DNA of 64,000 nt, taken from the IMG/VR virus record IMGVR_UViG_3300028829_003739, positions 1 to 64,000 of that record; one strand, given 5' to 3'. Within the stretch, counting starts at the first letter, position 1; every line of letters starts with the position of its first letter. The position numbers were made by a program, and so were the translations under genes. This document shows positions 1 to 64,000 of this stretch, in pieces. This DNA comes from a virus. The notes beneath the pieces were generated by a model. It was not told where the DNA came from. It did not search any database and saw only the letters and a program-made list of their open reading frames with translations.

Positions 1-67
1 AGTAAAGTATTTGCAGGTCTGCACCTATTCTATCTATTATAAGATAGTTGCCCTACAGCGGGACTTG

Positions 68-97
68 AAAAAAGAAACACCCGTTTTTCAGGGTGTT
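68..97 (-). terminator. Hairpin terminator of the leftmost minus-strand gene
   Basis: On the minus strand a 7-bp stem (AACACCC / GGGTGTT, plus-strand 91-97 and 76-82) encloses an 8-nt loop and is followed by a T-rich tail (TCTTTTTT). It begins a few bases after the stop codon of the gene at 104-514. Positions 1-67 hold only short inverted repeats (for example TGCAG-GT-CTGCA) and no gene. Confidence 0.75.
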
Positions 98-103
98 ACT
101 TTA

Positions 104-514
104 TTAAAGGTCTGAAACGTCAGATGATTCATCAGTTTCAAATGGTACTTCTTCCTCAGATGTAGCTTGAGGTGCAGGCGTACTACTCGGCATGTTAAGA
201 CCTAGTTTCGCGAGCATAGCTTCTGCTACGATCTTCTCTACGTCAATGCCTAACGCTTTAGCATTTGCTATTTCACGTTGTTGAGCACTGATGTCAATGA
301 ACCAATTACCCTTTGAGGATACTTTAAGCTCGCCATCAGGACTGCTAAACTTAGTGAAATACAAAGGCATTCCCGTTTTATCACAGTGCTTAAGGAACGC
401 GCCTTTAGACTCTTCATATTCTGCTAACTCTTCTTTAGGTCCGTTAATAGTATAAACGAACATTTGTACACCGTTAGCATTAGTGTATTCTGACTTGTAA
501 GTTGCTTGTAGCAT
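104..514 (-). CDS. Small protein with acidic C-terminal tail, possible DNA-metabolism accessory
   Basis: A 136-residue protein of unknown function. The N-terminal two thirds look like a compact mixed alpha/beta fold (segments VQMFVYTINGP, PLYFTKF and GNWFIDISAQQ), followed by a helix. The last 30 residues are a Ser/Pro/Glu linker with the acidic string SEEEVPF and an end rich in Asp and Ser. Such a flexible acidic tail containing a PF pair recalls single-stranded-DNA-binding proteins, and related sequences occur in replication regions of Bacteroidota phages from memory; neither point proves function. It is the last gene of the minus block in the window, with its own upstream CACTCC motif (548-565) and downstream terminator (68-97). 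The ATG at 514 is the only sensible start. Confidence 0.8.
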   Translation of the reverse strand: MLQATYKSEYTNANGVQMFVYTINGPKEELAEYEESKGAFLKHCDKTGMPLYFTKFSSPDGELKVSSKGNWFIDISAQQREIANAKALGIDVEKIVAEAMLAKLGLNMPSSTPAPQATSEEEVPFETDESSDVSDL

Positions 515-547
515 GTTATTACAGTTTTAATGATTAATAAATAATTT

Positions 548-565
548 AAGTAAAGAAGGAGTGAT
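548..565 (-). promoter_or_regulatory. CACTCCTTC upstream motif, copy 1
   Basis: On the minus strand this reads ATCACTCCTTCTTTACTT, ending 33 nt before the ATG at 514. A TATAAT-like string directly precedes it. It is one of four near-identical copies, each between a terminator and the next start codon, so a promoter or leader element is likely. Confidence 0.6.
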
Positions 566-601
566 TATATCAGAAACGGAGTGGATGATAGTAATTAAAG
601 A

Positions 602-617
602 ATCAGCGTCAGCTGAT
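602..617. repeat. Short inverted repeat
   Basis: ATCAGC-GTCA-GCTGAT, a 6-bp stem with a 4-nt loop in the gap between the minus-strand genes at 661-1017 and 104-514. It lies just after the terminator and about 40 bp upstream of the CACTCC motif. No T-tract follows, so an operator is more plausible than a terminator. Confidence 0.35.
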
Positions 618-627
618 ACCTAATAGG

Positions 628-653
628 AAAAAAAACAAGGACACAAGGCCCTT
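628..653 (-). terminator. Hairpin terminator after the SSB-tail protein gene
   Basis: On the minus strand AAGGGC and GTCCTT form a 6-bp stem (one G-T pair) with a 5-nt loop, followed after TG by a run of eight T. It starts 8 bases after the stop codon of the gene at 661-1017. Confidence 0.75.
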
Positions 654-660
654 ATCTTTA

Positions 661-1017
661 TTAGAACGGAAAATCATTATCAGCAGGAGGTAATGCCTGT
701 ACTATTATCTCAGGCTCCTGATCTTCTACCTTACCTAGCAAGTCTACCAATGCTTCAATAACGCAGTCAAGCTTATTACCGTTGATAGAAGGATACTCCC
801 TAGCAAAATCACGCATCACGTTAGGTTTAGTGTGATACATGAAATTGTTGTGATGACCACCTGCTACATCTAATAGCTGTGATACATGAATCCAAAACCC
901 TTTAGGATTATTCTTTGTGCAAAGTAACAGGAACTTGTTCCCTGTTTCTTTCACAGTGTACATACCTTTTCTTTTGGTAGTATGTACTTTAATACCATTA
1001 TATTTAGAACTATTCAT
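661..1017 (-). CDS. Small protein ending in an SSB-like C-terminal tip (DNDFPF)
   Basis: A 118-residue protein without a recognised domain. The N-terminal half is basic with several beta-type segments (YTVKETGNKFLLLCT), the second half is mostly helical, and a Pro-rich linker leads to the last residues PPADNDFPF. That end closely matches the acidic-plus-PF tip by which bacterial single-stranded-DNA-binding proteins (E. coli SSB ends DDDIPF) recruit replication and repair enzymes. The tip is seen directly; a role in ssDNA binding or in hijacking host SSB partners is inference. It is a single-gene unit with its own CACTCC motif (1032-1048) and terminator (628-653). The start at 1017 is the first ATG after that motif. 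Confidence 0.82.
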   Translation of the reverse strand: MNSSKYNGIKVHTTKRKGMYTVKETGNKFLLLCTKNNPKGFWIHVSQLLDVAGGHHNNFMYHTKPNVMRDFAREYPSINGNKLDCVIEALVDLLGKVEDQEPEIIVQALPPADNDFPF

Positions 1018-1031
1018 AGGACATAAATTTT

Positions 1032-1048
1032 ATGTAAAGAAGGAGTGA
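1032..1048 (-). promoter_or_regulatory. CACTCCTTC upstream motif, copy 2
   Basis: On the minus strand TCACTCCTTCTTTACAT ends 14 nt upstream of the ATG at 1017. It sits directly downstream of the T-tract of the preceding terminator (1051-1088). Confidence 0.6.
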
Positions 1049-1050
1049 AT

Positions 1051-1088
1051 AAAAAAAGAAAATAGAATGAGGATTAACCCCATTCTAT
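1051..1088 (-). terminator. Hairpin terminator overlapping the end of the 72-aa gene
   Basis: On the minus strand ATAGAATG (1088-1081) pairs with CATTCTAT (1069-1062), an 8-bp perfect stem, followed by TTTCTTTTTTT. The TAA stop codon of the gene (1076-1074) lies in the loop, so coding sequence and terminator overlap. Confidence 0.8.
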
Positions 1089-1292
1089 GTGTTCAGCATG
1101 ATATATCTCATATACCGCAATAGCTAACTTGTTAAGTCTTCTATTTTCTTTTGTATTGAGATATTTAACACCTACAAATGTGGTGTCAAAATTATCTTTA
1201 TCTATTCTTAAAGCTTCATGATCTAAACCTAACTGCGATTTCAAGTTACTGATGTCTGACATAGCTACTTGAGTTGATGATAAATTTTCCAT
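1074..1292 (-). CDS. Small hypothetical protein (72 aa)
   Basis: Unknown function. I place the start at the ATG at 1292 (MENLSSTQVAMSDI), not at the upstream ATG at 1343, because the longer version would run through the CACTCC motif (1302-1321) that precedes the other genes of this block at a similar distance. The product is soluble and charged with a helical C-terminal half (RRLNKLAIAVYEIYHAEHIEW). It forms a one-gene unit with its own motif and a terminator overlapping the stop codon. No domain is recognised. Confidence 0.65.
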   Translation of the reverse strand: MENLSSTQVAMSDISNLKSQLGLDHEALRIDKDNFDTTFVGVKYLNTKENRRLNKLAIAVYEIYHAEHIEWG

Positions 1293-1301
1293 AGTTCTAT
1301 T

Positions 1302-1321
1302 TAAGATATAGAAGGAGTGAT
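1302..1321 (-). promoter_or_regulatory. CACTCCTTC upstream motif, copy 3
   Basis: On the minus strand ATCACTCCTTCTATATCTTA, ending 9 nt before the ATG at 1292. The 11-nt core is identical to copies 1 and 4; the 3' half diverges. It follows the terminator at 1328-1360 by 6 nt. Confidence 0.55.
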
Positions 1322-1327
1322 CATTAC

Positions 1328-1360
1328 AAAACATATAGACCATTAAGGCCTATATGTTTT
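1328..1360 (-). terminator. Perfect 11-bp hairpin at the end of the three-gene minus unit
   Basis: AAAACATATAG (1328-1338) and CTATATGTTTT (1350-1360) are perfect complements around an 11-nt loop. The TAG stop of the gene at 1350-1568 lies in one arm. The stem supplies its own T-run, so it can act on either strand; the gene layout argues for the minus strand. Confidence 0.65.
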
Positions 1361-1568
1361 CATGAGCATTGATGACTACATCATACATAGCTTCCAGATC
1401 TCTGAACTCAGCTAATACTTCATAGTCCTCCACTTGTAAAAGAGCTTTCTTTAGCTCATACAGTGCATCAAACTCTCTGAATCTATCTTCTTCAGAGAGT
1501 ACTTGAGTTGAAAGTGCCAACATAGATTCTTCCACTATGTCCAGCACACGTTTCTTTATATCATTCAT
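1350..1568 (-). CDS. Small acidic helical protein (72 aa)
   Basis: An acidic, almost wholly helical 72-residue protein (MNDIKKRVLDIVEESMLALS; many Glu and Leu). No domain is recognised. It is the third gene of a three-gene minus unit (1931 to 1350), starting 5 nt after the stop of its upstream neighbour, and its stop codon is embedded in the terminator stem. Small charged early proteins of this sort in phages are often host-interaction factors, but nothing here shows that. Confidence 0.7.
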   Translation of the reverse strand: MNDIKKRVLDIVEESMLALSTQVLSEEDRFREFDALYELKKALLQVEDYEVLAEFRDLEAMYDVVINAHENI

Positions 1569-1572
1569 GATA

Positions 1573-1752
1573 CTAGAATTTACTGATTATTTTATTAACA
1601 GCACGGTTTCTCACAATGTTTGTGTATTGAAACCTATTGTACTGAGGAAATTCATTAAGTGCTTTGTCTAACGCATGCCACTTACTACACGCGATTATAG
1701 TTAGCCTGTATCTATTATCGGCTACTATAATATATTGTCTTGTATCTTCCAT
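1573..1752 (-). CDS. Small hypothetical protein (59 aa)
   Basis: The preferred start is the ATG at 1752 (MEDTRQYIIVADNRYRLTII), two bases after the TAG of the upstream gene (1757-1755). A longer reading from 1800 would overlap the membrane-protein gene by about 45 bases and is less likely. The product is basic, with a beta-like N-terminus and helix, and Arg/Lys/Asn-rich C-terminus (NIVRNRAVNKIISKF). Function unknown. Middle gene of the three-gene minus unit. Confidence 0.65.
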   Translation of the reverse strand: MEDTRQYIIVADNRYRLTIIACSKWHALDKALNEFPQYNRFQYTNIVRNRAVNKIISKF

Positions 1753-1754
1753 AA

Positions 1755-1931
1755 CTATTTTCCGTAAGAGTGATTCTTGTATGCAACAATTAGTAAGCAT
1801 ACAATAAATGTAGGAATCAATAACGCAACTGTTACCTCAACAGATAACATCATCATTGCCGTTAATATAGTAGAAGACAACACACTGATTGCAAGTGTGA
1901 CCAAGATAAAATTCAAGAAGTTCTTTTTCAT
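1755..1931 (-). CDS. Small two-helix membrane protein (58 aa)
   Basis: A short gene reading MKKNFLNFILVTLAISVLSS at its start. It has two hydrophobic stretches, about residues 4-30 and 33-51, joined by a short turn with one Glu, and a polar tail (AYKNHSYGK). A two-span inner-membrane microprotein is the natural reading; phage proteins of this shape include superinfection-exclusion factors and holins, but no family is recognised. It is the first gene of the three-gene minus unit, 25 nt downstream of the CACTCC motif at 1957-1974, and its stop is followed two bases later by the next ATG. Confidence 0.7.
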   Translation of the reverse strand: MKKNFLNFILVTLAISVLSSTILTAMMMLSVEVTVALLIPTFIVCLLIVAYKNHSYGK

Positions 1932-1956
1932 AACATAAGATTTAGATTAAACATTT

Positions 1957-1974
1957 AAGTAAAGAAGGAGTGAT
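1957..1974 (-). promoter_or_regulatory. CACTCCTTC upstream motif, copy 4
   Basis: On the minus strand ATCACTCCTTCTTTACTT, identical over 18 bases to copy 1 (548-565), ending 25 nt before the ATG at 1931. It marks the left side of the divergent control region. Confidence 0.6.
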
Positions 1975-2007
1975 TGTTGCTTGCAACTAGACAAATATAT
2001 CTTAAAT

Positions 2008-2023
2008 AAAAAGCATGCTTTTT
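2008..2023. repeat. Perfect 16-bp palindrome in the divergent control region
   Basis: AAAAAGCATGCTTTTT is its own reverse complement. It lies between the minus operon starting at 1931 and the plus operon starting at 2219. The 244-base gap also contains a run of six G (about 2067-2072) and a long T-run (about 2082-2091). A dyad operator or bidirectional terminator is possible; no gene is seen in the gap. Confidence 0.5.
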
Positions 2024-2170
2024 TCTAGACTATTTGACATTTTAAAAAAGACCATGACTTTGCTAGGGGGGTACTTTACTTTTTTTTTGAAGCCGGGATT
2101 TGTTTTATAAGGAGTCCCTATTCTCACTATTACAAAACTTTTGAGATACCGTAGATAGCAAACGTGAGTA

Positions 2171-2189
2171 TAATTTGTTATATTATACC
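2171..2189 (+). promoter_or_regulatory. AT-rich promoter-like element of the 2219-3971 operon
   Basis: TAATTTGTTATATTATACC, about 30 nt upstream of the ATG at 2219. It belongs to the family of elements with consensus near AAATTTAGTATATTATAT found ahead of most plus-strand units. Confidence 0.5.
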
Positions 2190-2218
2190 AGGAACAAGAT
2201 TCCTTACAAGAATTAGTA

Positions 2219-2500
2219 ATGGTGAAAAGAGATTTGATTATGAAACATGGTATTGAGAAAGTGTGGGACTTATTTTTGCACAATAATTTTTTTAAGATTA
2301 TGCTATTTGCATGGTTTATTGTATTAGGGGGAATTTTAGAAGTGTATTTAGATAACTTATTTAGTGCTATTGTTCTTTATATAGGATGTTTTGGTTTATT
2401 AGGGTATGCACTTCTTTTTGTATTAGGGGGTATTTTGTTTATGATAATAGAGGAGATAGAGTACTACAAGGTCAAAAAAAATAAAAAAAAAGAAAAATAG
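2219..2500 (+). CDS. Two-span membrane protein with basic tail
   Basis: A 93-residue protein with hydrophobic segments at about residues 24-44 and 47-77, a short amphipathic N-terminus, and a Lys-rich cytoplasmic-type C-terminus (VKKNKKKEK). The start is ATG 2219; the in-frame ATG at 2240 (MKHGIEK) is an alternative. It is the first gene of a four-gene plus operon, and its TAG stop abuts the ATG of the next gene. Function unknown. Size and topology would fit a holin, but the endolysin is 6 kb away and a better lysis candidate lies beside it, so I do not call it one. Confidence 0.7.
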   Translation: MVKRDLIMKHGIEKVWDLFLHNNFFKIMLFAWFIVLGGILEVYLDNLFSAIVLYIGCFGLLGYALLFVLGGILFMIIEEIEYYKVKKNKKKEK

Positions 2501-3067
2501 ATGGATTACTTCTTTCCTCCAAATAAGCATAGATCAGCAAGTTGGGATATATCTTTTATATATGGTAAGAAGAAGAGTATTACCTGGAGTATGTATCTAG
2601 ATGATATGATACTAAGACAGGTTCCTATTAATATTGCAGGGCAAGAACAAATAAATAAGCTTGGAGGAATTACTGACGGATTAATCAGGCACTGGAATGA
2701 ATTTAGATTCGGCTGGAGAGAAACACCTGATCAGATGATAGACATCTTTTGTTACTTTTATATAAACGGTAAAAGACCTTCCTTGCCTGAATTAGAAGAT
2801 AAGTATAAGTTAGTTACTATAGATCCTAATAAACCTAAAGATTTTGAGTTGTCTATTATGGCTACAGAAGATACAGTAAGATTTCAATATACAAATATTG
2901 AAAAGGGTTATAACATAGAAACAATTCTTCCGTATAGCTTTGGAAATAACTTTAGCTGGGTTTTGCAACCTTATATCGGTGGACGAGAAACATATCCTGA
3001 AGTGTTAGCACTTTCATCAGAAGTTAAAAATAATGTCGGTAAAATTTTTACTATATTTGGCCTATGA
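2501..3067 (+). CDS. Conserved-type hypothetical protein (188 aa)
   Basis: No domain recognised. The sequence is rich in aromatic residues (Trp in ITWSMYLDD, IRHWNEFRFGWRE and FSWVLQPY) and looks mostly beta-structured and globular. It has neither a signal peptide nor a membrane segment. It directly abuts the membrane-protein gene upstream, and its TGA stop overlaps the ATG of the MazG-like gene (3064), so the four genes 2219-3971 are translationally coupled. A metabolic or takeover role is suggested only by the MazG neighbour. Confidence 0.75.
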   Translation: MDYFFPPNKHRSASWDISFIYGKKKSITWSMYLDDMILRQVPINIAGQEQINKLGGITDGLIRHWNEFRFGWRETPDQMIDIFCYFYINGKRPSLPELEDKYKLVTIDPNKPKDFELSIMATEDTVRFQYTNIEKGYNIETILPYSFGNNFSWVLQPYIGGRETYPEVLALSSEVKNNVGKIFTIFGL

Positions 3068-3492
3068 GCTACATAGATAAACTTAATAAGAAATACAGTG
3101 AAATGTTCGGTCAGATAAAATGTAGCTGTGATTTATATGCTGACTTCTGTAGATGCACGAATAATAACAATTTTAAAAACCAAAAGATGACAGATTTAAT
3201 TAGCAAGGTAGCTGTTTGGGCTAAAGAAAAAGGATTAATCAAAGAAGAGAATAGTTCTAAACAATTTTGTAAAGTAGCCGAAGAAGTAGGTGAAGTAGCA
3301 GCAGCCCTAGCAAGAGGCGATAAAGAAATGCTTAAAGATGGTATTGGTGACGTAGTTGTTACATTGATTATCTTAGCTGAGCAGCAGGGTCTTAATATTA
3401 CAGAATGTTTAGATGCTGCATGGCAAGAGATTAAAGACAGAAAAGGTAAAACTATTAACGGAGCATTTATAAAAGAAGAAGATTTAGCCTAA
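3064..3492 (+). CDS. MazG-like nucleotide pyrophosphohydrolase
   Basis: A 142-residue protein of the all-alpha NTP pyrophosphohydrolase (MazG/dUTPase-like) superfamily. These enzymes hydrolyse NTPs or dNTPs to NMP and pyrophosphate using Mg2+ bound by acidic residues. The signature EEVGE is at residues 73-77 and the second metal-binding pair is in KDGIGDVV (D92, D96). The N-terminal 40 residues are an extra segment with Cys residues (CSCDLY, FCRC) that could hold a metal ion. Phage MazG homologues are thought to adjust nucleotide or alarmone pools during infection; which applies here is unknown. The ATG overlaps the preceding stop (ATGA) and the stop overlaps the next start (TAATG). Confidence 0.88.
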   Translation: MSYIDKLNKKYSEMFGQIKCSCDLYADFCRCTNNNNFKNQKMTDLISKVAVWAKEKGLIKEENSSKQFCKVAEEVGEVAAALARGDKEMLKDGIGDVVVTLIILAEQQGLNITECLDAAWQEIKDRKGKTINGAFIKEEDLA

Positions 3493-3971
3493 TGGATTCT
3501 AGCCAAGCACGAGTGTACCATAGAGGATATTCTATAGATCTATTTGGAATAGAGTATGATATTCTTGTTACTACTGAAGATATAGAGTTTGCAGCAATGA
3601 CTGTAGATATGATGCATAAAGGCTTGGATTTAGATACAGGTGACATTGTAGGTAAGACAACATATGCAATGAAGATATCTCATCCTGATGTAGGGTTTAG
3701 ATTATTTGGATTGTTAAACCTAGATTTAGATAAACAAGACTCATTAGAAAACACTATAGATTTAATGGGACATATTACTAAGCTTTCTACTAAACTTTCT
3801 TGGTTTATGCTTGAAGTCTTAGAAATAAAAATAGACGAATACAATAATAACCTACATGGTTTAATTGTAAGTCAAATATTTAAAGATATTTATAGTTTTA
3901 TAGAAAGTGTATTGGATGAGGGAGAAAAAGAAGAAGATGATGACTCAGATTCTGACATTAACGATCTCTAA
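3492..3971 (+). CDS. Hypothetical protein with highly acidic C-terminal tail
   Basis: A 159-residue protein of unknown function, last gene of the 2219-3971 operon, starting in a TAATG overlap with the MazG-like gene. Residues 1-140 appear globular, beta then alpha. The last 18 residues are an acidic tail (EGEKEEDDDSDSDINDL). The end resembles that of the minus-strand protein at 104-514 (SDVSDL). Acidic tails in small phage proteins often mimic DNA or bind basic partners; that is a possibility only. A terminator follows at 4048-4084. Confidence 0.75.
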   Translation: MDSSQARVYHRGYSIDLFGIEYDILVTTEDIEFAAMTVDMMHKGLDLDTGDIVGKTTYAMKISHPDVGFRLFGLLNLDLDKQDSLENTIDLMGHITKLSTKLSWFMLEVLEIKIDEYNNNLHGLIVSQIFKDIYSFIESVLDEGEKEEDDDSDSDINDL

Positions 3972-3994
3972 TTAAATATATTATATTATATTTG
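3971..3994 (+). promoter_or_regulatory. AT-rich promoter-like element in a convergent gap
   Basis: ATTAAATATATTATATTATA followed by TTTG, resembling the elements upstream of plus-strand operons. It begins at the stop codon of the 3492-3971 gene. No plus-strand gene follows; the next plus feature is the terminator at 4048-4084. Confidence 0.35.
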
Positions 3995-4047
3995 TAGTAA
4001 GTAAAACGTTTATGTTAAGGGTGCCATAAATTTATAGCTTAATCAAT

Positions 4048-4084
4048 AAAAGGGATCTAATTTATTAGGTTCCTTTTGTTTTTT
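4048..4084 (+). terminator. Strong terminator between convergent transcription units
   Basis: AAAAGGGATCTAA and TTAGGTTCCTTTT form a 13-bp stem (two G-T pairs) with a TTTA loop, followed by G and six T. It ends the 2219-3971 plus operon. The stop codon of the minus gene (4059-4057) lies within its left arm, so the hairpin is shared by both strands. Confidence 0.85.
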
Positions 4085-4305
4085 AGACCATAATCCATCT
4101 CATCTTCGTAATAAGCTTCTGTTTTACTACCTAATCTAGCTGGAACAACGTTTTTTAAATTCCTAAACTGACACTTAAGAAACTGTGCGGATAGTCCAAA
4201 TTTAGCGCATATATCCTTTAAATAGACCTCATCACGCATCATTTTAAGTAATTCTAGTCTTTCTGTTGGTGTCAGTATGTGATTGTACTTATAATCTGAA
4301 TGCAT
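4057..4305 (-). CDS. Small helix-turn-helix-like protein
   Basis: An 82-residue protein. About residues 11-50 (LTPTERLELLKMMRDE ... LKDICAKFGLSAQFLKCQF) have the spacing of a helix-turn-helix: a first helix, then DICAKFGLS as helix-turn and SAQFLKCQFRNL as recognition helix. This suggests a DNA-binding protein, perhaps a regulator or an adaptor for the phosphoesterase. It is the downstream gene of a two-gene minus island, starting two bases after the phosphoesterase stop, and ends inside the terminator stem. The HTH call rests on pattern only. Confidence 0.7.
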   Translation of the reverse strand: MHSDYKYNHILTPTERLELLKMMRDEVYLKDICAKFGLSAQFLKCQFRNLKNVVPARLGSKTEAYYEDEMDYGLKNKRNLIN

Positions 4306-4307
4306 AT

Positions 4308-5405
4308 TTATTTAAAATAGTGTGTAATATGAGCAATACGCCCATCATGCTTTGAATGTACAAAACCTTCTACAGCTACTTGTGATTTAAATTGTTTTTC
4401 TGCATGCCATAGGTCAGCATTTGACGGAGAACGCAAGTAAGTAACATTTACTCCTACAAAATCCTTACCTGATTTAAACTGATGTTTTATTTGATGATGT
4501 AAATGATGCAGATAGGCGTATCTAAATTTAGTATTAGCCCACATACTAGGTTCTTCCTGAGCCATAATTAAAGGTACTGTATCCATTTTACCTTTATCTC
4601 CATGTTCAAATTCAAGCATATTATCAAAGTACTGATAATACTTACGATACTTAGGGGATACATCAAACTTAACATTCTTGTTCTTTCTAAACCATGACTG
4701 TAATGAATCTGCTAAAAAGCATCCTGACATCAGGTCGTGATTACTAGGACAATGTATAACATCTACATTTGCATATTGTAAACAGGTTTCTATACACTTT
4801 ACATAACATCTCCTGGCAATAAGGAATGCTTCCCACCAGTGAACATCTGTGTCTTGAGGAGTACCTGAAGTTGTTGTTTTAAATATAGAATCTGTATTAA
4901 GGACATCATTACCTACTATAAATAGAATCTTTTCAATATCAAATCCTTTTACTTTTTCTAATAAAGCTTCTGTGCCTTTAATAGCACGTTCAACAGCAAT
5001 CTCACTATTATATTCTGCTCCAGTTAATTTAGCGGAAGCATATTTATTAATATGTAAGTCTGCAATATCAATAACAAATAAATGACCGTCTGATTTTTTC
5101 TTTCTTGTGATTTTTGGATATACCGGAGAGTACTCATCCATTTCAGCTATAATATCCTTTCTTATATCACTTATAGACTTGTGAGTAGGTATAGCTTCTA
5201 TAGAGAATTGTTGTGATTTATACCAGTATCTTTTTATTGAATCATATCCAATTCCTACTCTATTTATTTCTTCATGTAAAAGGCTTTCATGTTCATCGGA
5301 GCCTTCTATATATCCGTTTCTTAAATCTTTTAGGAATTTTTGTTCTTGCTTATTAACCCAGATCCTTATGGATCTTTTACGGTACGGTTTCTGATTTTTA
5401 CTCAT
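4308..5405 (-). CDS. Calcineurin-like metallophosphoesterase (Mre11/SbcD type)
   Basis: A 365-residue protein with the ordered motifs of a two-metal phosphoesterase: DLH at residues 116-118, GND at 165-167, SNHD at 221-224 (usually GNHD, so the Gly is replaced by Ser), EHGD around 267-270 and HHLHH at 300-304. Metal-ligand residues are all present, so it should be active. Members cleave phosphodiesters in DNA, RNA or nucleotides; Mre11/SbcD relatives process DNA ends. The first 110 residues are an N-terminal extension with a basic start (KPYRKRSIRIWVNKQEQKF) that may bind nucleic acid. It is transcribed leftward from an AT-rich promoter-like element at 5415-5440, with the HTH-like gene immediately downstream. 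This pair is the only minus-strand island in the plus block. Confidence 0.85.
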   Translation of the reverse strand: MSKNQKPYRKRSIRIWVNKQEQKFLKDLRNGYIEGSDEHESLLHEEINRVGIGYDSIKRYWYKSQQFSIEAIPTHKSISDIRKDIIAEMDEYSPVYPKITRKKKSDGHLFVIDIADLHINKYASAKLTGAEYNSEIAVERAIKGTEALLEKVKGFDIEKILFIVGNDVLNTDSIFKTTTSGTPQDTDVHWWEAFLIARRCYVKCIETCLQYANVDVIHCPSNHDLMSGCFLADSLQSWFRKNKNVKFDVSPKYRKYYQYFDNMLEFEHGDKGKMDTVPLIMAQEEPSMWANTKFRYAYLHHLHHQIKHQFKSGKDFVGVNVTYLRSPSNADLWHAEKQFKSQVAVEGFVHSKHDGRIAHITHYFK

Positions 5406-5414
5406 CTTAGGGTT

Positions 5415-5440
5415 CTTATATAATAATATAGTGAAAATTA
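5415..5440 (-). promoter_or_regulatory. AT-rich promoter-like element of the minus-strand island
   Basis: On the minus strand TAATTTTCACTATATTATTA followed by TATAAG, about 10-15 nt upstream of the ATG at 5405. It matches the plus-strand AT-rich elements, which supports these as true strand-specific signals. Confidence 0.55.
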
Positions 5441-5500
5441 TTATGTTAAATGAGCATTTTGTTTTAAAGATATATTATTTATACTTTTTGTATTAGCTTT

Positions 5501-5523
5501 ATTTTTAGTATATTATATTACAT
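5501..5523 (+). promoter_or_regulatory. AT-rich promoter-like element of the fibre/lysis operon
   Basis: TTTTTAGTATATTATATTAC, about 55 nt upstream of the ATG at 5577. With the minus element at 5415-5440 it forms a divergent pair in the 171-base gap 5406-5576, which otherwise shows no gene. Confidence 0.6.
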
Positions 5524-5576
5524 AGATAATCTTCAACAGAGGTTCTATAAAACGTTTTATATATAAAATTTATGAT

Positions 5577-6890
5577 ATGAGTCTAGGCAATGGAAATCCT
5601 AAATATGGAGATAAAGGCAGTAACTTTAGTTACGAATATGCTGTATTAAAATTATTAAACGCGATTAAAGATAATAGCGGGGGCGGTGGCGGAGGCGGTG
5701 ACGCTTCTGCAGCTAATCAGCAAACTCAAATTACTGAAGCACTAGCTGCAAATACAGAATTAACAGCTATTAAAACAGCAATTGAAACATTTGACGCACA
5801 AAATGGAGCCGATTTAACTAGTTTAATTAGTGCATTTAATACATTTGCTAATCAAAATAACATTGATATAGTAGATGTTAAAGCTGCTATTCAAACTTTT
5901 GATGCACAGAATGGAACTGATTTAAGTGCTATACTTACAGCATTACAAAACGGAGATCAATTAGCTAACATAAGATCTAATACTGCAAAAGACGGTTCAG
6001 GAACAGCGTTATATCCTTTACTTGATGCAGATGGTCACTTACAAGTAGATGTACTCTCAGGAGGAGCAGGAGGAGCTTCTAATGTGATTGATTCTAATAA
6101 CAGTACTGCAACACCATTAGGTGCTGGAGCAGTCTTTACAGGTACAGGTACTGATGTATCTGCATATAACTCTGTAACAATACAATTATTTGCTGATCAA
6201 GATTCTGCTGCAGACGGTATGTCATTTCAGTTTTCACCAGATAATGTTAACTGGGATGAACAAAATGATTATAACCTAGAGATTACAGTATCTGAAACAA
6301 GAAGATTTCAATTTCCTGTAACAGCTCAGTACTTTAGAGTTGTTTATACAAATGGAGGAGTTGCTCAGACAGCATTTAGAGTACAGACAATTCTTCATAC
6401 ATCAGATGTACTTACAAGTATACATAGATTAGATACAGGACTTACTAATGATAGATCTGTAACAGTAACTAAATCAGTTATTGCTGGAGAAACATCAGCA
6501 GGAGGGGGAGCTTTTGTTAATGTGAAAGTAGCACCTTCTGGGTCATTAGAAACAAATGCTAGTCAAGATACACATGATAATCTTAATGCAAATGCTAATA
6601 TTCAAGTAGGAGATGTTGATGTATCTGGAGCTAATCCAGTTCCTACTACTATGGCTAGCACAACAATAACACCTAATTTAGTAAGAGCAACTAGTGCTGG
6701 AACAATTGCTGCAGGAGCAAGATCATTTAGTATTGCAAATATAGGAGCAGCGGATGCTGACATCTTAGGTGGTACTAATAACCTTAAGGTAGGCGAAGTA
6801 GTAAACTTTGATGCAGGACTGAACAATACATATGGATCCGTAGCCTATGATGCTACAGGAACTGAATTATTAATTACATATAATAACTAA
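5577..6890 (+). CDS. Putative virion fibre / surface protein with coiled-coil repeats
   Basis: A 437-residue protein. After a short N-terminal segment comes a Gly-rich hinge (seven Gly at about residues 35-41). An Ala/Thr/Gln-rich helical region follows, with a repeated unit seen as ETFDAQNGADL and QTFDAQNGTDL, typical of trimeric coiled coils. The C-terminal 280 residues are beta-rich, including a segment (FQFSPDNVNWDE ... QYFRVVYTNGG) of the kind found in phage receptor-binding or head-decoration proteins. A fibre attached to the virion is the best reading. It is the first gene of a plus unit with two more fibre-type genes (6893, 7289). It could bind the tail or the capsid; the sequence does not decide. 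Confidence 0.7.
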   Translation: MSLGNGNPKYGDKGSNFSYEYAVLKLLNAIKDNSGGGGGGGDASAANQQTQITEALAANTELTAIKTAIETFDAQNGADLTSLISAFNTFANQNNIDIVDVKAAIQTFDAQNGTDLSAILTALQNGDQLANIRSNTAKDGSGTALYPLLDADGHLQVDVLSGGAGGASNVIDSNNSTATPLGAGAVFTGTGTDVSAYNSVTIQLFADQDSAADGMSFQFSPDNVNWDEQNDYNLEITVSETRRFQFPVTAQYFRVVYTNGGVAQTAFRVQTILHTSDVLTSIHRLDTGLTNDRSVTVTKSVIAGETSAGGGAFVNVKVAPSGSLETNASQDTHDNLNANANIQVGDVDVSGANPVPTTMASTTITPNLVRATSAGTIAAGARSFSIANIGAADADILGGTNNLKVGEVVNFDAGLNNTYGSVAYDATGTELLITYNN

Positions 6891-6892
6891 TC

Positions 6893-7285
6893 ATGAGCAC
6901 AAGCATAGGAAATATAAACTCAATTGTAAGACTAGAAGAAATTCAATTAGCAGCATCAGATGAAACAACTGATTTAGTTGTAGGTACAGATGCAGTAACT
7001 TTTAGAATGCCTTACGGTATGACATTAGAAGACTTAAGAGCTAGTGTTACAACAGCACCAGTAGGAGCAGATATACAAGTAACAGTAAATCAAGGAGGTA
7101 GTGCAGTAGCATCAGTTATCATAATTGAAGCAGGAGCAACTACAAGTACTTCAGCTACAACACAACCTACAATAAGTAATTCTAATTTGATTGATGACGC
7201 ACAAATAACAGTAGATATATCACAAATAGGAAGTACAACTGCAGGTGCAGGACTTAAAGTAACCTTAATAGGAAAAAGAGCATAA
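6893..7285 (+). CDS. Small fibre-domain protein (probable receptor-binding or head-fibre tip)
   Basis: A 130-residue all-beta protein made essentially of one domain. The order of segments (FRMPYGMTLEDLRASVTTAP, IQVTVNQGG, SVIIIEAGATTSTSA, LIDDAQITVDISQIGSTTAG, LKVTLIGKR) matches, from memory, the C-terminal domain of many aquatic phage fibre and virion proteins, where it usually caps a longer shaft. Here it is free-standing, two bases after the long fibre gene, so it may assemble onto that protein. No signal peptide. Function beyond a structural, surface-exposed role is inferred. Confidence 0.7.
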   Translation: MSTSIGNINSIVRLEEIQLAASDETTDLVVGTDAVTFRMPYGMTLEDLRASVTTAPVGADIQVTVNQGGSAVASVIIIEAGATTSTSATTQPTISNSNLIDDAQITVDISQIGSTTAGAGLKVTLIGKRA

Positions 7286-7288
7286 ATT

Positions 7289-7909
7289 ATGGGGTATATT
7301 ATTAATCCATATATGTTTGGTCCTGTTAGCGGATGTTCCGCAGCACAAGGTCTTTCAATAGTACCTGTTTCAGGATCTACTGCAGTAGACGATATTCCTA
7401 TGGATACTTGGTATAATTATAATTTTTATGCAGGTATGATTTTACAAAGTGAAATTGGTTCTGGCGAAAAATTAATAACTGGTATGCAATTTGAATTAGG
7501 AACTACTATTTCTAGTTTAGTAACAAGAAGCAATGTTACTGTAAAGTTATATCATACTACAGGAACAGATTTAGATAATAGTTATACAAAAGATGTAGAA
7601 AATGAATTACCAAATGTTACAGGGTTAGTTAAAGTGCTTGATGCAGGTAATTTTACAGTACAAGGTTCAAGTAATACTTACATAACATGTTTTACGTTTG
7701 AACAAAACTTTTGCTATTACGGAGTAAACAACTTAGTTATTCAGATAGAAGATCAAACAGGAAGTGCAGGAACTAATTATAGTGGTATGTGGGAATGTAG
7801 TAGCCCTAGTGGTACTAGATATACTTTAGCTGCTAGAGAAGATGGTTCATGGGCCGATACTGATCCTTTCGCGCAACTTCAAAGACCTAATATAAAATTA
7901 CTTTACTAA
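7289..7909 (+). CDS. Putative beta-sandwich surface protein
   Basis: A 206-residue beta-rich protein. It begins MGYIINPYMFGPVSGCSAAQ, a short sticky N-terminus frequent in phage virion proteins. The body (residues about 40-205) has a pattern of alternating strands with an AGMILQSEIGSGEKLITGMQF segment and a VKLYHTTGTDL strand resembling carbohydrate-binding beta-sandwiches of Bacteroidota surface proteins. That comparison is by eye. It follows the fibre-domain gene by 3 bases and its stop overlaps the next start (TAATG), so it belongs to the same adsorption cassette. Confidence 0.65.
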   Translation: MGYIINPYMFGPVSGCSAAQGLSIVPVSGSTAVDDIPMDTWYNYNFYAGMILQSEIGSGEKLITGMQFELGTTISSLVTRSNVTVKLYHTTGTDLDNSYTKDVENELPNVTGLVKVLDAGNFTVQGSSNTYITCFTFEQNFCYYGVNNLVIQIEDQTGSAGTNYSGMWECSSPSGTRYTLAAREDGSWADTDPFAQLQRPNIKLLY

Positions 7910-8148
7910 TGGACATTGAAAAATTAAAAGAAGATTTAGATCAAATAGGTGAGCTTTATGAATTAGATTTAAAATCTAATTATATTAGTATTTGGTATAA
8001 TAGTGTAACCGAAGAAATAAAAGATAATATAGATACTATAGTATTAGTAAACACAAGCCCTGAGTTTACTAATATTGATTCAACATTACAATATATAGAT
8101 CCAGGAACAAAAAGTCTAGGTTTTAGATATAAAGCAAGAGTCAAATAA
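7909..8148 (+). CDS. Small hypothetical protein (79 aa)
   Basis: A 79-residue acidic protein with a helical N-terminus (MDIEKLKEDLDQIGELYELD) and a beta-type C-terminus. No domain is recognised. It starts in a TAATG overlap with the surface-protein gene, which suggests coupled translation and possibly a chaperone or assembly partner for the fibre proteins; this is speculation from position. Confidence 0.65.
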   Translation: MDIEKLKEDLDQIGELYELDLKSNYISIWYNSVTEEIKDNIDTIVLVNTSPEFTNIDSTLQYIDPGTKSLGFRYKARVK

Positions 8149-8173
8149 TGCACCCATATAACAAAATAAGGTC

Positions 8174-8497
8174 ATGGAAATAAATACAATTACAATAGGA
8201 ATAGGGGCATTGATCTCTTTAGTAACAGGTTTAATAGGAGCTGCAGGATTTTGGTTTAAAATTAAAAATCATGTTGAAATTATAGAAGTAAAGCTAGCTT
8301 CAATTGAAAAAGATAGTTGTGATCTTAAAAAAGATACTGAAAAAGATCAAGACATAATTCATAAAAGAATTGCAAATCTTAAAAAAGAAGTAGAAAAGAA
8401 TCGTGAGAAGAATGATGAAGCATTATCAGACTTAACACAGAAAATGGCAGATATGGAGTTACGTATTATTAAAGCCATTAATGATATCAAAAAATAA
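8174..8497 (+). CDS. Membrane-anchored coiled-coil protein, possible holin/spanin-type lysis factor
   Basis: A 107-residue protein with one N-terminal hydrophobic segment (about residues 5-29, TIGIGALISLVTGLIGAAGF). It is followed by a 70-residue charged coiled coil (heptads through KRIANLKKEVEKNREKNDEA). One membrane anchor plus a long helix is the architecture of XhlA-like holin-associated proteins and of some inner-membrane spanins. It lies two genes before the amidase endolysin, which supports a lysis role. Without sequence homology this stays a candidate. Confidence 0.65.
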   Translation: MEINTITIGIGALISLVTGLIGAAGFWFKIKNHVEIIEVKLASIEKDSCDLKKDTEKDQDIIHKRIANLKKEVEKNREKNDEALSDLTQKMADMELRIIKAINDIKK

Positions 8498-8522
8498 TCA
8501 TTTAGTTTAAACTTTGCATATT

Positions 8523-8567
8523 TAAACTTATTTAGTTACATTTATCATGATAACTAAAATAAGTTTA
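8523..8567 (+). promoter_or_regulatory. Long inverted repeat directly before a start codon
   Basis: TAAACTTATTTAGTTA (8523-8538) and TAACTAAAATAAGTTTA (8551-8567) pair over 16 bp with one bulged base around a 12-nt loop. The right arm ends two bases before the ATG at 8570. There is no T-tract, so it looks like an RNA structure or operator controlling translation or transcription of the following genes. A separate palindrome AGTTTAAACT lies at 8504-8513. Confidence 0.6.
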
Positions 8568-8569
8568 TT

Positions 8570-8824
8570 ATGTCAAAGAAAACCAACACTCAAGAAGAAT
8601 TTACTGAAGAGCAACTAGCAGAAATGCGAAAAAATGCTCTTGAAAACATGGCTCATGAAATAGAGTATCTTGAAGTAGAATCTAAGTATTACAATTTATT
8701 AGCAGAAGTTGAAGAAGCAAAGTTAAGACAGTTTCACGCAATGGTGAAGCATAGTCAACTATATGCAAGTACTCAACCTAATGAAGAACCGGCTGCTAAA
8801 GAAAAAGAATTACATACTACTTAA
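8570..8824 (+). CDS. Small helical protein upstream of the endolysin
   Basis: An 84-residue, Glu/Ala-rich, almost wholly helical protein (TEEQLAEMRKNALENMAHEI, then a helix with VESKYYNLLAEVEEAKLRQF) with a disordered Pro-containing tail. No hydrophobic segment, so it is cytoplasmic or internal to the virion. From memory, similar short coiled-coil proteins sit near structural genes of Bacteroidota phages without known function. The start at 8570 lies just after a large inverted repeat (8523-8567) and the stop abuts the endolysin start. Confidence 0.7.
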   Translation: MSKKTNTQEEFTEEQLAEMRKNALENMAHEIEYLEVESKYYNLLAEVEEAKLRQFHAMVKHSQLYASTQPNEEPAAKEKELHTT

Positions 8825-9727
8825 ATGAGCACGTATATTAGAAAAGGCTCTCAAGATAGAGCTATGGTTAAAGAGTTACAAAGAGCATTAGGATTAATTG
8901 TAGATGGTGTTTTCGGTTCTAAAACACAAGCTGCACTTATGAACTTTCAGAGTCAGGCTAATTTAGTAGCTGACGGTATTGCGGGTCCTAAAACATTCCA
9001 AGCATTAGGATTATTAGATACAGATCTAAAAAGTAATATTATAAGAACTGAAAACGGTTTAATTATTCAAAAACATCATTTAGATAGTGATGAGTATATA
9101 TGGGATAAAGAATATCCCATATTAAATGATTATCTAATGCTTCATCATACTGCAGGTCATGCTAATCCTTTTAGGTGTATTGATCACTGGAATAGAGATA
9201 AAAGAGGTAGAATAGCTACTGAATTTGTATTAGGTGGTCAAGATCTTAGAAATACAAACTCTGATCATGACGGTGTAGTAGTACAAGCATTTCCTGAAGG
9301 ATGCCAAGGGTGGCATATAGGAAGCTCAGGATCTTATTACATGAATAGACATACCGTAGGTATAGAGATATGCGGATTTGGGTATCTTAACAAAGAAATG
9401 AAAAATTATGTAGGTGTAAAAGCTCATGAAGATCAAATAGCTGTACTAGAAGAATCTTTTAGAGGATATACTCACTGGCATAAGTATTCAGATGAGCAGT
9501 TAAAATCCCTTAAAAAATTAATATTATACATCGCAAGAAGAGATGATATTGATTTAGAAGTAGGCTTAATACCATGGGTAAGAGAAGAAGGAGCTAAAGC
9601 TTTTGGATTTAAACAAAAAGCTTATGATGGTAAAGTAAAAGGTTTACTAACTCATACTAATGTAAGGAAAGATAAATTTGATTGCTTTCCACAAGAAGAG
9701 TTATTAGACATGCTATTAAGTATTTAA
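8825..9727 (+). CDS. Endolysin: peptidoglycan-binding domain plus N-acetylmuramoyl-L-alanine amidase
   Basis: A 300-residue lysis enzyme that cuts the amide bond between N-acetylmuramic acid and L-alanine in peptidoglycan. Residues about 5-65 form a peptidoglycan-binding domain (LQRALGLIVDGVFGSKTQAA, then VADGIAGPKTFQALGL). Residues about 85-295 are an amidase of the T7-lysozyme/Amidase_2 type. Zinc ligands are recognisable as the His pair in LHHTAG (H107/H108), H277 in LTHTNVRKDK, and Cys287 in FDCFP, the position that is Cys in T7 lysozyme. No signal peptide is present, so export depends on a holin. The preceding genes at 8174 and 8570 may complete the lysis module. Confidence 0.93.
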   Translation: MSTYIRKGSQDRAMVKELQRALGLIVDGVFGSKTQAALMNFQSQANLVADGIAGPKTFQALGLLDTDLKSNIIRTENGLIIQKHHLDSDEYIWDKEYPILNDYLMLHHTAGHANPFRCIDHWNRDKRGRIATEFVLGGQDLRNTNSDHDGVVVQAFPEGCQGWHIGSSGSYYMNRHTVGIEICGFGYLNKEMKNYVGVKAHEDQIAVLEESFRGYTHWHKYSDEQLKSLKKLILYIARRDDIDLEVGLIPWVREEGAKAFGFKQKAYDGKVKGLLTHTNVRKDKFDCFPQEELLDMLLSI

Positions 9728-9750
9728 TTAATAAATGTAAAACCAACATT

Positions 9751-10119
9751 ATGGCACAAGCAAATTTAGTACAGAAAAAAGTACGTATGGGTCATAGAGA
9801 TATTATAAAGTATCAACTTGTCACACATTGTTTTATAAATAACATCCAGCTCAGTAACAATGAGCTGGATTGTTTAACTCTATTAGGAGTAAGTGGTGAA
9901 AATGAATTATCAGCATTTTGTAATTTATCAGTAGACGAAAAGATATTTAAAACATCTCAGACAGTACGTAATTTTTTAGGTAAAGCTGTTAAAAATAAAT
10001 TAGTATATAAAACGGGAACTGCAAAAAAACGTATAGGACTAGGTAAATCTTTAAGTATTCAAACAGATGGTAACATTGTTTTAGATTTTAAGTTAGTATA
10101 TGCTACCAAAGAGCAGTAA
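9751..10119 (+). CDS. Conserved-type phage protein next to the IHF-like gene
   Basis: A 122-residue protein. I choose the ATG at 9751 (MAQANLVQKKVRMGH), preceded by AAAACCAACATT, over the longer frame from 9682 that would overlap the endolysin. The layout (LSNNELDCLTLLGV, then FKTSQTVRNFLGKAVKNKLV, then a basic beta-type end) looks like a small helical DNA-binding fold: the SQTVRNFL...NKLV part resembles a winged-helix recognition segment and wing. From memory this family recurs in Bacteroidota phages beside packaging genes. It overlaps the IHF-like gene by 20 bases. A DNA-binding role in packaging or gene control is inference. Confidence 0.75.
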   Translation: MAQANLVQKKVRMGHRDIIKYQLVTHCFINNIQLSNNELDCLTLLGVSGENELSAFCNLSVDEKIFKTSQTVRNFLGKAVKNKLVYKTGTAKKRIGLGKSLSIQTDGNIVLDFKLVYATKEQ

Positions 10120-10483
10120 ACATTATATACAACCGACAGCTGATCTATTAAATATAGATCAACAACTAGTAGAAGACTTAGTAAGTTTTTACTATAGTCG
10201 TTTAAGAAAAGCATTATCTGAGTTAGAAGCTCCTCAAATTAGAGTAGAAAACATGGGTACTTTTAAAGCAAAAAATAAAAAGCTAAAAGAGTTATATGTT
10301 AGATATTCAAAGCATTTAGAAGTTACAAGTTCAGATACTATAAAGCAAATGCGGGTTAAAAAAAGAACTGAGCAAAAACTTGAAAGAGTAATGCATATAC
10401 AGAACTTGATTAATGAAGAAAGAAAAAGAAGAAATAAATTTTTAAAAGAAAAGCATGAGTCGTCTACAAAAACTAAAAGCTAA
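10100..10483 (+). CDS. IHF/HU-like DNA-bending protein
   Basis: A 127-residue member of the HU/IHF family found in the packaging region of crAss-like phages. Two N-terminal helices (ADLLNIDQQLVEDLVSFYYS, residues about 13-32) are followed by the strand-turn that marks the family, ALSELEAPQIRVENMGTFKA (compare the GFGTF of IHF). The long beta-arm of canonical IHF is replaced by a strongly basic helical C-terminus (QMRVKKRTEQ ... EERKRRNKFLKEKHE). It probably bends or wraps DNA, perhaps for packaging initiation. It overlaps its neighbours on both sides (20 and 29 bases), so expression is coupled. crAss-like phages usually have two such genes; only one is clear here. Confidence 0.82.
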   Translation: MLPKSSKHYIQPTADLLNIDQQLVEDLVSFYYSRLRKALSELEAPQIRVENMGTFKAKNKKLKELYVRYSKHLEVTSSDTIKQMRVKKRTEQKLERVMHIQNLINEERKRRNKFLKEKHESSTKTKS

Positions 10484-10796
10484 ATTACAAGTACTTTATG
10501 ATAATAAAGGTAAAATCTTTGAAGGATTAAAAAACTCTGTTGTTAAAAATGAATTCGTAGAAAATGTAGCTAGGGCTAGATGGGAAATATGTATGAACTG
10601 TGAGCAGTTAGACAGTGAAGGAAGTAAGTGTTTAGTAAAAGGAACACAACCTTGCTGTGGAGCATGCGGATGTAAATTACATTTTAAAGTAAGATCTCTC
10701 TCATCAGATTGTGGTGATACAAAAAATCCTAAATGGTTTGCTGTACTAACTCAAGAAGAAGAAGATGATTTAGAACTAGATGAACCTGAAAACTAA
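10455..10796 (+). CDS. Cys-rich putative zinc-binding protein
   Basis: A 113-residue protein with a basic helical N-terminus. The central cluster of cysteines (CMNCEQL, KCLVKG, PCCGACGCKL, then SSDCGD) is spaced like a zinc ribbon or two interleaved knuckles, and the C-terminus is acidic (EEEDDLELDE). It is sandwiched between the IHF-like gene, which it overlaps by 29 bases, and the PD-(D/E)XK nuclease gene (6-base gap), so a nucleic-acid-binding role in the packaging or nuclease module is plausible. The Cys pattern is seen; zinc binding and function are inferred. Confidence 0.8.
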   Translation: MSRLQKLKAKLQVLYDNKGKIFEGLKNSVVKNEFVENVARARWEICMNCEQLDSEGSKCLVKGTQPCCGACGCKLHFKVRSLSSDCGDTKNPKWFAVLTQEEEDDLELDEPEN

Positions 10797-10801
10797 TTAT
10801 T

Positions 10802-11620
10802 ATGAAACTAAAATTTAGTGCAGACACACATACTTATGAAAGTATTGAAGAACCTGATAAGAAATGGACTAGTGTAACAAGTATTATTAAGTTGTTTAAA
10901 GAACCTTTTGATCAAGAAAAAATTGCTAAAAAGTCTTCTAAAAATAAAAGATCTAAATGGTACGGTAAAACACCAGAAGAAATAATTGAAATATGGGAAT
11001 CTGAAACTAATAGAGCACTTACATTAGGGTCTTGGTATCATGATCAAAGAGAAGCTGAATTAATAGCCTGTGATACAATTAGAAGAAATGGTATTGACTT
11101 ACCTATTTTTAGACCTTTGGTTGACGGTTCAATTAAGTTATCTCCAGATCAAAAATTAGTTCCGGGTATATATCCAGAGCATCTTGCTTATTTAAACTCT
11201 GCAAAAATATGCGGTCAAGCAGATAGAGTAGAAGTTGTAGGTGATGTAGTTAATATATATGATTATAAAACTAATAAAGAAATTAAAAGTGAGTCATATA
11301 AAAACTGGGAAGGTCAGCATAAGATGATGTTAGCTCCTCTAAATAATATTCAAGATTGCAATTTAATGCATTACGCTTTACAACTGAGTATTTACATGTA
11401 TATGATTTTAAAACATAATCATAACTTAAAACCTGGTAAACTTCAAATACACCATATCATATTTGAGAAAGATGGTGAAGATGAAAATGGTTATCCAATT
11501 GTATCTATTGATGCACAAGGAGATCCTTTAGTAAAAGAAGTTGTGCCTTATGACTTACCATATATGAAAAAAGAAATTAATCAGATAATTAAATATTTAA
11601 AGACGCATAAAAATGATTAG
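10802..11620 (+). CDS. PD-(D/E)XK family nuclease
   Basis: A 272-residue nuclease of the RecB-like PD-(D/E)XK superfamily. The catalytic core runs from ICGQADRVEV (D141) through VNIYDYKTNK (D154, K156) to the helix LQLSIYMY (Q194 and Y198, the QxxxY motif of Cas4/RecB relatives). An upstream Glu/His-containing helix (LTLGSWYHDQREAE) may complete the metal site. This gene belongs to the conserved set of crAss-like phages beside TerL and could process packaging or recombination intermediates. It ends in an 8-base overlap with the next gene (ATG at 11613). Confidence 0.88.
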   Translation: MKLKFSADTHTYESIEEPDKKWTSVTSIIKLFKEPFDQEKIAKKSSKNKRSKWYGKTPEEIIEIWESETNRALTLGSWYHDQREAELIACDTIRRNGIDLPIFRPLVDGSIKLSPDQKLVPGIYPEHLAYLNSAKICGQADRVEVVGDVVNIYDYKTNKEIKSESYKNWEGQHKMMLAPLNNIQDCNLMHYALQLSIYMYMILKHNHNLKPGKLQIHHIIFEKDGEDENGYPIVSIDAQGDPLVKEVVPYDLPYMKKEINQIIKYLKTHKND

Positions 11621-12125
11621 ACTTTTTGAAATAGAAAATAGAACAGTAAAACCTACTGTACACTGTCATCAAATCATGTGGTTAAAAGCTATTATGGATA
11701 ATTTTCCAGATAACTATTTACAAGTATATGCTTATGTGTTTTATATGGCTTGTCCTTCAGAAGAAAACCCATACTTTAATGTAAAGCATGATTTAAGAGA
11801 AGAAGTTATATTACTTGATATTGATGGGGAAATAGATACAGAACATGATTTAATTATAGAAGCGGTAGATAAAGCTATTATTTTATATGAAACTCCAACT
11901 GTTAGAGCTTATAAAGGTATTACGACAATGCTTGATAATTTAACAGAGTATATGGAAACTACTCAAGTTACTGCAGGTAGAGATGGTAACATAAATTCTT
12001 TACTTAGAATAGCAAAAGAATTTGATGCAATAAGACAATCATATAAAGGCGTAGCAAAAGATTTAGAAGCTGAACAAGAAACACATGTTAGAGGAAGTCA
12101 GCAATTAGGTTATGATCAAATGTAA
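11613..12125 (+). CDS. Protein immediately upstream of TerL, candidate terminase partner
   Basis: A 170-residue acidic protein: an N-terminal helical domain with aromatic residues (CHQIMWLKAIMDNFP, YAYVFYMACPSEENPYF), then a long helical C-terminal half (LRIAKEFDAIRQSYKGVAKD). Its position, with 8 bases of overlap to the nuclease and 2 bases before terL, is conserved-looking and is where a small terminase subunit would be expected. No DNA-binding HTH is obvious, so it may instead be a packaging accessory. Function not established. Confidence 0.75.
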   Translation: MIRLFEIENRTVKPTVHCHQIMWLKAIMDNFPDNYLQVYAYVFYMACPSEENPYFNVKHDLREEVILLDIDGEIDTEHDLIIEAVDKAIILYETPTVRAYKGITTMLDNLTEYMETTQVTAGRDGNINSLLRIAKEFDAIRQSYKGVAKDLEAEQETHVRGSQQLGYDQM

Positions 12126-12127
12126 AT

Positions 12128-14335
12128 ATGGAGTTATTAGATTTTCATAAAATAATTCCTACATGGGATAACGGAACATGGGGGGAAACAGAGTTTACTG
12201 ATATGCAAGAATATCGGGACTTTGTTAAATCAACTTTTAAGGAACCTGGAAAATATAATTTAGATGATACAAGTAGAATATTTAATGAACAAGCAAGATT
12301 CTTCAGAGAACAAGGTGACGTATACTGTATGGATGCCTTCAGATCTAAAGATTTTATTAAGTACTGGGACGCTGAAAAAAGAAAATCTACCAATGGAGCT
12401 ATATTCCACAGTAACGGAAAAACCTGGTTTTTGCCAAGGGATTACTACTTTTGGATTAATTTCTTACCAATATATGATAAGATAAAAAAGAAATTTGATT
12501 TTGCTCAAGTATGGGATGTTCAATTACATATGGCCTTATATGAAGAGTTAGCAGAAATACATTATAAACATGCTAGCATTACAAAGAAAAGGCAGATTGC
12601 TTCTTCATATTTTCATATGGCGAAACTAATTAACCGTATGTGGTTTGATGAAGGTTGTGTACTTAAAATAGGAGCTTCATTAAAAGATTACATAAACGGT
12701 AACGGATCCTGGAAATTCTTAGATGAATATAAAACTTTTCTTAATTCTAGTACAGCATGGTACCGTCCTATGAATCCTAGCAAGACTTTATTGTGGCAAC
12801 AAAAAATTGAAGTAACAAAAAGTGGTAGAAAAAAAGAAGTGGGGTTAAAAGGAACAATGTCAGGTATGTCATTTGAACAATCTCCTACAAAAGGTGTAGG
12901 TGGACCTTGTTCTATATTCTTTTATGAAGAAGCAGGTATTGCACCTACTATGGATCAAACAGCAGAATACTTATTTCCAGCAATGCAAGCAGGTGATATA
13001 ACAACTGGTTTATTTATAGGTGCGGGATCAGTAGGTAAACTTAAAGATTGCGAACCGTTAAAAGCAATGACTTTATATCCTGATGATAATTCTATATATG
13101 CAGTTGACACAGATTTAATAGATGATAAAGGTACTGTAGGTAAATCAGGTTTATTTATTCCTGAACAATGGGGAATGCCACCTCATATAGATAATTTTGG
13201 TAACTCTTTAGTCAAAGAAGCATTAGAATCTTTAGAAATAAAGTTTGCTGAATGGAAGAAGCAACTGCGTCCTGAGCTTTATCAATTAAGAATATCTCAG
13301 CATCCAAGAAATATCAAAGAAGCTTTTGACTATAGAGAAGAATCTAAATTCCCTCTTACTCTTATAGGTGATCAAAAGAAAAAAATAGAAGACAAGGAAT
13401 ATCCTTATGAGCTTATAGATTTATCAGAAAATCACAAAGGTGAGCTTATAGTAAAGAAAACAACTAAGGCACCTATTACAAAATTTCCTATAAAACTAAA
13501 TGAAGAAGATAAAACAGGAAGTATTGTAGTATGGGAAAGACCTGAAGAAAAGCCTCCATTTGGAATGTACCTTGCATCAATTGACCCTGTATCAGAAGGT
13601 AAAACAACAACCTCTGAATCATTGTGTTCTATATATGTTTATAAAACAGGAACAGAAGTCAAACGTTACACAGAAGATAAAGTAGAAAACTTTATTGAAG
13701 GAGATAAAATTGTAGCTGCCTGGTGCGGAAGATTTGATGATCTTAATAAAACTCATAACAGATTAAGAATGCTGATTGAGTGGTATAATGCATGGACATT
13801 AGTTGAGAATAACATTTCTTTGTTTATTCAATATATGATTAAAGAACGTAAACAAAAGTATTTAGTACCTAAAAATCAAATGTTATTCTTAAAAGAAGCA
13901 CAATCTAATAAATCTGTTTATCAGGAATACGGTTGGAAGAATACAGGTACTATATTTAAAAATCATTTACTTAACTATCTTATAGAGTATTTAAAAGAAG
14001 TTGTAGAAGAAGATATTAATGATGATGGTGAAATTTTAAAAAAGCATTTTGGTATAAGAAGAATACCTGATAGAATGGCTTTAATAGAAATGGAAGCATA
14101 CCGTGACGGTGTTAACGTTGATAGACTTATATCATTAGCGGCTTTAATAGCATTTGCAAAAATAAGAGAATCAAATACAGCAAGGCCCGTCAGGATTGAG
14201 AATGAATTAGATAATACCTTGCAAAATTCAGGAAATTTATATAAATTAAATAGTAGTGCCTTTCGTAATATTTCTAAGAATAAAGGTTACACTAAAGGAA
14301 ATAATAAAAGGTCACCATTTAAACGTATACGCTAG
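12128..14335 (+). CDS. terL: Terminase large subunit
   Basis: A 735-residue packaging motor: an N-terminal ATPase that drives DNA into the capsid and a C-terminal RNase H-like nuclease that cuts the concatemer. The Walker B/catalytic carboxylates are in CSIFFYEEAG (E267/E268). The nuclease domain opens with LASIDPVSEGKTT (D486), and later acidic residues lie in VNVDRLISLAALI near the end. The Walker A is divergent: a basic KKRQIASSYF segment sits where it is expected, as in other crAss-like TerL proteins. The C-terminus is basic (KRSPFKRIR). It is followed directly by the portal gene (TAG then ATG). Confidence 0.93.
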   Translation: MELLDFHKIIPTWDNGTWGETEFTDMQEYRDFVKSTFKEPGKYNLDDTSRIFNEQARFFREQGDVYCMDAFRSKDFIKYWDAEKRKSTNGAIFHSNGKTWFLPRDYYFWINFLPIYDKIKKKFDFAQVWDVQLHMALYEELAEIHYKHASITKKRQIASSYFHMAKLINRMWFDEGCVLKIGASLKDYINGNGSWKFLDEYKTFLNSSTAWYRPMNPSKTLLWQQKIEVTKSGRKKEVGLKGTMSGMSFEQSPTKGVGGPCSIFFYEEAGIAPTMDQTAEYLFPAMQAGDITTGLFIGAGSVGKLKDCEPLKAMTLYPDDNSIYAVDTDLIDDKGTVGKSGLFIPEQWGMPPHIDNFGNSLVKEALESLEIKFAEWKKQLRPELYQLRISQHPRNIKEAFDYREESKFPLTLIGDQKKKIEDKEYPYELIDLSENHKGELIVKKTTKAPITKFPIKLNEEDKTGSIVVWERPEEKPPFGMYLASIDPVSEGKTTTSESLCSIYVYKTGTEVKRYTEDKVENFIEGDKIVAAWCGRFDDLNKTHNRLRMLIEWYNAWTLVENNISLFIQYMIKERKQKYLVPKNQMLFLKEAQSNKSVYQEYGWKNTGTIFKNHLLNYLIEYLKEVVEEDINDDGEILKKHFGIRRIPDRMALIEMEAYRDGVNVDRLISLAALIAFAKIRESNTARPVRIENELDNTLQNSGNLYKLNSSAFRNISKNKGYTKGNNKRSPFKRIR

Positions 14336-17104
14336 ATGAAAATATTTAACGCACTAGATCTTAAAAAAGGAGCTAAAGCAGAGCACAATAGATTGTGGAA
14401 TGTATCCCAACCTTTACAGTTTTTACCTAAATCTGAAAAAGATGACCAATGGGCAGCATGGAACCTAGACTGGCTTGAGTGGAACGGCTTAAAGCAAATA
14501 AGAAGAAATGCTAAAAAACTTATGAAAAACTATAAGTTAGCGGCAGGTCAAATTGATAGAGCTGATTATATTGTAGAAGAAAATAATGATATGCGTGATA
14601 TTGTAGAGCAACTTGCTTCTACAGATGATAATGCATTAGAATTAAAATTCTATCCAATAATCCCTAATGTAGTAAATACTTTAGTTGCAGAATTTGCTAA
14701 AAGAAATACAAAAGTAAGTTTTAGAGCAGTTGACGAATATACACATAATGAGATCTTAGAAAGGAAAAGAGGTGAAATAGAAGATGTACTTGTAAAATAC
14801 GCTGAAGCAAGATTATTAAATAATCTAATTGAGCAAGGTGCTGATCCTGCAGATCCTGAAATCGCACAAAAAATGCAAGAACAGTTACAACCAGACGTTC
14901 TTAAAAGATTACCTGAAATACAAGATTTTTATAATAAAGACTATGAAGTAATACCTGAAAAATGGGCTTCTAAACAACATCTTATAGATACTGAAAGGTT
15001 TCATATGGATGAATTAGAAGAAACAGGATTTTATGATAAGCTTGTTACTGACCGTGAATTTTGGCATATGAAAATGATGGAGGATGACTATGATATTGAG
15101 TTATGGAATCCTGTATTGACTTTTTATCACAAATCGCCAGATGTTAGATATATTGCTGATGGAAGTTATGTAGGTAAAATAGAACAGATGTCAGTACCTG
15201 ATGTAATTGACAAGTACGGCTGGTTAATGAATGAACAGCAATTAGAATCATTACAAAGACATTATCCAATAGGTGGAGCAGGTTATCCAATAGCAGGTTA
15301 TCAGAATGACGGTACATTTTACGATGCAACAAGATCACATGACTGGAATACAGGATCACCATCATTAGGGTATAGACAGTATTCTTCTATGAGAGATAAT
15401 TTTGCTTCTAATGGTAATGATATTATAGAATGGGTATTAGGTGAATCTGAAGATTACTTAGGAGAAAATGCTCCTAATATGTTAAGAGTAACAACATCTT
15501 ATTGGAAGTCCCAAGTAAAAATTGGACATCTAACAAAAATTTCAGAAAGTGGTGAAGTTACTACAAGCATTATAACAGAAGATTATCATGTAACAGACAA
15601 GCCTGTATATAATACTCAACTTATTATTAATAAGACTAGACAAAATTTAGTATTCGGAGAACATATAGACTGGGTATGGATAAATAATGTATGGGGAGGA
15701 GTAAAGATAGGGCCGCAAGGACCAACATTCTTAGGTTTAGAAAACAGTAGCGGAATAAATCCAATATATTTAGGAATAAATCAAAACAATATAAAACCCC
15801 TTAAGTTTCAGTTTAAAGGAGAGAATACTCTTTACGGGTGTAAACTACCTGTAGAAGGTAGAGTCTTTACAGACAGAAATACAAGATCACATTCTTTAGT
15901 AGATTCAATGAAACCTTTTCAAATAGGTTACAACATTGTAAATAATCAAATAGCTGATATACTTATTGATGAGATAGGTACAGTAGTAATGTTAGATCAA
16001 AATACATTACCTAAGCATTCTTTAGGAGAAGACTGGGGTAAAGGTAATTTAGCTAAAGCATATGTTGCAATGAAAGATTTTAGCATGCTTCCTTTAGATA
16101 CTTCTATTACTAATACAGAGAACGCATTAAATTTTAATCACTTCCAACAGTTAGACTTATCACAAACACAAAGGTTAATGTCTAGAATACAGTTGTCTAC
16201 GTTCTTTAAGCAACAAGCTTATGAACAAGTAGGTGTAAGTGCACCAAGAATGGCACAACAATTAGGAGGTAAAGTTTCTGCAACAGAAGTAGAACAAATT
16301 CAAACAGGTTCTTATGCTCAAACAGAAATGCATTTTGTAGAGCACTGTGATCACTTAATGCCAAGAGTACATCAAATGAGAACAGACTTATCACAATGGT
16401 ACCATTCTACTAAACCGTCATTTAGATTACAAATTACTACATCTTTAGATGAAAGAGTTAATTTTGAAATAAACGGTAAAGACTTAATGCTACGTGATAT
16501 TAATGTTTATTGTAGTACTAAAGCAAATCATAGAAAGTTATTAGAGCAAATGCAACAACTTGCTGTACAAAATAATACTACCGGAGCTTCTATTTATGAC
16601 TTAGGACAAGTGATGCAAGCAGATTCAATGGGTGCATTAGAGAGTAGTTTAAAATCTATTGAAGCTAAGAATATGGCACAAGCTCAAGAGCAACGTGCTC
16701 ATGAAGAAAAAATGGCTCAATCTGCTATGGAGCAAGCACAACAAGAAAAAGCTATGGAGTTAGAAGCTGAAGCTAGAGAAAATGAAAAAGATAGACGTAA
16801 AGATTTATTAGTAGCAGAAATTAAAGCATCTGGTTATGGTGCTATGCAAGATATAAATCAGAATTTACAATCTGACTTTGCAGATCAATTAGATAAAATT
16901 AAGGATACACAACAATATCAAGATACAGTTAACATACAACAAGAAAAGTTAAATCAAAATCAAGCAAATCAAAGTCAGAAGATGAATTTGAAACGTGAAG
17001 AGATGGCTTTAAAAAGGGATATGAAGAATAAAGATCTTGAAATTGCAAGAGAAAATAAAAATCAATATGAATTAAAAAATCAAAAAGGTGGAAAAGATAA
17101 ATAG
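14336..17104 (+). CDS. Portal protein
   Basis: A 922-residue portal, the dodecameric ring through which DNA enters and leaves the capsid and to which terminase and tail bind. It is identified by its position directly after terL, its size and the portal-like N-terminal part (YPIIPNVVNTLVAEFAKRN, then a long helical linker). The last 150 residues are a Gln/Glu/Lys-rich coiled coil (HEEKMAQSAMEQAQQEKAME ...), longer than in most portals, which could form an internal barrel extending into the capsid. The gene ends in a 119-base gap with a short hairpin (17152-17166) and a promoter-like element. Confidence 0.9.
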   Translation: MKIFNALDLKKGAKAEHNRLWNVSQPLQFLPKSEKDDQWAAWNLDWLEWNGLKQIRRNAKKLMKNYKLAAGQIDRADYIVEENNDMRDIVEQLASTDDNALELKFYPIIPNVVNTLVAEFAKRNTKVSFRAVDEYTHNEILERKRGEIEDVLVKYAEARLLNNLIEQGADPADPEIAQKMQEQLQPDVLKRLPEIQDFYNKDYEVIPEKWASKQHLIDTERFHMDELEETGFYDKLVTDREFWHMKMMEDDYDIELWNPVLTFYHKSPDVRYIADGSYVGKIEQMSVPDVIDKYGWLMNEQQLESLQRHYPIGGAGYPIAGYQNDGTFYDATRSHDWNTGSPSLGYRQYSSMRDNFASNGNDIIEWVLGESEDYLGENAPNMLRVTTSYWKSQVKIGHLTKISESGEVTTSIITEDYHVTDKPVYNTQLIINKTRQNLVFGEHIDWVWINNVWGGVKIGPQGPTFLGLENSSGINPIYLGINQNNIKPLKFQFKGENTLYGCKLPVEGRVFTDRNTRSHSLVDSMKPFQIGYNIVNNQIADILIDEIGTVVMLDQNTLPKHSLGEDWGKGNLAKAYVAMKDFSMLPLDTSITNTENALNFNHFQQLDLSQTQRLMSRIQLSTFFKQQAYEQVGVSAPRMAQQLGGKVSATEVEQIQTGSYAQTEMHFVEHCDHLMPRVHQMRTDLSQWYHSTKPSFRLQITTSLDERVNFEINGKDLMLRDINVYCSTKANHRKLLEQMQQLAVQNNTTGASIYDLGQVMQADSMGALESSLKSIEAKNMAQAQEQRAHEEKMAQSAMEQAQQEKAMELEAEARENEKDRRKDLLVAEIKASGYGAMQDINQNLQSDFADQLDKIKDTQQYQDTVNIQQEKLNQNQANQSQKMNLKREEMALKRDMKNKDLEIARENKNQYELKNQKGGKDK

Positions 17105-17176
17105 CTATAGCTATATAATGCGAAATTCTTTTTTATTTACCGTTATTTTTTAAATCTAATAGATTTATTTTATATA

Positions 17177-17199
17177 TAATTGTGTATATTAATATTAGT
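17177..17199 (+). promoter_or_regulatory. AT-rich promoter-like element before scaffold and capsid genes
   Basis: ATAATTGTGTATATTAATAT, about 30 nt before the ATG at 17224. It is a weaker match to the AT-rich family, but sits in the only sizeable gap between portal and capsid genes. A 6-bp hairpin (AAATCT/AGATTT, 17152-17166) just upstream may end the portal transcript. Confidence 0.4.
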
Positions 17200-17223
17200 T
17201 AGTCATAACAAAAACCAATAGAT

Positions 17224-18555
17224 ATGAGTAAAAAAGAAGAAACCACTAATGTTTCTCAGGTCGAAGTTGACATTGATGAATTATTAGGTGTAGGGACAGA
17301 CACGGTAATGTTAGCAGATGAATCAAATGATACAGCTGTTAAAGAAGATACAGATAAGAAAAGTATTTTTGCTCCATTAAGTCCCGACTTATCGTTCCTT
17401 GACAAGCCAGAAAATAAATCTGGCAATGAGAATAAAGTAGAAGCTAAAGCAGATGCTACTGAAGATAAAGAAGAAGAAACTGTTGCAGAAAATGCAACAA
17501 CTGAAACTTCTAAAGAAGAAGTAGCTGATTTTCTTGATACTCCTGAATTTGAAAATGAAGTTGAAAATTCAGAAGATGATAAAAAGAAAGGTGGTAGACC
17601 TACAGCGTTAGTTTCAGCAACTAAAAATCTAATTGAAAACGGATTATTAAATCCTTTTAGAGATGATAATGGTGATGCTGAATCTGTTGAAAACTACACT
17701 GCTGAAGATTTTGAAGAATTGATTAAAGTTAATTTAGAACATAAATCTAAAGAACTTGAGGAAAAAATGCCTGAACAATTCTTTAAAAACATGCCTCGTG
17801 AAATGCAAGAAGCCTACGCATATATTGCTGAAGGTGGGACTGATATCAAAAGCATGTTTTCTGCCCTATCTACATCTGTTGAAGTTGCCGAGTTAGATCC
17901 TGGCAAAGAACCTCATCAGAAGCAAATAATTAGAACATATTTAAATGCTACTAATTACGGAACTCCTGAAGAAATAGAAGATGAACTTTATAGTTTAGAA
18001 GATAGAGGAGATTTAGAAAAGAAAGCTAATCAGTTTAAACCAAAACTTGATAAAATGCAAGAGCAGATAGTTGCTGATAAAATTGCAAGACAACAAGAAG
18101 AAGTTAAACAAAGACAAGCATCTTCACAAATGTACATTGATAGTGTATATTCTACTTTAGAAAAAGGTGAGTTAAATGGACTTAAACTTGACACACAAAC
18201 ACAGAATATGTTATATTCAGGTTTAGTACAGTCTAATTACTCATCAATGAATGGCAACGGTTATACAAATATGTTAGGTAACCTTTTAGAAAAATACCAG
18301 TGGGGTACTAAAGATGAAAAACCAAGACATGATTTGATTGCTGAAGCATTATGGTTGTTAGCTGATCCGACTGGATATAAGTCAAAGCTTAAAGAAGACA
18401 CGGAAAAGCAAACACATGAAAAGACATTAAGAACTTTAAAGACTGAGCAGTCTAGTAAAAATATTTCTAGTAGTTCAGTTAAAGAAGAAAAACCTTCTAG
18501 CAGAAGTGTATCAAGGGGAATACCAAGACCTAAGAGAAACTTTTTCGGAAGATAA
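17224..18555 (+). CDS. Putative capsid scaffolding protein
   Basis: A 443-residue, highly charged protein between portal and major capsid genes, the usual place of the scaffold that directs shell assembly and is later removed. Residues 1-130 are very acidic and low in complexity (EDKEEETVAENATTETSKEE). The middle is helical with coiled-coil stretches (KKANQFKPKLDKMQEQIVAD). The C-terminus is short and basic (SRGIPRPKRNFFGR), as in scaffolds that contact the coat protein by a basic tail. No protease motif is seen. The call rests on position and composition, not on homology. Confidence 0.75.
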   Translation: MSKKEETTNVSQVEVDIDELLGVGTDTVMLADESNDTAVKEDTDKKSIFAPLSPDLSFLDKPENKSGNENKVEAKADATEDKEEETVAENATTETSKEEVADFLDTPEFENEVENSEDDKKKGGRPTALVSATKNLIENGLLNPFRDDNGDAESVENYTAEDFEELIKVNLEHKSKELEEKMPEQFFKNMPREMQEAYAYIAEGGTDIKSMFSALSTSVEVAELDPGKEPHQKQIIRTYLNATNYGTPEEIEDELYSLEDRGDLEKKANQFKPKLDKMQEQIVADKIARQQEEVKQRQASSQMYIDSVYSTLEKGELNGLKLDTQTQNMLYSGLVQSNYSSMNGNGYTNMLGNLLEKYQWGTKDEKPRHDLIAEALWLLADPTGYKSKLKEDTEKQTHEKTLRTLKTEQSSKNISSSSVKEEKPSSRSVSRGIPRPKRNFFGR

Positions 18556-18593
18556 AAAAGTAAATTAATTATAAACAATAAACCTGTAACACA

Positions 18594-20222
18594 ATGAGTA
18601 CACCAGTATGGAACAATGGGCTGTTTTTAAGAGATACCTCTTATCAAGCAAGCTCGCACATTGATTCTTACCACTTAGCTAGCATGTTGAAAGATGCAGA
18701 ACCTATGGACATGGGACCAGTAGATATCTGGGCTATGACACAGAAGGTTGAAATGCCTCTTTACCAAATGTCAAGCTTTGGAGGAAAGAACGTGATCGAA
18801 GTAGACAATATCAGAGGTGAGTATAAGTGGACAACGCCAGTGGCAAATGATCTTCCTTATATCGTTGAAGATATTGAAACTGCAAACAAAAGAAAAGGTA
18901 TTGACGGTACCACTTTCAAAATCAAACTTAATAAGAGAGAGTTTGGACACGGAGATATCATTACTTATGATAAGTATAATGGTGTTGAATTATTAATTTC
19001 TAGTGAAGAAGATATCTTACCTTTAGGTGACGGTTTCATTTACACTGTGCAATTAGTGAACAATGACTCTTATAAGTTTTTAGATGACAAGTTTTTAGCA
19101 TCTGGAACTAAGTTTTTCAGAAAAGGTTCTGCTAGAGGTGAGTACGGAGAAAGATTCTCTGACATCACAACTAAGTCAGGATACAGAGAATTCTACAACT
19201 ATGTAGGAGGAGCTGAAGCACACGTTCATTATTCTATCTCATCTAGAGCTGATATGCAGATCAAAGGTGGTATGAATGCTGACGGTACTGTACCAGTTAC
19301 TGAAATCTGGAGAAACTTTGATAAGTCTATGGATCCATCAGTATCTTCTATTGAAGACATGGTATCTAAAATGGGTAAAGATTATGTAAAGAGAGCTGTT
19401 GCTAACGGTGACCTTTCTAGATCTTTCTTAACTAATCTTGAAGCAGCTCACTTAACTAAAGTAGCTACCGATATTGAAACTTACTTAATGTGGGGTCATG
19501 GTGGTAGAGCTAGACAAGACGGTCCAGATGATATCAGATTATCTGTAGGTTTATGGAAGCAACTTGATAACTCTTTCAAAAGAGTGTACAACAAGTCTTC
19601 TTTCAACTTAGAGTTATTCAGAGCAGAGTTATATAACTTCTATGCTGGTAAAGTTGACTTCCAAGGTCCAGATCCAGGTAGAAAAGTTGTAGTTCAAACA
19701 GGTATGGGAGGAATGAGAATGATTAATGAAGCTATCAAAAGAGAAGCTGCATCTCAAAACTTCTACATTGATCCGTCTGAGAAATCAGGTATCGGAGCAA
19801 TCAAAGGTACAGGTATGAACTTAGGACTTGGTTATTCTTACACTAGCTATGTAATTCCATTCTTAGCTAATGTAGAATTTGTAATCAACCCTGCATTTGA
19901 TAATGTTCACACTAATGATATTGAGAACCCAATCATTGATGGTAATCCTTTATCTTCTTATTCATTCATCATCTTTGATATCACTGATAACACTAATGAC
20001 AACATTTATATGTTGAAACTTAAGTGGGATTCAGAACTTAAATGGTGGTACCAAAACGGTACAATGGATTACATGGGAAGAACTCAAGGATTCCAGTCTT
20101 CAGGTCAGTTTAACGGATATAGAGTTTATATGACTCAAGTAATGCCGGCAATCTGGGTAAAAGACCCGACTAAAGTTCTTAAAATTGTAATGAGAAACCC
20201 AGTTACTGGAGGATCATTCTAA
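18594..20222 (+). CDS. Major capsid protein
   Basis: A 542-residue protein with the features of crAss-like major capsid proteins (HK97 fold in solved examples): conserved-looking N-terminal region (LFLRDTSYQASSHIDSYHLA, MSSFGGKNVIEVDNIRGEYK), and length typical of the family. Position after the scaffold-like gene agrees. The coding sequence uses noticeably more C-ending codons (AAC, TTC, ATC) than its neighbours, as expected for a very highly expressed gene. A strong terminator follows 16 bases after the stop (20238-20265). No SD is seen; the ATG is preceded by an A-rich leader. Confidence 0.92.
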   Translation: MSTPVWNNGLFLRDTSYQASSHIDSYHLASMLKDAEPMDMGPVDIWAMTQKVEMPLYQMSSFGGKNVIEVDNIRGEYKWTTPVANDLPYIVEDIETANKRKGIDGTTFKIKLNKREFGHGDIITYDKYNGVELLISSEEDILPLGDGFIYTVQLVNNDSYKFLDDKFLASGTKFFRKGSARGEYGERFSDITTKSGYREFYNYVGGAEAHVHYSISSRADMQIKGGMNADGTVPVTEIWRNFDKSMDPSVSSIEDMVSKMGKDYVKRAVANGDLSRSFLTNLEAAHLTKVATDIETYLMWGHGGRARQDGPDDIRLSVGLWKQLDNSFKRVYNKSSFNLELFRAELYNFYAGKVDFQGPDPGRKVVVQTGMGGMRMINEAIKREAASQNFYIDPSEKSGIGAIKGTGMNLGLGYSYTSYVIPFLANVEFVINPAFDNVHTNDIENPIIDGNPLSSYSFIIFDITDNTNDNIYMLKLKWDSELKWWYQNGTMDYMGRTQGFQSSGQFNGYRVYMTQVMPAIWVKDPTKVLKIVMRNPVTGGSF

Positions 20223-20237
20223 GAATAGTTAATTTAG

Positions 20238-20265
20238 AAAAGGAGGGGGTAACTCCTCCTTTTTT
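20238..20265 (+). terminator. Strong terminator after the major capsid gene
   Basis: AAAAGGAGG and CCTCCTTTT form a 9-bp stem around an 8-nt loop, with a six-T run at 20260-20265. It separates the capsid gene from the next gene and probably sets a high capsid transcript level. Confidence 0.9.
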
Positions 20266-20308
20266 ATTTTAGTTGTCAATACATATTAACCAACAAAAAT
20301 TAAATAAA

Positions 20309-21442
20309 ATGGCAAAAAGATCATTATCAAAAGAAACGACTGCGGACATAAAAGGCGCACCTACAGCTTCAGTATTAGAAGCAAAAGTTCCAGATACATT
20401 AACTAAAACTCCAAAAGTGGTGAAGAAAAAAGCAAAAGCACATTTTACTGAAATCTTCAAAGGCACTGGAAAGATTGCAGTTAAACCATATGTAGATCCT
20501 GATTCAGAAAACATGGGATTAGAAGATTATGGTTTTGCTTTATTTCCAGGTACATATCATGAAGAGCAAATTGCTGCAATAGAAAGAAATGGTATTGTAA
20601 GGTTTATTACAGGATTAGACGAGTATGCTCCTGAAGTACAAAACATTAAAAATGTTGAGCAAAAAGAAGCTGTTATAGGAAACATAAGAGAAGTAGTTGC
20701 TTACTTAGAAAAAGCATTAGCAACTAATGTACTTAAAACAGAAGATGAGGATTTTTGGAATAAAGTAAAATTACTTAGACCTGATAATCACGATTTTTGG
20801 TCAAAAATATCTATTAAGTGTAGTAATGAACCTACACACATAAATCCTCAGAATGATCCTTACGACCTAATCAAATTTATGGCTATAGAAGCAGGAGGAT
20901 TTGATTTAGTAGCAAAATCATTTGAAGATGCTCAGGCTCAAGCAGTTGCGCCTAAATTCTTTTTAGATAAAGAGATACATACAACATCAAGTAGAACTAG
21001 TTACAAGAAATTACGTAACAAAGCTCTTTCAGCACTTGACAAAATGTTTAATAGCAATCCTAAAAAATTATTCTATGTGTCTAAAGTATTAGATACTGAT
21101 AGTGCAAGTTATAAAACAAACACTCCTACTGACGTATTATATGACGTTATGGATGACTTTATAGCAGGGTTAGGTATTGAAACAAATAAATCTAAAGCAG
21201 CTGAAAGATTTATTGATACTTGTGATCTTGATATGGAAACTTTAAAATTAAAAGCAGTTGTTAAAGATGCAACGTTTTTTAGATTTATAAGTTTAAAAAC
21301 AGATGGAATGTTATATCATAGCGCAACAAGTACTATGTTAGGTAGAAATGTTGCAGATGTAGTTATATATTTAAAGAATCCTGTAAATGAAGATATACTT
21401 ATAAGCATATTGCAAGAAGTTGAATCTTTTTGGAATGAGTAA
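20309..21442 (+). CDS. Putative virion protein following the capsid gene
   Basis: A 377-residue protein. The ATG at 20309 (MAKRSLSKETTADIKGA) is preferred over a TTG further upstream at 20273. Residues 1-60 are basic and disordered. The remainder is helical and globular with no recognised domain (for example GFALFPGTYHEEQIAAIERN, FKGTGKIAVKPYVDPDSENM). Genes of this type directly follow the capsid gene in other crAss-like phages, suggesting a head accessory or a protein at the portal vertex; that is from memory and position. A promoter-like element begins two bases after its stop. Confidence 0.75.
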   Translation: MAKRSLSKETTADIKGAPTASVLEAKVPDTLTKTPKVVKKKAKAHFTEIFKGTGKIAVKPYVDPDSENMGLEDYGFALFPGTYHEEQIAAIERNGIVRFITGLDEYAPEVQNIKNVEQKEAVIGNIREVVAYLEKALATNVLKTEDEDFWNKVKLLRPDNHDFWSKISIKCSNEPTHINPQNDPYDLIKFMAIEAGGFDLVAKSFEDAQAQAVAPKFFLDKEIHTTSSRTSYKKLRNKALSALDKMFNSNPKKLFYVSKVLDTDSASYKTNTPTDVLYDVMDDFIAGLGIETNKSKAAERFIDTCDLDMETLKLKAVVKDATFFRFISLKTDGMLYHSATSTMLGRNVADVVIYLKNPVNEDILISILQEVESFWNE

Positions 21443-21443
21443 G

Positions 21444-21464
21444 AAATTTAGTATATTATTATAC
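21444..21464 (+). promoter_or_regulatory. AT-rich promoter-like element
   Basis: AAATTTAGTATATTATTATA (then C), a near-consensus member of the AT-rich family, immediately after the stop codon at 21442. A hairpin (21476-21510) lies between it and the next ATG at 21548. Confidence 0.6.
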
Positions 21465-21475
21465 AAGCTTTAATA

Positions 21476-21510
21476 AACAAGGGTAACTTTCTTTAAAGTT
21501 TACCCTTGTT
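21476..21510 (+). terminator. Hairpin terminator or leader structure
   Basis: AACAAGGGTAA (21476-21486) pairs with TTACCCTTGTT (21500-21510), an 11-bp perfect stem that inner bases can extend. Only a short T-rich tail (TTGTTTAG) follows. It may end the capsid-region transcript, or, because a promoter-like element lies just upstream, act as a 5' leader hairpin of the 21548 gene. Confidence 0.6.
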
Positions 21511-21547
21511 TAGTAAATAAGAGTCAATAACACTAAATAAGAAGAAA

Positions 21548-22252
21548 ATGAATAATGCCGCAATTCAGTTAAAGATAAAACAAAGACTTAATAAGTTAGA
21601 CAGTTCTGATTATGATAACATAGAAGCGTGGCAACTTATTGAAGCGTTTAACAAAGGTCAAGTAACTTGGTGTAGAAGACAGTTACATGGAACTAATACT
21701 AAACAGGAAGGTGATGAACAATCTAAAAGACGTATAGATGATTTACAAAGATTGTTAAAGGAAAAAGATATGCCTTTAACAATGAGTGATACATATTTTA
21801 TAAGTCAAGAATTACCTGATGATTATTTTGAATGGAAAAGAATCAGTGTAACTGCCGTAGATAAATGTTGTGATGATCCTAGAAAAATGGTAATCTATTT
21901 AGCGGAAGAAGCTAATGTAGATGAGCTATTACGTGATGATATTAAAAAACCTAGCTTTGCTTGGGCAGAAAGTTTTTGCACATTAAAAAATAATAAAATA
22001 CGAGTATTTACAAACAATGAGTTTGAAATTAATGATGCTGTATTATCTTATTATAGACAACCTGTAAGAATACAAATTGCAGGGATACAAGATCCTTACA
22101 ATCAATTAGTATCATTAATTGATGTTGAATGTGAGTTTAAAGATGACATTGTAGAAGTGCTTGTAGACGAAGCGGTTAAGATATTAGCTGGTGATATAGA
22201 ATCAGTAAATCAAAGACAAATCGCAACTAATGAAGTAGAATCAAATAATTAA
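21548..22252 (+). CDS. Putative head-tail connector / ring protein
   Basis: A 234-residue protein of a type widespread in Bacteroidota podoviruses. An N-terminal helical part (LNKLDSSDYDNIEAWQLIEA, FNKGQVTWCRRQLHG) leads to a beta-rich body (KKPSFAWAESFCTLKNNKIR, VFTNNEFEINDAVLSYYRQP) and a C-terminal helix (DDIVEVLVDEAVKILAGDIE). The helices flanking a small beta domain resemble adaptor proteins stacked under the portal (T7 gp11 / P22 gp4 type), and crAss-like tails contain several such rings. The assignment comes from remembered family resemblance and from location in the head-to-tail gene series; confidence in the exact ring is low. Confidence 0.72.
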   Translation: MNNAAIQLKIKQRLNKLDSSDYDNIEAWQLIEAFNKGQVTWCRRQLHGTNTKQEGDEQSKRRIDDLQRLLKEKDMPLTMSDTYFISQELPDDYFEWKRISVTAVDKCCDDPRKMVIYLAEEANVDELLRDDIKKPSFAWAESFCTLKNNKIRVFTNNEFEINDAVLSYYRQPVRIQIAGIQDPYNQLVSLIDVECEFKDDIVEVLVDEAVKILAGDIESVNQRQIATNEVESNN

Positions 22253-22276
22253 TACTTTATTAGTATATGTTCTAAG

Positions 22277-22300
22277 AAATTTTTACTATATTATATGTAT
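22277..22300 (+). promoter_or_regulatory. AT-rich promoter-like element
   Basis: AATTTTTACTATATTATATG, about 35 nt upstream of the ATG at 22332, in the 79-base gap between the connector gene and the 464-residue structural gene. Good match to the family consensus. Confidence 0.6.
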
Positions 22301-22331
22301 ATATATTTTGTTTAATTAAATTTTTAAAAAA

Positions 22332-23726
22332 ATGGCTTATTTTAACCATGCGTACAAAAAGTCTTTCCTAGCAGTTGTTGGAGATAGACAAGTTAACGTA
22401 GAGAACAGTCCTCTAAGAGATGACGAGTTACCTCTACCAAATGATATTGAAATCAAACTTGGTGTCTTAGACACAGATGGAGTTCATATTTCATATCTTA
22501 AAGAACCAGAATTAGGAATGGGTCCTGGAGTAGTAGGATTTTTTAAAGCAACTGAAAAAGATAAAGATTTATCTGTTAGACCAGGTGTGTTAGCTGCAGA
22601 CTGTTGCCCATTTTATGTTGCAGGTGCTGCAATTAAAACTAAAGACAAGCAAGGACCTTACCATGGTGGGTACAGAGAACCTGCTAGATCTAAAGTTATC
22701 AATCCTAAGTATACAAGAAAAACTTGGGGTGTTGTTCCTAATGCTGCTTCACAAGCTGTATTAGAAATTGGAGGTACTGCAGATAATATCGCAGCTAACC
22801 CAGCATGTGCAAAAGAATTTATTTGCGGTGAAGATTATAACTTAAGAATAGATATTAAAGGAACACCTGCATTAAGGTTTGCTAATCATAACTTGTACCA
22901 TACTTTTCAAGCTAATGGTGGATGTTGTGCAGATCCAACTTTACCAGCAGCAGTAGGTCCTGAAACTATATACACGCAATGGGCAACACAAATTGCTGAA
23001 AGTGAATTCACTAAAGATTTTGTTTTACCATTAGTAGAAGTAACATATGATGATCCTGCTAACCCAGGAACTCCAGTTACTAATACATACGCCTATGATA
23101 AAGCTTCAGCATTAGCTGCAGGTTTACCAGCAGTAAATATTTTATCTGCAATTGATGCTTTAACAGCAATTGAATCAGCAGGTTTAATTTTATTAGGTGC
23201 ATATGTTGATACTAAATTTGGAGATTGTACTTTCCAAGTATCTGATTTCTATGGACAAGATCCAGTACAGTTATTTGCTTCTGAAGTAGATTACAATGGT
23301 GATCCTTGTGCATTTGAAGGTTTATGTGTAACTGATGTTTGTTTAGGTATTAAAGCTGAAGGACTAGGTGAATCAGTAGTTAGAGATGTAATTTTATCTG
23401 AAAGCTACCTTCAAAACTTCTTCTCTACTGATGAGAGAATTAGAGAAATTACTCAAGGTACAGCAGTATTTGATTTAGTTGATAGAACTGCATTATATAG
23501 CAGAACTTATATTTTACATTCTGTTCCAAGATTCAATAATCCAACTGGAGTATTTGATAATGATCAGTACTTACTTGAAATTATTGGTGATGGTGACACT
23601 GTAAAATTCTTAGCTGATGCACTTAATGACTGGACAGCTAATTGTGCAGTTTCTTGTGATGAGCATAAGTTATTCATAGTTGAGCCTTGTGAGTTTGATC
23701 CTAAATTTGTAACTCCAAAAGTGTAA
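22332..23726 (+). CDS. Putative abundant virion structural protein (464 aa)
   Basis: A beta-rich 464-residue protein with several Cys pairs (AADCCPFY, NGGCCADP, LCVTDVCLG, NCAVSCDE). It has its own promoter-like element and strong terminator, so it forms a single-gene unit like a highly expressed virion component. The central region (residues about 225-300) is Ala-rich and looks like an inserted domain. No enzyme motif, signal peptide or membrane segment. I do not recognise the family with certainty; a collar, tail or decoration protein is likely from its place between connector and surface-protein genes. Confidence 0.7.
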   Translation: MAYFNHAYKKSFLAVVGDRQVNVENSPLRDDELPLPNDIEIKLGVLDTDGVHISYLKEPELGMGPGVVGFFKATEKDKDLSVRPGVLAADCCPFYVAGAAIKTKDKQGPYHGGYREPARSKVINPKYTRKTWGVVPNAASQAVLEIGGTADNIAANPACAKEFICGEDYNLRIDIKGTPALRFANHNLYHTFQANGGCCADPTLPAAVGPETIYTQWATQIAESEFTKDFVLPLVEVTYDDPANPGTPVTNTYAYDKASALAAGLPAVNILSAIDALTAIESAGLILLGAYVDTKFGDCTFQVSDFYGQDPVQLFASEVDYNGDPCAFEGLCVTDVCLGIKAEGLGESVVRDVILSESYLQNFFSTDERIREITQGTAVFDLVDRTALYSRTYILHSVPRFNNPTGVFDNDQYLLEIIGDGDTVKFLADALNDWTANCAVSCDEHKLFIVEPCEFDPKFVTPKV

Positions 23727-23749
23727 TTTAAATTAATAATTAATAATCA

Positions 23750-23790
23750 AAGGGAGAGTGGAGTTTATATTCTTCTCTCCTTTTTTTTTT
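23750..23790 (+). terminator. Strong terminator after the 464-aa structural gene
   Basis: GGAGAG (23753-23758) and CTCTCC (23775-23780), extendable by A-T and G-T pairs, followed by an uninterrupted run of ten T. It lies 25 bases after the stop codon at 23726 and just before the ATG at 23802. Confidence 0.88.
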
Positions 23791-23801
23791 AAATAATAAA
23801 T

Positions 23802-24356
23802 ATGGGACAGCATAAGTTAAGTTTAGAAGCACCTCTCACGATGAATGATTGTGTGTTAAGAGTTGTAGATACAAGTATATACGACTCAAATGTGGACATA
23901 GATTGTCCATTATTAGAAATTACATTACCAGGCTTTTCGTATAGTGTTCAATTAGGGGAAAATAAAATTAGCCCCAATTTTATTTTAAACTTGTCAGCTT
24001 GCGATCTTGAAATACAAACAGCTAATTGTGGTACTGTTTTCAATAGTTTACCAGATGGGATATACATTATCAAATATAGCGTATCACCCAATGACACCGT
24101 CTATGTTGAATATAATCACTTACGCATTACTAGTGCATTAACTACGTACGAAAAAATACTATGTGACATTGACGTATCGGATTGCTCACCAACTTCTAAA
24201 GTTGCTAAACAGTTAGAAGATTTAAGACAGATAAAAATGTATCTTGAAGCTGCTAAAGCAAAAGTAGAAACATGTCATGAACCTAAAAAGGGAATGACTC
24301 TATATAATTATGCTGTAAAACAACTAAGTAAATTTACATGCAGTAGTTGTCATTAG
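23802..24356 (+). CDS. Conserved-type virion-region protein with Cys-rich ends
   Basis: A 184-residue protein: a beta-sandwich-like N-terminal domain (LLEITLPGFSYSVQLGENKI, SLPDGIYIIKYSVSPNDTVY, VEYNHLRIT) and a C-terminal helical part (QLEDLRQIKMYLEAAKAKVE) ending CSSCH. From memory this family is common in Bacteroidota phages, usually next to the zinc-finger microprotein found here at 24379. Function is unknown; an assembly factor or minor structural protein is likely. No signal peptide. Confidence 0.78.
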   Translation: MGQHKLSLEAPLTMNDCVLRVVDTSIYDSNVDIDCPLLEITLPGFSYSVQLGENKISPNFILNLSACDLEIQTANCGTVFNSLPDGIYIIKYSVSPNDTVYVEYNHLRITSALTTYEKILCDIDVSDCSPTSKVAKQLEDLRQIKMYLEAAKAKVETCHEPKKGMTLYNYAVKQLSKFTCSSCH

Positions 24357-24378
24357 TAAATATTTAAAACCAACAAAT

Positions 24379-24516
24379 ATGAAATGTACAAATTGTGGAG
24401 CTACGTTAACTTGCGGATGTAAGAAAAGAGTGGCTAAAGATGGAGCTAAAGTATGTGCTCACTGTGTTAAATCATATAACGCAAAACTAAAAGAAACAGA
24501 AAATAAAAAAGAATAA
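24379..24516 (+). CDS. Zinc-finger microprotein (45 aa)
   Basis: A short gene reading MKCTNCGATLTCGCKKRVAK at its start. It contains CTNC, CGC and CAHC, the spacing of a small zinc ribbon or treble clef, followed by a Lys-rich tail. The start has the leader AAAACCAACAAAT. It lies 22 bases after the 184-aa gene and 3 bases before the 612-aa gene, and the same pair seems to recur in related phages (from memory). It could bind nucleic acid or help fold or assemble the Cys-rich neighbours; function unknown. Confidence 0.78.
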   Translation: MKCTNCGATLTCGCKKRVAKDGAKVCAHCVKSYNAKLKETENKKE

Positions 24517-24519
24517 GTT

Positions 24520-26358
24520 ATGTGTGATATTGCTGTTAAGTATAAATCAAAATGTGATGGTGTTGAATACTTTAAATCAATAGAAGGTTTTGATGCATCA
24601 AATTCTGAATGGCCTAGTTTAGTAGATCTTATAGCTAATAATTGTCCTGGTGATATAATAAGTATTACTACACAAATACAAGGTCAGCCAGATAGCATAA
24701 ATGAACAAGCAGCAGAAGTAATAGCATGGTCTACACGATGTGACGGACCTATACTTCCTTGTTTAACAGTAAATGCCGATAATACAGGTGCAGAAATAAT
24801 AGGTGATACGTCAGGTCCAGTAGCATTTAATAGTTATGCGGGACCGTTTTATAAATTAACACCTTGTGATTTTGAGGTTGATGAAAAAACATATTATTTT
24901 GAAAATAATGCTTTAGATTTTTATGTTGGTAGAACAATATCATATACAATATCTGATTCTGCAAAAATATGCGGTACAGTATCTTTAGTAGATTGTGTAC
25001 CAGAAGGCGAACCTATAAAAGAAATTACATGGATAAGTATTATAGACTACTATACAGATTGTGAAACTTGTAAAGACATACCTGTAATAACTGAAGAAAA
25101 AAAAGTAAAAAGAAGATCAGTAAAACCTGGTTATAATACACCGGGATGTCCTCCTGAATATTATGATAAAACAAGTTGTAAATTTGGAGAAGCTCAGTTT
25201 CAAGAAGTAGCTAACAAAAGATACGGTATTGAATTTTGCTGTGACCCTGATCAACAGAAGTGGGAAATAAAAAAAGAATTACTTGATTTAGCAGCAGCTA
25301 AAGATCCGGATATATGTGAAACCATTTGCCCTACACCTGAAGAAGAATGTAGTACTAAATGCTTAAATATTGTTGACTGTTTTACAGCTAATCAATTTGG
25401 ATTATTTCTATCAATGGGTGACTTACAATTATCACCAATAACAGATTATATAAATTCATATCAAACAAGTAATCCTACAGCGTATGCTCAAATGATGGAG
25501 TCTTACGAATGTATTACAGAAACTGATTATTGCGTATCAGGAATATGCTATTATACTTTAAGCTGTTATCAAAATATGCATGAAAGTTTAACAGGTATAA
25601 CGTCTGAGATACAGGTTTGTAGAGCAGAAGCTGATTATAATGAAACAACACAACAAGATGAGTATGAGAAAACTATACAAGATATACAGCAATGTATAAA
25701 AGAACAAGAAAGCACACAAGAAGAAATTGATAATCTTAATGAGGAGCTTGCAAATTTACAAGCTCAATTAGCTGTAGCAACAGACCCTGTTGAAATTGCT
25801 GAATTAGAGCAAGAAATAGCGGCTGTACAGGAGCAGATTGATTCACTTGAAGCTTATATAGCAGCTGTAATAGAAGAATGTGGTGGAAATATTACACAAC
25901 TTCAACAACAGCTTATTGATATTACTTTAATAAGACAAATTGTAAATGCTGGTTATCAATATATGAGGCAATGGTTAGATAATTTACTTGCGTATTTATC
26001 AAAACTAAGAGATAGAATTCAAGAAACCTATCAAGGTGCTTCTAATTATACATGTTGTGATCTATATCCGATTATATGTGGTAATTCTACAATTACTTTT
26101 ACAGGATGTAGCGGTAATGAATTAACTGTTCCATTAGGAGCCATAAATAGAAAGGTTTATTATAAGGAAGGAACAACTATTACATTTAATAATCCTGACT
26201 ATGCTACAGCAATTATAGCAATTGTTGAATCACCTACTCCTCCATTAACATTTAATGAATTTGCAAATCAAATATTTACATGGGATGACGAATGTGTTTC
26301 ATCAAGTTGTTCAGATGACCCTAATCCACCTTATGATCCAGGAGCAAATCCTGCATAA
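24520..26358 (+). CDS. Large Cys-rich putative virion surface protein with central coiled coil
   Basis: A 612-residue protein. Residues 1-240 are beta-type and Cys-rich (ETCKDIPVITEEKK, CPPEYYDKTSCKFGEAQF). A middle region has CetC-type clusters, then a long coiled coil at about 365-460 (EIDNLNEELANLQAQLAVAT ...). The C-terminus is again Cys-containing with a disordered Pro/Asp end. Alternating globular heads and a coiled-coil shaft suggest a trimeric fibre or spike. It starts three bases after the zinc-finger microprotein gene. No family recognised with certainty. Confidence 0.7.
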   Translation: MCDIAVKYKSKCDGVEYFKSIEGFDASNSEWPSLVDLIANNCPGDIISITTQIQGQPDSINEQAAEVIAWSTRCDGPILPCLTVNADNTGAEIIGDTSGPVAFNSYAGPFYKLTPCDFEVDEKTYYFENNALDFYVGRTISYTISDSAKICGTVSLVDCVPEGEPIKEITWISIIDYYTDCETCKDIPVITEEKKVKRRSVKPGYNTPGCPPEYYDKTSCKFGEAQFQEVANKRYGIEFCCDPDQQKWEIKKELLDLAAAKDPDICETICPTPEEECSTKCLNIVDCFTANQFGLFLSMGDLQLSPITDYINSYQTSNPTAYAQMMESYECITETDYCVSGICYYTLSCYQNMHESLTGITSEIQVCRAEADYNETTQQDEYEKTIQDIQQCIKEQESTQEEIDNLNEELANLQAQLAVATDPVEIAELEQEIAAVQEQIDSLEAYIAAVIEECGGNITQLQQQLIDITLIRQIVNAGYQYMRQWLDNLLAYLSKLRDRIQETYQGASNYTCCDLYPIICGNSTITFTGCSGNELTVPLGAINRKVYYKEGTTITFNNPDYATAIIAIVESPTPPLTFNEFANQIFTWDDECVSSSCSDDPNPPYDPGANPA

Positions 26359-26372
26359 ATTGTATGAGTGAA

Positions 26373-26398
26373 AAAAATTAACTATATTATATATAAGG
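26373..26398 (+). promoter_or_regulatory. AT-rich promoter-like element of the FN3/fibre unit
   Basis: AAAAATTAACTATATTATAT, about 25-30 nt before the ATG at 26422. The first 20 bases are identical to those of the element at 31064-31087. Confidence 0.65.
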
Positions 26399-26421
26399 AC
26401 TTTGAAAAAAAATAAGAATAA

Positions 26422-27285
26422 ATGAAACCTATTAATAACAACGAAGAGGGATGTTCTCCAATATCATCAAATTGTGTGATATGGCAAGGTCCTGACATAG
26501 ATTGTATAAATTTATGTAAAGGAGATACTGTAAGTGATGTTGTACATAAACTTGCAACTGAATTATGTGCAATATTAGATGGAACAAACGTAACTGTATA
26601 TGATTTAAGCTGTTTAGATTTGATACAGCAAGATCCGCCAACATTCCAAGCTCTTATACAATTATTAATAGATAAGATTTGTCAATTAGAAAATATTAAT
26701 CCAGATCCTGATACAAAAGCAGGTAGTGTATGTCCTGATCAATGTATAGTGCAGCTTGCACAGTGTTTACAGTATACTGATAATCTTGGTAATTTAGTTA
26801 CTACTTTACCTTTAAAAGATTACGTTATACTTGTAGGTAATAAGATTTGTGATATACTTACTAGTATTGATACTATAAACTTAGAGTTGGCTAATCATGA
26901 AACAAGAATTGCAACTCTAGAAGATTATTTTCCTTTACCTCCAGTAACACTTCCACAAGTAACACCACAATGCGTTACTTCTAATCCAGGAACAGCACAA
27001 GAAATAGATGCTGTATTAACTGATTTAGAAGCAGCATTCTGTAACTTAAGAGAAGTTCTGGGAGGTGCTACTCCTGACGCAACAATATTGAATGCTATTA
27101 ATTCAATGTGTCAAGATTTAAGTACACAAACATCACTTTTAGATCCTAATATACCAATGTCAAATCTTACTACTGGTACTAACGGTAGTATAGGATGGAC
27201 AGTTACTCCAAGTAATTTAGCACAATCATTTACAAATGCTTGGATTACTATCTGTGATTTAAGAAATGCTGTAACACAGAAATGA
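26422..27285 (+). CDS. Cys-rich putative fibre/collar protein (287 aa)
   Basis: A 287-residue protein with regularly placed Cys and helical segments. Its N-terminal part (SNCVIWQGPDIDCINLCKGD, TVSDVVHKLATELCAILDG) I recall as recurrent in Bacteroidota phage fibre or collar genes; it is followed by a helix-rich body and a beta-type end. No signal peptide. Even Cys spacing suggests stabilisation in an extracellular, oxidising setting. First gene of a five-gene unit (26422-30914) with its own promoter-like element; its stop overlaps the next ATG (ATGA). Confidence 0.7.
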   Translation: MKPINNNEEGCSPISSNCVIWQGPDIDCINLCKGDTVSDVVHKLATELCAILDGTNVTVYDLSCLDLIQQDPPTFQALIQLLIDKICQLENINPDPDTKAGSVCPDQCIVQLAQCLQYTDNLGNLVTTLPLKDYVILVGNKICDILTSIDTINLELANHETRIATLEDYFPLPPVTLPQVTPQCVTSNPGTAQEIDAVLTDLEAAFCNLREVLGGATPDATILNAINSMCQDLSTQTSLLDPNIPMSNLTTGTNGSIGWTVTPSNLAQSFTNAWITICDLRNAVTQK

Positions 27286-27899
27286 TTAACTCAACTCAAA
27301 TGAGGTTAATATTCTCTGGTAATATACCTAGTAATTATGCTGATACTAATACAGCATCAACAATTGTTATTACGGATACTGTAACTGGATTAAGCATGAC
27401 ATTAAATAGTGTTACTATTATATCTAGTTATTATTCTACAAATACACCATATATTGTTACGTTAGCAAATGGTATTAGTGGAACAAATAATATGACTGTA
27501 GCTACTACTTTACAAGCAACAGATCCAGAATTAGGTAATGAGTGTGTTATTCAAGATCAAACGTTAGCGTTAGGTGCTGATGCTTGTCCAACATTAACTA
27601 TACAACCTTCATTTGAATCAGTACAAGTAGATTTTACATGGACAGGAGCAACACCAACAGTAATGACTGCAAAAGTATATGACGCATCAGGAACTACTTT
27701 ACAAGCTAGTTTACAATTTACCGTAAGTACTTCAGCTGGAACAGTTACAATAAATAACTTAGTTCAAGGAACTGATTATAAATTTGAATTAGTAATAAAC
27801 GGTAACGCTTGTCCACAAGAAGCTTTTACAACTTTATTAGAAAATTGTAATCCACCTACTAACGTAAGTGCTACTTCTTTACAAGAATCACCTGCATAA
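27282..27899 (+). CDS. Ig/FN3-like putative surface protein (205 aa)
   Basis: A 205-residue all-beta protein, Thr/Ser/Asn-rich. Residues about 105-190 have the strand pattern of a fibronectin type III domain (VQVDFTWTGATPTVMTAKVY, then VTINNLVQGTDYKFELVING), where the LVQGTDYKFEL strand fits the FN3 G-x-x-Y turn. The N-terminal 100 residues are another beta domain. Such domains on crAss-like virions are thought to bind glycans or mucus components. ATG at 27282 overlaps the preceding TGA. No enzyme motifs. Confidence 0.7.
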   Translation: MINSTQMRLIFSGNIPSNYADTNTASTIVITDTVTGLSMTLNSVTIISSYYSTNTPYIVTLANGISGTNNMTVATTLQATDPELGNECVIQDQTLALGADACPTLTIQPSFESVQVDFTWTGATPTVMTAKVYDASGTTLQASLQFTVSTSAGTVTINNLVQGTDYKFELVINGNACPQEAFTTLLENCNPPTNVSATSLQESPA

Positions 27900-27910
27900 A
27901 ATAAAAAGAA

Positions 27911-28438
27911 ATGAGTAACGACTGTAAACATAAAAATCCATGTGGCTGTAATGATTCAGCACAAACTACACCACCTCCTTGTAATGAAGCTGCTCCTTGT
28001 ACAGGAGAGCCTTGTTCAGAGGTATTTTGTCAAGAGTGTATATCATATTGCAATGACACTTTTTCTATTGATTTAGGAGGAGCATCACCGTTTACTATAA
28101 GTCAAGGTGATAGATTAGATTATATATTGCAAAAACTACTTATACAATTATCAGGAGCTGCAAACTGTATTAACACTGCAGCACTAGCATTACATTCTAC
28201 TTTAATTTTAGAAGATCAAATAGATATTGAATGGATAGGATCTGCAGCTGATCAATATAAAGTAACTTACAAAGATGTGAGTACTGGCGTATCAGTTGAT
28301 AGTCCAAATTTAGCAGTAGGAGTAAGTTCTTATTCTATACAAGGGTTAGTACCTGCATCTACATATGAAATATTGGTTACTAATTTAACTGATAATTGTG
28401 AGTCAGTTACTATTACAGTTACAACTAAAACTACATAA
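27911..28438 (+). CDS. Cys-rich N-terminus plus FN3-like domain protein (175 aa)
   Basis: The first 55 residues are densely Cys/Pro-rich (CKHKNPCGCNDS, PPPCNEAAPCTGEPCSEVFC), probably a disulfide- or metal-stabilised knot. Then comes a helical linker (DYILQKLLIQLSGAANCINT), and residues about 95-175 form an FN3-like domain (IDIEWIGSAADQYKVTYKDV, YSIQGLVPASTYEILVTNLT). It belongs to the surface-protein cassette. The combination of knot, helix and FN3 suggests an adaptor that anchors a binding domain to the virion; this is inference. Confidence 0.7.
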   Translation: MSNDCKHKNPCGCNDSAQTTPPPCNEAAPCTGEPCSEVFCQECISYCNDTFSIDLGGASPFTISQGDRLDYILQKLLIQLSGAANCINTAALALHSTLILEDQIDIEWIGSAADQYKVTYKDVSTGVSVDSPNLAVGVSSYSIQGLVPASTYEILVTNLTDNCESVTITVTTKTT

Positions 28439-28439
28439 G

Positions 28440-29516
28440 ATGAGTAATCCGCAAATACCATTATATAATAGACTTTATATACAATACACTCCTCAGTCAA
28501 CTGAGGTGCACTATATAGGATATAGAATACAAGGTTCAGGTGATGATTATATTGTTGACTCTGAATCAGCCACTAGCGGGAATGCAGAAACTTATAATAC
28601 ATTTATAAGTGCTAATACATACTGTGGTGATGTTGTAATAGAATACTGGGTAGTGCCTGAATGCGGGTATAACCCTGAAGTAATTCCACCTACACATCCT
28701 TCAGCTGTATTTGGTACAGTTACATTTAATCAAGTAGAAGCAGAATGTGGTAATAAAGTTTATGATCTTAAATATGTAGCTACAGATCCTCCATCTAATA
28801 ATGTTCCTATTGATGTTATAAACTGCAAAGGTGCTGAACCTACTTTTTTAACTAATGTTAATTATGTAACAAATGAATCATCTACTTTATGTATAGATCC
28901 TTTAGTAGCAGCAAAACTTGATTTAGATCCTACTTATGAAGTGACTCTTTTAGAAGACAATCCTTGTGAATGTTCTTGCTATGATATTATTAGAGTATAT
29001 AACACAGAACCTGATGGTGCTGAAGGAGAAAAAGCAAAGATAGTTTACGTAAAATATGTAGAAAACTTTTTTAGTCCTACTGTTTCAGAAACTGATCAAT
29101 CTGTATTATTTGCCGTAGATGTACCTTATGGTGTAGGAAATGCTATAGAGTTAAAAATAATTCCAGGTAGTTATAAGTTAGCTTATGATCACGGTGTTGT
29201 TATTGTAGATCAAATAGGAGATTGTAATAATGCAACACTTTGCGGAATTGGGCCAGTATTGACTCCTATTCAAATGTCTGCTAGTTACTGTGGTGGTCCA
29301 ACTCCACCTGTTTCAGTAGATATGACTTTAAATGAATTGTCTGGATATACGTATACTTATTATACAACAGCAAAGTATGCTACAGAAATACCAAATGCTA
29401 CAGTATCTTGGGCACAAGCATCTAATATTGAGATTATAGCATATGCAATATTAATTAATGATACTACTGGTTGTGAATATAGAAGACCTATTTATGCAGA
29501 AGTACTAGCTTGCTAA
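28440..29516 (+). CDS. Beta-rich surface protein with CSC cluster (358 aa)
   Basis: The start is the ATG at 28440 (MSNPQIPLYNRLYIQYTPQS), just after the upstream stop, rather than a longer frame from 28398. The protein is beta-rich throughout, with an FN3-like first 90 residues (VHYIGYRIQGSGDDYIV, CGDVVIEYWVVPECGY) and a central Cys cluster (NPCECSCYDII). No signal peptide, transmembrane segment or catalytic motif. Fourth gene of the 26422-30914 unit. A virion surface role is likely; exact target unknown. Confidence 0.68.
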   Translation: MSNPQIPLYNRLYIQYTPQSTEVHYIGYRIQGSGDDYIVDSESATSGNAETYNTFISANTYCGDVVIEYWVVPECGYNPEVIPPTHPSAVFGTVTFNQVEAECGNKVYDLKYVATDPPSNNVPIDVINCKGAEPTFLTNVNYVTNESSTLCIDPLVAAKLDLDPTYEVTLLEDNPCECSCYDIIRVYNTEPDGAEGEKAKIVYVKYVENFFSPTVSETDQSVLFAVDVPYGVGNAIELKIIPGSYKLAYDHGVVIVDQIGDCNNATLCGIGPVLTPIQMSASYCGGPTPPVSVDMTLNELSGYTYTYYTTAKYATEIPNATVSWAQASNIEIIAYAILINDTTGCEYRRPIYAEVLAC

Positions 29517-29528
29517 AACATTTAAAAT

Positions 29529-30914
29529 ATGACACTTATAAACGAATCTCAAGATTTTTGTAGCGAAACAGTAGTAATACAAGTTACTTTTACACCTAAT
29601 ACATCAGGTGATCATACTATAGATATTGACGGTGGTACACCTGTTATACACGATGTTGCATTAATAGATGTTGGTACTCCTGTTACCGTAAATGCAAATT
29701 ATATTAGCGTAAATGGTTACTGTGATTCAACAACTATAACAGGTAATGTATTTGCAAATTGTGATCCTGAAACTGAAGTACCATTTAGTGTTATAATACC
29801 TGTACAAACAGAAGATTGTAGAAATGGTGCTATAGTAGGAGAAGGTATGTATCCTATTAGAACTGTAGATATTATTAATGGTGGTGCAGGATATAATAAC
29901 GGAGGATCAACTACATACACTAATGTTCCTGTTATAGCTTATGATATCTCAAACGCATTGCATGGTACAGGATTTTTATTAAATCTTGTTATACAAAGTG
30001 GTGTAATAGTTACTGCAACTGTAGCAGCAATAGGTGATGGTTATGCGCCTGTTGATTGGGCAACATCACCTATTACTGTAGGTTTTCAACCAGATCCTGC
30101 AGTAGTAGGTACTCCAACTACAATAGCAAGAATAGAAGGTAACTTTAATAGTGGTGATGCATATACTTTACCTATTGATTTAGCAGGATCTTCATGTGAA
30201 CCTGGCACAGGTCAAACAGATTTAATAATAGAACAATCATATCAAGACTTTATAAAATTTACTGGGTGTATAGATACTGACACATTACCATATGATTTAG
30301 ATTTTAGTGGCAAACAACCGATAAATAATTGCTGTTGCATGGAATGTAAAGTAGGTGTTGTTATTGTAGAAGATATAGCCAGCGGATCAGGAACAATGTT
30401 TTTTCAAGATTACGGTACTAGAAAAATACTTACAAGAGATTTTGATAATCAACTATCAGACGTTTATATATTTGCTAATAATACATATTATGAAAAATTT
30501 GACACAACAAATGATATTATAGATCAATCATTATATTTAGGTAATCATAGTGCTAATAACGGATCAAGATTAATAGATAGTAATGGAGCATTATGTGTAG
30601 GAAATATACATTATGCTGACTGTGATGGTCCGGAAGTATTTAATGGTAATATAGTTGAGTGTTCTAATACAGGAGTTTCTGCATCATATGATTTAGCTAG
30701 TATGGGAGGAGATATTGCACCATTTGATCCATCTCCAACATTTGAATTCTATGATGATTACACTTTAACAACTCCAATAAGTAATACTTCATCATATCAA
30801 AATAGTGTTAATAGAAAACTTATAATTGTTGTGACAACAGGCGCAAATGGTAAAAAATCTATAAGTAGATTAAGTTTACAATATCAAACACCTTGTCCTC
30901 CTGCAGAGTCATAA
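29529..30914 (+). CDS. Large beta-rich putative tail/surface protein (461 aa)
   Basis: A 461-residue beta protein. Residues about 118-160 contain DIINGGAGYNNGGSTTYTNV, close to the GGxGY...P repeat seen in many marine phage tail proteins. A Cys cluster NNCCCMECKV is near residue 270, and residues about 280-350 look like another beta domain. It begins like the other cassette members with a short beta strand region (MTLINESQDFCSETVVIQVT). Last gene of the unit, closed by a strong terminator (30967-30999). Likely an exposed adhesin; substrate unknown. Confidence 0.68.
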   Translation: MTLINESQDFCSETVVIQVTFTPNTSGDHTIDIDGGTPVIHDVALIDVGTPVTVNANYISVNGYCDSTTITGNVFANCDPETEVPFSVIIPVQTEDCRNGAIVGEGMYPIRTVDIINGGAGYNNGGSTTYTNVPVIAYDISNALHGTGFLLNLVIQSGVIVTATVAAIGDGYAPVDWATSPITVGFQPDPAVVGTPTTIARIEGNFNSGDAYTLPIDLAGSSCEPGTGQTDLIIEQSYQDFIKFTGCIDTDTLPYDLDFSGKQPINNCCCMECKVGVVIVEDIASGSGTMFFQDYGTRKILTRDFDNQLSDVYIFANNTYYEKFDTTNDIIDQSLYLGNHSANNGSRLIDSNGALCVGNIHYADCDGPEVFNGNIVECSNTGVSASYDLASMGGDIAPFDPSPTFEFYDDYTLTTPISNTSSYQNSVNRKLIIVVTTGANGKKSISRLSLQYQTPCPPAES

Positions 30915-30966
30915 AAATATACAAAAAGAAGTCATAGTTTGTTGGTTTTACTGTGATTGACAACGG

Positions 30967-30999
30967 GGGATCTAAGAATTTTTTCTTAGGTCCCTTTTT
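30967..30999 (+). terminator. Strong terminator after the surface-protein unit
   Basis: GGGATCTAAGAA (30967-30978) and TTCTTAGGTCCC (30983-30994) form a 12-bp stem (one G-T) with a TTTT loop, followed by five T. It lies 53 bases after the stop at 30914, in the 182-base gap before the ring-protein unit. Confidence 0.92.
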
Positions 31000-31063
31000 A
31001 TTTTATATTATTTTATACTTGTGATATAGTATTTTCATTAACTTAACGTGTTGTAGAAATCAG

Positions 31064-31087
31064 AAAAATTAACTATATTATATTAAG
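31064..31087 (+). promoter_or_regulatory. AT-rich promoter-like element of the tail-ring unit
   Basis: AAAAATTAACTATATTATAT followed by TAAG, ending 9 nt before the ATG at 31097. The first 20 bases are identical to the element at 26373-26398. The short distance to the ATG means the mRNA leader would be very short if it is a promoter. Confidence 0.65.
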
Positions 31088-31096
31088 AGTAGTTTT

Positions 31097-31681
31097 ATGA
31101 AAAAGATGCGTATTCCTGACTTAAAAGCCCCTAGATTTAAGCAAAGCTATACAAGTATAGTTAATAAAGATACTATAGCTGAGTTTAATAGGAGGTATCC
31201 TGAATATGGAAATTTAACATATAGTGAATTTAAAAACATTATATCAACTTATAATGGGCTACTTGTAAAAGGTATTATAGATAATAGAAATGGTGTTGAA
31301 TTACCAGACGGTTTAGGATACATTTTTTTAGGAACATGTCCTAAAGCTAAGAAACAAAATATTGATTATAGAAGTTCTATAGAAAACGGATTTGTAACAG
31401 AACACAAAAATTGGGATTCTGATAATAAACTTCTTAAAATATTTTATAGCAACTATGAAGCTAAGTATCCTTTTAAACATAAAGATGTTTGGACATTTAC
31501 TGCTGTAAGGCAATTCAAAAGAGAAGCATCTAAAGCTTATAAAGAAAATTGGGCTAAGTACATTGAGGTATCTCCTAAAAAGAAAATATCTAAAATGTAT
31601 GATAGATACAGAAAAAAAGAATATGTCAAAAATCTTAAGCCTATAGTGCCTGAAGATTATGACGAATTTAAATTAGATTGA
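31097..31681 (+). CDS. Conserved-type tail-region protein, unknown (194 aa)
   Basis: A basic 194-residue protein, Lys/Tyr-rich, helical at both ends with a central part (VELPDGLGYIFLGTCPKAKK) that I associate from memory with a crAss-like conserved family of unknown function. The C-terminal third (KREASKAYKENWAKYIEVSP, KKKISKMYDRYRKKEYVK) is strongly basic, so it may contact DNA or be a virion-assembly factor. First gene of the tail unit 31097-39964; the next ATG follows after one base. Confidence 0.75.
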   Translation: MKKMRIPDLKAPRFKQSYTSIVNKDTIAEFNRRYPEYGNLTYSEFKNIISTYNGLLVKGIIDNRNGVELPDGLGYIFLGTCPKAKKQNIDYRSSIENGFVTEHKNWDSDNKLLKIFYSNYEAKYPFKHKDVWTFTAVRQFKREASKAYKENWAKYIEVSPKKKISKMYDRYRKKEYVKNLKPIVPEDYDEFKLD

Positions 31682-31682
31682 A

Positions 31683-32357
31683 ATGACTAAAGTTAGCGAA
31701 ACTATATCAAGAGTACGTAATGTACTTAAAGCTGTAAAAGAAGATCCGTTTATGACGGACCGTTTTATTTATAGCATAATAATGAAACATTCAAAAACTT
31801 TAATTAAAAGAGAATCTGATAGAACAAACTTATTTAAGTATGTAAGCTTATTTACTGAAATACCATGTGTAGATTTAATTGAAGTAGATAAAGTAGATGC
31901 TTGCTGTATAGGAATTAAAACAGGATGTACTTTTAAAAGAAGTAAAGAAGAATTACCTAAACTATTTAATCTTAGCACAGGACCTGTAATAAAACATATC
32001 TCATCTCTAGATTACTCTGAAGGACTTACAGAAACACAACCTGAATTATACACTACTCTTACAAAGTCATCAAGCTTTAAATATAATAAGGCTAAGTATT
32101 TCTGGATAGTAGACAACTACTTATACATTCCTAACGTAGAATGGGATGCTGTAAGAATGCACGCAATGTTTGATCAAGATATTTCTGCAAGCTTATGTGG
32201 CATTAATGCAAGTGATTGCGTAAAAGAACAAGATAGAGAATTAGCTGTTCCTGATTATTTGTTTTCTGAAGTAGAACAATTAACAATAACAGAAATATTA
32301 ACTGCAGGTCAAGTACCATCTGATGGTGCTGATGATAGCCAAAACGTATTGAGATAA
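31683..32357 (+). CDS. Putative tail ring protein (224 aa)
   Basis: A 224-residue protein with an N-terminal helical part (ISRVRNVLKAVKEDPFMTDR, FIYSIIMKHSKTLIKRESDR), a central beta-rich part with a CCIGIKTGC cluster, and a C-terminal tail (LAVPDYLFSEVEQLTITEIL then SDGADDSQN) of the sort seen in crAss-like tail ring and connector proteins. The assignment rests on resemblance recalled from that group and on place between surface and muzzle genes. Its TAA overlaps the ATG of the basic microprotein (TAATG). Confidence 0.7.
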   Translation: MTKVSETISRVRNVLKAVKEDPFMTDRFIYSIIMKHSKTLIKRESDRTNLFKYVSLFTEIPCVDLIEVDKVDACCIGIKTGCTFKRSKEELPKLFNLSTGPVIKHISSLDYSEGLTETQPELYTTLTKSSSFKYNKAKYFWIVDNYLYIPNVEWDAVRMHAMFDQDISASLCGINASDCVKEQDRELAVPDYLFSEVEQLTITEILTAGQVPSDGADDSQNVLR

Positions 32358-32542
32358 TGGCAGCAAAAAAGAAAAAAACAACTGCTAAAAAAAAGAGTAC
32401 AGTAAACTCAGCAGGTAACTACACAAAACCTGGATTGAGAAAAAGAATCTTTAATCAAATTAAAGCAGGAAGCAAAGGCGGTAGGCCTGGACAATGGTCT
32501 GCCCGTAAAGCACAAATGCTTGCAAAAAAATATAAAGCTTAA
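32357..32542 (+). CDS. Small very basic phage protein 1 (61 aa)
   Basis: A 61-residue Lys-rich protein with N-terminal KKKKTTAKKKS followed by GNYTKPGLRKRIFNQIKAGS and RPGQWSARKAQMLAKKY. The latter segment is a recognisable small domain common in aquatic and Bacteroidota phages and in some giant viruses (from memory), unknown function. Composition suggests DNA binding or DNA condensation in the virion. First of four consecutive tiny basic proteins. Confidence 0.8.
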   Translation: MAAKKKKTTAKKKSTVNSAGNYTKPGLRKRIFNQIKAGSKGGRPGQWSARKAQMLAKKYKA

Positions 32543-32567
32543 ACATTAACAATTGAAACTAGAAATC

Positions 32568-32726
32568 ATGGGGAAAAAGTGTATAACAACAGGACTAAAA
32601 AATACTAAGTCAATAACTAAGTATATGAGTGGAGGAGCAGTAACTAAAAAAGCTAGCTCTTACAGAAGCGGTGGAGAAGCTGGTGCAAAGGCACTTGCAA
32701 AAGCATTAAAAGCTAAAGGTTATTAA
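32568..32726 (+). CDS. Small basic protein 2 (52 aa)
   Basis: A short gene reading MGKKCITTGLKNTKSITKYM at its start, then GGAVTKKASSYRSGGEAGAK and a Lys/Ala helix ending KAKGY. No domain recognised. It lies in the middle of the basic cassette, 25 bases after protein 1 and 2 bases before protein 3. The Gly/Ser/Lys composition is that of a flexible nucleic-acid-binding peptide; function unknown. Confidence 0.75.
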   Translation: MGKKCITTGLKNTKSITKYMSGGAVTKKASSYRSGGEAGAKALAKALKAKGY

Positions 32727-32728
32727 AA

Positions 32729-32971
32729 ATGGCTAAAAAGAAGCAACAGAAAAGTTTAGATAGATGGACAAAACAGAAGTGGAGAACTGCTTCAGGTAAA
32801 AAGTCTTCTAAAACAGGAGAAGTATATGCTCCTGCAAAAACTATTGCTAAGTTAAAAAGTACAGCAGCAGGTAGAAAAAAACTTGCTGCTGCTAATAAAA
32901 AGAAAAGAGCCGCAACTAAAAAAGGTAAACAACATGCTAAGCATGGTTTACATAAAAAGAAAAAAAGATAA
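32729..32971 (+). CDS. Small basic histone-like protein 3 (80 aa)
   Basis: An 80-residue protein. An N-terminal part (KSLDRWTKQKWRTASGKKSS) is of a type seen in many aquatic phage and algal-virus small proteins. It is followed by a Lys/Ala-rich tail (AGRKKLAAANKKKRAATKKG, HKKKKR) reminiscent of histone H1 tails. About 40% of residues are Lys, Arg or His by eye. DNA binding is likely; packaged-DNA condensation is a hypothesis. Stop is followed one base later by the next ATG. Confidence 0.8.
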   Translation: MAKKKQQKSLDRWTKQKWRTASGKKSSKTGEVYAPAKTIAKLKSTAAGRKKLAAANKKKRAATKKGKQHAKHGLHKKKKR

Positions 32972-32972
32972 T

Positions 32973-33239
32973 ATGGCTAAAAAGAAAGATAGTAGATTAA
33001 CTAAAGCAGGTGTATCTGGATATAATAAACCTAAGAGAACTCCTAGTCATAAAACTAAGTCACATGTAGTTGTAGCTAAAGTAGGTGATAAAGTTAAAAC
33101 TATAAGGTTTGGTCAACAAGGTGTTTCGGGAGATAGAAAAAAAACTAAAAGATCTGATGCATTTAAAGCAAGACATGCTAAGAATATTAAAAAGGGTAAA
33201 ATGTCTGCTGCTTACTGGGCTAATAGAGTCAAGTGGTAG
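32973..33239 (+). CDS. Small basic phage protein 4 (88 aa)
   Basis: The start is the ATG at 32973 (MAKKKDSRLTKAGVSGYNKP), just after the upstream stop, not the longer frame from 32883 that would overlap it. The sequence KRTPSHKTKSHVVVAKVGDK, IRFGQQGVSG and FKARHAKNIKKGKMSAAYWA is a family very widespread in tailed phages, ending in AYWANRVKW. Function unknown; the basic charge and position with virion genes suggest a virion DNA-binding or assembly role. Last of the four-protein cassette. Confidence 0.85.
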   Translation: MAKKKDSRLTKAGVSGYNKPKRTPSHKTKSHVVVAKVGDKVKTIRFGQQGVSGDRKKTKRSDAFKARHAKNIKKGKMSAAYWANRVKW

Positions 33240-33257
33240 AAAATAAATTTATAAAGA

Positions 33258-34244
33258 ATGAGTTATAATTATACATTAAAATATAGAACTTTTGATACAT
33301 TGCTTGCTGATGTAGCAAATGATTTTAAAAAGTATCAGTTACAAGATATAATTGATCCTAGTGATACTATTAAGGTCGCTAGAAGAGTTAATTATGATTT
33401 AGGTCTTAGGATATATAAAACTAATGAAGTTGTCTTAGAAGTAGAAAAAAACAGAGTAAGGCTTCCAAATGATTTTTACGTATTAAACTTTGCGTTAGCA
33501 TGTGCTAACTATGAAGCTAAAGTTTATCATCCTCAAGGAACTCATATTGAAGAAAAAGTAGTAGGCGGAGCACCTGTATATCAAACAGCACCTCCAGAAG
33601 TGATTGACTTCTGTGAAACTCCACCAACTCCTATAACACCGGTTAATCCTTGTACAGATCCATGTGCTCAATGCGGTACAGTTTCTACTACTTGTGAACC
33701 ATGTAACACTTGTTGTGCTAATCCAGATTCATGCAGTTTAGATTGTAAAGGTAATGTAGTACAACTTGTACAAGTTCTTAGTTATGAAACTAGAAGGTAT
33801 AAAGAAGTCTTACCTATTAGAATTAAAATGAACCCTGAAACAATTGATGAAGGTTGTCCTAATCTACATTGGAATTCAGAAATAACAGCATATATAAAAG
33901 ACGGTTGGTTATATACAAGCTTTGAAACAGGCCATGTATATATAAATTACCAAGGTCATTTAGAAGATAATGAAGGTAACTTATTAGTGCCTGATCATGA
34001 AGCTATTAATGAATACTATGAATATGCATTAAAGCAAAGGATTATTGAAAATCTCATCATGAACGATGAAGAAGTTAATCCTAGCAAAATACAATTAATA
34101 GAACAAAGATATAGAGCTGCTAGAAATAACGCGTTAAGTATAGTAAATACTCCTAACTTTGCTGAACTAAGAGATTTATATTATGCTAATAGAAAAGCTA
34201 TGCATGCAAAATATTATAATATGTTTAGTAGTTTTTCAAGATAA
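33258..34244 (+). CDS. Putative tail ring/stabilisation protein (P22 gp4 / T7 gp11-like role)
   Basis: A 328-residue protein. The N-terminal 90 residues (YRTFDTLLADVANDFKKYQL, DTIKVARRVNYDLGLRIYKT, RVRLPNDFYVLNFALAC) are helices plus a short beta pair like the adaptor domains of P22 gp4/T7 gp11-type proteins that ring the tail under the portal. A Cys-rich insertion (CTDPCAQCGTVSTTCEPCNT) interrupts the middle, and a helical C-terminal part follows. Located directly before the muzzle gene, as in crAss-like phages. The Cys insertion may bind metal and is not expected of the basic fold. Confidence 0.78.
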   Translation: MSYNYTLKYRTFDTLLADVANDFKKYQLQDIIDPSDTIKVARRVNYDLGLRIYKTNEVVLEVEKNRVRLPNDFYVLNFALACANYEAKVYHPQGTHIEEKVVGGAPVYQTAPPEVIDFCETPPTPITPVNPCTDPCAQCGTVSTTCEPCNTCCANPDSCSLDCKGNVVQLVQVLSYETRRYKEVLPIRIKMNPETIDEGCPNLHWNSEITAYIKDGWLYTSFETGHVYINYQGHLEDNEGNLLVPDHEAINEYYEYALKQRIIENLIMNDEEVNPSKIQLIEQRYRAARNNALSIVNTPNFAELRDLYYANRKAMHAKYYNMFSSFSR

Positions 34245-34262
34245 TATAGAAATAGAAGATAT

Positions 34263-35993
34263 ATGAAAAATCCTCAAAATACTAGTTCTGCTGAAAGCGG
34301 TAGTTTTGATAAAAGTTTAAATACAGATAATCAAGGATTTGCGCAATCTCCAAATCAGTGGGTACAAGCACGTAATGCATCTAACAATACTGTAGAAGGT
34401 GATATATTACAATTAAGTAATGAAGCTTCAAATAGATTTTGTGCTGCTGTTAAAAAAGGATATAGTGTTATTGGTGCTATTCATGCAGGAGGAGATAAGT
34501 GGGCCATATACTCTACTAATAACACAGACTCTGAAATAGGAATATATGACGAATCAGAATGCGATTATAAAGAGTTAGTTAATGATCCTTGTCTTAAGTT
34601 CAATACTAAAAATCTTATAACTGGTACATCAAAAGAAAGTTTTGATTGTACTAGACAATTATATTGGTCTGATGGTAGAAGAAATCCTAACAGGACATTA
34701 AATATAGATAATATACCGTGGGTAAAAACTCCAGTTCCCGTTACTGGCAATACTGATTGTATAGAGTATGAAGTAGCAGAACCAAAAGTACTTGATTGTG
34801 ATAAAATTAGATTAGCCCCTTTATATAACAACCTAAGTTTTGAAATTAAAGAAGGTACACAGGCAGGAGAAATCTTAAATGGTTCTTACTATGTTGTAGG
34901 AGGATATATAAAAAACGGTGTTAGAGTTACAGATTGGTCATTACCATCAAATGTAGCTGGATTATTTAAACATGCTAATGTAGGATCATCCTTAGAAATA
35001 ACATTAGTAGATGTAGATGAAGACTATGATGAGTATGAATTAATATTAGTTCAATTTGCTAACTTCCAAAACCTAGATTATTACGTAATCGGTACGTATG
35101 ACACAAGGCAAACAAAGATTACTCTTACCTCTATAAACAATAACTTAGCAAGACTAAGTAAAGAAGAAGCCCAAGATATAATTATACGTAACCCAATAGT
35201 AGATAAATCAGATGCTTTATATAAAGCTGGTGATTATAATATGCTTGCAGGACCTGAATATAAGTTTGATTTTAATTATCAACCTTTAGCAAATGAAATT
35301 ACATCTAATTGGGTATCAGTAGAATACGACCCTGACTATTATAGAAACGGTGGTACAAATACAGGATACATGAGAGATGAGGTATACCCGTTCTTTATTA
35401 GATGGGTATATAACACAGGAGATAAATCTCCTTCATTTCATATTCCAGGAAGAGCACCGATAACAGCTAGTAACTTTGATTTATTTGGTAATAATGTAAG
35501 TGAAACAGATCTTACATCAGGTGATGATGCATTTGAAACTACACAACAAAGAGTATGGCAAGTACATAATACTGCTAGAGTAGATGCGTTAAGTACATTA
35601 GCAGCAAATCAATACACGCTTCCTGATGGAGGTGTTGTAATAGGTAAAGGTAAAATGGGTTACTGGGAATCAACAGAAACATATGACGATGATAATTCAA
35701 CTGTGTGGGCAGATTTGTGTGGTAAACCAATACGACATCATAAGTTCCCTGACAATGCTACTCATAAAACTGGCAATATTGTTACTAACCATTATGATCC
35801 TAATAATGGTGAAAAAATAAGAATACTAGGAATAGAATTTAAAAATATTAACCCGCCTGTAGATAATAACGGTGACCTGATAAAAAATGTTGTAGGTTAT
35901 GAATTATTAAGAGGGTCAAGAGAAGGAAACAGAACAGTATTTGCAAAAGGCATGATTAATACAGTCCTAATAATACTGCACTTAATCCTATAG
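34263..35993 (+). CDS. Tail muzzle protein, N-terminal part (frameshifted gene)
   Basis: The first 560 or so residues of a giant tail protein equivalent to the muzzle of the crAss-like phage tail (P22 gp10-like core; known from the phiCrAss001 virion structure). Recognisable are the opening FDKSLNTDNQGFAQSPNQWV / QARNASNNTVEGDILQLSNE, DGRRNPNRTLNIDNIPW, and a beta-propeller-like series. The frame is lost after GMINT at about 35960 and stops at 35993. The same protein continues in the -1 frame from 35960 (see the next entry), so this is one gene broken by a single-base loss, with a combined length near 1,900 residues. Confidence 0.85.
   Translation: MKNPQNTSSAESGSFDKSLNTDNQGFAQSPNQWVQARNASNNTVEGDILQLSNEASNRFCAAVKKGYSVIGAIHAGGDKWAIYSTNNTDSEIGIYDESECDYKELVNDPCLKFNTKNLITGTSKESFDCTRQLYWSDGRRNPNRTLNIDNIPWVKTPVPVTGNTDCIEYEVAEPKVLDCDKIRLAPLYNNLSFEIKEGTQAGEILNGSYYVVGGYIKNGVRVTDWSLPSNVAGLFKHANVGSSLEITLVDVDEDYDEYELILVQFANFQNLDYYVIGTYDTRQTKITLTSINNNLARLSKEEAQDIIIRNPIVDKSDALYKAGDYNMLAGPEYKFDFNYQPLANEITSNWVSVEYDPDYYRNGGTNTGYMRDEVYPFFIRWVYNTGDKSPSFHIPGRAPITASNFDLFGNNVSETDLTSGDDAFETTQQRVWQVHNTARVDALSTLAANQYTLPDGGVVIGKGKMGYWESTETYDDDNSTVWADLCGKPIRHHKFPDNATHKTGNIVTNHYDPNNGEKIRILGIEFKNINPPVDNNGDLIKNVVGYELLRGSREGNRTVFAKGMINTVLIILHLIL
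35952..35966 (+). other. Frameshift site in the muzzle gene
   Basis: Frame 0 reads GGC ATG ATT AAT ACA GTC CTA and soon stops. Adding one A (ATT AAT AAC AGT CCT AAT AAT) would give GMINNSPNNTALNP and join both parts without a break. There is no slippery heptamer followed by a structure at this point, so a sequencing/assembly deletion or a natural mutation is more likely than programmed frameshifting. Confidence 0.8.
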
Positions 35994-38900
35994 ATCCTGC
36001 AACAGGTCAACAACAAAATACTCCAGGTACACAAATTGACACAGATGGTAGAAGAAAGTTATATCCTAACTATCCTTATAACCCTTTATATAATGAAGCT
36101 TACTTAAGTAGTAGACCTACTACTAATAACGCAGGTTCTAATTTTAATAATGATGGTAGTGTGCCTGACGATGAAATACCAAGTGAAGGTGGAGATTATG
36201 TTAGTGCAAAACCATATAAAGGTTTTGAATATAATTCAAGTAGTGAAACTTGGACTATAAACGGGCATTCAGATATTAAACGTGACTTCTTTACTTTCCA
36301 CTCACCTGAAACTAACTTTAGAAATCCTTATTTATCTGCTAAAGAAATTAAAGTTTACGGAGAGGTAAATGGTACTATGAGAGGAACTTTTGAAGTTCCT
36401 AATGGTCATCCAAAACATAAATTTTTATCTGATTTAGCACTTATAACATCTACTTTGATAGGTGTAGGTTTTACTATAGTTAAAACTATGGGTAAAGGTA
36501 GTGTAAAAACTAGCGGTATTGGAGCAAGTGTAGGAGGAGGTTACTCACAAGCAGGTGTGTCTTCAGGTAGTACATTTTTAGGATACGCACCTATTGCTGC
36601 AGGTGCTGGAGGAGGAACAGCAGCTCAAGTTGCTACTAACCAGTTATTAAGACAAACAGGATGGTTTAGTACTGTAGTAGGATTTAACCCTAACTTAGTA
36701 TCAGATAATGCATACCAAGTAACTAGAGGTATTGCATCAGCAGCCGGAGCAACTGGTGGTGAAACAGAGTATTCTAGAGAAATGTCTGAATGGGAAGCTG
36801 TTCCGGATTGGTTAAGAATAATTGCAGGATTACCTTCATTTATGATAATGCTGGGTAACGGTATTCAAGATTACTATGATATTATTAAATCATTTACTTC
36901 ATATAAGCATTACGCATTACAACAAGTATCACATTCATATTATGATAAATTTAGAATTCCTAGAACACAGAATACTAGAAGAAAAATAAATACAGCATCA
37001 TATATAGATGATGAATTACAAGATTTTGATAATCTATATCGTATTAATAATTTAATGCGGGTTAGATCTGTAGCATTAAATACAGAAGGTATAATAGAAA
37101 ATCCAAAGACTAGAGATTTAAGTCAACAAATTTTATCTTCTGCCTTTAGAGATAAAAATGATACCCCTATAAACTTAGATCAAGGTAAAGTTGATTGGAA
37201 TGCATATATCGGACAAACCTTTCAACAACCTACTGCATCTCATTATGTTGCATTAAAACAAAGAATTGATAATCAGTATGGGCAAATACCTACAATAGTA
37301 CAATTACCTATATCAACAGGAACAAAATATAATAATCAAGTTATTTCAACTTCTGATGTTATGTTTAACGGAGATACATACATAGGTAGATATACTGAAA
37401 AAAACACAATGTATTTCTTCTATGAATGGTTAAAAGGACAGCCTAATGGAACTGAGGTAGATTATAGAAAATATAGAAATGTATCTCATCCTAAATTTTG
37501 GATGGATTCAGATCCTTTTGATGTAAATGAATTTACATCTTCTATAGGTACTATATTTAAAAATAATTCTAATGATCCACAACCTCCTGGTAGTTTTGAT
37601 TTCTTTACAAATGCTAATGATCCAAATGCTAATGAATGTGAGTGTGATTTAGATACAGGGGTTTTAAGTTTTTCTAATCCTAATAATGAAAGTGCTTGTA
37701 AATTAACTGAATGTGATAGCATAGATGGAGATGATTTAACAGATATATGTCAAGCACAATTTAATATTACAGCTAGCGCAAATTATCTAACTTTCTTAGA
37801 AGATGTGTTAGCAGCACAACAAGAAAATGCATCAAAAAATTGTGACGGTAATCCTATGGATGCTGTTGATCCACAGACTGATAACGGTGGGCCAAGTAAC
37901 CCTAACAATCAATATTATCCTTGTCCTGAGTGTGTAGATATGGCTGCTAATGATCCTTGTGACATTACAGATTTTTGTGGAAGCGGTACCAACGGGTGGA
38001 AATTAAAAAAATGTACTGCACTATCTGGTAATTTTGATTGTGATGATGATGACGCTGGTGAACCAAGAAGTAAATGGAAAAGAAAGCTTAGAAGAGCTGA
38101 AAGAGCTGTAGATAAATCTACTAAAAAATATAATAAAGTTGCTAATAAAGTATATGAGAATTATTTAGATTGTCAAGATCCTGAAGGTGATAGCAGTTGG
38201 TTCCAGTCATTATTTGATGAGGTTGTTACACCTAACAAAAAATTTGCTTTTGATAGAAAAGGATTAGGTTTAAACTTTGGAATTAAAAATGCATTTATGT
38301 ATTTATTTAATTCAGGTGTAAGAGATTTCTATGTAGAATCTGAAGTAAATGTAGATTATAGAGATTGGGGAGATAAGCTTTCTGAACAACATTTTGATTA
38401 TAGAAGGTTCTCAAATCTTCAAACTATTTTTAATACTGATAGAATTAGAGAAGGTAACTTCTTTAAATATGATTACAGTTTAAGTCATAGTAAGTTATTT
38501 ACAGGATTTACATCTTGGGGTAATACACAACTAAGAGATTACGACCCTACAGTATCTGAAAAATGTTATGTACATAGACCTGATAGATTAATGTATTCTA
38601 TGAAAAGAAGTGATGAAAATAAGAATGACTTCTGGAGAATATATCTACCAAATAATTATAAAGACTTTCCTAGTCCAGTTTCAAATATTAAGACTATAGG
38701 AGCTAACGGTGTTTTAATTACATTTAAATCTCATAGCCCTGTATCTTTTGCAGCTGTAGATAATTTAAAGTTAGATAGCGGTACTAAGATTACAATAGGA
38801 GATGGTGAATTATTTTCACAACCTATACAGAATCTTGTAAATGCAGAAACACCATATGAGTATGGTGCATGTCAAGATGGTCTTTCAGTAATTAATACTC

Positions 38901-39964
38901 CTGTAGGAACATATTACATATCACAAAATCAAGGTAAGATATATCAAGTATCCGGTAAAGGACTTAAAGAGATATCTAATCTAGGTTTAAAATGGTGGTT
39001 TGCAAAATACCTACCTTATCAGTTAACAAAAGACTTTCCTGAGTTTAGTTTATTAGGAAATCCTGTAGCAGGTATTGGATGTCAGGCTATTTTTGACAAC
39101 GAAAATCAAATACTATATTTTACTAAGAAAGATTATGCTGTTAGAGATAACGTTACATTAACATGGAATGAAGATCTTAAAACATTTACAGCTGGTGCTA
39201 CTAACGTTCCAATAGAGTTAGGTAATCCTACATTCTTTGAAGATGCATCATGGACTATAAGTTTTGATCCAAAATATAATAGCTGGATATCATATCATGA
39301 CTGGCATCCTGATTATCTATTACCTAGTAAGAATACCTTTATGTCAGTTAAAGAAAACGGTATTTGGAAACATAACGATAGATGTGATAGCTATTGTAAC
39401 TTCTATAATGAAAATTATCCTTTTGAGATAGAATTTGCAATGCATAGTAAAACACAAGTGTTTACACTGCGTAACTTATTATACTTTTTAGAAGTTTATA
39501 AATATGCTAATAACTGTGATGATAGATTCCACGTATTAGATGCAAACTTTGATGAAGCAATAGTATTTAACTCTGAGCAATGTTCAGGGTTATTAAATTT
39601 AATTTTAGCTCCTAAAAATGATCCTGCTGGATTATTAGAGTATCCTAAATTAAATGCTAATGGTGTAAGCTTTGATATACTATTTCATAAAGAAGAACAA
39701 AAATATAGATTTAATCAATTCTCTGATATTACTAATATTAGAGGAGAGTTTGATCCTAACGTACAACAGACTATTTTTGATACCCAAGCAAACGGATATG
39801 TTAAAGACTTGAACAATAATAATCTTGATTATACAAAGGATCCTTTCCAACGTAAAAAATTCAGACACTTGAAGAACTCATTACTTCTACGTAAAAAAGT
39901 TTCAGGTAATGAAAACATGATTATATCTGTTGCTATACAAATGAATTTAAAATCTTCTAGATAA
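35960..39964 (+). CDS. Tail muzzle protein, C-terminal part (frameshifted gene)
   Basis: An open frame of 1,334 codons continuing the muzzle gene. It has no ATG near its beginning (first possible start is a GTG at 36161), which supports continuation rather than a separate gene. It contains a Gly/Ala/Ser-rich, hydrophobic stretch (VGGGYSQAGVSSGSTFLGYA) that could be a flexible or membrane-interacting element, a Cys-containing acidic region (CPECVDMAANDPCDITDFCG), and a long aromatic-rich beta region (WWFAKYLPYQLTKDFPEF) typical of the muzzle body. The stop at 39964 overlaps the ATG of the next gene (TAATG). Confidence 0.82.
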   Translation, partial: YSPNNTALNPIDPATGQQQNTPGTQIDTDGRRKLYPNYPYNPLYNEAYLSSRPTTNNAGSNFNNDGSVPDDEIPSEGGDYVSAKPYKGFEYNSSSETWTINGHSDIKRDFFTFHSPETNFRNPYLSAKEIKVYGEVNGTMRGTFEVPNGHPKHKFLSDLALITSTLIGVGFTIVKTMGKGSVKTSGIGASVGGGYSQAGVSSGSTFLGYAPIAAGAGGGTAAQVATNQLLRQTGWFSTVVGFNPNLVSDNAYQVTRGIASAAGATGGETEYSREMSEWEAVPDWLRIIAGLPSFMIMLGNGIQDYYDIIKSFTSYKHYALQQVSHSYYDKFRIPRTQNTRRKINTASYIDDELQDFDNLYRINNLMRVRSVALNTEGIIENPKTRDLSQQILSSAFRDKNDTPINLDQGKVDWNAYIGQTFQQPTASHYVALKQRIDNQYGQIPTIVQLPISTGTKYNNQVISTSDVMFNGDTYIGRYTEKNTMYFFYEWLKGQPNGTEVDYRKYRNVSHPKFWMDSDPFDVNEFTSSIGTIFKNNSNDPQPPGSFDFFTNANDPNANECECDLDTGVLSFSNPNNESACKLTECDSIDGDDLTDICQAQFNITASANYLTFLEDVLAAQQENASKNCDGNPMDAVDPQTDNGGPSNPNNQYYPCPECVDMAANDPCDITDFCGSGTNGWKLKKCTALSGNFDCDDDDAGEPRSKWKRKLRRAERAVDKSTKKYNKVANKVYENYLDCQDPEGDSSWFQSLFDEVVTPNKKFAFDRKGLGLNFGIKNAFMYLFNSGVRDFYVESEVNVDYRDWGDKLSEQHFDYRRFSNLQTIFNTDRIREGNFFKYDYSLSHSKLFTGFTSWGNTQLRDYDPTVSEKCYVHRPDRLMYSMKRSDENKNDFWRIYLPNNYKDFPSPVSNIKTIGANGVLITFKSHSPVSFAAVDNLKLDSGTKITIGDGELFSQPIQNLVNAETPYEYGACQDGLSVINTPVGTYYISQNQGKIYQVSGKGLKEISNLGLKWWFAKYLPYQLTKDFPEFSLLGNPVAGIGCQAIFDNENQILYFTKKDYAVRDNVTLTWNEDLKTFTAGATNVPIELGNPTFFEDASWTISFDPKYNSWISYHDWHPDYLLPSKNTFMSVKENGIWKHNDRCDSYCNFYNENYPFEIEFAMHSKTQVFTLRNLLYFLEVYKYANNCDDRFHVLDANFDEAIVFNSEQCSGLLNLILAPKNDPAGLLEYPKLNANGVSFDILFHKEEQKYRFNQFSDITNIRGEFDPNVQQTIFDTQANGYVKDLNNNNLDYTKDPFQRKKFRHLKNSLLLRKKVSGNENMIISVAIQMNLKSSR

Positions 39965-42900
39965 TGAAATTTATAAAACAGGAAAGTAGTGAAGAAAAGA
40001 AAGGTTTACCTGGTGGTAGAAATGAAACGTTAACTTCTATTAATAAAACAACTTCAGTTGAATCAACGAGTGATGATTACGAAGAAGTTGAACTTACTGA
40101 TGAAGAGATCGACTTTTATAAATCACAAGGTTTCTTTGTTGAAGAAATAGAACCTACAATTGAAAAAGAATTTGATCTTCAATTACCACATAAGGAGCAC
40201 AAAGATCACAAAGGTATTGAAGCTCATGGTGATGTACATATTAACCCTGAACATATTATGGGTCATGCTAGCATAGGAACAGATAAAGTTAATATTGACT
40301 TTTTAGGTTCAACACCAACTTCAGCTCAAGAAAGAAAATATCATCTTGGGAATATTGCAAGTAATTTAAATTATAAAGTAAATGATAACCTTTCTTTATC
40401 AGGAGGATTAAATTTAGAACCACATAAAAAACCTCAAGTAAATGTAGGTTTAAAATATAAGTTTAATGAAGGTGGTGAGTTTGATAAAGAAGAATATGGA
40501 TGGCAATACAAAAAAGAAGGTGACAAATATTTAACTAGAAAATCTGGTGATACAGATTGGATTACCGCTACAGGAGATCCTTTGAATCATATTAAATCAA
40601 AAGTATATGGTGAGATAGTACAAAACTTTGATCCTTCTGTTGTTCAATCAAGTTCTAAAAGTCAAAAAACTAAAGTTAAAAGTAAAGAAATACAAGATAT
40701 ACAGAATGAACTTTTAGATAATGATTATTATTTAGGAGGTTATGGTGCTGATGGTATAGACGGAGAATTTACACAAGATGCATTAGCAGCATATCAATCA
40801 GGTATATCTTCAGAAGACTACAATAAACAGTTTGGAAATACTAAACTTCCTAATAGTAATATAACTGTACCAAATACTATTATAAATAATACAAATGGTA
40901 TAAAAAATCCAGTAGCACCTACTTTATCAGAAACTGCTCAACAATCTCTTAATCAAAACATTGAAGCTGATTTAGAACAAGACTCTGATGTAGACCCTTT
41001 AGTTACATCAAAGACATCTAAAAAAGAAGAAGAAAAAGGTGTTAGAGTATTTTCAGAAGAAGGTGACTACTTTGAATTAAGTTCTGTACCAGATTTAGAT
41101 GACAGAATATATCAACACGCAGATGATTTTATTATAGAAGATTTTGACAATAGTCGTAAATACTATGGAGGTACTGAATTTAGCAACCCCGAACAAAAAA
41201 AAATACATAAACAATTTAAATATATAGATAGAAAAACAGGCGGTAGTTGTTTAGCAGGAGCATTAAATTGTAATTCAGATTTCGTATCTGTAAGAGCAGG
41301 TGCACCATCTATAAGACAATTAATGGAAGATCATGATAATTGGGTTAGAGCTGATTTATCTAAATATTCTGTAAAGAGTGGTGACTTATTGGATAGTGAA
41401 AATTCTTATGAACATACTAAAGGTTATGATTCTTGGGAAATAGGTGACGCTTTAGTAGGCGAAGGGTTAGCAAAAGATTTATGGGTTGTATCAGATGAAG
41501 AAGCTAAAAATGTAAATAAGCATATACCTGACAGCTTCCGAAAATTAATAGATGAAGGTAGAATACCGGTAGGAACTATGTTATTTCAAGGTACAAGTCT
41601 TCATGATGGTTATACAGGTTATACTTCAAAAAAGGATGGGAACAGAGCTAGACATTCAATGACTGTAGTAGGTTTTGATAAAGATGGTACACCATTAGTT
41701 TATGAAACAGGTAACTTAATGAGAATTGATGATACGAAGTATGGTGGACATAACTTTGTAATGAATAGAATGATTGTACCAAATGGTTATGAAAATTATA
41801 CATTTGAAAACTTAAAAAAAGGTAAAGCAGAAAGATATAAGCAATTAGGTTATGATGCCAATCCTGAAGAGATTAAGTACACTGATAATAAAGAATATAA
41901 GCCCTACGTTAATGGCATGAAAAAAGCTATGCATAATGTAGAATATAAAGTAGCAAATGATTATGATATTGATAAGTCAGTAATGGATAAAATTTCTAAT
42001 AGGGTTATTGGACATGCTGCACAAGAAAGTAATTTTAATAATCAGGGTGAAGATACTAAACCTTTTTTTAGTACTAATCCAAGTCATTTATTTATGGGTA
42101 GCGGTATGAAAATAGCAACAGAAGGTTATTTGCAAGATTTAGGTAAAGGTGCTCTTAAACTGGGATATGATCTATTTAATATAGAAGAGGAAGGTGGTGT
42201 TTATGATTATCAGGTGCAAATGCAAGCTTTAAAAAATCTAAAAAATAAAAACATTAACCCATACGCTATAGGAAAAACTAAAAAAGCTGATGGTACATCA
42301 AGAACTTTATTAGATGAAGAGTTTAATAAATTAAGAGAATCTGGAGATTATCCAAAACCTGATAAAGATTATGGCAATTATACATCTTCAACAGGACCTT
42401 TGCAAATAAAAAAAGTACCGTCTTATGTTACAGAAACGTTTGGTATAAGTAAAGGTGATCTTTATGGATCTAATATAGACGATAATAAAGAACTAGGAAA
42501 TAGTAGTATTGCAGCTTTAGTTTTACTAACTGAAAATTATAAAAAATATAAAGCTAAGTATCAAAATAAGTATAATTTAACTGATGATGATTTAATTGAT
42601 ATTGCTTCAATAGCTTATAATAGTGCTAGTAAACCCAATAATGATAAGTTTATAGAAACATATATAAAAAACAAAGAACTAGCTGATGGATACTTATCTA
42701 AAGTACGAAGATTTGAAGCAGCTTATACAAATACAGAAGATCTATATAATAAAGGTTTTACTGAAAAAATAAATTTAGCTCAAACTAAACCTGTTCAAGA
42801 ATCTCCGACAGAGCAATATGTTATGATGCAAGAGCCAAAAATTAATATGTTCAGATCTGACGGAACAATTGATACATCAGGCTTAGGTTCAATCTTTACT

Positions 42901-43056
42901 GAGGTTAATAATAAACCTAATCCGTCTACAAATGAACAACGTTTTCCTTATGTAGCATCATTAGAAAAAGGAGGAGAGTTTGTTGATATGGAACTTACCG
43001 AAGATGAAATAAAAGCTTATATAGCAAAGGGATACAGGATAGAAGAATTAGAATAA
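39964..43056 (+). CDS. Multidomain tail cell-wall hydrolase (PG-binding, papain-like peptidase, lytic transglycosylase)
   Basis: A 1,030-residue virion enzyme that likely opens the peptidoglycan during DNA entry. The order is: an acidic tag-like motif (EEVELTDEEIDFYKSQGFFV, about 40-63); a beta segment resembling outer-membrane barrel strands (about 100-165, NDNLSLSGGLNLE, QVNVGLKYKF); a peptidoglycan-binding domain (about 243-279, IQNELLDNDYYLGGYGADGI); a papain-like/CHAP-type region with C429 (GGSCLAGAL) and H564 (RHSMTVVGFDKDG); and an SLT-type lytic transglycosylase with E688 (GHAAQESNF), STGPLQI about 809 and SIAYNSA about 882. The C-terminus repeats the tag (ELTEDEIKAYIAKGYRIEEL). It starts in a TAATG overlap with the muzzle gene. 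Confidence 0.82.
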   Translation: MKFIKQESSEEKKGLPGGRNETLTSINKTTSVESTSDDYEEVELTDEEIDFYKSQGFFVEEIEPTIEKEFDLQLPHKEHKDHKGIEAHGDVHINPEHIMGHASIGTDKVNIDFLGSTPTSAQERKYHLGNIASNLNYKVNDNLSLSGGLNLEPHKKPQVNVGLKYKFNEGGEFDKEEYGWQYKKEGDKYLTRKSGDTDWITATGDPLNHIKSKVYGEIVQNFDPSVVQSSSKSQKTKVKSKEIQDIQNELLDNDYYLGGYGADGIDGEFTQDALAAYQSGISSEDYNKQFGNTKLPNSNITVPNTIINNTNGIKNPVAPTLSETAQQSLNQNIEADLEQDSDVDPLVTSKTSKKEEEKGVRVFSEEGDYFELSSVPDLDDRIYQHADDFIIEDFDNSRKYYGGTEFSNPEQKKIHKQFKYIDRKTGGSCLAGALNCNSDFVSVRAGAPSIRQLMEDHDNWVRADLSKYSVKSGDLLDSENSYEHTKGYDSWEIGDALVGEGLAKDLWVVSDEEAKNVNKHIPDSFRKLIDEGRIPVGTMLFQGTSLHDGYTGYTSKKDGNRARHSMTVVGFDKDGTPLVYETGNLMRIDDTKYGGHNFVMNRMIVPNGYENYTFENLKKGKAERYKQLGYDANPEEIKYTDNKEYKPYVNGMKKAMHNVEYKVANDYDIDKSVMDKISNRVIGHAAQESNFNNQGEDTKPFFSTNPSHLFMGSGMKIATEGYLQDLGKGALKLGYDLFNIEEEGGVYDYQVQMQALKNLKNKNINPYAIGKTKKADGTSRTLLDEEFNKLRESGDYPKPDKDYGNYTSSTGPLQIKKVPSYVTETFGISKGDLYGSNIDDNKELGNSSIAALVLLTENYKKYKAKYQNKYNLTDDDLIDIASIAYNSASKPNNDKFIETYIKNKELADGYLSKVRRFEAAYTNTEDLYNKGFTEKINLAQTKPVQESPTEQYVMMQEPKINMFRSDGTIDTSGLGSIFTEVNNKPNPSTNEQRFPYVASLEKGGEFVDMELTEDEIKAYIAKGYRIEELE

Positions 43057-43083
43057 ACATATGAGGTTTATTAATATGTAATT

Positions 43084-43104
43084 AAAATTTAGTATATTTA
43101 ATTA
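43084..43104 (+). promoter_or_regulatory. AT-rich promoter-like element
   Basis: AAAATTTAGTATATTTAATT, about 10-15 nt upstream of the ATG at 43114; the match is strong over AAATTTAGTATATT and weaker after. AGAAGGTG just before the ATG is one of the few SD-like sequences in the window. Confidence 0.55.
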
Positions 43105-43113
43105 GAAGGTGTT

Positions 43114-45897
43114 ATGAAAAAGAAAGTTAGAATATATAAAAACCCTGAGATGAAAAAGGGCGGTGATTTTAAACCTCATATGATGTATGATCCTAAAACA
43201 GGACAAGGGTATGAGGCTAAAACTATGGAAGATCATTTACGAATGAAAGAAATGGGATATCTCCATGATGATGAATTACCTAAGAAACAAATGGGAGCTA
43301 ATATACCAGCACCTAATTTTGATGTTAACTTAATGAAATCTATTCAAAAGGAAAGAACTCCTTTTTCATCATCATCCTTACAAAATGAAAGTACAGACGA
43401 GATAATTGAACAGCGTAAACAAACGTTTACTAATTATTTATCTGACAATAATACTAGAATCATGGCCGGTGAGGCAATGAATGAAGTAGTAGCAAATCTT
43501 GGAAAGAATGTAGATCAAGCTTACTTAGATAGAATTAATCAGTTAAGAGGTAATACAAATAATACAGGCTTACCAGCAAAACAAAATATATTTGGTAATG
43601 TTACAACTGGAATATATGGTGATGTAGCTACTAACCCTTTTGAATTATTTTCTAAAATGGGTAATAGATCTTTTACATCTAAACTAAAATTAAACTTAGA
43701 TGAAGATGAAAAAGATGCATACAAAAATTACTATAACCAGAGTAAGGAAAATCAATTAACTGCACAGAATAATTTTGAAAATGAAGTAAACCAAGGTGTT
43801 GCTGGTGGGTTCCAAGCATTTAATAATAGAATGCAAGAACTTAATGAAAAGTATCCTGATGGCAAGATACCTTTAAGTGAAAATATAAAAGCTACTAGTT
43901 CTATAGTAGGTAACAATGGTATTATTAATTTACCAGGTAATAGATATGGAGGATTAAAACAGTATGAGCCTGGCGGATCATCTGAAGATGAAAACAATGG
44001 TGCAACAGGAGTAACTGGCGTAACAGGTGTAACAGGTGTTACAGGAACAGTAGGTCCTGACGGTAATGCTACTGAAGTTATACCAAATATTAATTATAGT
44101 GACTATGGTTTAGGTACTACAGGAGCTGTAGGAGTAAATGATTATTATACTGCGCAACGTGATAATACTTATGTCAATTTACCAAATTTACCACAAACAG
44201 ACTTTGATGAAATAGCTATATCAGGTAATATAAATGAAGACATACCAATAAGTTTAGATAATACTGGTACTTATGAGGAACCTGAAGAAGAAGCTGTAAT
44301 TTCAACATCTGATAATAATACAACTAGTAATACAACTAATAATACAAAAGAAGTGCCAGCTGTAACAACAGAAGTAGAACCTGAAGTCGAAGTTGAAGAG
44401 CCTAAAGGTAATTATACTGAAGAATATTATAAAGAGATAGGTGCAAATGTTGATGAAGGTTCTAACGGATCATCAGAAAATGTTGATCCTGTTACAGGTA
44501 GACAGTTATATATGACTGACTATAAATATAAAGGTAGGAGATTTGGTAAAGGACCGAGAAAAGTTAAAATGAGTTTTGCTTTAGTTCCTGATCAAGTAGG
44601 TAACAGTGCAGAATCAAATATAGTAAAACAAGTAGACGCTAATAAAGTTACAGAACAACAAGTTGAACAGCAACAAAATAGAGTTGATTATGATGGTGAT
44701 GGTGTTCCAGATTCTTATCCTAAGAATCCAAATGCTACTGTTGATTATGACGGAGATGGTATTTTAGATTCTTATCCTGTAAGACCTGAAGACGCACCTG
44801 TAAGTACACCTGCTGTAACATCAAATCCTGCAACTGGAGATATAGTTAGAGATCAAAGTAATCGTGCTGCAATGGAAGCAAACTTATATGGTAATCAAGC
44901 TATAGAAGAAGAAGTTGAAACACCTAATATGTTTGGACCTACAAATCAAGCAGGGCCAATAGCAGGATCTACTGAAATGTTTGATCCGCAAAAAACTGAT
45001 GCTAATATAACTCGTAACCAGCTTGAACAAGAAGCTGATGCTTTAAGTGGTTTTAGAGATAATATAACGGATATGATGGATCAAGGCATTGTACCTTCAG
45101 GTAACTATAGATTTGACGGTCAACAAGCAGCAGTAGCTAAAGCTATTGAAGAAGCATGGTTAGAACAAGGTAAACCTTCTAAAGAAGATTTTGTAAATCC
45201 TTATCCTGATTTTTATATGTTTCCAGAAAACAATGCTGCAACAAATGCAAATGGTTCTTCAGCTCCAGCCTTAACACAAGGCAATGCAGTTTCTGCTCCT
45301 ACACCACAAACAGAAGATAGATATCAGATGTCAGAAGGTGAGCAGTATATGAGAAATCAAATGCAAAGACAAGACAGTAGAGCACCTAAAGGTTCATATG
45401 AAGCATACAATAACAGGTATGGAGGATTAAAAAGATTTAACCCAGGTGGAGAAGCAGATATAGCAATGCCTGAATTTAATACAGATTGGTTAAAAGCTGA
45501 TGAAGAAGGTAGAGGGCCATTAGATATTACAACTAAGATGGGTCCAACATTTGCTGATTATGTAGGAGGATTAGAAGGTACTGCTAGAAAGGGAGTATTA
45601 AACTTTATGAATAATAGAGAAGCAGATAGCTTAGAAGCTAGTTTACCTGGCACAAGTGCTGATGATATGTTTAAAGTAAGTGGAGCTGATTCTGGTAAAA
45701 ACTTAGTTAATGCTCAAGGTATTGGAGCAACATTTGATCCAAGAGGCGTTATGATGAGAGAACAATTTGACGGTGCATCGGGATATCAATATACTCAATA
45801 CGGAGGTTCAATTGAATCAGGAGGAGTATATGATCTTACAGAAAATGAAATACAAGAAATATTAAGATCTGGAGGACAGGTTCAATACTTAGATTAA
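43114..45897 (+). CDS. Large low-complexity internal/structural protein (927 aa)
   Basis: A 927-residue, mostly disordered protein. Visible elements in order: basic start MKKKVRIYKNPEMKKGGDF; NRYGGLKQYEPGG (276-288); collagen-like GxT triplets (about 296-319); a Thr/Asn/Glu-rich stretch; two calcium-type DxDGDG repeats (about 525-555); a second NRYGGLKRFNPGG (767-779); and a tag-like end (VYDLTENEIQEILRSGGQVQ). No catalytic motif. The repeated GG motifs and the end are shared with neighbouring large virion genes, which suggests a common sorting or assembly signal for cargo. Start ATG 43114 has a promoter-like element and SD-like AGAAGG. Confidence 0.68.
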   Translation: MKKKVRIYKNPEMKKGGDFKPHMMYDPKTGQGYEAKTMEDHLRMKEMGYLHDDELPKKQMGANIPAPNFDVNLMKSIQKERTPFSSSSLQNESTDEIIEQRKQTFTNYLSDNNTRIMAGEAMNEVVANLGKNVDQAYLDRINQLRGNTNNTGLPAKQNIFGNVTTGIYGDVATNPFELFSKMGNRSFTSKLKLNLDEDEKDAYKNYYNQSKENQLTAQNNFENEVNQGVAGGFQAFNNRMQELNEKYPDGKIPLSENIKATSSIVGNNGIINLPGNRYGGLKQYEPGGSSEDENNGATGVTGVTGVTGVTGTVGPDGNATEVIPNINYSDYGLGTTGAVGVNDYYTAQRDNTYVNLPNLPQTDFDEIAISGNINEDIPISLDNTGTYEEPEEEAVISTSDNNTTSNTTNNTKEVPAVTTEVEPEVEVEEPKGNYTEEYYKEIGANVDEGSNGSSENVDPVTGRQLYMTDYKYKGRRFGKGPRKVKMSFALVPDQVGNSAESNIVKQVDANKVTEQQVEQQQNRVDYDGDGVPDSYPKNPNATVDYDGDGILDSYPVRPEDAPVSTPAVTSNPATGDIVRDQSNRAAMEANLYGNQAIEEEVETPNMFGPTNQAGPIAGSTEMFDPQKTDANITRNQLEQEADALSGFRDNITDMMDQGIVPSGNYRFDGQQAAVAKAIEEAWLEQGKPSKEDFVNPYPDFYMFPENNAATNANGSSAPALTQGNAVSAPTPQTEDRYQMSEGEQYMRNQMQRQDSRAPKGSYEAYNNRYGGLKRFNPGGEADIAMPEFNTDWLKADEEGRGPLDITTKMGPTFADYVGGLEGTARKGVLNFMNNREADSLEASLPGTSADDMFKVSGADSGKNLVNAQGIGATFDPRGVMMREQFDGASGYQYTQYGGSIESGGVYDLTENEIQEILRSGGQVQYLD
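43999..44070 (+). repeat. Collagen-like GxT tandem repeat
   Basis: Eight Gly-X-Y triplets (GAT GVT GVT GVT GVT GTV GPD GNA) encoded by repeats of GGTGTAACA-like units. Such runs form triple helices in phage fibres. DNA repeats like this can also slip and vary in length. Confidence 0.7.
44686..44778 (+). repeat. Two calcium-binding-type DxDGDG repeats
   Basis: DYDGDGVPDSYP and DYDGDGILDSYP, separated by a 7-residue linker, resemble thrombospondin type-3 or dockerin-like calcium loops. Two copies give weak but clear evidence for metal-stabilised structure in the 927-residue protein. Confidence 0.65.
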
Positions 45898-45907
45898 ATA
45901 AGATACT

Positions 45908-48900
45908 ATGAAAAGGAAAGTAAAAATAACTAAACTACCTAAAAAGGTACATGGTGGTGAAACTAGAATGTTTGGCCCGCAAACTCCTCCAGTAGACAAT
46001 ACATCTAATCCTGGGCCAGGTTCTTATATAGGAGGAAATGATCCTAAAATTAAAACTAGAAGAACATTAAAACCTACTACAGAAGAGAATGCTAACTTAG
46101 AAGCTGAATTAGGAGAAACAGTAGTTACTAATTTAGATCAAGGTGGTATTCCTGAATTTTATAAGATAGGAGGTAAAAGACATTCTAGAGGAGGAACATT
46201 TTTAAATTTACCTGAAAACTCATTTATCTATTCTAGAGATAATAAAATGAAAATTAAAGATCCAGACATTTTAGAAATGTTTGGTAAGACAGGTAAAAAG
46301 GGATACACTCCTGCTGAATTATCTAAGACTTATGATTTAAATAAGTATAGAGAAATATTAGCAAATAATACATCTTCACCAAGAGCTATTGAAACTGCAG
46401 AAGCAATGATTCAAAATTATAATCTTAAGCTTGGTGCATTAGCTTTAGTTCAAGAATCTATGAAAGGATTTGAAAATGGTATACCTGATATAGCACAACC
46501 TTATTTACAATCTGTAGGAATAGATCCTTCTCAACTTGTTTCACCTCAGAATCCACCTACACAACAACAAGTAGAAATGGCAATGTTTGGTAAAGAAGTT
46601 TCTCCAAAAAAAAGGAGAGTAGCTGTATATAAGAAAGGTGGTCAAACATTATTATCAAGAGATGTTGAGTTACAAATGTTTAATAAAGGTGGTAACATTC
46701 CTAAAGATGATTTAGCTTATATAGATCAAATTATAGATTTTGAATTATCACACGGTGCAGCAGACGGTACAGGATTATCATATGAAGAATTTACAAAAAA
46801 TGGCGCAACAGATAGAGCTAGCGCAAGAAGATTTATATATGACAACTATGTAGTACCTAATCAAGATTTACCTATAGAATTAAGAAAGAGAGCTGTAGAT
46901 ATGCATCTTAATAGTGAAGATCCTAGAGGAGCTTTGTTAGAAGCAGCAGGTAAACTTGATGCTACAACTAAAGGAGCTTTATATAGAAATAAAGATGAAG
47001 TAACTAAATTAATAGCAGAAGAAAAAGGTATACCGGTTGAACAAGTAACTCCAGAAATTTATGATGCAAATCGTAGAAAACATTTAGGATTTGACGAAGG
47101 TAGATTAAATGCAGCCTGGGATAATAATAAAGCTGATGTTGTAAAACTATATAAAGACAAAGGTTTTGTAAATAGTTTTGATAAAGCAAAAGATAGAAGC
47201 TATCGAAATACTAATGGTGGTGTAGCTTATGATACGCAATACAAGTATAGGGTTGATATGTGGAACAAAGATGCTGCTAATTATAAAGATCCTTCATTAT
47301 ATAAAAATGCAGATTACAATGGTGGAGCACCTGTAATAGGAACAAGTAATACTTATGATACAAAATTAGTTGTTCCAGAAAATAATGCTCCAGCAGAAGT
47401 TGTAGAAGCTCCAGTTGTAACACCTGAAGCTACAATTGAACAGCCAGTTCAGGGACAACCTAATACTGAAATAAACGTTCCTAATTTTGTTCCTGATTTA
47501 TCTGGTGCAGGTAATCCTAATAGTATTCCTGCTAATAATATAGTAGACAGGCAATCACCAAAAGAAGGTGAAACAAGATCTGAATTTATGGGTAGAACAA
47601 TTGGAAATCCAGGTACCTTTGCAGATAACAGTGTTTGGAATGGAACTGAATTTGTAAAACCTAATGCACAAGTAGAAGAAGTTAACGTTCCTAAAACAAC
47701 AGGACGTACTACTAAAAAACAAAATATACCTGACGGTTCACAAATTCATAATCCTGAAGCAGCTAATTATAATCCTGACAATGTTAGAGCAGGACATTAT
47801 ATTAGAAAAGATGATGGTACATATGAAAAAGTAACTAAGGTTGTAAAAGAATCTCCTTACAGTGGAAGAAGTATTGAAGAGATAGATGAAAAATTAGGAG
47901 AGTCTAGAGAAGCATATGGTAGACTTGAGCAAAAATTATTGAATGATAAGGATTTACAAAATGCTATTGTAACTAAATATAAAGAAAGAATAGCTAACGC
48001 TAAACCTAATAAAGTATTAACTCAAGCTGATATAGATGCTGCTGCAGCAATGTCACCAGAAGAGATTATTAAAAATTATCTTGATGCTGAAAAGCAAATG
48101 ATGATTATTAATGCAACAGCACCAGAAGGTCAAAGTAAAGGTCATAGTAAATATGATAAGATAGGAGCTGATGGTAAGCTTGCTTATACTGATAAAGCTA
48201 CTTCATTAGGACTAAATCCTTTAAATCCTGCACAAGCTTTAGGATTCCAAGCAGTAACTAACAGTATGTTAGATTTAGGTGAAGATGAAAAGACTAAAGG
48301 TCTTGTAAAAGGAATTAAGATTGAGGGCTTAGGTTATAAAGGTGATGTTGGTAGAAAAGGTAGATCAGAAATTTCTTTAGACGATGGTATCATAGGTGAT
48401 CAAACTATAGGTCAAATAGCTACGTATTCAGATAATAAAAAATCATTTGAAACAGAAGCTTTACCTGATGCAGTTAATAAGACAAAAGAAGTCAAAACAC
48501 AAGATACACCGTTTAAAACTCCTACTCAACAACCAAAAAAATGGTGGACGCAAGATTTATTATCTACTGGTAATTTAGCAGGTATATATGCAGGTATTAA
48601 AAAATCTCCTGTTTATACTGCACCTTTAGCAACACCACCAGAAATAGATCCAACATTTGTTGACTTTAGAGGTACTGCTTCTAATATAGCTTCTAATGTT
48701 GCATCAGGACAAAGACAAGCTGCAACATTTGCAGGTCCACAAGCTTATAACGCAAGAGCTTCACAAATCTCTGCTAAAGCTGATGATCAAATTAGAAAAG
48801 CTCAAGCATTAGAATATCAAACTAATCAAGGAGCTGCAATGAAAGCTGATCAAATAAATACAATGACAGCTGCAAGGTTAGCTCCTTATATGCAAGCAAC

Positions 48901-49300
48901 TAATCAAAGAAGGTTTGATGCTCCTATTATAGCAGAACAACAATATAAAAATGCTAAAAATAAGGCAAGAACATCTTTAGTAGGACAAATCAATCAAGGT
49001 TTAACAAATGCTGGTAATACTGCTGCATTAAACGCAATGACTCCTAACTTCCAAGTAGATCCTGGAGGATTAAATATTAATAGAACAGGTGACATATATA
49101 AAACAGGTGTTGCTAATATAGATAAGAATGCTGCAGCACAGATGACATATGAAAAAGCATTTAACCAAGCAAAAAGTTTAAAGCCTGGAGCTTCAGGTAC
49201 AGAATTAGATAAAATTGCAAGGGGATTAATGGGTCAAGTTGAAGTACCTAATGTTGCAGATGCAACACAACTAATGTATCCAGGAGCAGCTAGAACATAA
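45908..49300 (+). CDS. Large virion protein with putative GH108-like muramidase domain (1,130 aa)
   Basis: It begins MKRKVKITKLPKKVHGGET, the same type of start as the 927-residue neighbour. About residues 88-115 hold GGKRHSRGGTFLNLPENSFI, a motif I recall from Bacteroidota phage internal proteins. Residues about 270-350 (YIDQIIDFELSHGAADGTGL ... LRKRAVDMHLNSEDPRGALL) resemble glycoside hydrolase family 108 lysozymes, with E279 as possible catalytic acid; this is a pattern match by eye. The last 200 residues are Ala/Gln-rich helices (DQIRKAQALEYQTNQGAAMK) as expected for an ejected internal protein. No signal peptide; probably packaged in the capsid or tail. Confidence 0.7.
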   Translation: MKRKVKITKLPKKVHGGETRMFGPQTPPVDNTSNPGPGSYIGGNDPKIKTRRTLKPTTEENANLEAELGETVVTNLDQGGIPEFYKIGGKRHSRGGTFLNLPENSFIYSRDNKMKIKDPDILEMFGKTGKKGYTPAELSKTYDLNKYREILANNTSSPRAIETAEAMIQNYNLKLGALALVQESMKGFENGIPDIAQPYLQSVGIDPSQLVSPQNPPTQQQVEMAMFGKEVSPKKRRVAVYKKGGQTLLSRDVELQMFNKGGNIPKDDLAYIDQIIDFELSHGAADGTGLSYEEFTKNGATDRASARRFIYDNYVVPNQDLPIELRKRAVDMHLNSEDPRGALLEAAGKLDATTKGALYRNKDEVTKLIAEEKGIPVEQVTPEIYDANRRKHLGFDEGRLNAAWDNNKADVVKLYKDKGFVNSFDKAKDRSYRNTNGGVAYDTQYKYRVDMWNKDAANYKDPSLYKNADYNGGAPVIGTSNTYDTKLVVPENNAPAEVVEAPVVTPEATIEQPVQGQPNTEINVPNFVPDLSGAGNPNSIPANNIVDRQSPKEGETRSEFMGRTIGNPGTFADNSVWNGTEFVKPNAQVEEVNVPKTTGRTTKKQNIPDGSQIHNPEAANYNPDNVRAGHYIRKDDGTYEKVTKVVKESPYSGRSIEEIDEKLGESREAYGRLEQKLLNDKDLQNAIVTKYKERIANAKPNKVLTQADIDAAAAMSPEEIIKNYLDAEKQMMIINATAPEGQSKGHSKYDKIGADGKLAYTDKATSLGLNPLNPAQALGFQAVTNSMLDLGEDEKTKGLVKGIKIEGLGYKGDVGRKGRSEISLDDGIIGDQTIGQIATYSDNKKSFETEALPDAVNKTKEVKTQDTPFKTPTQQPKKWWTQDLLSTGNLAGIYAGIKKSPVYTAPLATPPEIDPTFVDFRGTASNIASNVASGQRQAATFAGPQAYNARASQISAKADDQIRKAQALEYQTNQGAAMKADQINTMTAARLAPYMQATNQRRFDAPIIAEQQYKNAKNKARTSLVGQINQGLTNAGNTAALNAMTPNFQVDPGGLNINRTGDIYKTGVANIDKNAAAQMTYEKAFNQAKSLKPGASGTELDKIARGLMGQVEVPNVADATQLMYPGAART

Positions 49301-49353
49301 ACTTACAGGGTTTGATAAACTTGTATTATTTTTATAAAAATAAATAGAAAAAA

Positions 49354-49542
49354 ATGGCAACATATTTAAAAGGCGTAACAGACTATATACCAGAGGTGCA
49401 ACCTTTTACACCAAACTATAATTTATATGGTAAGGTATTAAGTTTCAAACAAGGAAAGTTTGATGCAGCATCAAAACAGTTGAGTAGTTTATATAGATTT
49501 ATCATTACAACAAAATTTAGATGCTGCAAAGGATGTATTTAA
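49354..49542 (+). CDS. Cargo protein, N-terminal part (frameshifted gene)
   Basis: The first 45 or so residues (MATYLKGVTDYIPEVQPFTP, KVLSFKQGKFDAASKQL) match the start of the crAss-like internal cargo protein family. The frame then runs into LYRFIITTKFRCC and stops at 49542. The correct continuation is in the +1 frame (see the next entry). Removing one base near 49495 restores SSLYDLSLQQNLDAAKD. Confidence 0.75.
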   Translation: MATYLKGVTDYIPEVQPFTPNYNLYGKVLSFKQGKFDAASKQLSSLYRFIITTKFRCCKGCI

Positions 49543-52177
49543 TGGTTTACTTGACAATAAGAATATTGCTAAAGATATGGTCTGGACTAAAAACTGGATG
49601 AATGAAATGCAAAGAGGTGAATCATTAAGAAATTGTGTTGATCCTAAAAAGTGCGGAGGTACTTGGTGGGAAGGAGGAGATCAGTATATGAACTTAAAAA
49701 GAATGGAGTTCAAAAATGCAGATCCTAATCAAGCAATGGCTATGGGTAAAACTAATTATGTTGCTGCACAAAACATTACAGAAAAAGCAATGGCTATAGC
49801 TAAAGATTTAGATATAGAGATTGAAGCTGATCCTGTACGTCAAGGAGGTTTTATTATTAAAGGTTCTGATGATGCAAAAGAAGCACAAGTATTCAATAAT
49901 TTACTTATGGGTGCTATAGGTAAAGATCCTTTGGTACAAGATTATTATAGAGCACAGCAATACAATAAAAGAATGAACTTTGCTTTATCTAATGAACAAA
50001 AATACGGTTCTATTGATGCAGCTAATACAGCATATATAAATGAAAACTTTGCTGTACTTTCTAATTTAGAAACTAGAGAAGCTCAAGCAGAAGATGATTT
50101 AAATAATACTAAAGCTAAACAGACTGAGTTACAGAAGATTGCTGCTAATACTATACCTGCTAATAGAAGAAGTATGGTAGATATTAATAATGAGCTTCAA
50201 AAAGAAACTGCAGCATATACAGAAACAGTTGGTGTATTAAAAGAAGCTAATGGTCACGGGAGAGTTGCTGTAAATAATGCTAATAATCCTGCAATGAGTG
50301 CTAGCAGTATGGATAAAGTTTTAGGTAATCTACAACTATCAGGTGAAATTACAGGTGTTGCTAATAACTTAGCAATGGCTAAAGTAACTAGGGATATAGA
50401 AGTAGATGATTACGCATTAGAAAATGTTAAGTTTAAAAATAGACTTTTCATGGAAGATGTAAAATCTCAAAACAAGTTTAAATTAGAAAAGTTTAAATTC
50501 AATTTAGAACAAGCGGCTGAACAATTAAAAGCTCAAGGTACTTCAAATATGAATACTTCGACTAAAATTGATATTAAGGGAGCTAACGCAGTAGGCGACT
50601 TAGACAGTGATTCAGATGAAAATATGATGCGAACATATAACGCATTTGACAAAAAAATTAAAAAAGCATCTAATTCATTAAGTGCTTCTGAGAATGCTCT
50701 TATTACAGAAGTATTATACAAAACTAAGAATGAGGGTAGACTAGGTGACGTACAAGCAAAAGAAGATTATGTGAATATGGTATATGGATATTTCAATGCA
50801 TATAACGATGCACCTAGTGATGATCCTAATGACGCTACTCTTCCTAAATTAAACGCTATAGTTAGACAAATGCAAGGTGCTAAAACTCTAAATGAAAGAT
50901 ATAAGATTGCTGAAAAAGCAGAATTAGATTTAGAAAAACTTGCAGGTCCAGCTTTAGATGGAATGTATGATAAGATATACGCACCAATATTAAATCCAAA
51001 ATCTAAAAAAGCAGCACTAAGGAAAAAATATCTTAATGAAGTTTGGCAACAATCATTTAAACATAAGCAAACTATTAAGGCTAAAGATATGATATTATCA
51101 CAAATGGATGATGTATATGTAGATCAGGTTACGCAGGTTATGGGAGGAGTAAATAGTAGTCCTCAAATGAGTGCGCTTGGTCCAATACTTAAAGCATATA
51201 TAGATCCTAGTACAGGAAGGCCTAGATCAAATGATGAGTTTGCAAGAATACTTGCTAATGATCCTAATTACACTTATAGAGATGGTATTGACATGATTAA
51301 TGGTGATTACGATGACATGGATGATATTGTAGGAGATGACTTAGAAGACTATAAATTAAATGATTTATGGAAAGTTGCTTTTACTGAATTTGCTGTACCT
51401 AATTCTAGTGGTATTGCACCAGGCTTAGGTGATAAGTTTACACAAGGTAATTTGTATTCTATGGTAGATCCTGATGCATATAGTAGTAACGCTGTTCAAG
51501 GTACTGTAAGTTATTTAAGAAACGCTTTAACTGCAAAAGATGTAATATTTGCAAAAGGAGATTTTGAAGAAAACCTTCCATCTGATGATTCTGATGCTAA
51601 GTTAATGACACGTCAGATATTAAACGGTATTAATACTTATAAAGGAAAAGACTATAGACCTATATTTGATGTAACTTATTCTAATATAGCAGGTAGTACT
51701 GATTCTCATGTTGGCTTAAACATTAAAGTTCTCAATGAACAATTCTTTGATAAATTCAAAGGTGTTAAAGATGACCGAAGTGATTTATATGAAAAGAGAG
51801 AAGATATAATGCAAAATGGTATAACTATTTATCTTCCTAGAACAGAAGCAAATAATATTTTTACTCAAAGAGCAGAACAATCACCGCTTGATGATGTAAT
51901 GACTTTAGCAAACGAAATTGATTTTGATCAATATGATCCTAACTATATAAAAGACCTTAAACTTACAAATTCAAGAGAAGGTTATATTTTAACAGGTGAT
52001 GTAAGAGTTGGTTTAAATCCAGATGGAACTCCTGAATTTGACGCAATAAGAGAAGTATATAATAAAGGTGGTGCAGGAACATTAGAAGCTATAGCATCTG
52101 ATATTAATTTAAAAATGGAACCTTTATTACAAATAGGACAAGCTCAAGATAATCAGTACATGCAAAATAATAGGTAA
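49484..52177 (+). CDS. Cargo protein, main part (frameshifted gene)
   Basis: The remainder of a roughly 940-residue virion cargo protein, thought from other crAss-like phages to be packed in the capsid or tail and ejected. The open frame continues upstream of the first ATG (49577) as DLSLQQNLDAAKDVFNGLLD, so 49577 is not a true start. The sequence has a conserved-looking Cys/Trp motif (CVDPKKCGGTWWEGGDQYMN). It is helical, with coiled coils (about residues 200-260 of the full protein), and has no catalytic motif. It ends in a TAATG overlap with the next giant gene. Confidence 0.78.
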   Translation, partial: VVYIDLSLQQNLDAAKDVFNGLLDNKNIAKDMVWTKNWMNEMQRGESLRNCVDPKKCGGTWWEGGDQYMNLKRMEFKNADPNQAMAMGKTNYVAAQNITEKAMAIAKDLDIEIEADPVRQGGFIIKGSDDAKEAQVFNNLLMGAIGKDPLVQDYYRAQQYNKRMNFALSNEQKYGSIDAANTAYINENFAVLSNLETREAQAEDDLNNTKAKQTELQKIAANTIPANRRSMVDINNELQKETAAYTETVGVLKEANGHGRVAVNNANNPAMSASSMDKVLGNLQLSGEITGVANNLAMAKVTRDIEVDDYALENVKFKNRLFMEDVKSQNKFKLEKFKFNLEQAAEQLKAQGTSNMNTSTKIDIKGANAVGDLDSDSDENMMRTYNAFDKKIKKASNSLSASENALITEVLYKTKNEGRLGDVQAKEDYVNMVYGYFNAYNDAPSDDPNDATLPKLNAIVRQMQGAKTLNERYKIAEKAELDLEKLAGPALDGMYDKIYAPILNPKSKKAALRKKYLNEVWQQSFKHKQTIKAKDMILSQMDDVYVDQVTQVMGGVNSSPQMSALGPILKAYIDPSTGRPRSNDEFARILANDPNYTYRDGIDMINGDYDDMDDIVGDDLEDYKLNDLWKVAFTEFAVPNSSGIAPGLGDKFTQGNLYSMVDPDAYSSNAVQGTVSYLRNALTAKDVIFAKGDFEENLPSDDSDAKLMTRQILNGINTYKGKDYRPIFDVTYSNIAGSTDSHVGLNIKVLNEQFFDKFKGVKDDRSDLYEKREDIMQNGITIYLPRTEANNIFTQRAEQSPLDDVMTLANEIDFDQYDPNYIKDLKLTNSREGYILTGDVRVGLNPDGTPEFDAIREVYNKGGAGTLEAIASDINLKMEPLLQIGQAQDNQYMQNNR

Positions 52178-55100
52178 TGGCAGAAGAACAAGAATCATTA
52201 GGTTTTGATTTAGGCGCAGAATTAACTCCTCCTAAAATTTCTACATCTAATCCTTTAGATGTACCAATACCAGAACCTTCTTATAATAAACAAGTTAAGC
52301 AACTAGAACAACTAGATGTTAATTTAAAAAATGAAGAATATCAAAATCTATTAGATGATGTTGAAACTGGTAATTTACCTAATCCTCAAGTAGAAATTAC
52401 AGATCCTTTATCTATAGATGCTGCAAGAAAGCAGATACAAAATTCATTTACATACGGACCTGAAAATGCTAAAGATCCTTTTGGTTTAGCACAAACATTA
52501 GACGGTGATTTTAGAGATCCTAAAAAACAAAATACTTTTTATAAAAGATATAAAGAGCATGGTGCATATGAAGACTTAGGCTTTTCTCCATATAGAGATA
52601 ATGAAGAATACTATAATGAAAGAACTAGTACTTTTGGTGATTTTGGAAGAGCATCAGGACAATGGTGGGAACTAGCTAAATTAGGTTTTAGTGACATGAT
52701 AGGTATATCAGATATGGATAATCTAGCAGGAGCACGTAAATATGCAGAAGCATCAGCTATAGGTTCATCTACTAAAGATGGATTAGGAGCATTTGGTGTA
52801 AACACCTTTTTAAACTCAGGTTATACATTAGGTATCATAGGTGAAATGGTAGTTGAAGAAGCTGCTCTTTTAGGAGTAGAAGCATTAGCTGCTATGGCAG
52901 TTCCTGTTACTCTTGGAGCATCAGCTTCAGTTAATGTTGCAGCAGGAGCAAGAATGGCATATACTGCACAGAAAGGTACAAGAAGAATAGCAAAAGCATG
53001 GAAACAAGCAGCTAAGATGCGTAAAACAATGGACGCTATGCAGGATGCTAATAAAGCAAGATCTTTCTTTGGTAAATCAATGCAATTTTTAAACCCATTT
53101 GAAAACACAACAGCTTTTATAAAAGGTGTTGGTGATATGGGTGACATAGGTAAACTTACTAAAACTGTAAGAGGTGCCGGAGGATTCATTAGAGATATGC
53201 GAGGTATCAGAGGTACTTACAATGAAGCAATCTTAGAAGCTAACATGGTACAAGATGATATGCATTCAGCAATGTTAGATGACTTTAGAGCTAAACATGG
53301 CAGAGCACCTAATGAAGCAGAAGCTCAGGAAATGTTATCTAGTATTAAAAAAGCTGGTGCAAGTACTGCAATCTGGAATAGTGCTCTTATTGGGGTTACA
53401 AATAAATTTACTTTAGGACCATTACTAAGACCAATGAATAGAGGTATAGGTATGGGAATGTTTGACTTAGCAAAAACAGGTAGAAAGTTTGTACAGCAAT
53501 CTTATAAGAAAGGTACGCCTGAAGCTTATAAGTTGTTATCAAGAAACATGTTTAAAAGAGGTTATGAGTTAGTAAGAAACCCAAGAGCACTTATTGGCAA
53601 GTCTTTACTTTACAGTAGCGACAACTTTGCTGAAGGATTACAAGAAGTAGGACAAGAAGCAATCTCAGGTTGGCAAAAAGATTACCATACAGCACAGTTT
53701 CAAGGTAACGAAGTTAGGGGAGGTTACTATTCATATTTAGCAGACAACTTAGTAGAGCAAGTAAGCCCACAAGGTTTTGAAACATTTATGTCTGGTTTCT
53801 TAATGCAAAAGTTTGTAGCACCTGTTACATCTGCAGGTAGTGCATTAGCAAGACCTGATAATTATTCTTCAACAAAAGATTTTTTTACAAATAGAAATAA
53901 GTGGAGAGAAGACAGAGCTGAGAATGATGTAAAAGCACAAGAAATTGTAGATAACTTAAATAAGTTTTACAAGAATCCTGAAAACTACTTATCAAAAGAT
54001 TTAATGAGTGCTGTAAGGCAAGGTGAGTATGCAACTATGATGGCAGACGCTGAAAAAGACGGTGATGTTAAATCATATTATGATGTAAAGGATTCTCAAA
54101 TGTTTGACAACATTTTACTTGCAATTCAAACAGGTAGACTAGACTCTATGGTAGGTCAATTAGAAGGTTTAAAAGATCTTACTAATGAAGAAACTCAACA
54201 AGAGTACGGTATGGATCAAAGCACCTTTCATGACATGATTGATAAGTCTGTTAAGAGAGCTAAACATATAGAAAATAGTTATAATGGGTTACAGAAAAAA
54301 TTTAATAACCCTGTTAACTTTAAACAATATAAGTATGGTAGTCCTGAAAGAGCTGAAGCTTTTAAAAATCATCAGGCTTGGGAAGCTGCTTTAGGAGATA
54401 TAGCATTTAATAGCTACTCTTTTACTAGATCTTTAGAAAGAGCTGAATCTATCTTAGGTAAAGTAAGTGAAAGTACTGGTTTTAAAAATACCCCTTTAAA
54501 TGAAATAACTAGCATATTTAGTGTAGGTGAAGTACAAAAAGAATTACAGTTATTATCTGCAGAAATAAGTTCTATTGAACAATCTGGTAAAGTAACTCCA
54601 GAACTAGGTAAACAAGTAAAAGAAAAAAAAGATAAACAAAAAAAACTTACAACTCTTGTTGCTAGTTTAAAAGCTTTAGAAGACGTTACTGAAAACGAAA
54701 ATGCTGAAGACGTGTACGAAGTAGCAAAAAAAGCATATGAAGATTATATGACTTTTATTGCTAAAAAGAATGGTGATCATGCACATAAAGATAAATTAGA
54801 AGAATCTTTTAATGAGTTAATAGATTACTACAAGTTAAAAGGTAGAAGTGAATCAATGGTAGAAAGGGTAAACCAAATGCTTGACCCTGAAAACTTTATC
54901 AATATTCAAAGAAGACTAAAAGATACGTATGATCAAGCCATGGCTATGAGATATGATGAAATCAAAAAGTCTTACAAAGAATATATGAAAGGTAGCACCT
55001 TAGATAATAAACTTTTAAATGCTTTAGCTGACATCGGTGTATTCTTAGACGTAGAAGAACTTAAGAAATTAAAAGAAGAAGGTATCTTTCCTGATGCATT

Positions 55101-57198
55101 ATATTATACTGATCCGGGACAAGGTGGTGAATATGAAGTTGCAAAAACTTCACCCTTGTATAAAAAAGCAGTAGACGTAATTGGTACATACTACGATATA
55201 AAAGGAAACATTAGCTTAAGTGAGTTTAAAGAAAACTATAATATATACAAGTTAGCTTCTCGTAAAAAGAAAGAAGGTGATAACAGAACTTATGATGATA
55301 TTGCAGCACAGTATGGTTTTGACCCTAAAGCAGAAACAGCTAAAGTTCCTTTAACTAAAGTACTACAGTCTATAATAGATAGTGAGTTTTCTGACACTAG
55401 AGAAAAAGAATTAGCTAAAATATTATTAGCTAAAGCATCTCCAGAAGAATATGTTACATTTTCAAAATCAGCAGGCTTACCTTCTAAATATACTGTAGCA
55501 GAACAAAATACGGTTAATGCTAAATTTAGTTCTGATAATTACAAGGAAGGTAAAATAAACAGCCCTATTGAATATTTTATTCTTAATGGTGAAATACAAA
55601 GACGATTAAACATAGCATTAGCAGAAGATAAAGACTTTAGAGCAGAGCTAGAAGGATTAATGAAAGAAGCTCAAGCTGAGTGGAATAAATTATCTCCTGA
55701 AGAAAAAGCTATGTATGGTGGTGAAATGTTTGCATTAGAAAATATTGAATCATTTGCAGTAGATGCTATGACAAATAAAAGAGTTCAAGCATTTTTAACT
55801 ACTGTAAAAACAAATCAGACTTTTGAAAATAGTTTATGGAAAAAGTTTGTTGATGCTGTCATTAATAACATGTCTAAAATATTAAATATAGCTGCCGTAA
55901 ATGGTACTGTACTTAATGCAGCTTTAGATGTAATTACTACTAAGATAGATCCATCAGGAACAGCTAAGGCTAAAGAAGCTGCTGAAACTACAGGGACTAC
56001 TGAAAAAGTCACACGAGATATTTCTATTAATGATTTAAAAATTAATCATCCTGAACTTCTTAATGATCTTATAGAATCTTTTATAGAGTATAATGATAAA
56101 CAAGTTGCTTTAGGAGAGGATAGTATAATACCAGAAGGAATTAATAAAGCTGATATAGCAGGACTTGAAGTATTTAAAAACTATATTTCTAATAGAGAGT
56201 TTACTTCTCCAGAAGAAGTCTTTGAAAAATACAATGAAGAATTAGGTGCGCAAACAGAAACTAGCACAAATGCTACTTTTACACCTACAACTCCTTACGG
56301 TACAGAAACAGGTCCAGAAATGACTACAAGCACAGAATCAGTGAATCAAGGTTTAACAACAGAAGCTCCTAAATCAAAACCTTCTACAGAAGTTAAATTT
56401 GTAGCACCTAAGTCTGGAATTGTAACTAGAGCAGTCAAAACTAAACTAAATGAACTTGGATACAATGAAGTTGAAATTCAAGGAATGGGTAATGCACAAG
56501 CTTACGCTATTGCTAATGAAGGCTTAACAAAAGAACAGAGAGCACAGAATGATGCACAAATTGATACAGAAGATAGCGCATTAGAAGAAGAACGTCAAGC
56601 AGCAAGAGAAGAGATTGAAAGTATTATCGACAAAGCTAAAAATTACAGTGAGTATGAAAACATGGTAAAGCAAATTAATGATATTATAGCTGACGCTTCA
56701 AATCCTTTGTTTTCATTATCTCAATTAAGTATAGATCAGCTTGATGAATTAATGAATATAAAGCGTAAATCATTAGCAGAAGATGTTAATTTTGATGATC
56801 TTGTAATCGGTGAAGTTGTAATGATACAACGAACAAGCAAGGCAGGTAAAAAATACCTTGTATCTGTTAAAGTTTCTGCAAAAGACTCTGACAGCATTAC
56901 ATTAGAATATTTAAATCCTGATAAGAAAGGAAAAATAAATAGCTTTAAAGTTATGAAAGATAAAATCAATACCGAGATTAAATATAAATATTCAGAAGCA
57001 CTTGAAAATTCTGATTTAGATAATGCTGATGATGCAGTATCAGAAGAAGAAGTAGAAAATGCAAAAGAAACTATTGATAAGTTAGAAGATCTTGAAGATA
57101 GTGATACAGTAAATCAAGATAGAGAAGACTCTAAAAACAAGACGCAAGAAGAAATAGATGCTGCGTTTATTGAAGAAATTAATAATAACTGTGAATAA
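52177..57198 (+). CDS. Giant virion cargo protein with hydrophobic domain (1,673 aa)
   Basis: A 1,673-residue protein of a family typical of crAss-like phages. After a disordered start, residues about 145-210 contain the recognisable SGQWWELAKLGFSDMIGIS. Residues about 209-265 are long and hydrophobic (YTLGIIGEMVVEEAALLGVE, ALAAMAVPVTLGAS), probably able to enter membranes. Residues about 480-560 (SSDNFAEGLQEVGQEAISGW) follow, then a long helical middle. Near 1412-1458 lies a small helical domain and near 1540-1600 a beta domain (LVIGEVVMIQRTSKAGKKYL). The acidic end is Glu-rich. It probably crosses the cell envelope with the DNA or helps the polymerase enter. Starts and ends in TAATG overlaps. 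Confidence 0.75.
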   Translation: MAEEQESLGFDLGAELTPPKISTSNPLDVPIPEPSYNKQVKQLEQLDVNLKNEEYQNLLDDVETGNLPNPQVEITDPLSIDAARKQIQNSFTYGPENAKDPFGLAQTLDGDFRDPKKQNTFYKRYKEHGAYEDLGFSPYRDNEEYYNERTSTFGDFGRASGQWWELAKLGFSDMIGISDMDNLAGARKYAEASAIGSSTKDGLGAFGVNTFLNSGYTLGIIGEMVVEEAALLGVEALAAMAVPVTLGASASVNVAAGARMAYTAQKGTRRIAKAWKQAAKMRKTMDAMQDANKARSFFGKSMQFLNPFENTTAFIKGVGDMGDIGKLTKTVRGAGGFIRDMRGIRGTYNEAILEANMVQDDMHSAMLDDFRAKHGRAPNEAEAQEMLSSIKKAGASTAIWNSALIGVTNKFTLGPLLRPMNRGIGMGMFDLAKTGRKFVQQSYKKGTPEAYKLLSRNMFKRGYELVRNPRALIGKSLLYSSDNFAEGLQEVGQEAISGWQKDYHTAQFQGNEVRGGYYSYLADNLVEQVSPQGFETFMSGFLMQKFVAPVTSAGSALARPDNYSSTKDFFTNRNKWREDRAENDVKAQEIVDNLNKFYKNPENYLSKDLMSAVRQGEYATMMADAEKDGDVKSYYDVKDSQMFDNILLAIQTGRLDSMVGQLEGLKDLTNEETQQEYGMDQSTFHDMIDKSVKRAKHIENSYNGLQKKFNNPVNFKQYKYGSPERAEAFKNHQAWEAALGDIAFNSYSFTRSLERAESILGKVSESTGFKNTPLNEITSIFSVGEVQKELQLLSAEISSIEQSGKVTPELGKQVKEKKDKQKKLTTLVASLKALEDVTENENAEDVYEVAKKAYEDYMTFIAKKNGDHAHKDKLEESFNELIDYYKLKGRSESMVERVNQMLDPENFINIQRRLKDTYDQAMAMRYDEIKKSYKEYMKGSTLDNKLLNALADIGVFLDVEELKKLKEEGIFPDALYYTDPGQGGEYEVAKTSPLYKKAVDVIGTYYDIKGNISLSEFKENYNIYKLASRKKKEGDNRTYDDIAAQYGFDPKAETAKVPLTKVLQSIIDSEFSDTREKELAKILLAKASPEEYVTFSKSAGLPSKYTVAEQNTVNAKFSSDNYKEGKINSPIEYFILNGEIQRRLNIALAEDKDFRAELEGLMKEAQAEWNKLSPEEKAMYGGEMFALENIESFAVDAMTNKRVQAFLTTVKTNQTFENSLWKKFVDAVINNMSKILNIAAVNGTVLNAALDVITTKIDPSGTAKAKEAAETTGTTEKVTRDISINDLKINHPELLNDLIESFIEYNDKQVALGEDSIIPEGINKADIAGLEVFKNYISNREFTSPEEVFEKYNEELGAQTETSTNATFTPTTPYGTETGPEMTTSTESVNQGLTTEAPKSKPSTEVKFVAPKSGIVTRAVKTKLNELGYNEVEIQGMGNAQAYAIANEGLTKEQRAQNDAQIDTEDSALEEERQAAREEIESIIDKAKNYSEYENMVKQINDIIADASNPLFSLSQLSIDQLDELMNIKRKSLAEDVNFDDLVIGEVVMIQRTSKAGKKYLVSVKVSAKDSDSITLEYLNPDKKGKINSFKVMKDKINTEIKYKYSEALENSDLDNADDAVSEEEVENAKETIDKLEDLEDSDTVNQDREDSKNKTQEEIDAAFIEEINNNCE

Positions 57199-60100
57199 TG
57201 GCAAGTTGTAGTGTAAATCCAAAAGTACTAAGAGCTTTAAGAGTAAAGGTTTTTAGTGAGATAGATAGTAAAGTAGCAGCTAAAGAATCATTTGATATTA
57301 ATTCATACATGAAAGACATGTATGATTTTATATTTAATGCAAGCAATGACAAAGCATTAGCACTTGATGCCGTAAGGATGGTGCCTTTATTTGTTGTTCA
57401 GCTAGCATCATTAGACAGAACAGTAAGAAAATTAGATGGTGTTGATTTAACAAAATTAGCAGACATGACTGATGACTTACTTGATAATGAGTTATCAGCT
57501 ACTGAAAAAATTCTAGGATTAGCACAAGGAGAAGAAGTTAAAAAAAAATTAAAACATCTTAATCAAGATAATTCTGTAGAACCTGCTAAAGTAAAATCTA
57601 AAAAAGAAGTAAATCCAGACTTTAAAGGTAAAATTGTTTACATAACAATGGGATCTGGTAAATCTGAATTTGCAGAAAACTATGAAGGTGTTATTGACGC
57701 AGATAGAATTAAAGTGCGTGTAATAGGAAGAACTGAATGGGGAATAAATAATCCTAAGAAAGATCAAGAAACTGATGCTGAATACATTGGTAGATATTCT
57801 TATGACCCTTCAGTATTAAGCACTGCAGAAGTAAATAAACAAACTTTAGATTTATTAAAAGAATATGCTAATAGAGGTTTTACTGTATTAACAGGTACTA
57901 AAAAACTTATACCTGAAGCTGATATAGTTATTATTACATCTCAAGGTGTCGCTAATAGAATAGAAGACCCTGTACAACAAGCTGCTTTTAAACAAGATGA
58001 AGCTAGATATACATCTAGTAAAAAGAACGTTATCTATTCTGATAAGTTTGCAGAAGATATTCTTTTTAAATCTTTGCCTGTAGAAGAGGTTGCAGAAGAA
58101 GTAGTAGATGATATCACTACACCTGCAGCACCTAAACAAACTATAGCTGGTATTAGACCTGTACAAAGTATATCTTTAAAAGAAGCTAATGAAGAAAGTA
58201 TATCTGCTATACCAGGTACATTTAGATCTACAAACCCTATTGAATCTCCAGGTAATGACTTTAGCTTTAAAGTACAACGTAAACTACTTACGTTGCTAGA
58301 AGAGCAAGGTGTATCTGATATGTCAGAGGTTGAAAGCGAAATGGAAAAAGGATTTTACATTTCAATTAAAAGATCTAAAGATGTAAGTTCTGATATAAAC
58401 TCTGATACAACACCTTTTGTATATGTTATTACTGATAAAAACGGTGCAATTACAGAATTTAATGATGATTTAACTCCTGTTATTATAGGGGGTAAACCTG
58501 CATATTTTAATATTCAAAAGTATGACGGTAAAAATTCTAAAGGTCAGTTATCAAAAAGAGATAGCACATTTGTAAGCAAGCTTTTAAAAAACTTAATGTC
58601 CTTAACAGGAATGTCAGCAACCGCAGCTAAAGAAGTTAGAGGTCCAGAAGCAGCTGAAATGCAAAAGGTATTAGACTATATTAAAGCTAATCCTAATGCA
58701 AACATAGTTTATAATATTACAGGTGGTTCTAAAGGCATTATAGTTGCATCTACAGAAAAAAAACAGAGAACATCTCCTAGTCAATTTAAAAATGTTACTG
58801 GAGAGAAGTTTGCAATAGGTCAAATTTTAAAGCCATCACAAATATTAGATCAAAAAGATCCTGTTAAAAATGTTGTTTATTATACTAATGATCAATTAGG
58901 CGGTGTCTATATTGAATTAAAGAGAGAACCATATAGAGAAATAAATAATGGAGTTTCTATACGAAGCACAATTGATTTAATTGTAGAAGATATTTACGAT
59001 GAGAAAGGTAAGTTATTAAACGGATATGATAAAATAGCAGAGTTACAAAAAACTCTTAATGTAAATAACGTTAACGGTATTAAAATTACAGTAGATAGAG
59101 ATACTAAAGAATTTACTCTTTCATTAAATGATTGGAGTGATCAAAACTTTGGAGTTACAACTGTCTTTGATTTATCAAATGATGACGGTAAAATGCAAGC
59201 AAGAATAGCTCTTCAGAACTATCTAGAAGCAAACGTTTACAAAAAGAATTATCCTGTTTCAGAAGCAAACTTTAACAACAAGGCTTATGAAGAAAATAAA
59301 AACTTATACCGTGTTGAACTAAATGAAGAAACTGGTAGACGAGTATTACTAGATAGCGGTGTATCTTATATAGACTATTTAAAAAACAATATGTCTTTGA
59401 CTGCTGTTCCAAATACAGAGTCAGGGAATATCGTAACAAGTAATTCATTCTTTACTCTACAATTATCAGATGATTCTATAACAGAAGTATTTGAAGAAAA
59501 GAAAAAAGAGCAAGAGAAAGAAGAAGCAGTTGTTGAAATTAAAAAAGAAATAGATACAACAACTCAAGAGCCATCTAATGATGTGTCAGATGACGAATTA
59601 TTTAGAACATTAGATGTAAGAAATAGAAGTAAGCAAGCAACACAAAAACAAATAGAAGACGCTGAAGCTTGGTATAACCAAAGTGAATTAAGTAAGTACA
59701 TTCCTTTTAAAGGTATGTTTGATCTTGTAAATAGTAAGAATCCTGATGCTGTTGCATCATGGGCTACAAGTGGTATTACTTTATTTAAAGGTTCTGACTT
59801 CTCTGATTTATATCATGAAGCTTGGCATGGATTTACACAAACGTTTATGACTAAGGATCAAAAGAAATCTTTGTATTCTGAAGTACGTAAAAAGAGTGGT
59901 AATTTTATGGACCATAATGGTAACAGAGTAAGATTTACAAAAGCTACAGATTTACAAATAGAAGAGTATTTAGCAGAGTCATTTAGAAATTACATGTTAT
60001 CTGATCAAAAAGCTTTAAAAGGATCTCCTAAACAAAACTCTTTTTTCAGAAAGATCTATAACATTTTAAAATCTTTATTTTCTGATTCTTCATATAAAGA

Positions 60101-63100
60101 TGTTGTTACTGATGAGTCAGTTGACTACAAAGTAAATGAGTTATTTAACAAACTAAGAGTTGGTGATATAAAAGAGTATAGCTTCTCTTTACAAAATGCA
60201 TCTTTTAACTCATTAAACAAAGGTCCTAAAGCTATTGAAACAAGGACTGATGGTATTACTGAACTTAACTTTCAAGATGCCTTAGATGGTGTAAACATGA
60301 TAGATTACTTTATATCAGAGTTTATCACATTTGAAAACGCAGCTCTTAATCCAGAACAAAGAGAAGAATATATTAAGCATGCTAAAGTATCTAAAGAAGA
60401 TATTAATAACATGACTAAAGCAGAAAAGCTAGCATACAAAAATATGTCTGATAGCTTTATGCCTACAAAATATTCTGGTTTAAGTAAAGTATTAAAAGAT
60501 CCTACTGCAGCATATAAACATGCTAAAAGCAGATTAGAAGATGTATTAGTAGAACTTAATGATCAAAAGAAAGCTGCTACTGATCCTGGACAGATTGCTT
60601 CTTTGCAAAATAAGATGCAAACTATAGAATGGATGATATCTGAGTTTGGTAATACTGACAATATTAAAAGAAATCTTACAGAGTCTAATGAAGATGTAAA
60701 AGGTATGATTGGGTATCATATGAAGCATACCAAGTTTTATCAAGAACAACTAGAAGAAATTGACTTTGAAAATGTAAACGAAGATGACATTACAGCTAAT
60801 TCACAAAGATCTGGTATTGATAGAAAAGGTAATGAATCTTCTCATGTAGATGATGCTAAACCTGAAGTATTATATTTATTTCAATCTATTGTTGATAGAA
60901 GTAAGCTTAACAAATACGGTATACCTGTAAAAGCAAGCTGGCGTGAAAACTTTGTAAAAGTGATTAGAGCTACTGAGAATGCACAAACATTACAAGAATG
61001 GGCACCTAAGTTTCTTGAACTAGCTAAAAAGGATCCTCAAATTAGACAAATTATTGAAAAAATTGGTAGTCCTTTAAGTACAAATGCTAATACTCCTGAA
61101 ACAAACATGTGGACAAACATTTGGCAAACATTTAATAAAAGTAGAGTTGGTTTTATACAAGCAACAACTACTACATCTATTAATGAAGAAGGAGATCTTG
61201 TTGTAAATACTAATGTTGGTCAAGCATTAACAGATGAAGGTAAGCTATCAAGAAATTGGGATACTTTATTTCAAAGTGGTAATTCTATAGATCAAACATA
61301 CGTTTTATACGATGATCAAGGAGCATATGTAAATATGCCTAAAGTATTAAAAGCATTTCCTAATCTTAATTCAGCTAAAGAAAATTCATTTGAATTCTTT
61401 AGAGCATTGGGTATGAGCTTATCTGACATACCAGAAATAAAAACCGCACTTAAAAAAGGTGACTATAGAGTAGATAAATATTACGAATACATAACTGATG
61501 CAAAGAATCAAAAATATAAAGTCAGAAAACCTTCAGATATAACTTTTGATTTATCAAAGATTTATAAAAAGCTTTTAAACTTAGAAGGAGAATACTCTAA
61601 CTTGTTTACAAACTTTGCAAGGTTAAATGCTGAAAACAATGTTCAATATGAACATTCATTAAATAACTTTTTAACTACAGTTACAAATGCTATAAACAAC
61701 GTAAACTCATATGATGAGTTAATAGCTTTACCTTATATGGAAAGGTATAACGTTGATACAAATCCTTTTATTAAAAACTCAGTATGGTTTAACTCCATCT
61801 TTGATATGAATAATGGAGGAATAAAAAGGCAGGACGTAAGTTTAGAGTTATACAATATAGCTGGTAGTAAAGTAATAGAAGAAGGAGTTGCTTCTGCAAA
61901 AGCTGATGAGTCAACTAAGTTTAATTTAGATGTTAATTTAATTTTATCAGGTTATCCTGAATTACCAAGACACTCTGATAAAAGTACTTCTTACGGTATT
62001 AGAATTAACGGAAAACTATACGGAGGACAAACAGCTGCTGATACCTATGTATCTATAAATGATATTGCTCAAGGTGATACTCAAATGTATAGTAAGCTTA
62101 ACGAAAGAATATTACCTATACTAGAAGCAGAGTTATCTAGAATTAGAACTTTAAATAGTTATTCTGATGATATTATGTATGATCACTCTTATGTTAAGGA
62201 TGGTCAAGAAATTCAAATTTTTGATGATATCTTAAGTGAATCAACTGTTAAGAAATTAAAAGCTTTAGCTATATCAAAAGAAGGTTATAAAACAGCATTA
62301 GATACTAATCAAGATAATATTGTTGATACTATACAAGAAGAAGTACAGGAATATTTTGAATGGCTAATAAATAAAGATGGTAAAACACCTATGAATGAAA
62401 TAGGTATATTATCTGATAACTTAAGAAAAACTATTTTAAGTAAACTTATTGCTAATAAACAACCTACAGATAGACAAAGTATTTTAGATGTTGCTTCTAA
62501 AGGATATGTAATCAACGGCTGGTTAAACAATGTAGAATCTACTATGTTTTTATATGGAGATCCTGCACAATATGATCATGCAAAACAAGGTTTTCATAAA
62601 CGTAATGCTGGAACAGGATCTACTGGTACAATATACCGTACTGATGATATTATAGCAGGTGTAATAGATAAATTAAATGGTATAAGAAGTTATGCTAAAA
62701 CAATAGGTGCTGAACCAAATAAATTTACAGGTTCAATGAATACAGCTGTTGTAGAAGATAATGAAATAGCATCTATATACTATAAAGAGCTTGTAAAATC
62801 ATTAGGTAGCGAAGAAAAAGCTGCAGATTATTTAAAGCAAAATGAAGGAGATGCTCAAGGTCTTATTACTATTGATGCATATAGAGAGTTAAAAGTTTCT
62901 CAAGGTACTTGGACTAATGATCATCAGCTTATGTACTCAAAAGTAATCGAAGGAAAAAGTATTGCAGCTGAAGATGTAGAATCTTTCTTTCCTGTTATCA
63001 AAGGACAGTACTGGGGGCAAATAGCTACAGATGGTAAGTTACCATTAAATGCATTCCATAAATACTCATTGTACCCATTAATTCCTACAGTAATTAAAGG

Positions 63101-64000
63101 AACTAATGCTCAAATAGTACATGACAGAATGGTTAGAGAAGGTATATCTTATTTAACATTTGAATCAGGATCTAAAGTAGGTAACATCACAACTAAATCT
63201 GGCTTTGATAAATTATATAATGACAAGCAAAATAAATCTTTAGTTGAAGAAATTAAAAGTAAAGATGTATCTACACCTTATTTTACTAAAAACACTATAA
63301 GACTAGAGTACCTAAAAGATCAATTATATATTGCTGATACAGATAAGAATAAAGTAATCTTCTCTACACAATTAAGAAAATTAGTAGAAGACGGATTATT
63401 TGTAAACGGTGTACCAAAGTCATTTGAAGAGGGAATGATTAACACAAACCCTGAAGAAAGAGTAAGAAAGTGGAGAGCTACTAAAGACAAGACTAAGTAT
63501 CTTGAATATAAGTTAGCAAAAGAATATGAAGAGTTAATTGATAAGTTATCTAACTTAAATAAGGCAAAATTATTTAAACAGATAGGTTATTCTGGTACAG
63601 GAGAATTAACACTAGCTTCTAGAAAAGCTCTTGTCAAATTAGCTAAGAATGAATTAGAAAGAAAAGATGTAGGGTTTCATAGAATTGAAGCTTTAAATAA
63701 TTCTAACTCTGATCTATCAACAACACTGGATGCAGAAACAATTGATAAGGTTATTAATTCATTAATAGAAAAACGATTAGTAAAACAAAAAGTAACTGGT
63801 GAATCCTTAGTACAAGTAGCAACTACACTAATGGAAAAATCAGATTCAGCTACTGACATTAATTTTAAAACCCCTACAGCAGAAGACTTTGAAAAGTATG
63901 ATGCTAAGAACTTGCCTTTCTATATACCAACTCCTGAAGGAACAAAAGCAATGAAAGTTAAAGTTGCTTTACGTAGAGATTTTCAAAACTTACTTGAGTT
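57198..64000 (+). CDS. Giant virion RNA polymerase-type protein (partial, runs off the window)
   Basis: An open frame from the ATG at 57198 (MASCSVNPKVLRALRVKVFS) to the window edge: 2,267 codons with no stop. crAss-like phages carry a giant virion polypeptide with a two-barrel RNA polymerase, injected to transcribe early genes; place and size match. Visible elements: a degenerate P-loop (MGSGKS, 152-156, preceding Gly missing) in a kinase-like segment about 145-255; a zinc-metalloprotease motif HEAWH at 873-877 with EEYLAESF downstream; long helical regions; and LTFESGSKVGN near 1987, of a type I associate with the polymerase region. The catalytic DxDxD motif is not in the window; it should lie just to the right. 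Upstream ATG overlaps the previous stop. Confidence 0.8.
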   Translation, partial: MASCSVNPKVLRALRVKVFSEIDSKVAAKESFDINSYMKDMYDFIFNASNDKALALDAVRMVPLFVVQLASLDRTVRKLDGVDLTKLADMTDDLLDNELSATEKILGLAQGEEVKKKLKHLNQDNSVEPAKVKSKKEVNPDFKGKIVYITMGSGKSEFAENYEGVIDADRIKVRVIGRTEWGINNPKKDQETDAEYIGRYSYDPSVLSTAEVNKQTLDLLKEYANRGFTVLTGTKKLIPEADIVIITSQGVANRIEDPVQQAAFKQDEARYTSSKKNVIYSDKFAEDILFKSLPVEEVAEEVVDDITTPAAPKQTIAGIRPVQSISLKEANEESISAIPGTFRSTNPIESPGNDFSFKVQRKLLTLLEEQGVSDMSEVESEMEKGFYISIKRSKDVSSDINSDTTPFVYVITDKNGAITEFNDDLTPVIIGGKPAYFNIQKYDGKNSKGQLSKRDSTFVSKLLKNLMSLTGMSATAAKEVRGPEAAEMQKVLDYIKANPNANIVYNITGGSKGIIVASTEKKQRTSPSQFKNVTGEKFAIGQILKPSQILDQKDPVKNVVYYTNDQLGGVYIELKREPYREINNGVSIRSTIDLIVEDIYDEKGKLLNGYDKIAELQKTLNVNNVNGIKITVDRDTKEFTLSLNDWSDQNFGVTTVFDLSNDDGKMQARIALQNYLEANVYKKNYPVSEANFNNKAYEENKNLYRVELNEETGRRVLLDSGVSYIDYLKNNMSLTAVPNTESGNIVTSNSFFTLQLSDDSITEVFEEKKKEQEKEEAVVEIKKEIDTTTQEPSNDVSDDELFRTLDVRNRSKQATQKQIEDAEAWYNQSELSKYIPFKGMFDLVNSKNPDAVASWATSGITLFKGSDFSDLYHEAWHGFTQTFMTKDQKKSLYSEVRKKSGNFMDHNGNRVRFTKATDLQIEEYLAESFRNYMLSDQKALKGSPKQNSFFRKIYNILKSLFSDSSYKDVVTDESVDYKVNELFNKLRVGDIKEYSFSLQNASFNSLNKGPKAIETRTDGITELNFQDALDGVNMIDYFISEFITFENAALNPEQREEYIKHAKVSKEDINNMTKAEKLAYKNMSDSFMPTKYSGLSKVLKDPTAAYKHAKSRLEDVLVELNDQKKAATDPGQIASLQNKMQTIEWMISEFGNTDNIKRNLTESNEDVKGMIGYHMKHTKFYQEQLEEIDFENVNEDDITANSQRSGIDRKGNESSHVDDAKPEVLYLFQSIVDRSKLNKYGIPVKASWRENFVKVIRATENAQTLQEWAPKFLELAKKDPQIRQIIEKIGSPLSTNANTPETNMWTNIWQTFNKSRVGFIQATTTTSINEEGDLVVNTNVGQALTDEGKLSRNWDTLFQSGNSIDQTYVLYDDQGAYVNMPKVLKAFPNLNSAKENSFEFFRALGMSLSDIPEIKTALKKGDYRVDKYYEYITDAKNQKYKVRKPSDITFDLSKIYKKLLNLEGEYSNLFTNFARLNAENNVQYEHSLNNFLTTVTNAINNVNSYDELIALPYMERYNVDTNPFIKNSVWFNSIFDMNNGGIKRQDVSLELYNIAGSKVIEEGVASAKADESTKFNLDVNLILSGYPELPRHSDKSTSYGIRINGKLYGGQTAADTYVSINDIAQGDTQMYSKLNERILPILEAELSRIRTLNSYSDDIMYDHSYVKDGQEIQIFDDILSESTVKKLKALAISKEGYKTALDTNQDNIVDTIQEEVQEYFEWLINKDGKTPMNEIGILSDNLRKTILSKLIANKQPTDRQSILDVASKGYVINGWLNNVESTMFLYGDPAQYDHAKQGFHKRNAGTGSTGTIYRTDDIIAGVIDKLNGIRSYAKTIGAEPNKFTGSMNTAVVEDNEIASIYYKELVKSLGSEEKAADYLKQNEGDAQGLITIDAYRELKVSQGTWTNDHQLMYSKVIEGKSIAAEDVESFFPVIKGQYWGQIATDGKLPLNAFHKYSLYPLIPTVIKGTNAQIVHDRMVREGISYLTFESGSKVGNITTKSGFDKLYNDKQNKSLVEEIKSKDVSTPYFTKNTIRLEYLKDQLYIADTDKNKVIFSTQLRKLVEDGLFVNGVPKSFEEGMINTNPEERVRKWRATKDKTKYLEYKLAKEYEELIDKLSNLNKAKLFKQIGYSGTGELTLASRKALVKLAKNELERKDVGFHRIEALNNSNSDLSTTLDAETIDKVINSLIEKRLVKQKVTGESLVQVATTLMEKSDSATDINFKTPTAEDFEKYDAKNLPFYIPTPEGTKAMKVKVALRRDFQNLLE

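Follow-up and report, generated by a model that had tools for sequence, protein, structure and literature searches.

Likely early promoters in a crAss-related phage and their phage-specific counterparts in relatives

Four copies of a short motif, TCACTCCTTC, are spaced among the putative early genes of a crAss-related phage, where they likely act as early promoters. They lie in the window, by which we mean the whole stretch of DNA analyzed, positions 1-64,000 of a linear record of 68,252 bases (labeled G000; its relatives are labeled G001, G002, and so on). The same layout is found in 11 other related records, comprising ten distinct phages, with phage-specific sequences. The four copies are probably the promoters of the earliest genes, read by a phage-specific factor for which the giant virion RNA polymerase (vRNAP) is the most likely candidate.

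The terminase and capsid proteins encoded in the window match crAss-like families, with identities to named phages of about 23-29%. Because these identities are low, we place the phage in a separate lineage, for which IMG/VR holds about 600 or more relatives; a megablast search of the first 20 kb of the window against phages gave no match. The homology of TerL, MCP, and the two-barrel vRNAP to those of crAss-like phages indicates that the phage is crAss-related. A search of GTDB contigs for a host returned one short contig from a Spirochaetia MAG, which was uninformative on the host. The vRNAP is encoded by an ORF that continues beyond the window to the end of the record. Its product matches the structure of the phi14:2 virion RNA polymerase (gp66, PDB 6VR4; E = 1.5e-21) and contains the conserved ADFDxDK motif. 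The phage encodes a vRNAP, and its presence in the virion is predicted by homology. In phi14:2, early transcription is rifampicin resistant, which has been ascribed to the vRNAP (PMC10136315).

The original prediction described four minus-strand copies of an 11-base core, two of them identical over 18 bases. We recovered four exact copies at 555-1973, all on the minus strand, although the shared core is 10 bases long. Alignment of the copies extends this core to about ATCACTCCTTCTTTACTTAAA, and copies 1 and 4, the two most alike, agree over about 23 bases (1953-1975 and 544-566) rather than 18. A search of both strands of the full record found no copy outside the early block, and the pattern TCACTCCTTCT gave 4 matches in the record, compared with 0.06 expected. 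This motif, which we call class A, ranked first in a de novo search for 10-mers shared among 22 upstream regions, and none of 150 dinucleotide shuffles gave a motif shared as widely. Over-representation is confined to regions upstream of early rather than late genes, with 4/4 copies in the early block and 28-50 nt between motif start and ATG. The block itself is presumed to be early from its position in the genome; the early genes of crAss001 form a separate block at one genome end (PMC8375218). A sigma-70 scan of positions 1-2300 found 12 sites against 9.6 expected, and an Rfam search of positions 1-6000 gave nothing above gathering scores.

Motifs alternate with genes and terminators in the order motif, g6-g5-g4, terminator, motif, g3, terminator, motif, g2, terminator(s), motif, g1, terminator (Table 1). 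Scanning both strands for terminators revealed 7 terminator-like sites, compared with 0.9 in shuffles. Copies 2, 3, and 4 come just after a terminator, as had been proposed for three of the four, and copy 1 lacks a preceding terminator because it opens the block. The genes starting at 1752 and 1568 (g5 and g4) have no exact motif copy and follow g6 in an operon. The early block runs off the left end of the linear record, and therefore further copies may exist.

TABLE 1 Features in the window. The starts used here for g5 and g3 lie downstream of those in the ORF list, which gives earlier ATGs.
Feature	Position	Strand	Details
Class-A copy 1	1953-1975 (core 1964-1973)	-	42 nt before ATG 1931; heads g6-g5-g4 operon
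Class-A copy 2	1300-1321 (core 1311-1320)	-	28 nt before ATG 1292 (g3); after terminator 1360-1328
Class-A copy 3	1027-1049 (core 1039-1048)	-	31 nt before ATG 1017 (g2); after terminator 1088-1062
Class-A copy 4	544-566 (core 555-564)	-	50 nt before ATG 514 (g1); after terminators 659-631 and 617-602
g6	1755-1931	-	58 aa; first early-block gene; no PHROGs or Pfam family match
g5	1573-1752	-	59 aa; no PHROGs match, Pfam matches sub-threshold only
g4	1350-1568	-	72 aa; no PHROGs or Pfam family match
g3	1074-1292	-	72 aa; no PHROGs or Pfam family match
g2	661-1017	-	118 aa; no PHROGs or Pfam family match
g1	104-514	-	136 aa; weak homologue (24%, tblastn) in motif-bearing early block of G002
Intrinsic terminator after g6-g5-g4 operon	1328-1360	-	Inverted repeat
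Intrinsic terminator after g3	1062-1088	-	Terminator scan
Two terminator-like hairpins after g2	602-659 (659-631, 617-602)	-	Terminator scan
Terminator after g1	76-97	-	Terminator scan; terminator-like on + strand too
Class-B motif before SbcD-like exonuclease gene	5424-5433	-	
Class-B (late) motif before structural block	5506-5515	+	
Class-B (late) motif	17183-17191	+	
Class-B (late) motif	21449-21458	+	
Class-B (late) motif	22284-22293	+	
Giant vRNAP ORF	57198-64000, on to record end 68252	+	About 3,685 codons in record

When the motif was sought in relatives, its architecture proved to be conserved and its sequence did not. The exact class-A motif was not found in the relatives examined; allowing one mismatch to TCACTCCTTC in 15 relatives gave scattered single matches and no arrays, and an exact 15-base motif matched 37 IMG/VR contigs with one copy each, as chance would produce. 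De novo searches, in contrast, revealed arrays in the equivalent place in the genome, where the early strand begins and runs divergently from the structural genes. The repeated sequences are AACCCCTTTTTT in G002 and G032 (7 copies each), ATCAGCC in G007 (3 copies), ATATCAACCTAC in G016 (9 copies), AAACAGCTCA in G018 (9 copies), TACCTCTTCTGAC in G019 (7 copies), TACTTCTTCTTAC in G037 (the same phage as G020) and G022 (8 and 10 copies), CARCTTYTATTG in G038 (12 copies by a 10-base core, 10 by a longer pattern), and AACTGCTC in G027 and G028 (4 copies each, with looser spacing). In addition, G039 has two copies of TACAGCWTYATACTA, which is akin to the G018 motif, and G005 has one copy resembling that of G007.

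The array motifs of G000, G016, G018, and G032 (0 shuffles) and G028 (1/150) passed a strict shuffle test (GC of at least 4, one mismatch). Those of G007, G019, G020, G022, and G027 did not pass, and these arrays depend on patterns that were longer or fitted by hand; in G002, a sequence other than the array motif was the most widely shared 10-mer. Because the records are related and the patterns were fitted after inspection, the pooled figures for the 12 records are a description and not independent tests: all of the copies (82/82) are on the early strand, with none on the other; motif starts lie a median of 40 nt before an ATG with an open frame (IQR, 34-43.5; 63 copies); a strong terminator ends at most 35 nt upstream of 46/82 copies, compared with 38/183 control starts (Fisher p = 3e-8); and the host-type sequence TAnnTTTG occurs near 3/82 copies, compared with 25/183 controls.

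Possession of a vRNAP does not by itself imply an array, because none was detected in G001, the closest long relative of the window (terminase, 74%), or in G003, G008, G010, and G017, and the phi14:2 and crAss001 genomes contained no repeated motif of the class-A kind. Several of these phages carry a vRNAP, among them G001, phi14:2, and crAss001, and they may have fewer promoters, more degenerate promoters, or another mechanism. In the Leptolyngbya phage Lbo-JY46, just a TAnnTTTG-type motif was found.

Comparison of close relatives revealed that the motif can change at all of its sites at once. The terminases of G018 and G019 are approximately 100% identical, and their DNA is 90-99% identical over about 45 kb; the main break in identity is the early block. 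Within this block, the terminators are conserved and several genes are orthologous (one pair at 84%, another at 42%), yet every motif copy differs, reading TAAACAGCTCATAACTA in G018 and TATACCTCTTCTAACTA in G019. Since independent change at every site is unlikely, a change in the factor that reads the motif would be the natural cause. The G019 contig stops before the vRNAP gene, with its last ORF down to 61% protein identity, and a search for a contig extending it to that gene found none. The vRNAPs of G018 and G039, two phages with similar motifs, are the most alike in their group (39%), a comparison that leaves aside G019, whose vRNAP lies outside the contig.

The late motif behaves differently. 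TTTWGTATATTAT (class B) precedes structural genes and is unchanged across much of the clade, with 30 exact copies in 9/17 clade records. All 30 are on the structural strand, and they include copies in both G018 and G019, so late genes retain their signal even as that of the early genes changes.

A second close pair, G037 and G017, shares 93% identity in the terminase, 97% in the capsid, and 81-93% in many replication proteins. The 45-kb module of vRNAP and cargo is hardly alignable in DNA between them, with 31-36% identity between the vRNAP proteins, and the early block is likewise hardly alignable. An array is present in G037 and none is detectable in G017; with one member lacking a detectable motif, this contrast is one of presence versus absence. 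In this pair, the early block and the vRNAP module have diverged together. Quite possibly, though short of probably, early promoter specificity is a swappable module, in which the whole promoter set and the vRNAP module switch together. If so, near-identical phages would carry mutually foreign (orthogonal) vRNAP-promoter pairs.

These observations suggest how the early block might be expressed. Each unit would consist of a motif, a leader of about 20-35 nt, a gene or small operon, and a terminator, and transcription would start again at the promoter just past the terminator of the preceding unit, making the early block a chain of short, separately started units. Because such units are closed by a terminator and reopened at a motif, transcription needs a promoter between each terminator and the next ATG, where the motif is the sole shared element. 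The reader would be a phage-specific factor, most plausibly the product of the giant RNA polymerase ORF at 57198-68252, which would travel in the virion and enter the cell along with the DNA; being injected, it could serve the very first genes. Late genes would use the different motif TTTWGTATATTAT. The promoter role put forward originally is supported by the layout in 11 other records, the restriction to one strand, the near-constant distance to the ATG, and the coupling to terminators. For its further suggestion, use by the injected RNA polymerase, the concerted switch and the joint divergence of the early block and the vRNAP module tip the balance in favor, and we regard it as somewhat the better bet.

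The layout would look the same if the sites were early promoters for the host RNA polymerase assisted by a phage-encoded or host alternative sigma factor or activator, and a switched phage activator could also account for the concerted change between G018 and G019. We nevertheless consider this unlikely, because the host-type element is found at so few motif sites, a factor that must first be synthesized could not serve the first-expressed genes unless it were injected, and it is the vRNAP module that co-diverges with the early block. It is improbable that the motifs are operator or silencer sites for a phage regulator, with the promoters elsewhere. Intergenic sites that are repeated, asymmetric, and oriented within one block do resemble mycobacteriophage stoperators, which are known asymmetric repressor sites (PMC9283540); against this, nothing else is shared between terminator and ATG, the early block alone contains the sites, and no gene for a repressor was identified.

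A signal in translation or in the mRNA leader, for example one that pairs with 16S rRNA or mimics it, would correspond to the post-transcriptional alternative offered in the original prediction, and it does not hold up well. The window copies lie close to the ATG and resemble the 3' end of 16S rRNA. At the equivalent place, however, relatives carry AAACAGCTCA, ATATCAACCTAC, or CAACTTTTATTG, and most relatives' sequences are unlike an anti-Shine-Dalgarno sequence; copies come after terminators, and a structured RNA of 105-110 nt that has no ORF follows one of the copies in G037/G020 and G022. This RNA has a long terminal stem and a predicted MFE of about -37 kcal/mol (z, -4.0 and -4.6); other ORF-less motif transcripts were not clearly stabler than shuffles when folded, and Rfam searches of the early blocks gave tRNAs alone above threshold. 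The resemblance of the window core to an anti-Shine-Dalgarno sequence therefore appears to be coincidental, and a leader signal is very improbable. We give almost no credence to a repeat for recombination or cassette shuffling that has no role in expression. Such a repeat would fit a hypervariable block that differs even among close phages, but it leaves unexplained the constant orientation and ATG spacing and the concerted replacement at conserved gene and terminator positions.

crAss-like phages, which deliver a giant RNA polymerase into the host cell, are very abundant. The literature searched yielded no description of the DNA recognized by a crAss-like vRNAP, a survey that is possibly incomplete and whose coverage did not extend to the main phi14:2 paper. 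Concerted switching of whole arrays between near-identical phages likewise had no earlier description there, as far as we found, while vRNAP promoter classes are already known from AR9, P23-45, and N4. The arrays provide compact candidate promoters for about ten phages, for several of which the cognate polymerase is known, and G018 and G019 together offer a natural swap that amounts to a ready-made experiment on specificity. Should this be confirmed, the arrays would flag early genes, often directed against host defenses, in many phages not yet cultured and would also provide an assortment of separate polymerase-promoter pairs.

Among known systems, the early promoters of the phiKZ and AR9 vRNAPs (AAATATATATTAT-N6-G) likewise form a repeated extended motif before early genes that is distinct from the late motif and attributed to an RNA polymerase that is injected (PMC5312081). 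Across phiKZ-related phages, the motifs are AT-rich and alike in kind (PMC5312081), whereas in the present lineage most phages have a motif rich in C or pyrimidines, and near-identical phages have different ones. In Thermus phage P23-45, a pre-early motif class is also assigned to a two-barrel virion RNA polymerase, and it is found in relatives with that polymerase and absent in those without it (PMC10770324); it differs in being AT-rich and backed by 14 mapped start sites (PMC10770324), while the starts here are predicted and the motif varies by phage. N4 also uses its virion RNA polymerase at early promoters, in which a GC-rich heptamer is enclosed by inverted repeats that fold into a hairpin (PMC4496689). 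The coding strand of the window core, TCACTCCTTCTTTACTTAAA, lacks G and so cannot form an N4-type stem, and no repeat pair folding within the window motif was found. The phages phi14:2 and crAss001 resemble the window phage in being crAss-like, with a homologous vRNAP and early genes divergent from the structural genes.

The Bacteroidota sigma-A promoter, with its -7 element TAnnTTTG, does not describe the sites, being rarer near motif copies than near controls, nor does a 16S-like leader, given the unrelated sequences in relatives. In mycobacteriophages, a ribosome-binding site is part of the start-associated sequences, and stoperators are bound by a repressor. Both the start-associated sequences of cluster K and the stoperators of cluster A (PMC9283540) are short asymmetric repeats, located at gene starts or between genes and oriented with transcription, as here. 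Unlike either, the sites described here follow terminators and occur in the early block only.

Two copies of the early motif, the phage-specific repeat regarded as a candidate promoter, flank a 105-110 nt structured RNA in early blocks of relatives. This RNA is near-identical between G020/G037 (two records of one phage) and G022, and it may be an early noncoding RNA.

Features in the window and in loci of related phages (L252, L253)
Feature	Location	Strand	Remark
Structured RNA without ORF	L252:3706-3815	+	Folding, z about -4 to -4.6
Structured RNA without ORF	L253:11901-11795	-	Folding, z about -4 to -4.6
MazG-type pyrophosphohydrolase gene	3064-3492	+	Near early block
AATCACTCTTAC	1752-1790	-	Directly ahead of g5
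Late-type motif TTTWGTATATTAT	5433	-	Also in many relatives
Late-type motif TTTWGTATATTAT	5506, 17183, 21449, 22284	+	Also in many relatives

The sequence preceding the small early gene g5 looks like a shortened early motif copy. It falls inside the coding end of g6, and the likeness may be due to chance.

In the related phages G003, G008, and G010 (loci L155-L160, L132-L137, and L138-L143), the early array was not found, and the G018 giant virion RNA polymerase was unmatched in a protein search (E 1e-5). Their RNA polymerase may have strongly diverged.

TTTWGTATATTAT stands upstream of structural genes, recurs across the clade, and differs from the Bacteroidota host type, TAnnTTTG. Upstream regions of Leptolyngbya phage Lbo-JY46 (PP438436; loci L166-L168) share TAACTTTG, a Bacteroidota-type -7 element. 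The host on record is a cyanobacterium, and given this element, that assignment may deserve a check.
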